Source of the DNA: Nemopilema nomurai
Taxonomy: Eukaryota; Cnidaria; Scyphozoa; Rhizostomeae; Rhizostomatidae
Reading direction: 5' to 3'
DNA length: 64,000 nt
Assembly: GCA_003864495.1 (NCBI GenBank)
Contig: ML133472.1
Coordinates: 496,001-560,000, forward strand
The notes beneath the pieces were generated by a model that was given only the letters and a program-made list of their open reading frames with translations, did no database searches and was not told where the DNA came from. Made by a program: the position numbers and the translations under genes. Below are positions 1-64,000 of the stretch, piece by piece (position 1 is the first letter of the stretch; each line of letters starts with the position of its first letter).

Positions 1-490
1 TCTATGATAATTAACCAATTATTATCAAAGGTACTTGGCAAAAGCAATCAAAACATTGTTTATATCCGGAAATATTGATTTACCCCTGCTTCCAGCCTGC
101 ATATTATAATTTGCCCAATCAAGCAAAACTAGATCCGTAATTTTTCTTTCTGAATTTTTAAAAACATGTGTCGAAATTTTAGTTGATTAAACATAGGCTA
201 ATTTGGTCCATGCTTTCACTCTATCGTTCCAGGTCCTTCCGGTTGCCCAAAAGGAACATTAGCTCGAAGCAATACTTAATATTCCCATAGAATGTAGAGG
301 CTAATAAATTAAATATTTGAACATCATGAATATTCGCCAACTATCACAAAGCTATACTATTTGCCTGAGTTAATGGATTCATTCTAATACGCATAAAACT
401 AATCCAATCTGCTACGAGAGTTATACGTCCCTGCAAATAATTCATACCATCAATGGCCCCATCATACACAACCGGGCAACGGTGGCGTCA
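1..490. other. Non-coding, 3' flank of PTB gene
   Basis: AT-rich sequence with no convincing exon on either strand. It lies downstream of the minus-strand PTB gene and probably includes its 3' untranslated region; no poly(A) site was assigned. Confidence 0.4.
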
Positions 491-1225
491 TTATAAACAA
501 ATGGGCGACCTTCGCGCCATGTTGCTACATTCCCAAATTCCGTCACTCCCGCCAGATTGCGGGGAACCTGGGTCAGGATCTGAACTGCAAGTCGAGTCTG
601 ATTTCGTCAGCCGTCGATTAACATTCGGCTCCGACCGCGAAGAGCCTCGAGATCTTGATAAACTCTCCGAATGTCTTCGTTTGTCTTCCTTCTCTTTTTT
701 GTGTAGTTCAATTGATATATCTTTGAAAATTTCTGCTAATTTTTTCGCTAAGTTCTTCGCGTCCTCCTTCGTTTTACAAACTATCACATGCAAATGAATG
801 TTCTCCGCTCTCGACCCATATTGATAATTAAACGAGAATACCCGTCTATGCTGTTTGTCGACACCACAATACAAAATTCTTCTGAATTTAAAAAATTGTT
901 TACCAACATCTTCGCTTTTAGGCCCAATCTCGATGCCTTCTTTCCCAAACTTTAATATAGTCTTTTCGAAGCTCTTGGCCTGCTTCGCCCGTGTATACAT
1001 CTTATCCACATTTTCACATATTTCATCCAGTCCAGGCGACTTTACTTGAACAAATCCGAGATATTGCGCGACAAAAGTTGTGTTTTGGACACCGGTCGTA
1101 GGGACACTGCCATTCGACGCCGACTGGTGATTTTCGTTTTGCTCATTCTCCTCGCTGTGTTGCACCTCCAAACCATCTTTCATCGTGAATGATATTTTTT
1201 TCTTCAACCCACTCAATTTATCCAT
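491..1225 (-). CDS. PTB/PID-domain adaptor protein, intronless
   Basis: Encodes 244 aa from the ATG at 1225; an upstream TTG gives two extra residues but is not a likely start. Residues about 51-169 form a phosphotyrosine-binding (PTB/PID) fold: a YLG strand-1 motif, a central RRILYCGVDK segment matching the RI-YC-AD signature of the family, an RVFSF strand, and a C-terminal amphipathic helix. A basic, Ser/Arg-rich low-complexity tail follows (about 175-245). PTB adaptors bind NPxY-type peptides in receptor tails and act in the cytoplasm, in trafficking or signalling. The subfamily is unresolved: FAM43-like, PID1-like and LDLRAP1-like are all possible. The whole domain lies in one open frame, unlike the intron-rich genes elsewhere in the window, so a retrocopy or an ancestrally intronless gene are both possible. 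There are no frame breaks. Confidence 0.8.
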   Translation of the reverse strand: MDKLSGLKKKISFTMKDGLEVQHSEENEQNENHQSASNGSVPTTGVQNTTFVAQYLGFVQVKSPGLDEICENVDKMYTRAKQAKSFEKTILKFGKEGIEIGPKSEDVGKQFFKFRRILYCGVDKQHRRVFSFNYQYGSRAENIHLHVIVCKTKEDAKNLAKKLAEIFKDISIELHKKEKEDKRRHSESLSRSRGSSRSEPNVNRRLTKSDSTCSSDPDPGSPQSGGSDGIWECSNMARRSPICL

Positions 1226-4200
1226 CCTCAAATATTCAAAGTCTTAAATCCCTCATTTGGTAACGAGGATTTGTCGTGCATTAACCTTTGCAATGCCAAG
1301 TTCTCCGTTCGAGAATTCCTGTGTTATGACGAAAAACCGTAGCTCGACCACAATATCACTGAGGAATAAGACATAAGCGTCGTGCCTTCCTTGAGTAAAC
1401 TAACAGAGATAAGTTGTGGCTTGTTATTCGTGGACAAACCTAATCCAAAAGTTGGCCACGCTTCGGTGCACACATTGAAAGCACCCTTTACAATACTCGT
1501 AGCATTCACTTGGGCTTACAGAAAGGTCACTTTGGTCGAACACGCGTATTGTCCTCAAAACAAAGTTGTAAAGAAAATCTTTCGGCACCATAGTGTGAGA
1601 TAAGCGATCTAAGATTTTCGACTCCGTTTTACGAGTCACCGACGCAACACGGGCGAAACCGGCGACGAACCAAGGGAGACAACCTTGGTCAAATTACATA
1701 TCAGTGACAATTTGTGCACTATATCTTTGCCGCTTGAGCTATGAATCGTCGTATGAAAAAGTCAAGTTAAAATCGCGAAATATCGTGAGCAAGCCCCGTT
1801 TCCTTGGCAAGACATGACGATGACGACATACAAACAAATGGCAATGTACGAAATCCGGGAACCGGCTATAGAATCCTTGGCAGGAAATTACTTATTAACG
1901 ACTTTTGGCCAAAGGAAGGCCTCCCTGCCCCTCGCTCATCCTTTCTGATTCAAGATTTATTGATTCGCAAACAAAAAGAATGGACTTATCTCTTGACACA
2001 AAGGCATAGTTCAATTTTTTTCATTTAACTCCTTAAAGATGAGATAACATAGGATACACCGTTTTTAAAGTTTCCGTATCAAATAAAAGTCATTTCCTCT
2101 TACAATCAATAGCGATTTTATTCAGGATAAAATTCTAATACAGCATTTTAGGTTGAGATATCATTTTCCAGATTATAGGACGCGTGGTATGCCAACGTAA
2201 TTGAGCCCTCGGGTATCAATATGAAGCGTGAATTTAGCGAATAAAGATATTCTGTTAATGTATAAAGGTGCAATAATCTATTGCAGTGACTGTGAAAAGC
2301 TGCCAGTAGGTTCCACAAAAGCTGTTGTGTACAAAAGAAATGTTCCACTCTTCAAAATTCTCTTCCTTAAACATTATAAGCTGACAATAAAGGGCCGTCT
2401 AAACTTAGAATTTAGCGATAAAGTTTCGAAATCTCCCCAGAGCATGTGGGCTGCACAGCAGGGGAAGGGGGGGGGGGGGTTGACCATACTGAAATCTTGT
2501 TTTATTTACGTAGGCCTGTAGTTGTACATTTCAACCATTGATCAAGCTGCCTTAACAATTGTTAGGCACTGTAGATATAAATTCACGTCAAACCAACTCG
2601 TTTAATCCCTCCCTCAGATAAGCTACTACCCACGAAAGGCTTTCTCGAAAACCCCAACTGTAATTTGACTAATGACCAAAAGGTGACCAACTTCTGACTC
2701 ATTTCATCATCTTTTCTATGCAGTGATTTCCATCTTGAAAAATGTCTTTGTTAGAATGATTGATAAGATTTACTGAAGTAATGTTGGATTGATATAGATG
2801 GATTGATGATCATTCAGTGCTGTTCAAATCAATAGCAACTGAAGCGACAGAAAGCGGCGATAAAATTCTTAACGCCCATGATAAAAGGTCCCCGTAAAAA
2901 TCAACTAGCACCTTTCAAAGCGAAAGCACTTTGAAAACAGAATCTTCCTTTTCCGTTAAATGTAAAATCGACGAAAACCAGTTTGTAAGCAATTCAGGGG
3001 GAGGTGGGGGAAGCACTCCATTAACATTTATGGCCATAAATTGGCATGCTGAATGCCCTCTCACCCGCGAATTGTGCAAAATGAGCCGCCCCAATGACAG
3101 ATGGGGGAACCTTACCCCTAGCCCCTTTAACAGCCTGCATTGACGACGAGGCAGTTTTATACTATGGTCAAATCTTTGAACCTCTCTGTCGCGTTATTCG
3201 CTTCTTGCGTTGCAAAAGATATGCAGAGGCATGTGTTGTTGTGCAATACGATACCGAAGTAATGATGCAATCTCCCCTAACCAGCTTATCTCTGTCTCGT
3301 TCAAGGGGGAGACTTTAATTGAAATTAAGTCAAAGACTGGCATATAACGGGTAATTCTTAAGATTGATATCTCCACACAGTCCCATTGCAAACTCTGTCT
3401 GTTTGAGGGTATACCAACCCCAGGCTGTGCTTGAAGCAAACAAAATGTTGTGAATATTAAATGAAAATCAAGCCCTATTTACATCAAATTGAATTTATGA
3501 TTATGAAATATTTTCCTTTAACGTTATATTGCGCAATGACGCCAGAAGTCGATTCCCCTTTATTCGGTCATAACGAGGCTCGTCTGATCTATTCAATTTG
3601 TAGATTACAGCAAGATAAAAATTTGTCGATATTTCAGATCCCACAACTTCAATGTGAGATTATGGCGAATGACGTCAAGAGATTTTTCAAACGGTGACCA
3701 GGCCGATAGAAGAATTGATTTGCTTTCAAGAATTAAATCTAAAGAGTAACAGATCTAATTATCTGCGATGGAGCTGTGGCACGGATAATAGGCCATTGCG
3801 TCACAGAGGTGGCTCCCATAACGGGCCGTTCGGGTTCCAATCATTAATGTTCTGAAGAGCCAGAGAGAACGGTGGACGGAGATTGGTCTGCAGACCGCAA
3901 TTCTGGTCAAGCCGTGAGAGTATTCGCTGGATTATCGTGTGACGCATCGCCCCAGGCTCATGACCACTCATGGCTAGCATTCTCGGAGCACATCTAAGCG
4001 AAAGCATAGGACTGTCGTTGCAGTTCTATTTTTGCGAGGCTATAGCATGTCGCAATGCAGTTTCATGAAGAAGAGAAGAAACTAAACTTGGTTATACTTT
4101 CAGCGAGTGCGGGTACGCGTGCCCCGTCGCAGACTGCTTTTACCCGCACGTTACCCGCGTGAATAGCGACTGCATAATCGCTCTGGCGAATTATAACTTT

Positions 4201-5990
4201 CCCCTCTTGAAATACTACGGCAACTTATTTAAAAACAAATACCCCTGGCCAATGAGAATTTGTCACGCCTTAGGCCTTGTCCCAAGTGTGTTTGAGTTCT
4301 CTCCCAAACACACTTAAAACCCCTTTTGAACCATTTGCGGAAATATTTAACCCATCTATTCTGCGGAGCTCTCTTCCCAGCAAAAAGGGGCGCCACTTCA
4401 GGTCTCCGTATATCGCAATGAAAAGTTGTTAAGTTGCAAAGGTGCAGAGTCCTGTACATTAGAAGCAAGATCCAAGAGCAACATGTCCGGGACTGTAAGC
4501 AGGGCCTGGGGACCAACTAGAACCGCGATCAAAACATACGTCGAACGAATGCTCGCCAGCCATTTAATAAACAGCTACCTAATATCAGAGAGTGCGGAAT
4601 TCATTACAACGTAATAAATGAATCTGCAAGAATTTTTCAGAAAACCAATGCGACAATACCCTGATCTGCTGCATTTAGAATGGTGAATTCGCCGCTGTCA
4701 AGCCTCTGTGTCACATAAATAAGCCTGAAGAGAAGTAACAAGAAGGCTTGATGCGATGTATATTGGTCGTTTGTAATGGTGACAGAAGGCAAAGGCCGTG
4801 TGCATTGGATGCAAGCTAAAGCTTCATCGCTGGTCCTGACAATATTTGTAACAAAATGATGCGTAAAAATCTGTTGAACGCTGAAACGGGAATCTAATTC
4901 TGAGGAGGGCCTAGGGCTGTATATGGCCTTGACTGTAGGGCAATTGATTGAAAAATATCGATTCACTTCTATATCGGGTGAAGGTTCTGTTTGCTTGGAA
5001 TAAATCTAATACTCTTTTGACCGTTACAGTGTCAAATCACTTCTCCAAAATTAAAAACCTAAGGCTATGTTTCCATTACTGTGTTTTCAAGTCACCTCGC
5101 TTTCACAGCGTTTATGCGCGGCTTAATGGAAACGCAAAGCGAAGACCGAGACATTAAGCTCAGTTTTCTGGCTTTAGTCAATTCAGAGGTCGAATCACGA
5201 GTCCCAACAGCAATAGTACTTCGAGTTTCCAATGCACGGCGTAACCATTGGCGTAATATTGCAATGGGGTTCCGTGAGGGGTGTCTGCCAGTCATTTGGC
5301 ACCCCTGAATACTGTTGTCATGTCGACGCTAAACGGTGCAATGGCTTGAAAATGTTGGCAAGCATCAACAGCGTTCTATTTCATGAAATCATTGCGGATG
5401 ACGCAAAGTGTTACGGCAAAGTTGCGAGAAGCCTTGCAGCATATGACAGTAGCATGATGCGCTCCGTCAATGCCGATTGAATTTCAAGGCTTTATTAATT
5501 TCTCTTAATTAATGAATTTCAATAATTTCTCACTACGATATTTTAGGAAACAACCTCTTCATACCAATTTCAAGTTAACACAGTAGACTGGGCAAAAGAG
5601 TCACCACTTCTTCAGAATGCCTGGCATTCTTCTTGTTGTGTCGAGTTCAAGTCAGGTTCTGATATCAATTGATTATTGAAACGCATAGGGCTTCAAGGCA
5701 CTTCGTTCCGGAGTGTTATAGTTCAAACAGTCCGGAATCAGGTTTGGAACAAATACGAAGTGAAACCGGAACGAAATGAATTCGACACTAGAAAGGGCCC
5801 AATGTGTCAGCTTACTTTTATAACCAAGAAGACATTTTCCTGTTTACTTGAGTATCGTTAGCAGTGATGATAAGTCGATCTCTACAGAGACATTCGTGTG
5901 AAGGAATTAATTACGGGGCTTCAAGCAAATTAGGCTGGGGAACGCACTTGAGCACGTCGCTGCCGATAGATACGTGATGGATAATAGGCT
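1226..5990. other. Intergenic stretch without recognised genes
   Basis: No exon with recognisable homology was found. It holds a G-homopolymer near 2467-2480, a short hairpin near 4105-4155 (GTGCGGGTA with its complement about 25 bases later), and a possible inverted motif near 5065-5135 (TTTCCATTA and TAATGGAAA) that may be a worn miniature transposon. Short open frames here look random. Confidence 0.4.
4105..4155. repeat. Short perfect inverted repeat (hairpin)
   Basis: GTGCGGGTA and TACCCGCAC form a 9-bp perfect stem around a loop of about 25 bases. The GC-rich stem stands out from its AT-rich surroundings. It could be a transposon end or a chance hairpin; no function is inferred. Confidence 0.35.
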
Positions 5991-5994
5991 AAGA

Positions 5995-6582
5995 ATGCCC
6001 TGTTTGTGTCGAAGCTACGAGGCCTTTCTTGTGTCGAAGCTACAAAGTCCTGCCTGTGTCGAAGCTACGAGGCCTTTCTTGTGTCGAAGCTACGTAGCCT
6101 TGCTTGTGTCGAAGCTACAAAGTCCTGCTTGTGTCGAAGCTACGAAGCCTTTCTTGTGTCGAAGCTACAAAGTCCTGCCTGTGTCGAAGCTGCGAGGCCT
6201 TTCTTGTGTCGAAACTACGAAGCCTTGCTTGTGTCGAAGCTACAAAGTCCTGCTTGTGTCGAAGCTACGAAGCCTTTCTTGTGTCGAAGCTACGAGGCCT
6301 TTCTTGTGTCGAAGCTACAAGGTCCTGCTTGTGTCGAAGCTACAAGGTCCTGCTTGTGTCGAAGCTACGAGGCCTTTCTTGTGTCGAAGCTACGAGGCCT
6401 TTCTTGTGTCGGAACTACAAGGTCCTGTTTGTACCGAAGTTACAAGGCCCTGTTTGTGTTAAGGTTACGAGATCCTGGTAATGACTACGTTACGAGATCC
6501 TGTTTATGACTACGTTACGAGATCCTGTTTATGACTACGTTTCGAGGTCCTCTTTGCGTCGAAGCTACGAGGCCTTTTCTAA
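5995..6582. repeat. 25-bp minisatellite, about 23 units
   Basis: Tandem array with core GTGTCGAAGCTACRARG followed by an alternating CCTTTCTT or TCCTGCTT segment. Two unit variants (ending GAGGCC-type or AAAGTCC-type) alternate irregularly. The last units (about 6420-6582) have decayed, with GACTACGTTACGAGATCC variants. Because 25 is not a multiple of three, each successive unit is read in a different frame. All three forward frames stay open for 375-500 nt and give similar Cys-rich repeats, so these open frames follow from unit composition and are not evidence for a protein. Confidence 0.92.
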
Positions 6583-6589
6583 AGTAGGC

Positions 6590-9251
6590 AGACCTTTCAG
6601 CAGCTCAGTTTTGGATTCAATCGACTGTTTTACTTACTGATAATAACAAAATCAAAGGAACAATCACTACACCACAAAATAAATGCAAAAGCAATGAGTT
6701 GATGATAACATTCCAAAGGAACTTGGATTAATAAGAGAAAGGGGGATTGTTCTCTTTTTCCTAGAAATGAGCAAAGCATATAACAAGATGGGCTTGGGTC
6801 TTAATCGGATTGCTGTAAATTTCTAGACAGTTACCGAAACTTTATAGGTTGTTATAACCACAAGATTGTGCCATTTCGTAGGATTTGCAGCCATAACAGG
6901 AGCTCGTTTGCGCCCAAGTCCTTTGCGTTCTGTGCCTGCAATTTGAATACATCTATTTGATAGGCGGCCTGCTTTCTATAACCTCATACAGTCTAGTAGA
7001 TTAATGATTGAAAAATCAAATTCGCCTTGGCAATACCGCAAATATGGGATTTAGGTTTCTCTGCATTTCTGCGCGCTACATAGTGAATATTGGCAGAGCT
7101 TCATCAAAAAAATGTAAACCGTCGAACTTTACTATTATAGCATAACTGTCAAAGCGCTTATTGCGTAACAGCCAGTAAGACTACAGCAAGACTGGACACG
7201 AAAACATCGCTATTTACAGCCTCGTAATGAGCATCAGCAAGCTTGACCTCGCAAGACCTCGGCAAAAAAGTGTGTTTGACCTCGATGTGAGCGAAAGCAA
7301 GCTTGACCTCGTAATGAGCAAAAGTGGGTTTGACCTCGTAGTGAACGAAAGCATACTTGACCACGTATTCAGCATAGGCAAGTTTTGTCTAGTTCCCAAA
7401 GACAGAAGGCATGGTCTGGATTTTACCACAGGCACAAATATGTCGCTCTTAGGTGTTCGAAATAAAACAAGGTAAGAATAAAGCTAGAAAAAATCGTCTG
7501 GTCATCTTAGAGGTGTATCTCGAAAGAATTAAGGCCAACATTTCTGTACCATTTTAAGATAGTGTTCAGTAAGCTGATTCTAAAGCACACTTTTCAAATT
7601 TAATTTAGGAGCTTTTATAGCCTCGCTAGCAATGCACACTGGTAGAGTGGAACTCGTTTTCTAGGGATTGCGACATGGTGACCAATAACAAGCAAGACTC
7701 GAAGCTGGAAAACAACGTGCCTTAACATCAGCGACCTTAGTACGGAGGTGGAGCCCAATCCCCTTCTAGCCTCGCACTGATAGAGCTCTACAGTTTGTAA
7801 CGTCTTCTAGCAACACCATAAAAAAGAATAATAAAAGAAAGCGGAATGATTTCTTAAAAATAGTGAAAAAGTCCCAAAAACAGGCAATTGGCAACTTAGT
7901 GGAATGGTGGCTCAATGAAAAGCACCCTTCTCTACATCAAAGATAAAATCTGCTTCTCAAAAATGAGACGATCTGAATAAGACATCAAATCGTATTAATT
8001 AAGTAAACTATCCACAATATAAAAGAAAAAGTCTGAGCGGTTTTCCTGCATTTCTTTAAAACTGTATCCAATCTAGAATCACTTGGTTGCCACGGGTAAC
8101 TAAGCCTTTTGAATGGGCAGAGATTATTCGACACTTCAGTTCAGCGATTTGGGGTCTAGTCCTCGGTTGTGGAAGATTTGACGAGAATTGCTACGAAAAT
8201 TGCCTGTCAGAGGGAATTTGGGTGACAAAGATGTTAATTTGTGATACGTGGGCGAAGGGAGAAGAGCATAACCACATACAAAAGTATCTGTCATAATAAT
8301 TAAAACGGCTTTACGGATATCTCAAAGCCACTAATATCATAGATCACCTTAATAAACAATTGCGCAAGATCACTAACCCTCACCAACTGCTCTTCAAGAT
8401 GAAAGGACCATTTCTGTATCTGCCATTAGCCAGTCGTGTGTGAAAATCGGTGGATCAAAGTTGAAGAGAATAAAACACTCCAAAATGAAAAGATGTTTCA
8501 TGGAACGTCTCGAGTTTTGTAAGTCGACAAATAATATGATGCCTTCGTTTCGATTAAAGATCAAAGTAAAAGGACAAAGTGCTGGGTTTGAAACATATGG
8601 CCTAGATAATGCTATAAAGCTTATATACAGAGGCCAGAAGTTCAATAAATAGCCTTTCAAAGCTGACAATTCAATAATATAGATCAATTAGCGAACGCTC
8701 CACAATGATTGATTATGCAAAACGCACTGGGCAAAGACTCAGACATGGTCGGTGAAACAAGTTCAGACAAATCATAAAACAAAATACGACAAGGATATTT
8801 TCGTTCAAAAAGAACTGCAATGGGATTGTAGATAATGAATATTTTTACAGGCAGTTATGGACTTGAAGACAATCTAGTTCGTGACATAAAAACACTCTCT
8901 TCCAAGCAGGAAATGCAAGAATCCCCAAACAGATCAAGCAGCTTATTCTACACTGTTCGGCACCTGTCTCCAATATAGGCAGTTAATCTGGTGCTGACTG
9001 GTCCATTGAGGGTTTAACGAGGACTAGGACCAGAAACAAACAATGAGCACCCTTTCCAGCTCATAACTTGGTAGGGCTGATGACGTAATAAAGTCCGCTC
9101 CACAAATATAGAATGTTGGAGACACAGAAGCCGCGGTCCAAACAGGTTCATCAAGTAAGCTCGTACTTCAAAGGCATTCCTTTTACCTCAAAGGTCGTTC
9201 TTTGAGAGAGATTTCCCGCCAAAAGGGAATCTGCCTTCGTGCTAGCGATTC
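6590..9251. other. Intergenic stretch with one degenerate repeat
   Basis: Lies between the 25-bp array and the last exon of EXOSC4. Apart from a worn 27-bp tandem repeat (7221-7372), no gene or mobile element is recognised. Part of the EXOSC4 3' untranslated region should lie just below 9252. Confidence 0.4.
7221..7372. repeat. Degenerate tandem repeat of about 27 bp
   Basis: About five imperfect copies of a unit containing GTGAGCGAAAGCAAGCTTGA and CCTCGTA. Copies differ by substitutions and small indels, pointing to an old array. Confidence 0.6.
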
Positions 9252-12200
9252 TTATTTGGCATTGTTCTGGGTCAATATCTCTCTTATCGCCCGCTGGAGA
9301 ATAGCAAAAACGTCCTTGCACCCCTTCTTAGCGGCCTCCAGAATGCTTTCGAGATGGTCAAGGTGCAGGCGTGAGTCCATTTGAAAGAGGATGACCGTGT
9401 TGAGCTTCGGCTGCATGGCCAATGTCAACGTGGGTGCGTTCGAAGACTCCTCGAGCTGGTTCAAATCGAACAACGCGGTGTCATCAATAAAGGTCGCTGT
9501 GCAGGCGCTGACGAAATCTCTCATGGGAATGCCAGCATCAATCAAGGCCAGCGTGGCGGCATTGATGCAGGCAGAGAGGTTACCCCCGTCGGAGTGCAGG
9601 ACCTGCAAAGAACAACACCAACAGTATAAGTGGGAAATAAAAACAGTTTCATGCACCTGGGAATCGTGGTTTACTACGTTAATGCTCATGGGCGGAGTCA
9701 TTATAAAGAAGGCAGAGGTATCGAATGATTAGTAAGGACTAAATCACTTGGAGACACACTGATTACCAGGGAGAAAACTGCCGGCATAGATATCTAATTA
9801 ACAACCAGAAGTACATTTGATTTGCATAGGCCGGAGAAGAGCAAGGCCGTAGAGTCCGAAGCTTGCTGGAGTCGGTTGAGCTGGCGTACTTGAGTCCGTT
9901 TCTCTTTTTAGTTGCAAGGATTTGGCGGCTGCATTAGACAGTCTGAACAGTCTTTTTAACTAAAGTGAATACCTGGGGAACGAAGGAATCCCGGGCTTCG
10001 AACCATGCCAAGGGAACATGGGTCATTGCTATTTCAGGGGAATAAGCTCAGAATCCAAGTTTCTTAACAAACACTACCTTCAGCCCAAGAATGAAACTAG
10101 GGGGGGTGGTCGAAACGAAACAGGAAATTCATACGTGCTTGGTCGATAATAAAACAAATATTCTCTTCAAATAAGGCCGTTTAATAGATTGATTGAAAAA
10201 ATCATTCAGAGAAGCAGAAATGGGCAGATTCTGAATTGCTACGGCAATTGCTATGTTGACGATTACTTCATCATGTCAAGTTTTAGATTTTGTTAAAATG
10301 TCCCAGGTAGTCACAGAAAGCACTTGAAATAGTCGTCGTTAACCGGAAAACGTTTGATATTTAAGGTTTGTTAGAAGAAAGAATTTGTTTGGGAACCAGA
10401 ACTGACTAGAAACCAATATGCATAGGAAGATACATTCATTTCCAGGTCAAAACTGAAAGCATCCATTCATAAATCCTTTTCTAAGATATTTGAAAAATCT
10501 AATATGATCATAAAAAGCAATGATTATTTGTTGAAGATGAAGAAAAGTGAATGGAATGTTTTTTCAGCCCGTTTCAAAAAGTGATAATTCTGAAATTGGC
10601 AATAAGAATGGGTTATATTATCCGGGGAATTGAACAAAGAATGTTCCACGAAAAATTGGAAGCGAAAGTGTAAAAACCACAAGAGACTGTTTGCACAGTG
10701 TATGTCTAAAGTAGCACGAAAGGTTGTGGTGATATCAACACCTTAAACATATTGTAATAACAACACTATGACTGAAATACTAGATAGGCTAGTCAGACAT
10801 ATTTTATTCCTAGACAGCCTTTAATTGGTCACAGACTGCAATAAATATATAGAATAAGATTTGGAAGTTTTTCAGCCTTGACCACTTTAAGAAAGCTTGA
10901 CAAAGAACGAAATAAAAATTGGAAATCGTTCAACATCAGCAATCACTGTGACACCAATTAGGCCATAATCAAATTGCTTCGATCCAAACATTTGTCATCG
11001 CACAATATTCTATTTGCCTTGGGGGACCAAACAATGTGGCAACTCCTGAAATGAATCTTTATTTTACGACCCACGACAAGGAATACATAATCAAATTACT
11101 GCTTTGCAGACATAGAAAAAAGAATGGTGACATTAACCATTTCACCAACATTGAGGAAAAATAATAAAATGTCAGGGTTGGGAACACCTTTGAATGTTGA
11201 TATCTCCTAACGAAATAACAATGTAAGAGAAAACAGATTGTGAACAGTCAATGAACAAGTGTATTCTTGTAAAAAACATCTTTAATAAGAAAGCAACTAA
11301 TTGCGCCTGAAAAGCTACGCCGCAACTGTTCAAAGTCTCGCCACGTAAAGCAACAAATCGAGGTCGAGGACTGATGGTCAAAGTGGATCGAGGTCAACAG
11401 AATTTAGGCGTTTAGGAAGAACATTTGCCATTCGATTCCATGGATGAAGCAATCTCCAAGCCAACTGCCACACCCACTCGAATAAATCTCCCTAAAGTCA
11501 CTTCTTGCCTTATCATATCAATTTACATGATATTAAACACAACTGCGTTATGTTCATTGAAATTAAGGACAGAAACAGCTTCAAGCGACGCTGTTTTTTA
11601 ACCTTGTGATCCCTTCTGTGCTCAACAACAAAAACACGAGCAATGAATGGAACACTCGTCTTCACAACTCTGATCAATGACATAGTCTGTCGACGCAGAA
11701 CTGGCATGGAGCAAACAACTTTGCGAATCAAATGCTAGTTAAAATGTCCAGCATGTAAATAGAAACGAAGTTAAAACACGAAAAACCAAGTGAAGCTTCG
11801 TTGAATGAAAACATTATAAAGAATGACCTTCAATACATCATTGGAACATGGATAAGAATTAAACGTCTAAAAATGATTGCTAGGCACACGAATCCCGTTT
11901 CCACTGGGGTTATGGTGAACTTGTGCCACGGGCGACTTCGCTTAAGCCTAAAGATAAGTACAAAAATACAAGCCCCGTGGACTCGAATGACCCCTTGTTT
12001 AGAAGATACTGTTCTTATAACTCCACCAACAGATCGCGTACTTTCCTGTCAGAATTAACACTTAACCACTGCAAGCTATATGCCTAAGGGCAGCTGGAAC
12101 TCATGGCATACAATGGCAATTAAAAACAGCAAGCATGTGCCCCGAAAGGCAATAAGCGACTGTCCATCAAAGACATCAGGGTTGGGTATGCACTGCTATT

Positions 12201-15200
12201 GTTTCTGGGGCCAGCTCAAAAGTTGCGGTTGCTGAAAAGGGTCTGTTACCTAGAGCCCAGCCTCAGGCGGTTCGGGGATTATCTAGGGGGGATGAAGCTA
12301 TTGTCTGGTGCCACGGCGATATGCTTGCAATTAGTCAACAGAACGCCGCGGAATAATCCGCTGATGAACTGTCTCATCGTGTAGGCCAATCACGTGAGCT
12401 AAACAACACTTTACACAGAAACATGATTTTCCTCGCGATGGTGCGTTTGCTGAAGGATAAAGCGACGAAGCAACAAAGACCAGCTGTTCTGTCAGGGGTG
12501 CTAATGTAGGTAAGCATGACTCGGCAGAGAGCAGATCCATGTGATAAAACAGACGGCAATTACTGATATGGATGAAGTGCCTTGAGGAGGCTGTTAGACA
12601 GTGAATCGAAGCTGGCCTAAAAACAGAGACGGAATGGAAAAAGCGAACACTAGCTTGGATGATGTCAGTAATCTGTATAATGAGAAATTACTCACACATG
12701 TCGATTCATTGGGAGGATAGGAAAGTGAAACCAGACCATAAAAAGACTCAAAACTGAAGGGAAGGCAGTCGACATATTTTAATCGCGAAAATTAATAACT
12801 AATTAAGCTGCTTAGCAATTAACCGGCGTAAAGAGGTTGAATGCGCAAAAAATCCGTCAAAGATCACATCTTTGTATCTCTCTTGTTGTCAGTCAATCCA
12901 CAAAACTTCAAGCAATGCAATAAGGGAATTACCCACAAGCACAAATTAAGCACAAATTGATCGTCTTTGCAGTTTCAAAGGGCACTGACTTCGCCCTTGA
13001 TCACGAACCATTTCGTCTAATAAAAAATTTCAGACAAAATAATGTTGCCACGTTAGAATCGTCTGTCCGAAACTACAAATTGTGACAATATCTTGAGACA
13101 CAAAGCCTTGAACCTTTAAATGAAATTACCATGGATTACATTTACAGACCTAATCAGGGAGTGTTTTGATAGCTTTAAGATAACTTCTTTTCTTTCATGC
13201 AAAGCTTCGTGGCTGTTGAAAGAATCAGGCAAACCTTGCCTTATCTAATATACATTGGCTATTAAGCGCTTTCCATAAATTTTATCGACCAACTTCTATA
13301 AACCAAGAAGCGTTCGAGATTGGTTTTGTGTTTGGCCGAGACGAAAATGACCAGAGACAAAAAAATATAATTTTGCGGTGAAATATTCCAGATTTCTATA
13401 AAACATTTATCATTAGAAAAATCACCTAATAGCTATTTTTGGAGCGATCAGTCGATTTTAGTACCTTGACTTAGAGGCCATTAAGTCTCAGATGACACTT
13501 CAAATTAAATCTATATCAATACTCAATCGTGGCTTATTCCAATCTATATCCATCGGGGATTGTGAGTAATAATTTTGCTCTTAATTCTAAACATGTTTTG
13601 TCAATAATTGTTTAGCGATGATTATGCCAATTAAAAGTTTTATTGGTAACCAAGATCCTGGGTAGAAAGAAGCAAATCACGCTAACGACAAAAGGCACTA
13701 GAATCAGGCATACAAAATTCAGAAATAATCGACAAGGATAAGTAGTAGCTGGGGGATGGAAAACTAACAAAGAAGCAATCAGAGAAATGGGAGTGTGAAA
13801 ATGGATAGGGTCAGAAATAAAAAACAAATTGTTAATTAAAAATAGGAATTCTTTTTAACGAGCCATTTTTCGTTGCGCAACTCAGACTTTTGTACGCGAT
13901 GCTAGAAACTTTTGAAACAAAGCTTTTAAGGCAACTAATACTGCTACAGCCAAGCAGCTGTCAAAATGACAGTCTAAGAACCAGCTTTGAATCTGGCACA
14001 AAAACCCGTAAGCACTTGAGGCTTCACAGGGTTGGCTTGAACCTAAAATGATCTCTCTTTAGCATCAATATTTTGTTTTTTGGAGGAAAGGGAATTTCAT
14101 ATTTAATCACAAAACAAATGGTCAGTAAGTTAGAGTTTAGTTAACTAAGCTTTTTCTTCTTTGTAATTAGTGAAAATTAAAATTAATTTTAATTTTCTAA
14201 AAATTAAAAAATTATAAAATAAAAAAAAGGGAAGCAAACTCCTTTTCTTGCACAGGCAGTACACTGCTTCTCTGACAAACGAGCATATAGCTTGAATGCT
14301 TACGTAGTGGACGTAGTTCAAAGAGAAAGTCAAGTAATGTAGTGAAGCAAAGTGATTTTTTAAAAAAAAATATCTGCCCGAAGTGAGTAAAAAAATTGCA
14401 AATTTCAATTTAGCAAATGCAACGGAAAAACACTCTAGCAGGCATTGATTTTAGAATAAATTCACGACGATAGAAAAGCATAAAAATGGCGTTGAAACTA
14501 CTTGGAAAGAATAAATAGAAATAAATCATGACACGAATAAATGAAATAAGATGCTAGTGATTATGAGGGCAGAAGGACACCAATGAACTAGAAATTGAGC
14601 ACCAATGACGATACATGAGAAGAGCATGATTGCGACAGGTAAGGATCCTTGTGGAGCAGCCCCTTGGAGAAACCTGCAGCTATACATCTCACAGAAGTTG
14701 GAGTATAATGCTGCCAAAGAGCTGAAGCAACGAAAAAAGTAACCACAATCTCGCTTGCAGTACTATAACATTTAATAGTTTGCACAACAGCCTCGCGCAA
14801 AACTGGACATGACAAGAATATCAAAGTCTGACAAGCGGACGAACAAAGCAGAAATGTAAGCAATGCGAACTGCGAGGAACAAGGTCATGGCTAGAAAATG
14901 GAACAAGTACACCCATGAAAATACGTAGATGACACTATGCCCACATGAACGTCAAGGAACATGCCATCTCTAGGCAACGACAAAGAAAGAGAGCGGGGTC
15001 TTCGTGGGAGCTTTCTCGGTACTTCGTGGAAAGCTGAAACATCTCACACTAATCCACCTCCAATCTAAAATCTTTACATATTTTTCACATGTCACTTTCA
15101 ATTTTTATTATTAGTATAAGTCATAGATGCGATCACGAGCTTAAATTTCCAACGGAGAAGTCATGTTCGATTCCTCATCACAAGTGACAAATTTGAGAAT

Positions 15201-18200
15201 TGGCAACGTGCGGTCCCAAAGTACAAAAACAAGGGTCAGAGATAATGGATACTGAAAATTGACGTCTACGAAATATTAAGACTTAGCTGAACGCATACTC
15301 CGCAAACTTCTTGTGAGGTCTTGAAAGGAATCAACGAACTCATGATGAAATAAAAACAATTAAAACAGGTCATGGAAAATCAAGATACTATTGCTAGGTG
15401 ATGATGGGTGATAAATTCAAATCTGATTCGAAATTGTTAGTTGATAAACTAAGCCCCTAAAGATGGTCTTAGATTCAATTCTACGAATTATACGGGCAAA
15501 ACCCTCTACTACCACCCACGAAAAAACAACAAAAAACATAAAGAGGTTTTTAACATTACCAATTATGGTAGTTTAATGTGTCGAAGCCACAGCAAATTGT
15601 TTGCTGGGGTCAACTGACGTAACTATCTGAATGGAAAATCCTCCACCCAGCCATGGAGCCTGGTAACAAGTAACAAAACACGACTGTCGAGAATTCCGAA
15701 GTAGCCTAATTCACGTTAGAATGTCAATCGGTACAAAGCCACTGGTTAGTCGTAGCCTTAGTGAGGAATAATGGCAACTTAAAAGGCAATTCATTCGTAA
15801 ATATTCTTAAAAAAGGCATGAGTCAACAATATAGGGGATAAAGGTGCATGTAATGGTTGCTTATGGTCTATGAAAAAAATAACGAAAAAAATTCTAAACA
15901 AGAAAATCAATTCTAAAAAATTATTCAATATAATAGTTAATCATTATCATTATAACTTCTTGATGCTTTTAATGAAACATGCCCTAGTTGGCACGATTCG
16001 AAAAGAAGGAGGCTTTCTATGAGCCAACTCGAGTCAACTAAAATGACAAAGAGCAGGGTGTAAACAACTGGGTAACTACAAGCAACTACCAAGACAGAAA
16101 CACTGGTCGATGACTGGTGAAAATCATCAAGTATGCAAATGAAGCAGAAAAATCAGGCCTAAAATGTTTTGGCAACAGTCTCTTGACAAAACTTATTTTT
16201 ATGCTGGGTTGTCATCAATGAACAAATCAAAACGACCTACAGCAAAACGACCTACCTAGTAGACTACATCGAAAACGAATATCGAATAATGTTTTGGCGA
16301 GAAACTTGCTGACTAAACCCCATTTTGAGATTCCGGCAGAACCCCGGACTCATTCAAAATCGAACCTCCCAACCAGCCTCCCAACCAGCCTCCCAACCAG
16401 CCTCCCAACCAACCTCCCAACCCATATTTAGAAACCAATTTCACATATAGTCGCCAATAAACAATAGGAAATCGCCGCAGGTGACAAGAAACTGAGAAGG
16501 TCTCTTTCCGTCTCTTGTCTTTTCGTCATTTAAAATTTTTAACCAATCAGTCTGCGCATATGAGCAATTAGTGTGATTTTCCAAAGCCGAACAAGCTCTT
16601 ATCAGCTCTTTTCTCTCAAGTAAAATTGAAAGCAAATGACTTATAGAGCAAACAAGCACAGAGGCCTACAGAGAAAGGCATGACTCACGACTCATGGTAA
16701 CAACCGGAACAAGCAGGTTGTGGGGGACAAGCAAGTCATACACGGTACAATGGCACCAAGCAAACATATGAACAGAGAAACAGAGTCTGTGCCTTAGAAC
16801 TATCGACTGTAATATGTGAAAGTGGTTCACTGTAGCGAACACGTGAAAACGCGAATAAGGAGTTGAAGACTGTCCCACTAGAGCGCATGTGGTGAGGATA
16901 TAAACAGGGCAACAAGGGGAAGAGCCCATGGTCACTTGTTTTTTAAAAGGCGATCTTAAGAACGGCCATTTCCCTGAGAATAGACAGCTGCAAAGAGTAT
17001 TTACCACACAGTTATTTCTAATTTAACAAATGACTGAAGCCCCTGTACAAATAATAAGCAAATGAGTTTTGGTACATACAAATCCCTTCTCCTCGGTGAA
17101 TCTGGATACTAAAACCAGAGGAATCGTCAACCGATACGCCTTAAAACGAGGAATTAACCTATTTTTATCCTTCCGCTATCCGTTGAAACCATTAAAACAC
17201 TATCATTGTAAGAGAATGAGTGCAGATAGCTAGTTCCATCTATATCGGTTTAGTACGACGAGCTTGATAAAGAATGGATGAGCCATCGTTGTTTAAAGTA
17301 TGATTACTTCTTCAGCAATTTACTATTTAATTTCAGTGTCCTATCTTTAACTCAATTCATGAAAATATAAACCGTATTATTCTCTGACGTCAGCAAGACG
17401 GTCTGACACGATAAACAAACCAAGTGTCTCAATGAACAACGGAAGGCGCTGATAAACATTAAAGATGGCTGGCATCTATTTCTTTCCATGTCAGCCTTCA
17501 GGACAAGTTGGATAACTTTCTACAGGAAATAAATAGACAAATGATCCAGCTATAAATAAGGTTTCTTTCGAAGAGTACCAGACCATAGAATGCCTTTTTC
17601 TAATACCCTTGGCAATTTTGGTAAAGGGCACTGGAAATTATTAAACTGAAGCAAATCCACAACAAGTTTACATTGTGTTGACGGTTATGTTTCCACTCAA
17701 AGAGGTCTTTTCATTTGACTGTTGATAACATTTGTTCATAAACAGTTTGCTTGTTGCTCTTCTGGGATTGCTCTTCTAAATTTTCGACACCTTGAGACAT
17801 AATTAATAAGACGAGCCCCTTATTTGATAACTGAGGCAAGAATGGTCACATTAAAAGTTTCCGTTTCATTTCAGAATGACCGTGACTTCACATGCCCCCT
17901 GATAATTATGCTTTTGCCTTCAAAATTAATAGAGTACAGGATATTTTGACTTTGCAATGGCATGAAAAAGAGAAACTAGTTTTTGCATACTTATAGTACT
18001 TTTTCATCAAGCACTCCTCAGAGTGTGCAAACATCGAAAAATAACCAAAAGTTGCAGAATAAAAAGCCAGTTGCTGATTGGTCATAATAACCAATCACGC
18101 GGTCTTCTCAGCACCCCCTAGTGTTTTCGATCAGCAACTGGCTTTTATTGTCAGCTTTTGGTTATTTTCCGTATTTGCAGACTCTGTGGTGTTGAATGAA

Positions 18201-19004
18201 GAAGTACTTTTAATATGCACTTGTTCACATATTGACTTTCATTAAGTCAGTTGAAATTGGGTCCTTCTGGTACAACAAAAATGTGCACTTCAATAATGTC
18301 AAACTTTTTTATCTAAGAACAGCCAAGCAAATAAAGCAATCTATCAAGTAAAACAACATTTGTGAAATTTCTTTTGAAAGCCTTTGGAGGCTCCTTTAAA
18401 GCCACAAACGTTTTAAACAAGAATATTGCATCTTTTTCATTTCTTAGCTGTAGGCTAGCTTCAGAGCATTGTTGATTTGATGTCAATACAAAATTAACCT
18501 GCTGGTATGGTGTATTTTCAGTGGCAAAACTTGTATCTTACTTATCCAAGGTAATGAAAGGTTTTTAGACAACTTTTTCAAGACAGCAGAAGTTCAAAAA
18601 ATCAAAGAGAAATCTTGAAAGGTTTTTACCTGTACAAATATGTCAATCTGTGACCGTGGATAAACATGAGTCATGATCGCAGCTTCAAATACTTTTTCTA
18701 GTGCTATGGTCAGCTCCGTTGATCTGCGATCTCCAGTTGGTCTGTTTCTTCTGAACTTTGTGCTGAATGTAGCCAAGCTGTATTCACAATTTATAACTGC
18801 CTTGTCATGGAAAGATCTTGTTCTGTTAACACACTCATGGGGACCATAAACACTACAAATTGCTTTTGTGTTTCCATGTTCTATGCTTGCAGAGCCATCG
18901 GCTTCACTGAAAATACCAACCTTGCAAACAACTTGCTTTAGTTCTAAAGGTCTTCTGCCATCAACACGAAGGCCCTCAGGTGAAAGAAGCTCAAGGCCTG
19001 ACAT
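9252..19004 (-). CDS. EXOSC4: Exosome complex component RRP41 (EXOSC4)
   Basis: Two coding exons, 19004-18630 and 9602-9252, join in phase 0 (CAG|GTAAAA ... TTTGCAG|GTC) to give 241 aa; human EXOSC4 has 245. The start MSGLELLSPEG matches the human start closely. Conserved RNase PH-fold segments include RVDGRRP (about residues 12-18), YGPHE, FSTKFRRNRPTGDRRSTEL and the junction SQIDIFVQ-VLHSDGG, followed by the NAATLALIDAGIPMRDFV helix region. RRP41 is a ring subunit of the nuclear and cytoplasmic RNA exosome, a 3'-5' RNA processing and decay machine; in animals the ring is structural and catalysis is by DIS3 and EXOSC10. The single intron is 9027 bp, far longer than those of its neighbours. 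A TTTTAG just before the ATG could be an acceptor for a 5' UTR intron. Confidence 0.95.
16362..16425. repeat. 12-bp tandem repeat (CCTCCCAACCAG)
   Basis: Five near-perfect copies of CCTCCCAACCAG, with a C-to-A drift in the last units. It lies deep in the EXOSC4 intron. Confidence 0.85.
17982..18220. repeat. Foldback element with about 95-bp inverted arms
   Basis: The left arm (17982-18080) and right arm (about 18127-18220) are imperfect reverse complements. Shared blocks are GCCAGTTGCTGAT, AATAACCAAAAG, GAGT-TGCAAA and AGTACTT. The spacer is about 45 bp and carries its own small inverted pair (ATTGGT ... ACCAAT). Single-arm relatives occur at 40684-40775 and 55541-55650. This fits a non-autonomous foldback element or a head-to-head pair of a dispersed repeat; no terminal duplication was identified. 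Confidence 0.75.
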
Positions 19005-21222
19005 TTTGCCTAAAATCAAGAATCACATAGTTACATAATTACCTAATTATTAGACGAAAATAGGTTTAATGGGCAGACTCATTGCTAAAAAAGAACCCTC
19101 AATGACTTCTTTAAACTACAAGCTAAGTTTATAGGCAAAAATAATTGAATGATTTTCAGTTAATCATGCTTTGTACAAACAAAACCAAACTTGTTACATG
19201 TTCTTCATACCCAAATTGGTTACCAAATCATTTTTGCCTGAAACTCACATCATTTGTGTTTTCCTCGCAACTTCATTCTTATATCAAAATTAAAGACTTC
19301 TACAAGATAATCTACAAGAATTTAAATCTAACATAGATCAGATTCTGTCTGAAAAAGTTCTAGTTCATATCACTTCTAATCAAAAGTAATCTTGTTATGT
19401 GCAGTTATATAATTGATAACTCAATGATATATGTATTAAAAGAAACAATTAATACTAGAGTTAGGTGAGACATAATGCTAGTATGTCTAGAAGAAATCAA
19501 TTTTATGGCACAGGCTAGGCCTATTATATTATGCTCAAATCTCTTTCACACAGATAGCGATTTCCACATCATTATTTGCTTTACAATCATTATTTGCTTT
19601 ACAATCAATAAGAACTCACTTTAAAAGAACACTGAGGCTAGATTTGCGAGAAGTTGAAGAATAATTCTAGAATTTACTCAGCTTCAGGTGTAAAATTAAT
19701 GCAAAACAGTTTAGATTTTGAAATTTGAATTAAAGGCTCTGTTAACACTGTATTTTTGAATAGTTCTCGGCAAAACTATCTTCTTAACAAAAAATTAAAA
19801 GGGTGTATCTTTTATTTCCGATAGGCACCTTGTAAGTGCTATAAATTATACATGTTTTAGACTTTCCTTTAATTCGCAAAAAGATAGAGAACATACATAT
19901 AAATAAGTCTATGAATCTCCGTGAGGAAATTTCATAGTTGCCCAACTTGAACGTAGGCCGAACTAAAACAGTTTTAAAGGTCAAACAAACTACTAGTTTG
20001 TACCTACTGCATTAATCTTCAACCCCTCGTAGCTACGTATAAACTATTTCATACCTTATTTGATCAGCAATGTATGTCCTTTCTATCCTGTGCAAATAGA
20101 AACCTTCATACCCCTTCTTCTTTCCTTAGTGTTGTGTATTTCGTCCACCGGAATGGTCGTCTTCCAAGTTCCCATGTGATTCTTGCGGCTGCCCTGTTAT
20201 AAGTGCCTCGTTGCGGAGAACCTCTTGGCCTCGTTGCAGCATTGATTTCTCCATCAGTGTTTTGAATGTCTTCTTTTGCAGTTTGATGGTGCACGACTTG
20301 AGGCCAGAATATAAACAAACGAGGATTTCACTCCCAAACGAAATGTTCCTTTAGATAGGTGTAGGACTACTTTAATCATTTTCATCCGTTTCGTGAAATG
20401 AGGCCTGCATCTTGAGTTTTTTTCTAATATGGGTCTTGTATGTTGACCCAGCGTTTAATATACCCCAGCTCCCACTTCATGCAAAACTCTGGATATTTCT
20501 ATCCTTTGCGCTACTAATATATATTTTAATCAGCGTGTTTCAACTTCGATCACTATTTCGAAAAATCAATTCAGCGACGTGGCATGTTTAATTTCTGAAA
20601 CATCATAGGCAGAGATATTTAGTTACTTAAAAGCAACTTTATTATAGTTGCCTAAAAAAGATTGATAATTGAATCAGACTTTTTTGTGGTAAATGCACCT
20701 AAAATCACTACTGTGGAATACAAAAGAAAAAGTGCAGGCGCGTATTAAAATATTAGCGATAAATTATGCAATAAGAAATATCTGGTTAATGTTCTCGAAT
20801 CTCGAATGCCCATTCGTGGATTGAAAATGATAAACCAAATTGGCTTTTATTAAAGCATCTTCCTCTAAAAAAGAACAAGCCGTAGCTTTTGTTATCTGAA
20901 ATCGCTTCTTCAAAGCTATATAGCTGCTTTATACGCGAATGTCTTCGCCTGCTTCAAAATATTGCACCAACTTGCAAACATAGCAGAAAGGACAAACCCC
21001 AATGTTTCAAATGTACGGTTGGATGAGTGGAAAATGAAATAAAACTGCACAAACGAAAAGGATCTTAATGCAGTTGATGAACTATTAAAATGAATGGTAA
21101 AAATTCTCAGCTATAAATTACAACAGGGGAATAATTTATCTATAATTAAAGATTTGTACATATTTATATTCCTGTATCATATAACAATTGTTACTTTTTA
21201 TAAGCAGCCTACTCGGCGGAAA
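19005..21222. other. Intergenic stretch between EXOSC4 and expansin A
   Basis: AT-rich, with a short direct duplication near 19565-19605 (CATTATTTGCTTTACAAT twice). A 70-codon minus-strand open frame at 20106-20318 has no recognised homology. The EXOSC4 promoter and the 3' UTR of expansin gene A should lie here, but no element can be named from sequence. Confidence 0.4.
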
Positions 21223-24200
21223 TTAGTCACTATCTCTCAAAGGTCGTTTACTGTCTTTTTGCTTCTTCTTCTTTCCAATAAACCTCTTTGTATAAACATC
21301 TTCATCGTTGTCATCTGACATCACGTTGCCTTCTAATGACACGGACCTACTTCTGGCCGAGCTGGCATTGCAAATGACATTTTTAGGCCAGTCGCAAACG
21401 CCCTCTCTTGTGTTGTATCGAAGGCCATTCGGGCACTCTTTGTCAAGGGCCTTTCCTTGGAAGCACAAAATGAATCGTTCACAATTAGATTCGTTTTGAT
21501 AGGAGCCATCTTGTCTCTGATGGCAGAAGGATTCGTTCGAAACTTGTTGCATCGACAAGTTAGTCTTAGCTGAGCCACCATTTGCGTGTGATTGATTCTT
21601 CGAAACTTCTTCCGACAATTTGAGTGGATCTTTGCTTGCAACTTCCAACCCTGAGACTGTAGCGGAAAATGTTTTTAGTAAACAATGACATTTTTCAGCA
21701 GCCAATCATTATGAAAAATAGACAGATTCTTACTATGGGTTGATTTGCAGTTATTTCTCAGTATAGAGAGATTGCGTTGGGAGAGACGTTGCTCAAAAAC
21801 CGACTTCCTCGATTGTTCTTTACTTCAATGTTATCCGGTGTCTATCTTATAAGCTAAAATAACACGGTCCTTAATGCTTTGTGCACACAAAACATACCAG
21901 CCAGATGGCAATTCTTTGAGCCTTATTCACTGTCATATACATACAAAATACCTTTATAAGGAGGCCAACCAAGTGGCAGCCAAGCATGCTGACAACCAAT
22001 TTAAAGGAACGCAGATGATAAACATTGCAAATGAAAAGGAGGTTAACACACCTGGCTGTACAGACTTGCCTCGTTGTACCAAGGGTCCCCTGCTAGACGA
22101 GTGAGTCATCTCAGCCTCGTAATGGCAAGCAGTTGCAGGACCTGCACCAGCACGCGTTGCTGAAAAGAAATCCGCCATTATCGATTTTGAGTGGAAAATG
22201 AAAGAGACCTGAGTCTCTGTCGAGCTTCTTAGGTCTACAGGTTAAAAAGTGCGTTTTATTACTTGCTAGCTTCGTGGGAATCTCTCTCGCCATTTTGATT
22301 TGTACCTGAGCTTTTTTATATACATATTTACATATATTTCATTCAAAAATTTACAAGACAAATTTACATAATACGCTACCTAATAAATACTCTACAAACA
22401 CTATAAGGAAGATTATACCACGTGGAGCAATAGACCATGACAACCCCGTGGCAAATTAACATAGAAAAGTAAAAACTACATAAAAATACACAGAATACCA
22501 CCTGAATCTCAATAGGCACATCTCTTTTCAAGTTTGTTAACAAAAAGTAGTGTTATGGACATTCATCTGAAAATTACCTGCGTGAAATGTCGTGAATTGG
22601 TGCTTCAACGGGACATCTTCACCAAACACAAACTTGTCTAAAGAAAAGCCAATAGTCTCCCCGGCAATGCTTCTAACACGAAACTGCGCTGGAGCAGTGG
22701 GCTGGAGATCTGCGAAGGTGAAGTAGTTGTCTGTTTCTCGTTGCAAGCAAATCCATCGGCCATCTTGAAAGCATTCCAGTGATATCACAGGGAGCCTAGA
22801 GAAAATGGCATTGTGAGAAGTGTACAATGCATTTGAATACTCAATCAAAGTATGCTGTGCAGGCAACAGTTTTCCTACAGAAATGGCTTTCTATTTAGAG
22901 AAAAGGTCTGCACCAGCCTTGCACCTAAGCGACAAAAGGTGCCTGGAAAGCTAAAAGAATATTCAATGCTAGCAAAACATCTTTTTTACTGCAAAAAGAA
23001 TCAATGAATTTCTACGTCATAACTGTTGAAACTATATACATTGCTTCAACTTTTGCCTTGGCCAATTGCACATCTAAGGCCATGCACTTACAGTGAGTTT
23101 CTGATTTGAATTTTAGTCCCGTTGTTTTCAGCTTTTTCGATGACCATTTTCAATTCCTCTTTGGAACTCACTTGATCCATACAGTCAACAGCCACAATAT
23201 TTGCTTTCATTGCCTGACTCCCTTCTGTGTACAAACTGATTTCACCTACAACAATTGACAGTTAGTAAAAGCTGCAAGCATTAACCTGAATTTCAAATCA
23301 TTGTAGTAACTATACTCGTTTTCCAATTAATCTAGCATATTAACCTATTTAATTATATGCAGGGAATGACAAAATCATATTTATCATTGAAAATTCATCT
23401 TTATTGAAACTGTTCTATTTAAACTCCTTTTTTCAAAGGCTTTTTCGCCAATACACTGTGGCATTGTTTAGCAGCATTCTTCACAGACTATCATCGTTTT
23501 TCGTTTGATATATAACATTCCATATATCTTCATTTTAAGTCCCGCCTGTGCAACTTTCACGAAACACGATGCAACTAGCAGCCCGTACCAAATGTTACTC
23601 TATTAAAAAGCTAGCATCCGCTTCTCAAATTGGTAGCGGTGTCAAATGGCCTTCTAAAATGTGTCAGGATAAAGAACCTTTACATAGTATTTGCCGTGGA
23701 AATAATTTTATCAACGGTATTTCAAAATTTATTAATTCAACTTCACGTTGCTGTGAAAGCAGTAATTGAATAACTAATGGTTTTGAATTTCGCTCCGCAG
23801 ATATATTGAAACTAACCTTTTTGGCAATCATTACACTCATCAATGACCGCTACGTAGATGTCATCTGGGTCCTCTCTTGCCACCAGGTCTATTAGAGACA
23901 CTTTCCAGCATGTTCCACACGCGAGTGATCCAAGAAAGTCAGCTTTCGAAACGGCAGCAAGGGTCCATTTCTTTGTACCAATCAAAGGGGGTATTGGGTC
24001 CAAAGAGCAAGCACTTGTTCCAATTGGATAGGCTCCATAATGTGACACCTACAGTGTAGTGAACAGAGCATTGCACTTTCAATTTCAAAAGACACCTTCA
24101 TGCAGAATTAGTACCAAAGCTTAAGATATTTCTCTAACGGATACGTAGGCAATGTTCCGGATTTCCATTCGACGAACGGGAGAAAATTTCATTTGGCTCA

Positions 24201-25196
24201 TGGAACACTCAATCATTTATAAACTCAAATATTTCTCTCACTTACAAACATCTGTAAGAATATGCCAATTCAGATAAAAGTAAATTTCAAGCAAAATTAT
24301 AACATCTAAGCGGCTAGATGCCTGAAAGAACAAAACTAAAGCCAGAGTTAAGATCACCATGGACTAATTAATTTAAGTCAGCATATTCTAATGGTAGTAT
24401 AATCTAGGGTAACCATGGACTTGTTTCGTACAAAACAAAATGAACATAGGATAACAGTTCGGGCAACACATAGGCTATGTTTTATATTCACTGATATTGG
24501 TAAAAGGCTTAAGTTAGGAAAGAATGGGGTTAGCATTGGCTTTTATTAACATAGTGTAAAGCTTGAAAAACTCAAGATTTACATTCTTGGGGATTTTGCA
24601 CATTCGCGACAAAGTTCTATCAAAATGTGCCATGTTTCTATTGCGGTTTCCACTGCAGATAAAAAATGATACAATGATACTGTACCTTAGCAAGTGAAGA
24701 CTTAGTGAAATGGCTGTACAAAATTTCGACATCTTTCTGGCTCGCTCTTTTCACTGTTTGTTGTTGCATGAAAGCACGTGCCTGCAAAAAGCGCGAAAAA
24801 GCTCTACTTGGGAGCTGATTGTTCAAATTTTGAAATATACATTTTAATGCAACACTAGCATAAAATTCAACTATACCATATTACTGACGTGCTCAAAGTT
24901 GTCAGATGATGAGCTTTAAAAATGAAAACAGTTGTGATTCTACCCACGGGACTAGCAGATTGGAATCAGATAATTTGTATCTTATCTTATCTAGAGTGGT
25001 AAATCAAAACATGAAACTATTTATAACAATACATCAAAGCATGTGCTAGATTAGCAGAACAATTTTTACACCATAGAGAAATGACACATACCTTTGCTTC
25101 CTTCATGGACAGGATTAAATTTACCATCAGAAGAATCCATATGTTGGTGATAAAAAGTCCATGTCTTTTGAAACTATACTCTACTGCTGGTATCAT
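21223..25196 (-). CDS. Expansin-like protein A with one CBM14 domain
   Basis: Seven exons: 25196-25092, 24781-24686, 24048-23817, 23245-23092, 22795-22578, 22159-22052, 21656-21223. Phases are 0,0,1,2,1,1 and the total is 1347 nt (448 aa). Domains: hydrophobic signal segment at about residues 14-30; short linker; expansin D1 double-psi barrel (about 68-165) with YPIGTSACSLDPIP, which matches the LDPIP segment of Bacillus EXLX1, a Cys-rich CGTCWK, and VIDEC, which supplies the conserved Asp; D2/CBM63 (about 185-270) with IQIRN, DGRWICLQ and SIAGETIGF; linker; one peritrophin-A/CBM14 domain (six Cys, about 349-401); acidic then Lys-rich tail. Expansins loosen polysaccharide networks without hydrolysis. 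D2 has NNGTKIQIRN where B and C have NPWYLKLQ, so the planar aromatic surface is reduced. It is the most diverged of the three genes. Confidence 0.9.
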
Positions 25197-27109
25197 ATCT
25201 ACTTCTCTTTTATCTTTTCATATCTAGAAAATAGATCAACCAGATCATTGAAATTTTATTTTAAACGCAATATTATCGACAATATTGTCGGTGATAGTTC
25301 TCGCTGTTAGACGAAATGTTTCTAGTTTGATCTGTTTTGAGCATGTTCATTGATCATGATTTAACAAGATTAAACATGATTTGTGTTGATCAAGCAAATG
25401 AGCTCCTAACAGAACGTGTGATTTGTTGAAAACAACAGAAAGAGCAGGTGGGAAGAACTCGTTCAACAAATTCGATCTATATGATATTCAAAAGGCCATC
25501 ATTTCGAGGACTATAAGACACAAGTCTTTGAGACGTGATATTGTAGAGATGTTTAATTTTATAATAGGTTACATTGCTTAGGTTTGGATTTCAAGCAAAA
25601 TGGCGGTAACTGTGGAACAACAAATGCATGCAAAAATAAAAGTTCTAGTGTGACCCAAATGTTTTGAAGCATTTATTAGCTGATATCTCTGTCTCTGGAC
25701 ATGTAAAGTAAAAGTTCTTCAAAAACCTGTGCTTCCCTTTCACTGGCGCATTTTAAGAGACCCCTGTGAAAACAGGAGTTATCAAGATAGTACAAGTCTC
25801 TCTCTGAATACAAGAACTGAGATTTTCCTTAATTCAATCTGCCCAGTTTCTCGTCATGCAAAAAGCACGATAATTGATATTATGAAACGGTATGTTTTTG
25901 CGTCCAGCAACTGATCTTTGCTCCAAAACCACAAACGCAGTACCTGGGTTGATCTCGGAAGATCATGGACAGGTTTTTTATACCCAGTCCTGTGAAAATC
26001 TGTTGCTGCTTCATGACCTTTGCAGGGATGTTTTTATAATAGAAGAAATAGAAAGATGCAAAAATTATCAACGAATACATTTCTAGGTGTGTTGCAAGGA
26101 AGCAGAAAGTTTGTTGTGATTGGTTTAAGCTGCTCAAGAATCATAATCAATAAAGAGAATAATCATTTTGTTCTAAATTTATGCATTTAAAATTGGAAGT
26201 TGAATACATTATAAAGCCATTTACTTTGTTATAATAAATATGCCATCGATTTCCACCCAACGATATACTCTGAGCAATATACTAAGGCATATTTATTTCT
26301 ATTTCAACGGGTGTTGTTTGTCATACAGTTGAACCCGAGGCGTGGGTGCGTACATTCGGAGCTGGGAGTTGACCCTTAGTGTAAACAATTGGCTACGGAG
26401 GCGCAAAGTCTATAGGCCTTTACAAGTATCTAATGGCTGATTGTTGAGCAAAAGCGTGTGAAGATTGATGTCAGAGAGTATTAGAGTCAACCGCTTGCTT
26501 ACCTTTCGTTTGAACGATTGCTGACCAGATGCATTTTGCAGTGCAGTGCTAAACAACTAGCAATCCGGTCAGTTTCCCGTACATTTATAGGCTAAATTAT
26601 ATCAGCAGTGCAGGTTCTGGAAAGTTCTCACAATAGGAAGAATATTCAAAGCAGTTTCCAATAAGCTACAGTCCTATTTATATGTTCTTAGAATACCGTA
26701 GAGCTCATTTGACTGCCTGAAATTCAACAATTATTGTTTGGTCCAACGCCTTTCACATCCCTTCTTTACTTCAAAACACATCAAAACCTGACAGTGGTCG
26801 CCTGGCCACAATGAGCTTTTTAAAATCACTTAGAAATGTTATTCCAAGGGGGGATAATATAAGACTATAGCAAAACTGTTTGTACATCATCGCAAGCTAT
26901 TTGGTAAAGTTTCAAAATATGATGACTAAACAAGAATCATTTCTGTTGAATGCCAACTCCAAAATCAATCAAAATATCATCCAGAAGCACGTAACAATTT
27001 TGAGTAATGCGATTGATTTTATGTTCGGCTGCTAGGCTTGCTATACGGATGATTAGCTGATGGCCTTTGATCAGCTAGAAGCGATTCGACTGATCCCTCT
27101 ACATAGCAA
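25197..27109. other. Spacer between expansin genes A and B
   Basis: About 1.9 kb, AT-rich. It should hold the promoter of gene A and the 3' end of gene B. No exon, repeat array or mobile element was recognised. Confidence 0.4.
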
Positions 27110-30100
27110 TCAACAATGAACATTCGTCGGCCAATCGCATTCCTCCTGCAATGAGTTAAACAGCAGTCCTTCTGAGCAACTCTTTCGTACGGTTATCCCC
27201 CTTACGCACTTGAAGTAGTCTCTACAATTACTTTCCGACCTGTAAAGCCCGTCCAGTTTACCCAGGCAAAAGCCGTCAATGCTGGAAGTCCTGTTCGTGT
27301 TTGCAGGCTCATTGCAGTTTACATAGCTGGACTTGCGGCACTTGGTAAGGTACCGGTCATAGAGATAGCCCTCCGGACATCGGTACGTCTGCATAGTCGT
27401 TCCGGTGCACATAATGAACTTGCTGCAATCTGCCGGGTAATGATGTCTCTGTACGTCGTTGAAGATCTCAGGGCATCGACTTGAGGGGCGTATTGTCTCG
27501 CCAACTTCGTTGTTCTCCACCAAAACTAGCTGCAATCGATAACCAATTTTTACAAGCAACCCTGGCTTGAGATATTCATACTTCATTTGAAGGCTGCACC
27601 TTCGCTTCCAAGGGGGAAGGAGCGTGGTTCAGCCTTAAAATTAGTGCAACTTTTAATGATTAAAAGCTAACATGACTATTACTCCAGTGATGCCAGACAA
27701 AGTAATTTAGAGGCACTCTGACCATTTCGACCAATATTGTGGACATAATTCTCAGACGCAAAAACTTTCACGTTTAACCACCTTATTGATCGTAACATTA
27801 TTTCCTCCTTAAAAACCCCCCTTACCAAGACAAACTTGTTACAGCTGAAGGCAGAATCTCGAGCAGAATTTAGTTGTTAATAAACAATAAGCTCAAAGAA
27901 TATATAACATCATGACACAAGAAGATAGCTTTAATTGTCTTCCGTTCCTTGCTTTGTCTTTCTTCTTAAAATTCATGTTTTCTGTAAGGTGACTACACGA
28001 CCGTGAACTCAGATTTGCCAGTTGTTGTTGTAGCCTGCTTGTAGCTTGTGTTGAGATAAGAACGTCATACAATTCTGAGCAGATAAGCATAGTGCAGGAT
28101 TGTATCAACAACAGCAGTAGCTGGGGGATGTCCTCTAGGTGACTAACGTAAATACTGCAGCTGGTAAGATGAAAGAAAAGGATAACTTGCTCTTTTATGG
28201 AAACTATTTTGTAGGGTAGCGATTATGTTATAGGGAAGCAAAGGGAGCATTCTTACCCCTTCTATGTCAGCCTGCTTGAGGCCCGAAGTAGTAGATGCCT
28301 TTGATGTCCCTTTGCTCTCTTGGTTACATCCGGCTTTGGCAGGGTAATCACAATTCTTGATTTCGTCATTCCAATGCAGGTCTTTAGGGCACTTCTTCCT
28401 GTATGTTTTTGAGCTAGCGCATTGAATAAAGTATTGACAGTCAGTTGGGTCACTGTAAAAGCCAGACTCTCTTGTTTTGCAGAAGTCTTCAATATCTTGC
28501 GATTCGCCTGATGTGCCAGGTTTTGTTCCGCCACTTGGCTTTCCTGTTGATTGTGTTCCAATTGTCCCTGTTTTTTGAGTGGTACTTGTTTCTGGTCTAG
28601 GCGTTGTCCCTACCTGTGTGGTTGGTGCTTTTGTTGAGGGTTTTTCGGTTGCAGGAACTAAAACACAGGATTCCAGAAATTTAAGAATTTAAATCAGCAA
28701 CAACTACCGTTTTGTTGTAGATTCAAAGCTTGTAACAGTCCATGGCTATTGCTAATCCAACTTGGCGCTCATGTCTCTTACTCCTTGTGCAATACCAAGA
28801 CAAGAACGGACGTTAAAAGGGCTTAAATCTATGATGCTCAATTGGATCAACACAATACGAACACTTCATTAAACAAAGCTCTTGTAGGACAGAACCAAAA
28901 TATTATGGTTTTAAAAATCGATACCACTTAAAACCAATCCTGTTAATCAGCTAAAAAAGTAGCTAAGATTAGCATTAAACAACTATGATGCTTGAAACTG
29001 GATTAAGAGGGGGGAATCATTAAAGAAAATCACCTTCATCACCACTGCCTGAGGATCCTTGGCTCGCTACGTCATCACTATTTCCGTCCCTCACCAGTCC
29101 CCCTTGACCGTGGCAGGGAAGGCTCGGCGCACCACCTTCATTCACTTTGAAAGCAATCATAGTAAGATCAACGTCAGCCTAAAATCTGAACTGCCTGATG
29201 CATGGACGATCTTGCCTCAGAGTTAATCACAGTTAAAGAAACGTGACTGGACTTACTTACCTAAACTTACTTACCTTACCTTATCATACTGGATTATCAC
29301 TAATTAAGGTTCGTGAAAATGCACAAAGTTACGACATTTTCCAAATTCTTTCGCATGAAGATTGCAATAAGGCTACATTGCTGTCAATAAACTTTAACGG
29401 AAGTACCCAACCCTGAAGTGACAATAGCTATAAAATTCCTCGTGCTAGAAAGCTTGTGGATAATGCTTTTCCACTATAATCCATACATGGGTAGGAGTAA
29501 AAGTAGTCGAAAATGTAAGACACTTTGAAATTTAAATGAAATTTTAATAATCCTTTTCACCTTCTTTCAACTTCTTGTACTGAAATCCAGAATTCTGATC
29601 CTTGTCATTTACCAGTTTTGGAATATCCCCTCCAACAGTTTCTCCAGAAATACTGGTAATCCGTGTCCTCAAAGGAAAGTTGATCTTCCCAACTCCACTC
29701 CACACAAAATGGTTATCGCTCGCCCTCTTTGCACAATGCCACTTGCCATCCCTGAAGAACTCCACCGCCGCTGTTGGTTGCCTGGTAGACATGTTGTGTC
29801 ATTATGTCATCATGTCATTATGTCATACTAATAAATCACAGATGATCACATCACAGAGATAGACATGATCACGACAGCTTTGGGTCTAGTTCATCGTAGC
29901 TTTAGTACTTCAACAACCTTCAGCATAGTTTTGAGATTTTTGGAAATAAAAAGGACGCACAAGTACAGTAAACGCAAAACGTGAACCATCTTTATACTAC
30001 AACTCCCATTTTAAAAGAATAGAGACACAAGGGGAAACATCATACAATTCACAGTTCGAATGTTTCTTCAAAGTACAATCTGTACTCATGAATACTTCAG

Positions 30101-31872
30101 TAGCCTTTCACCTTTCACCTTTCACCTTTTAGCGTCGGTTGTAGAACATTTATGTTATGTAGAATAGAACATAACGGATAGTACTCATTTCATAAGGGTA
30201 GCTAGCCTACCAATTCACAACTTGCAAAGGCCGCACGAATAGCTTGGTGAAATGTTCTAGTTCTGAGCTTCCATTCTTCAATCCGTAATGTTTTAAAATT
30301 TTTGTATCAAATTGCACATAACCCAGCATTCATGTAAATAGATGTAACACGGAAAACACTGAGATTAAAAGGTTTCGAGCGGTTATAATTTCCAAGTCAC
30401 GTGCTATACTTACTTGGCATTCGTGATCTGCAACTTGAGGTACCAGGGGTTGCTGCCACTGAAACGATACTGGATGTTCCCCTGTGGCGCCGACACATCT
30501 GGACAGTCGATTGCACTGAACTCGATCTCCCACTTGCCGTCTCCAGGGATGTAGAAGTCCAAGTCGGCTGCAATGAAGCGCCAGTAATTCTTAATCAAGG
30601 TACACTAGGTGTTTGATAAATTATTACTGGAATTAAGTTTAAAGTCAAGAGAACAAGCAATGAGAAAACGAACACAAAAAAGCATGCATCATTCAAAGTG
30701 CACATTATCATACCTTCACCACAGGCTCCGCACAAGTCGTTTACCACTGCGTAGTAAGTGCCCTCCAAGGGGGTGTTTCCCTTAGCAACAGGCTTACCAG
30801 ATGCCTCGATTTTCAAGCACATCCCACAGCCAAGAGACTTTTTAAAAGTCGGTGCCCCCGCTGCCACTTTGATCCAACCCTTCTGCTTGTAGACCATCGG
30901 GAGTGGGTCAAGGGAGCATGCGCCTGTGCCAACAGGGTATTCCCCGTAATAGCTTGCCTGAAAGAGGGATTGCTTGCACCTGAAGCACAGTTGGAGTTTC
31001 AAAAGTGATTCCTACTGCAAATTGATTCCCTACAAAGGTTTCTTCTTCTCTGCTTCTCTAGATGAAACATCATTCAAAGAAGCTCTAGAAATTGGTGGTT
31101 CAAAGCTCAAGACCTCATTTATTCTTACTCCTTCAATATAGTAATAGGCTCTAAAAGATGACTTTTACGCATTCATAAATTGATCCCAATTACATAAGCA
31201 TCTCCTTTTTGCAATCGCAGGCAGCATATCTGGCAATAAAATAGCATGCCTGTGGTTGCCAACAATAGCAGAGAACTTTGCAAGACTTTTCCCATTCATT
31301 CTTGCAAAACATCGTCGCAACAAGGATATAAGAACGAGTGGCATCTTAACGGCTGTAGGCAACTAAAGGGGCCTAATCTATTAGGCATCATCAATTCTGT
31401 TCTTACACAAGTATATTAAACATTAGATTCTGCTCTACGGAATGAATCCTCGTCGTTAAAAAATTACAGGCCCTCGCTGGAAATTTCGTTTACAGACGTA
31501 TGCTTCCACGGTCACTGCTTTTGAACGAAAACAAATCTTCAGCAGTGAAAACGATACTGCAAATTGTTAACATATATGTCAATTTCTAATGAATAACCGA
31601 CAAAAGAGTCCAATCAATGTGACATACCCATCCTTTTGAAGTCTTTTTATATCTGGAATAGATCTCCTTCACGTGGTCCTCAGTAGTCGCTCGTTTCGAA
31701 ATGTTTGGAGGCTAGAACAGAAATAATTCCAAATGAGTCAACGTGACTTAAGGCTAAGACTAAAGGATTCAACGTGAACACGAGGTGAAATAAATGAATT
31801 AAGAACAATAAATCTCACCGGTTTAGCAACAGCAACAGTGAAATAAATGAGAAGAAAAGTATTGAAGATCAT
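27110..31872 (-). CDS. Expansin-like protein B with three CBM14 domains
   Basis: Eight exons: 31872-31819, 31711-31628, 30957-30714, 30567-30414, 29781-29561, 29135-29034, 28657-28257, 27529-27110. Total 1680 nt, 559 aa. It has a classic signal peptide (MIFNTFLLIYFTVAVA); D1 barrel from residue 47 (ASYYGEYPVGTGACSLDP, GCGMCLKI, AVVNDLCGACGEG with the conserved Asp); and D2/CBM63 (about 165-255), where NPWYLKLQITN, FFRDGKWHC, DNHFVW and TSISGETVGGDIPKL track Bacillus EXLX1 closely. A Thr/Pro-rich mucin-like linker (about 287-345) then leads to three six-Cys peritrophin-A domains (about 346-398, 439-491, 507-559); the protein ends on the last Cys. It is probably secreted into a chitinous matrix. 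Whether the expansin module acts on chitin, cellulose or another glycan is unknown. Confidence 0.93.
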
Positions 31873-32873
31873 TTTGTTTCAATTTCAGCTACGGCAAAAA
31901 TAATATTGAACAAAAGGCCGGATTGCATATTGACCGCTGCGCAGGCCCTGATACCTGTGGTTTCGACTGTGTTTGTCTTGAATCACTAGAGTTGCATGCC
32001 TCCTTGCACTGATTGCTAGCAAACAAGAACCAGCGATGGATTCAAAGACACTCAACATTCTAAGGCCAGGGCACTGTTAGCCTCTTCTGAAGACAAGGTG
32101 ATGGTCATAGCTCGCTTTGATTCCGTGTTCGACGATACTAAATGTTGTGCATCTATGGAAGCTTTTATCCTTGTTCTTCACTTATCCTTACATTAGAAAG
32201 TATCTTCTTGTTTTCTATTTACTGGCACTTTAGAAGCAAGCGTAGTAGCGCAGTCTGCTTCTTAGCTAGGCCATAAATTGTGCAATCGAGAGCCGATTGT
32301 GCCATCATAATACTATTCATTACAAGGGCGCTTTGCATTGAGTCCCTAAAACGTTTTCTATTTTATTCCACTATTAGAATTTTTTTTAATATAATGAAAA
32401 CAGAAACGTCTAATTCATGCGGTTGCTTTGAATGATATACGAGCTGGTATTTTTGCAATGGATCATTATGCCTAAAATCCGAACATTTATTTGAGAAGAA
32501 AGTCAAAAAATTTATTTGCATTTAGCAGCTTTTTCACTCGACTTAAGAACAAAAATGATGAAGTAATCTTTCTCAAGTGAGAAGGTACATCTTTGAGATT
32601 TCTCAAGATGTCAAGTTCCAAATTCCACCGGATTGCACCTTTTATCCAAAAAATGTCTCTTTTTCTTTTCACATTTTCATTAGACTAATTTCACAGTGAT
32701 GCTCTTTGTCCGAATCATAAAACTCATTCCACCTTGAAGTTCATGTACACAGGAACATTTGTAAAATAAGAAGATTTTTGCTCGGAGAAACTTTGCTCAA
32801 ATGTGCTATTTATACATGTCCATAACTGCATGGCAAATAAAAATATGTGATAATAGCAAGTCCGCTTCAGAAA
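31873..32873. other. Spacer between expansin genes B and C
   Basis: About 1 kb holding the presumed promoter of B and the 3' end of C. No exon was recognised. Confidence 0.4.
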
Positions 32874-35800
32874 TCAAGAAAACCTGGCCTTGAATTTGCT
32901 TTTGATCTTGCAGCCAGCATCAGCAGCAAAGTCGCAGTTCTTGATTCCATCGTTCCAGTGCAAATTTCTTGGACACTTCTTCCTGTACGTCTTCGAGCCA
33001 GCGCACTGAATGAAGTACTGGCAGTCAGTTGGGTCACTGTAAAAGCCAGACTCTCTTGTCTTGCAGAAATCTTTGACATTTTGAGAGCCTCCAGTTGTTC
33101 CAGGTTTTGTTCCTATCTCTTTCTCTGGTGTAGTGCTCAATTCTGGCCTAGACGTTGTCCTCACCTCTGTCGTTGGTGTCCTTGTTGATGGGCCTAGAAA
33201 TTTCAGTTTGGGTATTTATATAATAAACTGAGAACCTCCCTGATACTTTATCAACTATGTATTCTTTGGATGTATCTCCTGGTTTTAAGCACCATATCAA
33301 AATGGTTATAAGTTATCGAGGAAAATAGGTTCTCACTGTCACCATGACTCGAGGGGGAATGACTTACTGTTTGCTGGATGAAAATTGGATAAATTCATTT
33401 GATGTGCTTTAGGGGCTTCGATAAAACATTGCCAAATGAAGATCTATTTAAAATGGCATCTTGTAACAAAATTAGACCTATGCAAACAAGCAATATAAAA
33501 CAATTCTACGTAACGAAAATCGCCAATACTTTTTACCTTTGCCCGTTTCGCGTTGTCCCTGGCTGTTTACATCATCAATACCTCCGCTTCTTACCAAATG
33601 CCCTTGGCCATGGCAAGGAAGCTTTGGTACAACACCACTGTGCGCTTGAAAGGGACAAGTCTCAAGTCATATAGGCATTCAAAAGTACAAAATTACATGG
33701 CTCTCAATTGTTCTATTTTATGTCGCTTTTCGTCTTTTACAATAGCCCCTTGACTCTCTACAACCCAATAGCTCCCTTCAAATGCACCCATCTTACTTTT
33801 GAGGGAGGGGGAAGGGATTTCCTACCTTGAAAGAAGCAAAATTTTGCTGCTTTATGACGATAAAATGGATAAAGGTACCTACATGCAAGTTAGTGTAATA
33901 GAAAAATTACTCACAGTGTCCACGTTCAACTACTCTTAGACACAGACACCTGTCCAACAGCATCCAGAAATTATAACTCAGTATGCGTTCGAAGAAAGAT
34001 TTGATAAAAGCTCACCCAACAACCAATTTACCATTGACTACTTGGGTTTTATGTTTCACCAAAGGCCTAAACGATTTTGGGCATGAATTTGATGAAATCA
34101 CCAGCAACTGGGCGCTCAATGTACTAGCTATTGATTGTACAATACTTTACTGTACTAGCGTTCTCTGTACATCCTTATAACCTATAATTAATTTATTTTC
34201 TTTTCTATAGCTTGGGCATTTGCCTATCTTTCTTAAGAGAGTCTAAATAGACAAACCCATTTCAGACAGGCAAAGCTCATAGTGTCGATGGCATTAAGTG
34301 GTTATTAGACAAAAACAGAAACACTCTTCCAAACTTGGAGAGTCCACGCTCTTTTGCTCAAAGAGTACTAATAGTAATATATCAAGAGAATTGTCAAAAT
34401 AAACAAATATGCTATCCATATATCTTCTTTCAACCTCTTGTACTGAAATCCAGAATTCTGATCCTTGTCATTAACAAGTTTTGGAATATCCCCTCCAACA
34501 GTTTCTCCAGAAACACTGGTAATCCGTGTCCTCAAAGGAAAGTTGATCTTCCCAACTCCACTCCACACAAAATGGTTATCGCTCGCCCTCTTTGCACAAT
34601 GCCACTTGCCATCCCTGAAGAACTCCACCGCCGCTGTTGGTTGCCTTGCAATGAATATCATTATTACAGAACAGAAACAAAATGTAATAACCTGCATTCA
34701 CAGCACGAAATGTAGCAAAACAATTAAATGAATGACGTAATTAGAGACAAATACATGTTGAATGTTTGTTTTTATGTTGAAAAATACAACTAAGAACAAT
34801 GTAGCAAGGAAAGTAAGAGTTATAGTCATCAAAGTCACGTGCTATACTTACTTGGCATTCGTGATCTGCAACTTGAGGTACCAGGGGTTGCTACCACTGA
34901 AACGATACTGGATGTTCCCCTGTGGCGCCGACACATCTGGACAGTCGATTGCACTGAACTCGATCTCCCACTTGCCGTCTCCAGGGATGTAGAAGTCCAA
35001 GTCAGCTGCAGCAATGAAGACATATGTCCTACTCAGGCGCGCAACTACGGGGGGGGGTCCTGGGGGTCCAGACCCCTGCCCTTTTTCACAACAGAGGAAA
35101 AGTGCCCTTTTTCTTGGAAAATTGCTAAAATCTCCGTTTGGAAATGATCTGATTTAACTTTTTTGTTATCAAGCTAAGAGGGATGGCCATTACTGACACA
35201 TTCCGGATATGTATTTCAAGACAATAGCTTCTCCTGATAAATGGTCGACATGGCATTCATTCAATTTAAATTTCAAGTTATTATTTCATTTCCGTTATAC
35301 AATGAGAGTCGATCACAACTGCCTTTTCCGTTTCTTATCAAATTATTTTGCGACCAAGTAGTACGTAACTGAATAAAGAGATTCTGTCTTGGCCTATGCT
35401 TGATTTGTATCATACAAAACGACGTTCCACCTGTATTCTTGAAGTTTATTTAATAGTAAGCCATGCCTAGAAAAGAAAGAGTTTTGAAGCACAAAAAGAT
35501 GGCACTCAAGCGAGCTGCGGAAGACAAGGAACAGAGCAAACTTTCTTTCTTCAAAACACCCCGCAAAGATCCAGAAGAGTCGAGAAATGCAACATCCGTT
35601 TCTGTGGCAGAGTCTTTTGGCGAAAGTAGTGGTATAGACCAAGAAGCACAAAGGAAAGAAATAAATGAAAATGAAAAGAACTGCAGCGAACATACCAGCG
35701 AGGACAATGACAAAAGCATCAGCAGCAGCGAAGACAGCCAATCGACTGAAGTCGGGGAACGTGTTGTTGAAGGGGGCAGTTTTAATCAGCAGCAAGAAAT

Positions 35801-38800
35801 AAAGCGGGCTTATGATTTAGCAGATGTTGTACTTGGTAAAAGGCCATTGACTGACCTAACGGATGAAGACAAGTACAACTATCTGAAATATCATTTTAAG
35901 CCAAGTGCTACTGAAAAACTCTTTTCATTGAAGATAAGTAAGAATGGGAAAGAAAACGCTATTTTATCAACATTCTTGGTTAGAGGAGAGGTCATGGCAT
36001 GTTTACAGTCCGGAATTGAACGGAGGATTGTGCAAACTGTGTGTCTTGTTTGACAAACCTCACAAGAAGGCCCAAAGAGGGGCATTTGTTGCTTCGGCAT
36101 TCCAAAAGCTACAGAGATCAGAACTGATCAAAGCTCATGCAGAGACCGACTACCACAAAGCTGCAGTTGCCCAAGGTTCCGATTTCATGAGGACATTCAT
36201 GCATCCAGAAAACAGTGTTGAGGCTGACAAAATTTCAGAGCAGTACTATCAGCGAAACAAGCACATACTAGAAGCAATAGTGGATGCAGTCTTGCTTTGT
36301 GCCAAACAAGGGCTCTCACTGAGAGGGCACAGGGATACAAAAGTGAATGACATGGACGAAAGTACAGAAAACAGAGGAAACTTTCTTGCGATAATGGAGC
36401 TGATTGCAAAATATGACCCCATTGTAAAAGAACATTTGAAAAACGGTCAGCGAAATGCAAAGATGTTATCATGGAAGACCCAAAATGACATTATTGCCAA
36501 TGCAGCTTTCGTTATAAAGAACCAGATAAAGGATATGATATCAAGCGAAAAATTTTATGCGGTAATTGGAGATGAGGTCACAGAAAGATTTGCAAATAAA
36601 GAAGTTTTACTCGTTTGTCTCCGTTTTCTCAACTCAATTAATGGTGAGCCGAAAGTTGAGGAAACGTTTTTCCAGTCCATGCACATGAAAGGACGCACTT
36701 CTGGAAAAAACCTGGGACAGAATATCATAGAAATATTAAGAAGCAACGAACTTGTTATGGCTGATTGCAGAGGACAAGCTTATGATGGAGCTGCGGCAAT
36801 GTCTAGTGATAGGTGCGGTGCACAAGCTGAAGTCCGGAAAGAGGCCCCAAATGCAGCATATACGCACTGTCGGAGTCATGTCATTAATCTTGCAATTGTT
36901 GCTGCATGTAAGAATCGAAGCATCAGTAACATGATGGATGTCATTTCATCAGTTTACCTGTTCTATGAATTCTCTCCAAAAAGAAAGTGGTACTTTGAAA
37001 AATTCTTAAATTATTACGGCGAAGAAATGGGCCTCACAGAAGTACAGAGGAAGAATATAGTCAGTCTGGCACGCACTCGTTCGAACGTCATCGTGCATTC
37101 GAGTCATATTATCTGCTCTATCGTGCCAATGTTGCAGTTATGGAGTCTATCTTCAAGCCCCAACTATACAGCGAGTTCTATGACGCATTACGCACCGATT
37201 TTGAAGAAGAATGGTCCTGGGACTCCGAAACCAAATCAAAGGCACAAGGCTCGCAGACAGAATTCAGGTGGAACTGTTCAACCTTCTACCATCTGTAATG
37301 CTAAGCAAAGAATTCGATGTTCTTGAGGCCGTTCAAATTTTAAAGAGCAAGTTCTTTTTGGATATGGAAGATGATGGATTACATTCTAAAAGTGAGCTCC
37401 TAAGATGGAAAAGGCACTGGGAAAAAGAGATGGCGGTCAGAAAAGAGAAGTCCACTGAGATTGAAGAAAAAAGACGACAGAAAGAACAAAGGAAAGCGCT
37501 ACAATGTATGCATGACAAGAGAAAGAGAAATCCAGAAAAATCACGGTTGAGATGTGACGGTGAACAGGCTTATGTTGTTGCCTAGCCACCAGACAGTCTA
37601 CTAGACGCTCTCCGTGTTGCTGACCGGGACATTTTCCCTTCAATACGAAGATTGCTTGTGATAGGCTGCATTTCACCCATAGGTTCCTGCGAAGCAGAGA
37701 GAGCAGCTTCTGGAGTCAGACGATTGAAGACAGCCTATCGCAGTACAATGACGTCACAACGTGAAAGTGACTTGAATCTAATACAAATGCGGTCCGACTT
37801 GCTGCCAACATCTGATGCTGTTGTAGACGCATTTATAAAGCAGCAACCCAGGCGAATGTTTTCTTCATCTATCCTTTTTGAGTGACACTGATTTGAGTAT
37901 GGAAAATAATCAGATAAATAGAGTTACGTAGCTTTCATTTCATTTTGGTTGCTTTTTTGTCAGTTCGAATACTTTACCTGGAAACAAAAATCTTAAAGTG
38001 ATGATGGAGTAAAGAATTAAGTCAAGCAATCATTTACAATTTATCTGATTTTTTTTTAAATGAAGTAACTTCTGTAGTTCAGTATATCCGCATTGAATTG
38101 CAATGAGGCTTTTCATTCGAATTATGCTAGTAGAAATGTTTAGTATCTTTCGACGTTAAAAGGCAGTGAAAAATTTCAGGAATATTTTTGTAACATTTTT
38201 TTCTGCTTCTTAATATAAAAGTAGAAGTCAGGTAATAAAGGAGTAAAATTTCCATTGTGCCCTTTTTGTGTCTTGGACCCCTGCCCTCTGAAATTCCTGG
38301 TTGCGCGCCTGCTACTTTCAATTTGATTTCATAATGTTGTAAACAAAAATAAAAATTCTTAGAAAAATGTAGAGATAAAATTGTCACTGGAGGATAGAAG
38401 AATTTGGAGGTTAAAGAACTAAGAAGGCTATTTATCCCTTTCTCGCTTCAGCTTTTGATTTTTAAATACAAGACTGTTTGCAAAAGCAAAAAGTCAATAA
38501 TCACCTTCACCACAGGCTCCGCACAAGTCGTTTACCACTGCGTAGTAGGTGCCCTCCAAGGGGGTGTTTCCCTTAGCAACAGGCTTACCAGATGCCTCGA
38601 TTTTCAAGCACATCCCACAGCCAAGAGACTTTTTAAAAGTCGGTGCCCCCGCTGCCACTTTGATCCAACCCTTCTGCTTGTAGACCGTCGGGAGTGGGTC
38701 AAGGGAGCATGCGCCAGTGCCAACAGGATATTCCCCATAATAGCTTGCCTGAAAGAAACAGGTTTTGTAACGTATTTAAAAGAGAATGCTTTATTTGAAA

Positions 38801-40314
38801 TATTTCATCTCTGCCAAAAATAAGCCTATGATAGGTAGGTTTTATATGTGATATCCCCAGCTTCTGGAAACGCAGCAAAACACGTTCCGTTTTTATCCGA
38901 TCTCCTTGGCACGCCCATCTTGTTACTTTGAACTAAATTCAAATCCTAAATGGTACTTTGGTTAAACATGAAAGACTACATTGTTCCTTGCATGTAGGCA
39001 CTACCTGAAGTCTCATATTGGGTCATAGTAGTTAATAAATCGCGTTTTCTAAAGAGAAGGAATTAAGTGTCCTTTGGTTTAATAGTAAAATGGTCATTAT
39101 CAAATTTGCATGATCCGAGTCCAAATTATTACTGCGTGGTTTACAGTTTTCCAACATCTGTCAAGTACTTTTTAAGCTTTGGCGAAAGTTCTTGAAAAAT
39201 CTCCACTTTTCGTGTGGATGCTTCAAAACTTTTTCGCAGCTGCTGTCAATGTAAAGTGGTCTTGAAGTTCAGATTAGCATCGTTCAGAAACCGTCTATTT
39301 CCGTGACGAAAAACGTTTTTGTGACATTTTATTTTTAAGTTGGTTCGAATGATCAAAATGCAGCCAGAGGATGGTTGTAACTTTTTCTAGACCCTATGAT
39401 CTCGATTTCTCAGTGTTTGTTACTTATGGCAAAAATAACAAACATAATAAATAACTAATATGAAGCAATTACATACACAGTTTGCAAGATAGTTATTAAA
39501 CAATCTTTTTGGCGTCGTGATGGAACAATGATTTCAAATGATTTACAATAAATATCATCTTCAAAACCGAATGCAGGATTTAATTTGATAACAAATTGCC
39601 TGTATCAAATTCTTTTTTTTTGATACGTTACTTTGGTTGGCCACTTAATGCTTTTCTATACTAGGTATGACCAGTTTCTCTCTGCAATATAACAATGACT
39701 TATGTTCCTTTATCCAAAATATACTCTAGTTGGGAATTGGAATGTTCTTTAGCTGAACAAGGAACTTGCCTAGCTAACGTATTCCGGAAAGAAGGCCGCT
39801 TACCCATCCTTTAGAAGTCTTCTTAAATCTGGAGAAAATTTCTTCTATGTGCAGCTGAGAGGTCGCTCTCCTCAAGACAACTGGTTGCTGGAAGTAGAAA
39901 TGAATGAATTAGGATGGCTAAGCAAGAAGAACAAAGGAAAAAAGGTACCGATGTTCTAAACTCTTGCGAGTAAAAAGCACTGTCATAAAATGACCTCTCG
40001 CGCACTTAATGGGGTAATAGAAGGAATGAGTGACCTGTCGCCTTGCTTATAAAACAACAATTCAAAATGTTTAATTTAAGCGAAACGTTTGTGTATTTGT
40101 CAAAATTTAGAATCCTCGCTCTTTATGATTGAGCTAAGACAATTTGTAATTGTAATGTCTTTTCTATTTCCTTATGCTGAATGATATTTCTCTGCTTCAC
40201 AATAGCGGAACCAGTATACAAAATATGGCTGCAAATATATAGGATGCACTAGAAACATACCGGTATAGCAAGACTGGTACCTAATGAAGCGAGTGCCAGG
40301 ATAATGAAGGCCAT
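32874..40314 (-). CDS. Expansin-like protein C with one CBM14 domain
   Basis: Seven exons: 40314-40261, 39887-39804, 38748-38505, 35005-34852, 34644-34435, 33637-33537, 33193-32874. Total 1167 nt, 388 aa. Signal peptide MAFIILALASLGTSLA; D1 and D2 nearly identical to gene B; Thr/Pro linker; one peritrophin-A domain (about 326-378); and a basic tail (CKIKSKFKARFS) in place of B's two further CBM14 domains. Intron 3 carries a 3.3-kb hAT insertion. At exon 5 the donor position used by B reads AT instead of GT. An upstream AG|GTTGAAAG (34435/34434) changes the phase from 1 to 2, and the exon 6 acceptor is shifted by one base, so the frame is restored. With these sites the CDS is open throughout, arguing for a working gene; this splice choice is inference. 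Confidence 0.87.
35034..38311 (+). mobile_element. hAT-type DNA transposon in intron 3 of expansin C
   Basis: A 3278-bp element with matching ends: CAGGCGCGCAAC at 35034 and its reverse complement ending at 38311. Subterminal segments also correspond (GGTCCAGACCCCTGCCCTTTTT against a mirrored TTGGACCCCTGCCCTCTG). It is flanked on both sides by CTACT (35029-35033 and 38312-38316), a likely 5-bp target-site duplication; most hAT elements make 8 bp. The body encodes a broken transposase on the plus strand, opposite to the host gene. A perfect 12-bp terminus with a degraded coding region suggests moderate age. Confidence 0.9.
35463..37884 (+). pseudogene. Broken hAT transposase (TTF zinc finger, DUF4371 type)
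   Basis: The first open segment (35463 to about 35940) has a basic, Ser/Glu-rich N-terminus. The next (about 35944-37070) carries a TTF-type zinc finger (WHVYSPELNGGLCKLC and HAETDYH) and a DUF4371/hAT catalytic-core region (VIGDEVTERFANKE, GQAYDGAAAM, THCRSHVINLA). The C-terminal dimerisation segment (CEAERAASGVRRLKTAYRS, about 37692-37750) is recognisable. The reading frame shifts near 35940, between about 37063 and 37083, and near 37245, and there is an in-frame TAG at 37583-37585. Homologous sequence continues in the new frame after each break, so this is a decayed gene and not spliced exons. Transposition by this copy is unlikely. Confidence 0.88.
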
Positions 40315-40683
40315 TTTGTTCTTTGGTCCCAGTGAATAGAAACTTAAGATGTTTCACAGAAATCTGCTTTCCAGTAACTCAGAATGTTCTCTTGATAGGT
40401 TTATTTGCAGTTGATCGTTTTTTCCTTCCAATTGTGCAGTCTCGTAACAGGTTATTTACAAAAGCACCGGAAAGAGAAATCCACGATTCCGAAAAACAGT
40501 GGAAACATGGCTCTAGCACACTTCAATACTAACGTATCCGACACACCTCAGAGTATTTAAACTTCGGAAAATCTCATCCTATGTAGACAAAAGAGTTCAT
40601 CTTTTCACTTGGTTTTTTCTAAAGAAAGTTTGAAATAGACGCAGGTTGACAACCAATTGTGTGCTATTCTTACAATCGTTCAA

Positions 40684-40775
40684 TGTTTTCGATCCACAAC
40701 TGTCTATTTATATTGTCAGCTTTTGATCATTTTACAATGCTTGCAAACTCTGAGCAGCGTGGGACGAAAACGTTA
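40684..40775. repeat. Dispersed repeat related to the 18.1-kb foldback arm
   Basis: TTTTCGATC-CAACTG, ATTGTCAGCTTTTG and TTGCAAACTCTGAG follow in the same order and spacing as in the right arm at 18123-18190, with scattered substitutions. Only one arm is present. Confidence 0.6.
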
Positions 40776-41034
40776 ATAGCGTTAAAGCTTGAGTTTAACG
40801 CTGAAACCTATTTCTCACAACTGTGAAGCTTTGTACCAAACAAAGCAATTGATATGATAAAAAAGTGAGGCTCAATCTAATCCAGTGCAAGTTTCTGGAG
40901 AATAAATTATTTTTAGAGTAGAACAGCGTAAAAAATGTCCCTTTAGAAATGTGAAATTCTTTGCAAGAAGGCAAAGTGTAATCTGCAATACTCCGTATTT
41001 CATCTACTGTAATGCTTATTACAGGGCTAATTAA

Positions 41035-41190
41035 ATGTTTGTATCTTAGGGGGGCTTCTATTCGAGGGGGTCGTTTATTCTTTTTGAGGGAGCGTCTGCA
41101 TAAGAAAGAAATATTAACTGTTGGAAAAAGAAATGAAATAGGGGGCCTTTATATGAAGGGGGCGTTTACTCGAAGCATTATGGGATGTAG
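41035..41190. repeat. G-run repeat with TTTAYTCGA motifs
   Basis: Several imperfect copies of GAGGGGGTCGTTTATTC, TGAAGGGGGCGTTTACTCGA and GGGGGGCTTCTATTCGAG-type units, about 15-20 bp each, with non-repeat sequence between them. It is probably part of a dispersed repeat family; no ends were defined. Confidence 0.45.
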
Positions 41191-41502
41191 AAACATCTGT
41201 GCCTCTCGATGAATAAGGCACAATAATATATACAACCAAGTTTAATTGTCAAACCCTTCTTTGCTGCTAAAATGACTTGATGATGCATTGAGATTGTATC
41301 TTGCATAGCAAACGTCAAACAAACAAGCGTAATATAATGGAGAAAAACTTCGTTAAGGCAAAGCAGAACTGAACGCTGTTACATGGATTCCAGCATCCAA
41401 CATCACAAATAGGCTGTCAAGTAAAGTCAATATCACTTGGCACCAAATGGGCCTAAAAAGAACATATTTGTGAAAATGTAGATGGTAATTCTACTCACGT
41501 GT

Positions 41503-41556
41503 CGTCGGTAGTACTTTTGCTGTCATTACCCCTTGCATTATCAATCGCCATTTTTA
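41503..41556 (-). other. Possible isolated first coding exon
   Basis: On the minus strand an ATG opens MAIDNARGNDSKSTTDDT and ends at a strong donor (AC|GTGAGT). No downstream partner exon was found between here and expansin C. It could be a first exon of an unrecognised gene, an alternative upstream exon for gene C, or chance. Confidence 0.25.
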
Positions 41557-42290
41557 CTTTAGACAACCCAAGGGGCAGCATGTGCTAATCTTGGTAGTTC
41601 AAAGGGCTTTTCACAGATTTTCAGACCAAGTTTAATAGTTTAAAGTTTCGCGCGCTTTTAAATACTTGATGTATGAAGACACTGGGATGCGGAGTCCATG
41701 GAGGAGGAGCTTTCCACAGGGGTATGATAACACTTGGCCATATTTTAATGATCACATGATGAAAAGCAAGTGTTGTCCCACTCGAACGTTGTTGATTTTT
41801 CAAAGAAAGTCAGGAATGGAGAGGTGACGGTGAAAGGCAAGTCTTTAATTCTTTAGTCTTTAGGTATCTGATCCCTTTTCTAATTATGAACTAGTGTCAT
41901 GTACCCATGTTATTTTGTGTTTTCTCTGCTTTGTGGGCCAGAAATCTGCACTGTTGATCATTTGGAAATTTATGTTATAATGACCAAAGTTCTCACAATC
42001 GACAATCACTGCCAGGAATCTCAAAACATTTCAAAAAGATTTCTACATTCTGTCTTGTCACCTTTTCTTCCTTTAAGAGCAATGCCAAATTTCTAACGTC
42101 AATTTTTATAAAAATTAACGTTAATTTTCATAAATTTATGTTCCTTCCATAACTGTCAAACTAAATTTACGGAAATGGTGTTGGCAGAAAAAATGTATGG
42201 AAGCCAAAAAGGGAAGTTCTGTCAACCTGCGTTCGAAGTTTATTGAAAATTGCAAATTTTGTTTTTGATAGATAAATAGCAGTCTCCAAG

Positions 42291-45200
42291 ATGTCAATAA
42301 ACAGCCCTGTCAACATCTCAGAGGACTTGATGCCTCCAGATGCTGATGGACGGTGAACATGAATATCTTCTTGTTACAAATTCATTAAATATTTAGCAAT
42401 CATTTATTGAATATTAAACATACATTTTATTAGAGTCAAAGTTTCTTGGTTAGAAACCTACACATTCAATCAAAATTATGTAGATATTATGACCATGTTT
42501 TTAATTTTACAATAAATGCTGAAAGAATAATTTTTTTATGCTGATTGCTTAAAAGGGATTGCTAATAATTACAGGAGTTTTGTGAATATTCTGGCTTTAG
42601 TAGGCCAAAATGTCTTTTTAAAAATTAGATTCCAATTTTAAAGGAAATGTTTGTTTTATAAACAGATGTATTTGCATTTATTTTGCAATTCAAAATTTTA
42701 TGTTTTTATATATGCAATGCAAACTTAGTACTATTATCTATTTTTGTTCCAAGACATAAATCATAGTAAAAAATCAAATAAGAGAAGTTGTTCAAGAATC
42801 TACACACGAAGGACACTAAAAGTGTTTCCACTCATAGCCATGTTACTGTAATATTTTTTTTTAAACTATATATATAATAACTTCCATTACGTTTAACAGA
42901 TGACACCATCATTTGCTCATATTTTTTCCAACAAGATGATGTAGTATTTCATTTTTTCTTTCAGCACATTACCCAATCCTGAAGATTGCTCAATTACATC
43001 ATCAATAGATTCAGCTGATAGTTTCTTTTCTGATGATGATCCATTAGACGAAAGGACCCCTTTGGTTCATGGTCATAGTACCATCAGTGAAGGTGGAGAG
43101 AGGAAAGGGACAATTTTTTCATCTGTGTTCACTCTGGTCTCAACCATGATAGGTGGTGGGCTACTATCATTGCCATTTGCATTTGAACAAGGAGGATTTG
43201 TAGTATCATCACTTGTTTTGCTTTTTGTACTTGTTGCATCAACACATGGAGGCTTTTTGGTCATAAACAGTAAGAAATATTGTCATGGAAAGATAAAAAA
43301 TATTGAGGATGTTGCTAGAGTTGCATTTGGACGAAAAGGACAGGTAATTTTATCAAATATATTCTTTAGTCATCAGTTCCATAACTTAGTGCAGTGATCT
43401 AATCGTTTAGTTAAAATTCTTGCTACATGTACCAGCAACATTGTTGCAGCTGAACATATGATCATTCAAAAATGCTTAATTAAATATTGATGGAATGACA
43501 AATTATGACAAAATGCAATTTTCAAATCACAAATGTGCTTGCCAGTGACAAAGAAGAAGTAATCTGCATTACTCAGAGTAAAGACAACAAGGCATAAAAG
43601 AAAGATTCTTTGAATCTAGATTGAAAAATGTTTAAATGTTGATTGAGTTTAGTAGAAAGTTCAATATCTTTTAAAAACTATCCTTAAAGCAATATTCTGC
43701 AAAAATCATGCTATAATTTGAAGGTTCTCTCAACTTTTTCTAGATGCTGGTACAGGTGACATTGTTTTTTATGCTGTACTTGGTTTCAGCTGTATACTTC
43801 ATACTTATATCAGATCAAGTAAGTAATTTTAACAATTGTTGTTGAACCTAACAATTTAGATTCAGATTAAGGTTTCAGTCAGGCTCATATTTTCACAAGA
43901 TACAGGGTAAACATAAGGCAAACATATAAGAATCTAAACATATGTCAGAATCATAGAGTTTCTTTAATAGAAAACCATTCAATTTCATTCAAAACTTCAG
44001 AACTTTCTGATTATTTGTAAAAACTTGAAACATTCCTTTGAAAATAACTTGTCATTCAATGCTAACAGGATCCAAATTAATTTACATTTTCAGCTCTTAG
44101 CCCCTTTTCTGATTAATCTGTTCCTTACCTCCAACAGGTAGAGCCTTTGGTCCAATACATTGCTGGGAAAAGAGGATTTTGGACAGAGAGAATAGTTGTC
44201 CTGTCAATGATTTTAGTATTTGTGTTTCCAATTTCACTGTTGAAAAACCTGTCTGCTTTGCAGTATACTTCTAGTCTGAGGTATGTAATTAATGATCTAC
44301 TATCCAGAATGATAAAGTTATTACCGTGGAAAGCAAAATATGATAACACCCTTGTGACAATCAATATGATTGGAATCTAGATAAGGTTAGAAACTGTGTA
44401 TAAGCCATCCCCACACATAAGCCACACTCAAAGTTTGAGTTATTCAGAAAAAAATGTAATTTATTGTTGAAGATATTCTTAAAAATCCATGAAATTCATC
44501 TTCAACGTCAAACAGCCCAAAGGGTTTATCTGATTCCTTTTGGTTTAATATCACTCTCTCTTGTTGATAAAGTTAGTTAGCATTGTTATCTTTATATTTG
44601 CCTTCTTCCATATTTCCTTCTGATTGTTAGCATTTATTACCATTTTGTTGAAAACAAAAGGAAGTTTTAGCCATCTACAACAATAGCAAACCCATAGTTG
44701 ATCACTCCACACCCATCCATAGGCTGCACCTATGATTTTGGGTGCAAATGAGGAAAAATGTGCAGCTAACACACTGGTTTTTAAAGTAAATTTTTTGTCC
44801 ATCTTCACTGATTACCTAGGTATGTTATTTTATTGTGGCTTAGCAGAGGTTTAATGTCAAAATAGAGTCCCTAAGAACAATTACATTCTTTTTATTAATT
44901 TAGAGGGTTTTTTACTTCACTTACACAATACAGACCATGCTTGCATGTTCCAACAGAGAAATAATTTTGCACTAAGTCATCAGAGAAGTTTTTGGTCTCA
45001 AGGATTCCCAAATGTTGTCATTTCAGTGCATTCTGTGGCCTACTTTTGACTGGCTGCATTGCTTACCGCTCAGCCAAAGATAACATTGGTGGACCTGTGC
45101 ATAGACCTGATAATCCTGTGAAATGGTACCCAACTAGCCTCCGACAGTTCTTGACTTGTATTTCAATCTCAGAGCTCACCTTTTCCTGCCACTTTAACAT

Positions 45201-46909
45201 ATTGCCTATGCACACCGAACTCCGGAACCAGACCCGAAAGAACAAAAGGATCATTCTGGTTCTTGCCATGGGAATAACCTATGTAATGAATTTCACTGTG
45301 AGCTTCTTTGGTTATTTTCAGGTTGGTATACTTTTGTTTCAGCAATACAATTAATGGTATTATTTGCTGGCAGGAAATGTTTCAATATAATGTCATTGTA
45401 GAAAATTAGGCCGTGGATTATTTGAATAATTTATGATTGATTACAATCTATTTTTTCATTTCATGTTGAAATAATATTTACGTTTAGGTATAAAAACCGA
45501 GTCAGCTTCATTTCATGGTTCTAATGAAACCTTGCTCGGAAAAACGATTCTCTTTCTTTTTAGTTTCGGCAATACACAGATCAAGACATAACAAAGAATT
45601 ATGCGCATGATGATGTGGTGATAACTGCAGGCCGGGCTGCTCTTGCCTTTGTGCTCCTCCTTAGCTTTCCGCTTCTGATTGTACCATGCAGGCAAACTTT
45701 AAACAAGGTATTCAATTTCTGCAGTTTTTTGTTCATCACTCATTGAAACAATAGGTCAATGTAGCCAAGTACTAAAGTCTCAAGTGTGGGTTCAAATTGT
45801 CCTCAACAAGTACTCTATCTTCAAGCTACTGAAAGTCTGCAGTTCTTCTTTGTAAACCTCTTCTTTAAACTGTTTATTTAAACCAAAAAACAGCGAAACT
45901 ATTATTTTGTAAAAGTTTGCTGATTTAAGTGGAATCTTGACAACCCAACAAAGATTTAAACTTTTTTTGTGCAAAAATTTATCAAATTGTTAAGCTGTAG
46001 ATAAGGGGGTTGCACAAATGATTGGAAAAGAAGTAGCTTAGGTGGGGTTCATGGTTTGGTGTGCGGGTGGTAATCTTGGTGATTCTAGAATGAAAGAAGG
46101 CTTGGTGAGAATGCACTGACTGTGAAATTTGTAGAAGATTGGTGGAATAAGCCTAGTCTCTGAGGCCTTTCTTAGTCAAAAGAAGTTGCGAGTCATTTCG
46201 CATTTCAAGAGCCGTTTCGTTTTTGATCCTTGTTTCAGCGTAGACTTAAAGTGTGAGGAAGTGTTGTTGGCATTCATTGTTTGCGCATGCGTTTTGTCTA
46301 GATGCTTTGGAGTCATGAACGGACTCGCCGTTGGGAGGTGTTCGGCGCACCACGTGTCGTCAAAGCAATCTCGAACAGTAAATTTAACGGGCCTACGCGT
46401 GCAGTATGGTTTCTAGAGACATTTATACTAGTCTTCACTGCGTATGGGCTGGCCTATATAGTCCCCCAGGTAAGCAACGTTTAGTGCTTTTTACATTGTG
46501 CACCTAAAATAGAATACATCACAGTTTAAAGCTGTTTGCATCGCTGTGGATTGACCATAATTGCCAGGCAGGCAAATATCTAGGCTGCGTAACGAGCAGT
46601 GGTTAGATTGAAACTCACGTGATTATCCTGATTTTTGTCCTGGAACAGGTCAACATGCTGTGGGGCATCGTAGGCTCTATTGGCTGCACAATGATCATCT
46701 ACGTACTACCTCCGGCTTTCTACTTGAAGGTCCGGCACCATCCCGAGAAACCCGACTTCAAACAGGTGTTCGCTTGGCTGCTTTTCATAACCGGGATCTT
46801 CCTGCTTTGCACCGGTCTGTATCAGTCAGTTGTCAACATTGTGGATCCGGTTCCGGAAGCGACACAGCTAAGGCCAGTCAAAAATAGTACAAGATTCCAT
46901 CTAGCCTAG
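42291..46909 (+). CDS. AAAP-family (SLC38-like) amino-acid transporter
   Basis: Eight exons: 42291-42352, 42965-43343, 43744-43818, 44138-44280, 45027-45321, 45564-45707, 46302-46469, 46649-46909. All have GT/AG borders; phases are 2,0,0,2,0,0,0; total 1527 nt, 508 aa. A soluble acidic N-terminus (about 1-70) precedes TM1 with the family signature STMIGGGLLSLPFAF (80-94). Later segments include LFFMLYLVSAVYFILISD, IVVLSMILVFVFPISLL and a conserved CHFNILPMHTEL stretch. The last exon has two hydrophobic helices (IVGSIGCTMIIYVLPPAF and VFAWLLFITGIFLLCTGL). The Aa_trans family moves amino acids with Na+ or H+ across plasma or lysosomal membranes. An acidic patch with DERTPLV could be a lysosomal sorting signal. 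Substrate and subfamily (SLC38A7/8/11-like or SLC36-like) cannot be fixed here. Confidence 0.92.
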
Positions 46910-49213
46910 AATCTCTTCCCGTACTAGACAGTACGGCTATTGCTTGTTAAAACATGCTTGCGTGATTCTGCTTCCGATTTCACCTGAGCATTGGTCATTT
47001 TACCTTGTTTTTCGATACCCAATTCTTCCACCCCGGTCTTTCTATTGCTTGCAGTAATTGTTATAGTGCTTTATAGGCAGTGATTTCGAGACTGTTGTAG
47101 CAGAAATATAAGTTTCAAATGATAAGCCCTGTTATGTTGCAAATGTTACTCAAGAGGGGTTTCTTTGACTACTGTGATAAATGGGCGTTTAATTTAAGAG
47201 TGAATCATGTGAAAGTAAAACATGTGCATTAGGATATACGAAACGAAACACGTGTGCATTAACACCTTTCTTGTTTTTGTATGAACTACTGGAAAGACGA
47301 TCCCAGATCTTTACGCCGTGTAAGAAACGCTTGTACGCGATAACCTCTGACCTTCTCTGACCTCTGATTTTTGGCCTCTGATCTTTGAAGCATCATAGCA
47401 ATGATTCGCCATCAGATGATCAGTCATGCAGTTTGATCGAACTAGGCTTGCGGTTCAAATGTTTTATGAGCCTCTAGTGTAGAATCTGATTTATTTCATC
47501 AAAAATAAATTGACAGTTGGTATAGTTTTATTTAGATTTTGATATTTTTATTCTGTTTTAAATCAGGAAATTATAACTAGGAATCGCATATTATAATACA
47601 TTTCGTACTTTATTTATTAAGTTAATGTTGCTTGTAAGAGATATTTTTTCCTTGTTTATGGCTTCTTGAAGCTCCTAGATTACACCTCAGTAATTATACT
47701 TCGTAGCTCTCTTTCAGTTTGTGTCAAAAGACAAAGTCTTTGAAATAGTCCTTGTTCTTTGATTTGGTCTTCGTCAGATCGTTCTTTCCTATTCATACTG
47801 CCTTAACCTTTATATATTTACGTGTTTACAAGAAAATGTCGTGCCATTGTGGCGTTTTATTGCAGAGAATTTCGTGTCAGCATGCCACGAACTGTATAAT
47901 CAAATTCGGTTTGGAGTTTTTGGCAGAATGTGTGTTGTAGAGATATTTGATAACTGGTTTTAAAAACCACAATAATTTAACAAGGCGACACGAACGAAAA
48001 CTGTTCGCTTGTCAACTAAGATAACAGTTGTAAGAAATATTGTATTTAAAGTACTTTTGTACGAGTATGGAGCATGAGAATCCATTTCCCGGCGAAGATT
48101 TCAGATTGCACGTGCAAATATTAATTATACCTTGCACAAGAAAGGAAACCGATTTGGGCATGTTAGTCGATGTCCCCAGAGGCTCAAATTGTGAATAGCA
48201 TCATATGCCGAAGAACAAATGGAAGGAGAGGAAAGGCCCCAGGAGAAGAAAATGGTTGTGATACTCAAAGTTGGTTGAAGATGAAAGTGAGCCACGTGTA
48301 TAAACTGGTAAACCACGTGATGAAAGTGGACCACGTATTGTTTTGTATAAACTGGTAAATTGCGCAGGTGTTCAAGATACGAAGTATCTGATTTTTTATC
48401 TTGGAATGATTATATGTCAGCAAATGGCTTCAAAAGCACCAAATCAAAGGCACAAGGTCAAAAGCACCAGGAATGGTGATAGGGACAAGATATTGAATAA
48501 ATTACTACGGTTACGACTGTTTGAAAACCTTTATGGCCATTCATAATCACATTGTATCGAATTAATTGAACTAGACGGATATCAATATCTTTATTACTAG
48601 ATGCTATCAATATCATTCGCTTAAAGCGAGGTACCCTACATTACCAAGTAAGCAAACGAAAACTCGAGAGAGACACTGAAAGGAAAGAGCCCTGCAAACT
48701 AAATACAAAAAACTCTCACCTAAGCAATACTACTTCTTTTGTAACCAAGTGCAGTGGTGGTGTCGAATTCTTGATGAGTTGAATGTACATAAAATGCCAA
48801 AGTAAGATGAAAGCTAGATTGTTTTTTCGTTCAAATGTTGGGCTAAGTAAATATAAGAAACAGCTGTCCTTTTTGGCTAGCCTCTAAACAGCACATCAAA
48901 GAGCCACGGTTAAAGGATATGATAACTATGGTCTGCATCGGGAAATATATGGCTTTTCTCCCATTCATTAATGGGGTGCATTTAATTGTGGACATTGTTT
49001 TAAAGAGCCTTAGACTCCAGCTGTTTCGACACGTGACCATTTCCGTAATGTCACATTCACATAGCGAGTTATCGTGCCTTTAGCACAAGGCACTGGGCAA
49101 GAGTCTCTTCAAATACTTTCAGCACCTATTGAAGATTGGTCGTAAACCAACATCCAATAGCCATCAACCAAAGGTCATCACAGCAGGACCAGACCAACCT
49201 AGAAAATAACGCA
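46910..49213. other. Convergent intergenic region, 3' of the transporter
   Basis: Includes the transporter 3' UTR and AT-rich spacer up to the 21-bp array. Near 48285-48360 the segments CCACGTGTATAAACTGGTAAA and GTATAAACTGGTAAATTG repeat. No other gene was recognised. Confidence 0.4.
47504..47509 (+). promoter_or_regulatory. Candidate poly(A) signal AATAAA for the transporter
   Basis: Canonical AATAAA about 595 bases after the transporter stop codon. A hexamer is common by chance in AT-rich DNA, so this is only a candidate. Confidence 0.25.
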
Positions 49214-51265
49214 AGTGAAGATGAGGGAAAAGCCAGATGAAGATGAGAGAAAACCGAGTGAAAATGAGAAAAAACCGAGTGAAAATGAGAGAAAACCGAG
49301 TGAAGATGAGAGTAAACCGAATGAAGATTGGAGAAAACCGAGTGAAGATGAGAGAAAACCGAGTGAAGATTTGAGAAAACCGAGTGAAGATTGGAGAAAA
49401 CCGAGTGAAGATGAGAGAAAACCGAGTGAAGATTGGAAAAAACCGAGTAAAGATTGTAGTAAACCGAGTGAAGATGAGAGAAAACTGAGTGAAGATGAGA
49501 GAAAACCGAGTGAAGATGAGAGAAAACCGAGTGAAGATTGTAGTAAACCGAGTGACGATTGGAGAAAACCGAGTGAAGATGAGAGAAAACCGAGTGAAGA
49601 TTGGAGAAAACCGAGTGAAGATTGGAGAAAACCGAGTAAAGATTGAAGAAAACCGAGTGAAGATGAGAGAAAACTGAGTGAAGATGAGAGAAAACCGAGT
49701 GAAGATTGTAGTAAACCGAGTGACGATTGGAGAAAACCGAGTGAAGATGAGAGAAAACCGAGTGAAGATGAGAGAAAACCGAGTGAAGATGAGAGTAAAC
49801 CAAATGGAGATGGGAGAAAACTGAGTGAAGATGAGAGTAAACCAAGTGAAGATGGGAGAAAACCGAGTGACGATTGGAGAAAACCGAGTGAAGATGAGAG
49901 AAAACCAAGTGAAGATGGGAGAAAACCGAGTGACGATTGGAGAAAACCGAGTAAAGATGAGAGAAAACCGAGTGAAGATTTGAGAAAACCGAGTGAAGAT
50001 TGGAGAAAACCGAGTGAAGATGAGAGAAAACTGAGTGAAGATGAGAGTAAACCAAGTGAAGATGGGAGAAAACCGAGTGAAGATTGGAGAAAACCGAGTG
50101 AAGATGAGAGAAAACTGAGTGAAGATGAGAGTAAACCAAGTGAAGATGGGAGAAAACCGAGTGAAGATTGGAGAAAACCGAGTGAAGATGAGAGAAAACC
50201 GAGTGACGATTGGAGAAAACTGAGTGAAGATGAGAGTAAACCAAGTGAAGATGGGAGAAAACCGAGTGACGATTGGAGAAAACCGAGTGAAGATGAGAGA
50301 AAACCGAGTGAAGATTTGAGAAAACCGAGTGAAGATTGGAGAAAACCGAGTGAAGATGAGAGAAAACTAAGTGAAGATGAGAGTAAACCAAGTGAAGATG
50401 GGAGAAAACCGAGTGAAGATTGGAGAAAACCGAGTGAAGATGAGAGAAAACTGAGTGAAGATGAGAGTAAACCAAGTGAAGATGGGAGAAAACCGAGTGA
50501 AGATTGGAGAAAACCGAGTGAAGATGAGAGAAAACTGAGTGAAGATGAGAGTAAACCAAGTGAAGATGGGAGAAAACCGAGTGAAGATTGGAGAAAACCG
50601 AGTGAAGATTGGAGAAAACCGAGTAAAGATTGGAGAAAACCGAGTGAAGATGAGAGAAAACTGAGTGAAGATGAGAGAAAACCGAGTGACGATTGGAGAA
50701 AACCGAGTGAAGATGAGAGAAAACCGAGTGAAGATGAGAGAAAACCGAGTGAAGATGAGAGTAAACCAAATGGAGATGGGAGAAAACCAAGTGAAGATAA
50801 GAGAAAACTGAGTGAAGATGAGAGTAAACCAAGTGAAGATGGGAGAAAACCGAGTGAAGATGAGAGAAAACTGAGTAAAGATTGGAGAAAACCAAGTGAA
50901 GATAAGAGAAAACTGAGTGAAGATGAGAGTAAACCAAGTGAAGATGGGAGAAAACCGAGTGAAGATTGGAGAAAACCGAGTGAAGATTGGAGAAAACCGA
51001 GTAAAGATTGGAGAAAACCGAGTGAAGATGAGAGAAAACTGAGTGAAGATGAGAGAAAACCGAGTGACGATTGGAGAAAACCGAGTGAAGATGAGAGAAA
51101 ACCGAGTGAAGATGAGAGAAAACCGAGTGAAGATGAGAGAAAACCGAGTGAAGATGAGAGTAAACCAAATGGAGATGGGAGAAAACCAAGTGAAGATAAG
51201 AGAAAACTGAGTGAAGATGAGAGTAAACCAAGTGAAGATGGGAGAAAACCGAGTGAAGACCAGGA
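49214..51265. repeat. 21-bp tandem array (about 98 units), open on both strands
   Basis: Unit AGTGAAGATGAGAGAAAACC-G with limited variants (GAT-TGG, GAT-GGG, AAACTG, AGTAAACC). As 21 nt is seven codons, each frame repeats one heptapeptide: KPSEDER-type on the plus strand and HSVFSHL-type on the minus strand. The minus frame is unbroken for the whole array. The plus frame has one TGA (near 49644, where TGG is usual) and starts at an ATG at 49218. A higher-order pattern of four units (DW, DE, LSEDE, SKPSEDG) is repeated, and a longer block recurs 378 bp apart. It lies just 3' of N-myristoyltransferase. Neither open frame has a convincing gene context; the plus frame would encode a highly charged disordered protein. 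Confidence 0.93.
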
Positions 51266-51395
51266 ACTGCCTAAAATATGCCGGTGAAGCAGTAGGGAAG
51301 ATATCCCTAATTTTTTTTATTGACCTTTTGGAACTGGTGATTTTAGAAATTTGGGTGGTACTGGTTTTTCAAACAACGGACAACGCAAATAATTG

Positions 51396-57354
<5,959 letters not shown>

Positions 57355-58346
57355 GTTGCGTTCCTGCTTCACAATGCTAAGCATATCGCGCATGCGCTGT
57401 TGCACTCGAATCCGCAAAGCGGGAAGAAGTGATCCTGCTCTAATACTCCAAATTGCCTGAACAAAAATCTATTTTATGGAAAGAGATCTGCAACTTCCAC
57501 TCGAAGTATCGTCATTTTTGTTTAAATATTACATCTTTCCATGTATTAGACATTTTTAGTTACCAGGGCACTACCGAACCAAATGAAGCAAGTATCCAGG
57601 GGCTGGGGCAGGGTCTAATAAGGGTTTGGCAGCCAAAGGTGAAAATTATTTATCAAGCTTCATTCGCAGATATAGGCACACTTAAAACATATTTCCATGG
57701 GCTAATTATAAAAACAGAATTGGAATAATGTAGGATAAAACTCAGTACCACAAACGCCACACAGAACTTTTAATTTCTTCTTTTCTGGCACGATATCGAA
57801 TAAACAATTTATTGCTCATGGGCAGCGAAGTTGAATTCAAATCATAGTTTCTAAAAATATTCCAATTAAATTCTTTCAGATCAATACAGAGTATGATTTT
57901 CCAGAAGTGTAGGCTCGGTGAAATAATTTACGACGATGAGAACATAAAAGGACAATAGAGTTAACCAGGTACATCTACAATTTAGGACCCAGTGGAGCCT
58001 ACGTTTTACAATAGAAAACGGTTAATGGACTGGTTTTCTCCTGTCCTTACAATTCTTTGTCCGACTAAAGACCTAAACATTTAAAATCCCAAAATATCCT
58101 AAAGTATATAATGGGCCGCAATTTGGGTCTCAAAAATAAAAAAATCCCAAGAAGAGTCTTACGTTTTCCAATCGCAATAAAATTATCCAACCTTTGAAGG
58201 CGTCAAGCCCCCACGCCCCCATTATTTACGTACCTGCAGCATTTCATGCCAGCTGTGAGCAGCATACCATATTTGCATGAATTAAATCAGTCTTTCTCCA
58301 TCTGAAGCTTCCAGTCCAAAATCTCATTCTACAAGAGCCCAAAGGT

Positions 58347-58453
58347 CCTTTTCTCTCCTTTTTTCTCCTTTTCTCTCCTTTTTTCTCCTTTTCTCTCCTT
58401 TTCTCTCCTTTTTTCTCCTTTTCTCTCCTTTTCTCTCCTTTTTTCTCCTTTTC
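58347..58453. repeat. CT-rich simple repeat
   Basis: Alternating CTTTTCTCTC and CTTTTTTCTC blocks, about 10 copies, almost pure pyrimidine on the plus strand. The minus strand reads as Lys/Glu/Arg codons, producing an artificial basic open frame. Confidence 0.85.
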
Positions 58454-58588
58454 ACTTACTAAGCTGCATCGGTAACAAGTGAGGAGGCGTGGTGGCAAAT
58501 TGTCTTTGCCTTTACCATTGCTGTTAGCAATTGCCTTGTACAATCCCTCTGCTCCTCTCATTTTTGGCTCTGCCGCTCCGAGAAATAT
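58454..58588 (-). other. Possible coding exon, unrecognised
   Basis: The minus-strand frame ending LPPRLLTCYRCSL runs into a consensus donor (TTA|GTAAGTG) immediately before the CT-rich repeat. The upstream limit is uncertain; an AAG about 135 bp upstream could be the acceptor. The composition (mixed residues, CxxC) looks more coding-like than random frames nearby, but no homology is recognised. It could belong to an unseen gene or a transposon. Confidence 0.25.
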
Positions 58589-61500
58589 TTGCCTAGCCCT
58601 TAATGTTTTTAAAATCACTTGGCCATGAGATATATCTTATCAAGCTGCATTCGATTGACAGAACAGACCCATCGCATCGAAGTGTACGGCTATTGCTTCT
58701 TTACGTTCAAAGTTCATTTTAACTTTAAATGCCCGTGTCAATACCAGTCCCTCTTACTCAATACCAGTTCCTCGTGCAAATAATGAAGCACGTTGTAATA
58801 TAGTAATTCCTACACAGCAGAGAAAACTAGGAACTTAGAATTTTTCCAATTTTCCAAACAACTGGCTCCTGTGCATAATGCTACTTGCTCTTGTACGATT
58901 TTTTCTTATGCTACTTGTACTATTTCATCACCGAAAATAAGCCATCTTACTATAGAGAAATAACAATCTATGAAAGAGCATCTATTAGACAACCCATGAT
59001 TAAAAGAAACCTGCAAGTATACCTCTAAATTTTAACGAAAAATAATTTAATGATTGCAAAGAGAAAACTGAACCTGGAATGTTAGAGAATTGTAACGATC
59101 AGAACCTGGTATTTGAAGTGAAAATTGACGAAGTGGTTTTCAATCCACCACTGGCTATTTTTTGCAACCTTTTCGTAATTTCCCCATGTTTGCTACTTTA
59201 AGGGTGAAAAATTACTATGTATGCAAAATCGTCTCACGGCTTTTCCGTGTTATTTTCAAATGTTAATAGTCTATATTTCTATTCAGGACTTTTATAATAA
59301 AATCAATCACATTAGTGATGCTCGACTACATATGCACCTTGATGGCAGAATGCAAAAAAACATGTGAACTCCTTTATATAAGGATGCAATCGAGTTTACG
59401 GTCTTTTAGCGATGTAGACATCATGTTTAGCCTAGCCACATTCGTTCATAAAGCACTTAGATTTATCCTCGCTCGACATAACCCACGATCTGACCTTCTC
59501 TTGTGAGGTCGCATTCTGAAAGCTAGCTTGCAAACTTTGTCAATTTCTTACTACAGGGTTCTCGCTGCTTTTCCCTCGCAGAGGTCACTATTGGGGTAGT
59601 CCGCCTGGACGATGATAAATTTGGAAATTGTGAGAGATGATGTCTAATATTTGAGAACGTCGTGTAGGTCAAATCCGGACAGGTCAAAAGTGCATGGGTC
59701 AGACCGTGGCGTGCTGGAGACAAAAGTAGCTGCAAAGCATCGGAAAAGATGGCATGGAGCCATCTTCTCCAGTTAGCTTTCTTTTAACGCATCTGACTTT
59801 TCACATTTTACCTAATGCATACTATGGCTCTGATCTATTACTTCGTGATCGTGATTATAATAATCATCATATTCATCACTCCAGTCATCAACAATAGTGT
59901 CCTCGTGAACTAGTGTTAATAATTTTGTTAGTTTCGATTTCTTAATTCAATTTACTTTATAGTTCTGTTGTGATTTTTCATTTAATTGCATTGGTATGGA
60001 GTGGAATTAAAATGGTGAAATTTGGCAAGGAGATTCTTGTTCATTTCGAAGAGATTTCTCGTTGATTGAAACACAAAGTCCATAGCTACGTAGAGTGTAC
60101 TAAATGCCCGGTCACTGTCTGGTATTTTTACTGGCTTACCGTCTGCTTCTCAAACCCAGGATTTAGGGACAAGGCTTTATCATAATAGGTCTCCTTTTGA
60201 AGATAATGAACGCACAAAATATTTCCGCTATTTGTTGCTATTGTATATTTCTGTACCACAATCCATATACTCACATAGATAATACAGAATTCGGATGCTT
60301 TCGCATGAAGCCAATCTTACAGGCGAGTTTGACGTAGAGGTGAACGGGGATTTACTCGATCTTTCGTTCAGCAAACTTAGTATAATGAGTACCCAGGGTA
60401 CCAGACTCACTATGTACCAAAAAATGGTGGTACCCAGGGTACGTAATGAGCTGCTTGGGTGTTCAATCGATAGAGACTCGTTTCGACGTTTCACTACAAA
60501 TTTTGTCATGTCACCTACAGAGGGACAACCATAACCCGCTCTTACAAAATTATACATTTCGCTTTTGTTCCGCCTAATTTGCTTTACTTTGCCCCCAGCC
60601 TTCCTTTTCACTAACCCGTAGGTTATGGTTGAGGAATCATTGACACCTTATTGCTAGGACACTTTCAATGCCCCTATGAAGTGTACATTCACATCCAGCA
60701 TGCCCTAGGTCAAAATCGCATAAGTCAAAGTGGCAAAGGTCACATTTATTGTGTTCTTTAGTCGGTTGTGTAATGGAGCAGAAAAAGTATCCAATAAATA
60801 AACTATGCGAATTTTGTTATATATTTATGTGCAAAGCAGAAAGATGAATACATATAAATACTTGAAACTTCTGTAAACTAAACTATTGATAACCTCGACT
60901 ACATCATAAGAATCCATTAACTACTAATAAAAACTTCCAAGTTCCAATGCAGGTCACGCTAATCCAAATTCAACGTCTGTTTCACGAAATTCATTGTTAA
61001 TGTTAACAGATGATTGCAAATGATACGTATAAGAGGCTTTACACGCGATACAATGGAATTTTGAAATAATGAACGATCGACAAAGCCATAACAATGATAA
61101 TAATAATAAAAATAAATTCAACAACATACAACTTTTCTACGTTCTACTGAAAGCCAGGCTTAGTTCTGCAACACATTGCTTCAATTCTGAACTAGCAATT
61201 AGCATGTGCAATTAGCAGGTTCAAGTAGTATCAAAGGCATTAGAAATAAATTACACAACGAGAGAGTTAAAGCCCATAGATTAAGAGAGACAGAGAGTAG
61301 ATCTAAGGACAGTTTCTTGTTTTGTTTTTAACGAAAATTTAAAGAGCCATCTTAAGACAATTAAGACATAAAAACTAGGCTGCATTCTTTGAAAGACAGC
61401 AGACATGCTCTATTCAGTGTCAAACTCTTGTGCTTTTAGATGGACTGGCAAAGAAGACCTCTCGTGTTTTGCAAGAGTCAACAAAAACGAATCCTCTGCC

Positions 61501-62170
61501 GAAGCTCGCAAAAGAATGCTTAAAATGAAAGTGCCAGATGATTGTCGATAGAACGTTGCACTCCTAGAACCACTAAATAGTGATGCAATGGACTTCTTCG
61601 TTAAAGTTGTTAGGTTGGGACGTAGGAAGCCTATCCAAAGTAGGAGGGGAGGGCACATGTTTCTTCCAGGGTAGCTTCGCCAGTCCCTTACGTTGCAATG
61701 TTGTAAATAATGAAAGGATAGAGCATCAATCCAGACACGCCAACGAACGATTGAAACAGCAAGACATAAAATAGGTCAATTTAAGTTGTACAGTAGGCAA
61801 AAGGGGGGAATCTTCATGAGATACGAAGGGGCGCTCTATCACCAATACTGCAAAATACGCTTGTGCCCGCTTCTGGTCTATACGTCTATGGTTTGTTACT
61901 ATTTTGGTTGCTATCATTACTTGTTATTATTTATGGATAACATACATTGGTGACGAGAAAGGCAAACATGAGCTGACACTAGGCCCGATGTAATGTCTAC
62001 TGTTTTTCATGCTGTTCGTGTGTGAATTGCTGTTCTTTACTTTGCTCATTGCTCAAGATAAGATTTTTGTTTATAGATTTGAGGAAGGCAGATTCCAGTT
62101 TCTAATTAATGCCTTTAAGCAAAAGGGGTGGCCACACTCTGTTAGGCATGGTACGAACCGCTTAGTCCGT

Positions 62171-64000
62171 TTATTCCAAATAACCGTAGACCTCAACTTC
62201 ACAAATATCCATTTTCTCTTTAATAACTGACTCTACAAACAAATATTGCCCTTTTCGTGGTTGTCCATATTGCTTCTCGACCTTATAAGTGGTATCTGTG
62301 AAAGTGGGATGAGACCAGATGATTTGATTTGACCATGATAGGTCAAAATTTCCAAGGCGAATAACTAATTTTTTTATCCGATAAAGGTATTCTGCCTCCT
62401 TTCTTCGAAAAATTACAACTTTGTAGACGACTCCCATTCCTTGAAAATTAACCCTCCACCACGGGTAACTCCCGTTCCCTGTGTGAATGCAGTGAAATTC
62501 CGCCCCATCAATTCCGTATTTTGCAGTTTTAACCCCATCTACTGCTCTATGACTGCGAAATGGTTCTAGTACGGAACTTTGTTGTGTGTCTTTGCCAAAA
62601 GCGATGTTATGAATGTCTGCAAAAAGCATGCATGATGGTGAAGCACGAATTACGGAAAACATGAGGCGTCAACTGGTAAACCCATAAAATAAACTTCACG
62701 CCTCGGCTTAATGTCAAATAAGCTTTTATGGTCAAATATGAATAGAAAAGTTGACCCTTATTTCGCTATCACTGAAAAACAAATGAATAAGCAGGAACAT
62801 CCAAGGTAATATATTCCTGCATTAGATGTATTAATTTGATCGATAAGCCCTATACCTTTAGAGGCTCTTTCTAAAGACAAGGGCCCAAAAGTGAATTTAT
62901 ACAGCCAAAACTGTACAAGTCAATGCGAAACAAAATCCCACTTAGTGTAACACAAAGCAAGAACCCGCAAAATAGAAACCAGCTTTTTCAAAACAGCCAA
63001 AATAGTTTCTTATTTAAAGGGCATTAAGCAAGGAAATAAAATATGAGTCTGAAAGGTTTTATACAATATGGTTAAGAAACCATACATGCATAGATACGAG
63101 GCTATTTTTTTTAAAATGGCCTAAAAAACAGGTTTGCTATCATTTTCAAAAACAGGAGTGAAGCTAAGTATACTGAAAAATACACTGCTGCACATCATAA
63201 ATTGACATTTGAGATTATCGAAAATGTAACTGCCCCAAATTTGCATGCTTCTGCGTGAATTTATGCATTTAAACATGACCTCATCACAAATTGTTCAACG
63301 ATGATGAGGTATGATATATATTTGGGATCCTCTTAGAAGAAACCCTCCTAAAATCAGGCTGACAGTTTTCTTATATGAGGGAACCATTTCTCACAAATAG
63401 CAGGCTGAGGTTTCTTATAAAGTTGTTTTTATCTAAATTGTCTAGAACATTTTTCTACAATGTGATTCAATGTTTTTGTAGAAGTATTTCATGCGATAAT
63501 TTCTCATCCATATCCCCTTTTATTCGCATAGGCAGTTCTATGAGTTCAGAGAAAAAGTACATTAAAAGAGTGCGAAGCTAAGGCTTTGTGCTTCAGGCAC
63601 TGTTTGCTATCTTATGGTATTTTTATTGCTGGCTTTTCCTTCTGATGCGGTATAGGGAATCTACGTTTACGTTCTTTATTAATGTTTCTTGGTTCTCCTT
63701 TGCAGCCTGAATAATTTTTTTTAGCCCTCTTTCATCACATTTGGAATGGTCGAGGGGAAATGGACGTGGATTACACCAGAGCGTACTGTAATGCTGTGGT
63801 GCTAAAAAATTCTTGGAAAGGTAATTGATGAAAGCGCGGATTACAAAACACATGATGTTCAACTAAAAGCGAGTCAAATTGAAGAGGACTCACATCTTTG
63901 GCAAGGCATCGCTGTTTGAAGTTCCTTACAGTGTGTGCATTTGTAGCCGGGTTGATAACAGGTGTCAATGCAAAGATGTTCCGCGTTACATGGCTTCAAA
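62171..64000 (-). CDS. Secreted protein with fucolectin-like domain, 3' part
   Basis: Partial gene cut by the right edge. An exon running in from 64000 ends at 63894 with a GTGAGT donor in phase 1. It encodes a Cys-rich, EGF-like stretch (CNAEHLCIDTC, GYKCTHCKEL). The next exon, 62616-62171, starts after TTTTGCAG in matching phase and holds a fucolectin/F5-8 type C-like jelly roll: NIAFGKDTQQSS, RAVDG, FHCIHTGNGSYPWWRVNFQG, an IRLGN strand, and the closing ICEVEVYGYLE before the stop. F-type lectins bind fucose through a His and an RxD...R motif. Here the equivalent loop reads FRRKEAEYLYR without the RxD and the usual Cys pair, so classical fucose binding is doubtful. The architecture suggests an extracellular adhesion or recognition protein. 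Confidence 0.75.
62617..63893 (-). other. Intron of the fucolectin-like gene
   Basis: Phase-1 intron of 1277 bp. A minus-strand open frame within it (around 63623-63800) has a TACAG acceptor-like site, but its phase does not fit the flanking exons, so it was not included. Confidence 0.5.

Follow-up and report, generated by a model that had tools for sequence, protein, structure and literature searches.

The expansin superfamily has been described from plants, bacteria, fungi and amoebozoa (PMC6300095; the words animal, metazoa and cnidaria do not occur in the available portion of that paper), and the animal expansin literature that we found concerns nematodes and a few insects. Known expansins bind cellulose, and no case of chitin loosening by a two-domain expansin was found in the literature consulted. 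Several described systems share parts with the genes reported here. First, the bacterial EXLX1 proteins (NF041144), represented by Bacillus subtilis YoaJ (PDB 2bh0, 3d30), have the same two-domain D1-D2 arrangement; Thr14 and Tyr73 of YoaJ are reported to be important for creep. Secondly, cerato-platanins and fungal loosenins differ in being single-domain proteins with neither D2 nor CBM14. Thirdly, arthropods have chimeras ascribed to horizontal transfer, among them a fusion of chitin deacetylase with peritrophin in a copepod (PMC13389597); these join a bacterial-type carbohydrate-acting domain to a peritrophin region, although both the domain and the phylum are different, and the main text of that report contains no occurrence of the word expansin. 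Lastly, an expansin-CBM14 fusion is already in print as one table row for the Exaiptasia gene Aipgene19685, 'Expansin-YoaJ', which is raised in the pedal disc (PMC6626399); compared by that row only, it has the same three domain classes as the present genes and is predicted to be secreted. The expression data are one data set from a symbiotic strain.

The window analyzed here is a 64,000-nucleotide stretch of the genome of the jellyfish Nemopilema nomurai, and it contains a tandem array of three minus-strand genes, A (40314–32874), B (31872–27110) and C (25196–21223). In each, a signal-peptide-like first segment is followed by a dibasic site, expansin domains D1 and D2, and CBM14 exons; the signal peptides were judged by eye, and the splicing is predicted by gene models built on the genomic sequence. 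The frame is open throughout all three spliced models, and GT/AG boundaries with matching phase are found at 7/7 junctions of B and 6/6 of C. Six-frame searches of the genome gave ten matches with B as the query and seven with a coral-type protein, every one of them in this array, and the expansin locus is single in the genome. The locus appears tandemly duplicated and diversified. The possibility that A and B are an assembly duplicate was set aside, as their introns and outer exons differ.

Gene B is the intact gene of the array. Its exon 1 (31819–31872) carries the start codon and the signal-peptide-like segment, exon 2 (31628–31711) a dibasic KR site and the segment preceding D1, and exon 3 (30714–30957) the expansin D1, found by model, genome search and the EXLX1 profile. 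Exon 4 (30414–30567) includes the equivalent of YoaJ Asp82 and the start of D2 with the motif PWY, as seen by model and alignment, and is flanked by the two introns whose positions recur elsewhere (see below); the remainder of D2, with the motifs NHFV and GDIPKL, lies in exon 5 (29561–29781; model and genome search). A C-x-GQG linker exon, exon 6 (29034–29144), resembles coral tails, and exon 7 (28257–28657) encodes a Thr/Pro-rich linker and the first CBM14. Exon 8 (27110–27529), with two more CBM14 stretches and the stop codon, is attached by predicted joining only (phase 0, AG acceptor), and could be a separate gene.

Gene A begins in the same way, with a start codon and signal-peptide-like segment in exon 1 (40261–40314; open frame with a GT donor), a dibasic RR site and the segment before D1 in exon 2 (39804–39887; AG/GT junctions, phase 0), and D1 in exon 3 (38505–38748), which was recovered by genome search and is 98% identical to exon 3 of B. 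Exon 4 (34852–35005; model, genome search and alignment) completes D1, including the Asp82 equivalent, and begins D2, again with PWY, and exon 5 (34424–34644) holds the remaining D2. Where B has GTGAAA behind this last exon, A has ATATATGG, such that the GT donor is absent. The open frame (34368–34697) instead reads through 34368–34423 into a short hydrophobic tail and a stop, a shortened ending without CBM14. This read-through stretch holds one GT, in the wrong phase, and each of three in-phase GT within exon 5 would shorten D2. As D2 has no GT donor behind it, the joining of the downstream exons 6 (33537–33644, a C-x-GQG linker) and 7 (32874–33193, a Thr-rich linker and CBM14) is putative, and A is probably either decaying or a shortened copy that has no CBM14. 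Intron 3 of A contains a transposon-type DUF4371 frame on the plus strand (35938–37326; PF14291, E 3.9e-15), and the frames adjoining it, from 35460 to 37885, may be part of the same element; a domain scan found no family for those at 35460–36053 and 37205–37585.

Gene C is divergent. Exon 1 (25092–25196) has the start codon and signal-peptide-like segment, exon 2 (24686–24781) a dibasic KR site and the segment before D1, exon 3 (23817–24048) a D1 with 42% identity to that of B, and exon 5 (22578–22795) the rest of D2 at 33% identity; exon 6 (22052–22159) is a linker, and exon 7 (21223–21656) encodes a linker, CBM14, a charged tail and the stop. Between these, exon 4 (23092–23245) keeps both intron positions of B. 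Alignment with YoaJ shows that C, and a Rhopilema ortholog sharing 70% identity with it across 192 columns, retain Asp71, have Ser (C) or Asn (Rhopilema) in the place of Asp82, and lack the D2 Trp-Tyr pair; C is therefore likely to be an expansin-shaped binder, perhaps a chitin-held binder or scaffold. A sequence-only reading of this DNA had described three adjacent spliced genes, each with signal peptide, D1, D2 and CBM14. The open frames and the clean junctions of B and C agree with it, but A has no GT donor after D2, B has three CBM14 domains and C one, and C is without residues that expansins need.

The assignment of D1-D2 to the expansins comes from near-complete alignment of B to the NCBIfam expansin_EXLX1 profile (NF041144, positions 1–192 of 194, E 1.4e-19), and from its match to YoaJ (PDB 2bh0, E 1e-12). 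The profile scores of B (70.2 bits) and of its homologs P0007 (61.7) and P0001 (89.7) all fall below the curated cut-off of 100, which places them outside the bacterial EXLX1 subfamily. Neither DPBB_1 nor Expansin_C of Pfam matches B or C at E ≤ 1, and both are absent from the precomputed domains of most of 34 relatives. A double-psi barrel D1 followed by a beta-sandwich D2 is seen in models of P0001 and P0007 and, by sequence, in B; a barwin-only family was set aside, the modelled homologs having two domains. The earlier view that D1-D2 is nearer to microbial EXLX proteins than to plant expansins is borne out by sequence comparison; of the motifs, A and B have LDPLP, NHFV and GDIPKL, and C reads LDPIP and NYFT. 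Asp71 and Asp82 of YoaJ are both present in A and B, and with the exception of C and the Rhopilema ortholog an Asp also occupies the Asp82 place in the other eight aligned cnidarian rows. In A and B the D2 aromatics W125, W126 and Y157 correspond to Trp, Tyr and Asp, so that the first D2 Trp is shared with YoaJ, whereas Tyr73 and Thr14 are replaced by Cys and Tyr. Further differences from the bacterial proteins are an extra D1 loop, spliceosomal introns and the CBM14 tail.

The CBM14 (peritrophin-A, PF01607) matches are above the Pfam cut-off of 22.1 bits, with 47 for A, 50 for C, and 50.8 (exon 7) and 79.2 (the two stretches of exon 8) for B. The fusion of D2 to CBM14, also put forward from the sequence earlier, is predicted for B and C, with the donor of A the exception, and is seen in relatives: it occurs in Rhopilema, where one annotated isoform contains D1-D2 and CBM14, in Porites, and in two transcript-sized contigs (P0001, P0053), which encode D1-D2 and CBM14 in single frames. 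Eight of 12 cnidarian database proteins are without CBM14 (five scanned; P0012, P0042 and P0059 by precomputed domains only), although their ends may be missing. Across all proteins whose domains were either scanned or precomputed, CBM14 was seen on cnidarian members only. The mollusc expansin-YoaJ-like proteins (Physella, Biomphalaria, Mytilus and others) are Cys-type expansins with 32–40% identity to B, and the intron positions recur in mollusc-like fragments; they differ in that no CBM14 is found in the two long rows scanned (P0020, P0022), nor is it precomputed for the others. Scoring in the third protein search was restricted to the 7993 candidates with the most words in common, and the matches considered are the best 120 of 126.

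The expansin part had been proposed to be a horizontally acquired bacterial gene, and this is unsupported as stated. Proteins of the A/B/C type sit in one cnidarian clade with support of 100/100, bacterial EXLX rows form a separate group (99/97 in one tree and 99 in the other), and neither tree has a bacterial sister to the cnidarian rows. Two intron-like breaks recur, one at model position 83 (phase 1) and the other at 131 (phase 2), with one or both present in 16 of 22 fragments, three of the 16 being cnidarian-like themselves; both positions, phase included, are common to B, C, and mollusc-like and green-alga-like fragments. By our own arithmetic the chance of two shared introns is about 1e-5 if positions are random over 600 bases, and about 1e-3 if one in ten sites accepts an intron. 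Among bacterial and archaeal genomes, a narrow alignment scan gave 50 pattern matches with no relatives and a wider one 57 matches with two relatives, and plasmid records gave six weak Curtobacterium matches at 26.7% identity. Direct uptake of D1-D2 from bacteria by cnidarians, followed by fusion to CBM14, would fit the closeness to EXLX, and a topology that unites the cnidarian with the bacterial rows is not rejected by the AU test (p-AU 0.141); with the bacterial rows apart and the introns recurring, we regard it as improbable. A clade of cnidarian and mollusc rows is absent from the trees and likewise not rejected (p 0.206). We infer that the family is an old intron-bearing eukaryotic lineage rather than a direct bacterial capture by cnidarians.

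Our main reading, to which we give a probability of about 0.45, is that this is a cnidarian-type tandem array in which B would be a secreted protein that is anchored to chitin and non-hydrolytically loosens the chitin-containing matrix of the animal itself. The predicted splicing of B gives a secreted expansin, D1-D2, followed at the C terminus by CBM14, which would hold the protein on chitin; D2 would lie on the sugar ribbon via its Trp-Tyr pair, and Asp71 and Asp82 would serve D1 in pulling chains out of register, so that a surface, e.g. a polyp base or chitinous cyst, may grow, detach or open. The genome contains two chitin-synthase-like exons and gave no match to cellulose synthase; because four of the 14 control genomes, that of E. 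coli included, match the chitin-synthase profile too, the specificity of these exons rests on motifs. Points against the main reading are the replacement in A and B of Tyr73, Thr14 and Tyr157 of YoaJ, the cellulose binding of known expansins, the cnidarian proteins on which no CBM14 is seen, and the merely predicted junction to the last two CBM14 of B.

The same domains could serve in structural or adhesive matrix proteins, the expansin unit being a polysaccharide binder only and CBM14 a tether, with no loosening. C and its Rhopilema ortholog keep the fold (from the model of P0007) and CBM14 despite their substitutions, so that the array probably already contains a member that serves for something other than canonical loosening, and the Exaiptasia attachment disc, where the expansin gene is raised, is enriched in the superfamily of invertebrate chitin-binding proteins (PMC6626399); pedal-disc expression thus fits an adhesive too. 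However, a pure binder needs no Asp at the Asp82 place, which A, B and eight cnidarian rows have, and as a general account we consider it possible but rather doubtful.

Somewhat less probable is that the target is foreign cellulose, in algal symbionts or the walls of food, with CBM14 anchoring the protein to mucus or gut lining. Canonical expansins do bind cellulose, several of the cnidarian matches are reef corals, and molluscs, plant or algal feeders among them, commonly have relatives; the restriction of CBM14 to cnidarian members among the proteins with domain data, the raised pedal-disc expression in that one symbiotic-strain data set, and a genome with chitin-synthase-like exons and no cellulose-synthase match all speak against it. 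Immune or barrier lectins, in which the expansin unit binds microbial walls and CBM14 binds chitin, would suit the signal-peptide-like starts, the duplicated and diversified locus, and the ability of bacterial expansins to bind other walls as well, but with one small locus in the genome we think this very unlikely.

Returning to a chitin loosener, we offer tentatively a wider history. Animals may have kept, or gained from another eukaryote, an intron-bearing expansin lineage that is common to them, molluscs included, and green algae; early cnidarians would have added chitin anchors to it, turning a plant-type wall loosener to the creep of their own chitin, and the sister copy C would have lost its loosening and cellulose-gripping residues and persisted as a chitin-held scaffold. 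In this history a mollusc member of the lineage could be the 21-kDa snail protein, as yet unsequenced, by which mushroom walls free of cellulose are extended.

These sequences bear on which snail protein was responsible for that extension, and on whether expansins act on chitin. Genes B and C provide a natural experiment, in that they share one scaffold but only B has Asp82 and the binding aromatics. If a cnidarian expansin is indeed fixed to chitin in this way, animals would loosen their own matrix non-hydrolytically, which is how plant walls are known to control growth.

The minus strand of the window carries three neighbouring expansin genes, A, B and C, whose spliced models were assembled manually, with frame and junctions checked. 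Gene B (31872–27110) encodes 562 residues and gene C (25196–21223) encodes 448; both frames are open, with GT/AG at all seven and all six junctions, respectively. In both models a hydrophobic, signal-peptide-like start (assessed by eye) is followed by a Lys-Arg pair in exon 2, the expansin domains D1 and D2, a linker, and a peritrophin-A-type chitin-binding domain (CBM14); the last exon of gene B contains two additional CBM14 domains, joined to the rest by a predicted junction. Gene A (40314–32874) has the same exon set but no GT donor after the D2 exon, reading ATATATGG where gene B reads GTGAAA. The sole GT in the read-through is in the wrong phase, each of the three in-phase GTs in the D2 exon would shorten D2, and the frame continues past D2 into a short hydrophobic tail and a stop. 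Because gene A lacks a usable donor there, the sequence-only reading, in which every gene joins an expansin to CBM14, is borne out in the models of B and C, two of the three genes.

All 10 matches obtained with gene B as the query against the 212.9-Mb genome, and all seven obtained with a coral-type query, are at this locus. The D1-D2 exons (3–5) of gene A (38756–38503, 35019–34819, 34646–34424) and gene B (30965–30712, 30578–30382, 29783–29561) are 98% identical (608 of 619 bases), whereas exons 1, 2, 6 and 7 share 63–76% identity and the introns are mostly unalignable. Synonymous differences number 8 in 206 D1-D2 codons, versus 20 in the 60 codons of exon 7 that were aligned. This pattern looks like gene conversion limited to the D1-D2 exons, with the outer exons and introns diverged. 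A DUF4371 transposon-type frame lies on the plus strand within gene A intron 3 (35938–37326). The array is adjoined by an exon with an exosome-subunit-like RNase_PH domain (18594–19022), and an Aa_trans amino acid transporter exon (42945–43397) is upstream of gene A on the opposite strand. Elsewhere in the window are about 20 copies of a 25-base tandem repeat (5997–6572) and about 97 copies of a 21-base repeat (49214–51259), the latter with several frames open on both strands and strong GC and AT skew.

Relatives were sought in three protein searches, with 3, 34 and 126 matches (120 of the last listed) and at least 124 proteins altogether. Among the matches listed are 12 full or near-full cnidarian relatives, assigned by name or tree, from Montipora, Acropora, Oculina (three), Porites, Rhopilema and five more; the fragments P0111, P0118 and P0121 also look cnidarian. 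CBM14 is present in four of the 12, in P0001, P0007 (the Rhopilema ortholog of gene C) and P0013 by a scan that took in eight of them, and in P0053 as a precomputed domain. The sequence of P0005 stops at the point where CBM14 would begin, and several coral database proteins terminate after a C-x-GQG tail similar to exon 6 of A and B; in these corals CBM14 may be either lost or missing from the annotation. Because Porites and Rhopilema both carry it, the fusion is likely older than the split between their classes, Anthozoa and Scyphozoa. The other named relatives among the matches listed are molluscs, a green alga, a red alga, several brown algae, a rotifer, an oomycete and a fungus, and CBM14 was not seen in these (two molluscs scanned, and the precomputed domains of the matches listed). 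In P0072, P0073, P0085 and P0023 the same expansin is accompanied by CAP, WSC or CBM1 domains (precomputed), or by a C-terminal hydrophobic segment (by eye). The expansin unit has been fused several times among its relatives.

D1-D2 had also been read as a horizontally acquired, bacterial-type expansin. For the trees, 22 fragments or near-copies were removed from the 124 proteins and the three window and four bacterial sequences added, giving 109 rows. In a quick tree of 106 rows (three short ones removed) the 15 cnidarian rows form a single clade (SH-aLRT 100), and fungal, oomycete and other rows join the four named bacterial rows in a different group (99). A careful tree of 66 rows omits 43 of the 109 as long, redundant or short, including window genes A and C and Rhopilema, and recovers cnidarians (100/100, 10 rows), molluscs (100/99, 19) and bacteria (99/97, 10), with seven bacterial and three mollusc rows labelled via the first tree or similarity and the groups not fixed beforehand. 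The between-group backbone is weakly supported, and AU tests reject neither cnidarians with molluscs (p 0.206) nor cnidarians with bacteria (p 0.141). Taken by itself, the tree is compatible with more than one origin.

The intron positions bear on the same question. Three introns interrupt the D1-D2 part of gene B, one ahead of model position 5 (phase 0) and two inside the codons of positions 83 (phase 1) and 131 (phase 2); gene C has those at 83 and 131. Breaks were called in 22 partial database proteins (17 with an ENA source) from residue letters, since profile ends scatter. At position 83 nine fragments begin exon-like, all nine with residues compatible with a phase-1 AG acceptor, and four pieces terminate. 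At position 131 twelve break off, three of which resume past an insertion; in 11 of these twelve the residues are compatible with a phase-2 GT donor. Of the 22 proteins, 16 are marked at one or both positions and six (P0032, P0062, P0065, P0088, P0089, P0092) at neither; P0097 breaks at 83 and is continuous across 131, and some fragments are broken at other places. Best matches are mussel-like, whelk-like, Physella-like, cnidarian-like and green-alga-like (P0034, P0095, P0103, P0104), with P0094 and P0113 weakly matching scallop and of uncertain affinity. If the breaks are introns, the gene likely had both before its presence in cnidarians, molluscs and algae. Such shared putative introns would count against separate bacterial captures and favour either descent accompanied by many losses or eukaryote-to-eukaryote transfer.

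Members of the CBM14 family bind chitin. Two chitin-synthase-like exons are present in the genome (loci L016 and L017, about 0.9 Mb apart on contig C70), identified above the Pfam cut-off by a profile that also matches 4 of 14 control genomes, and carrying EDRWL and QRRRW motifs; a six-frame search, which detects single exons, gave no cellulose-synthase match (control matches in 3 of 14 genomes). Chitin is reported from the medusa tissue of scyphozoans and as surrounding the nutrient reserves of polyps or strobilae (PMC10216261). Each of these three observations points to chitin.

Among the open-access PubMed Central matches listed, none was seen to deal with expansins of cnidarians or molluscs. 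The sole mention found there of an expansin-CBM14 fusion is a table row for Exaiptasia 'Expansin-YoaJ', predicted to be secreted, with barwin-like, pollen-allergen-like and invertebrate chitin-binding domains and expression up in the pedal disc (log2 2.12; PMC6626399); this expression evidence is from another cnidarian, not from the window genes. Other papers mention microbial expansins fused to chitin-binding domains (PMC5072189), a copepod protein in which a bacterial-type enzyme carries a peritrophin region (PMC13389597), chitin binding by fungal expansins, and an unsequenced 21-kDa snail protein that extended cellulose-free wall without hydrolysis (both PMC4284994). Seven mollusc proteins of the expansin family have a computed mass of about 23–25 kDa after signal peptide removal, and for this reason are candidates for the snail protein.

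According to PMC5072189, creep needs Asp82, with Thr14, Asp71 and Tyr73 singled out as important (numbering of B. subtilis YoaJ, a bacterial EXLX1). In the alignment A and B retain equivalents of Asp71, Asp82 and the first D2 tryptophan, and differ from YoaJ in having Tyr for the second D2 tryptophan, Cys for Tyr73, Tyr for Thr14 and Asp for Tyr157. The Asp82 place is occupied by Ser in gene C and Asn in Rhopilema P0007, and the D2 Trp-Tyr pair is absent from both; these two proteins are 70% identical over 192 columns, and the altered form has therefore been conserved. We infer that the product of gene B is a putative chitin-anchored loosener and that of gene C a putative chitin-held binder, with gene A in an uncertain state.
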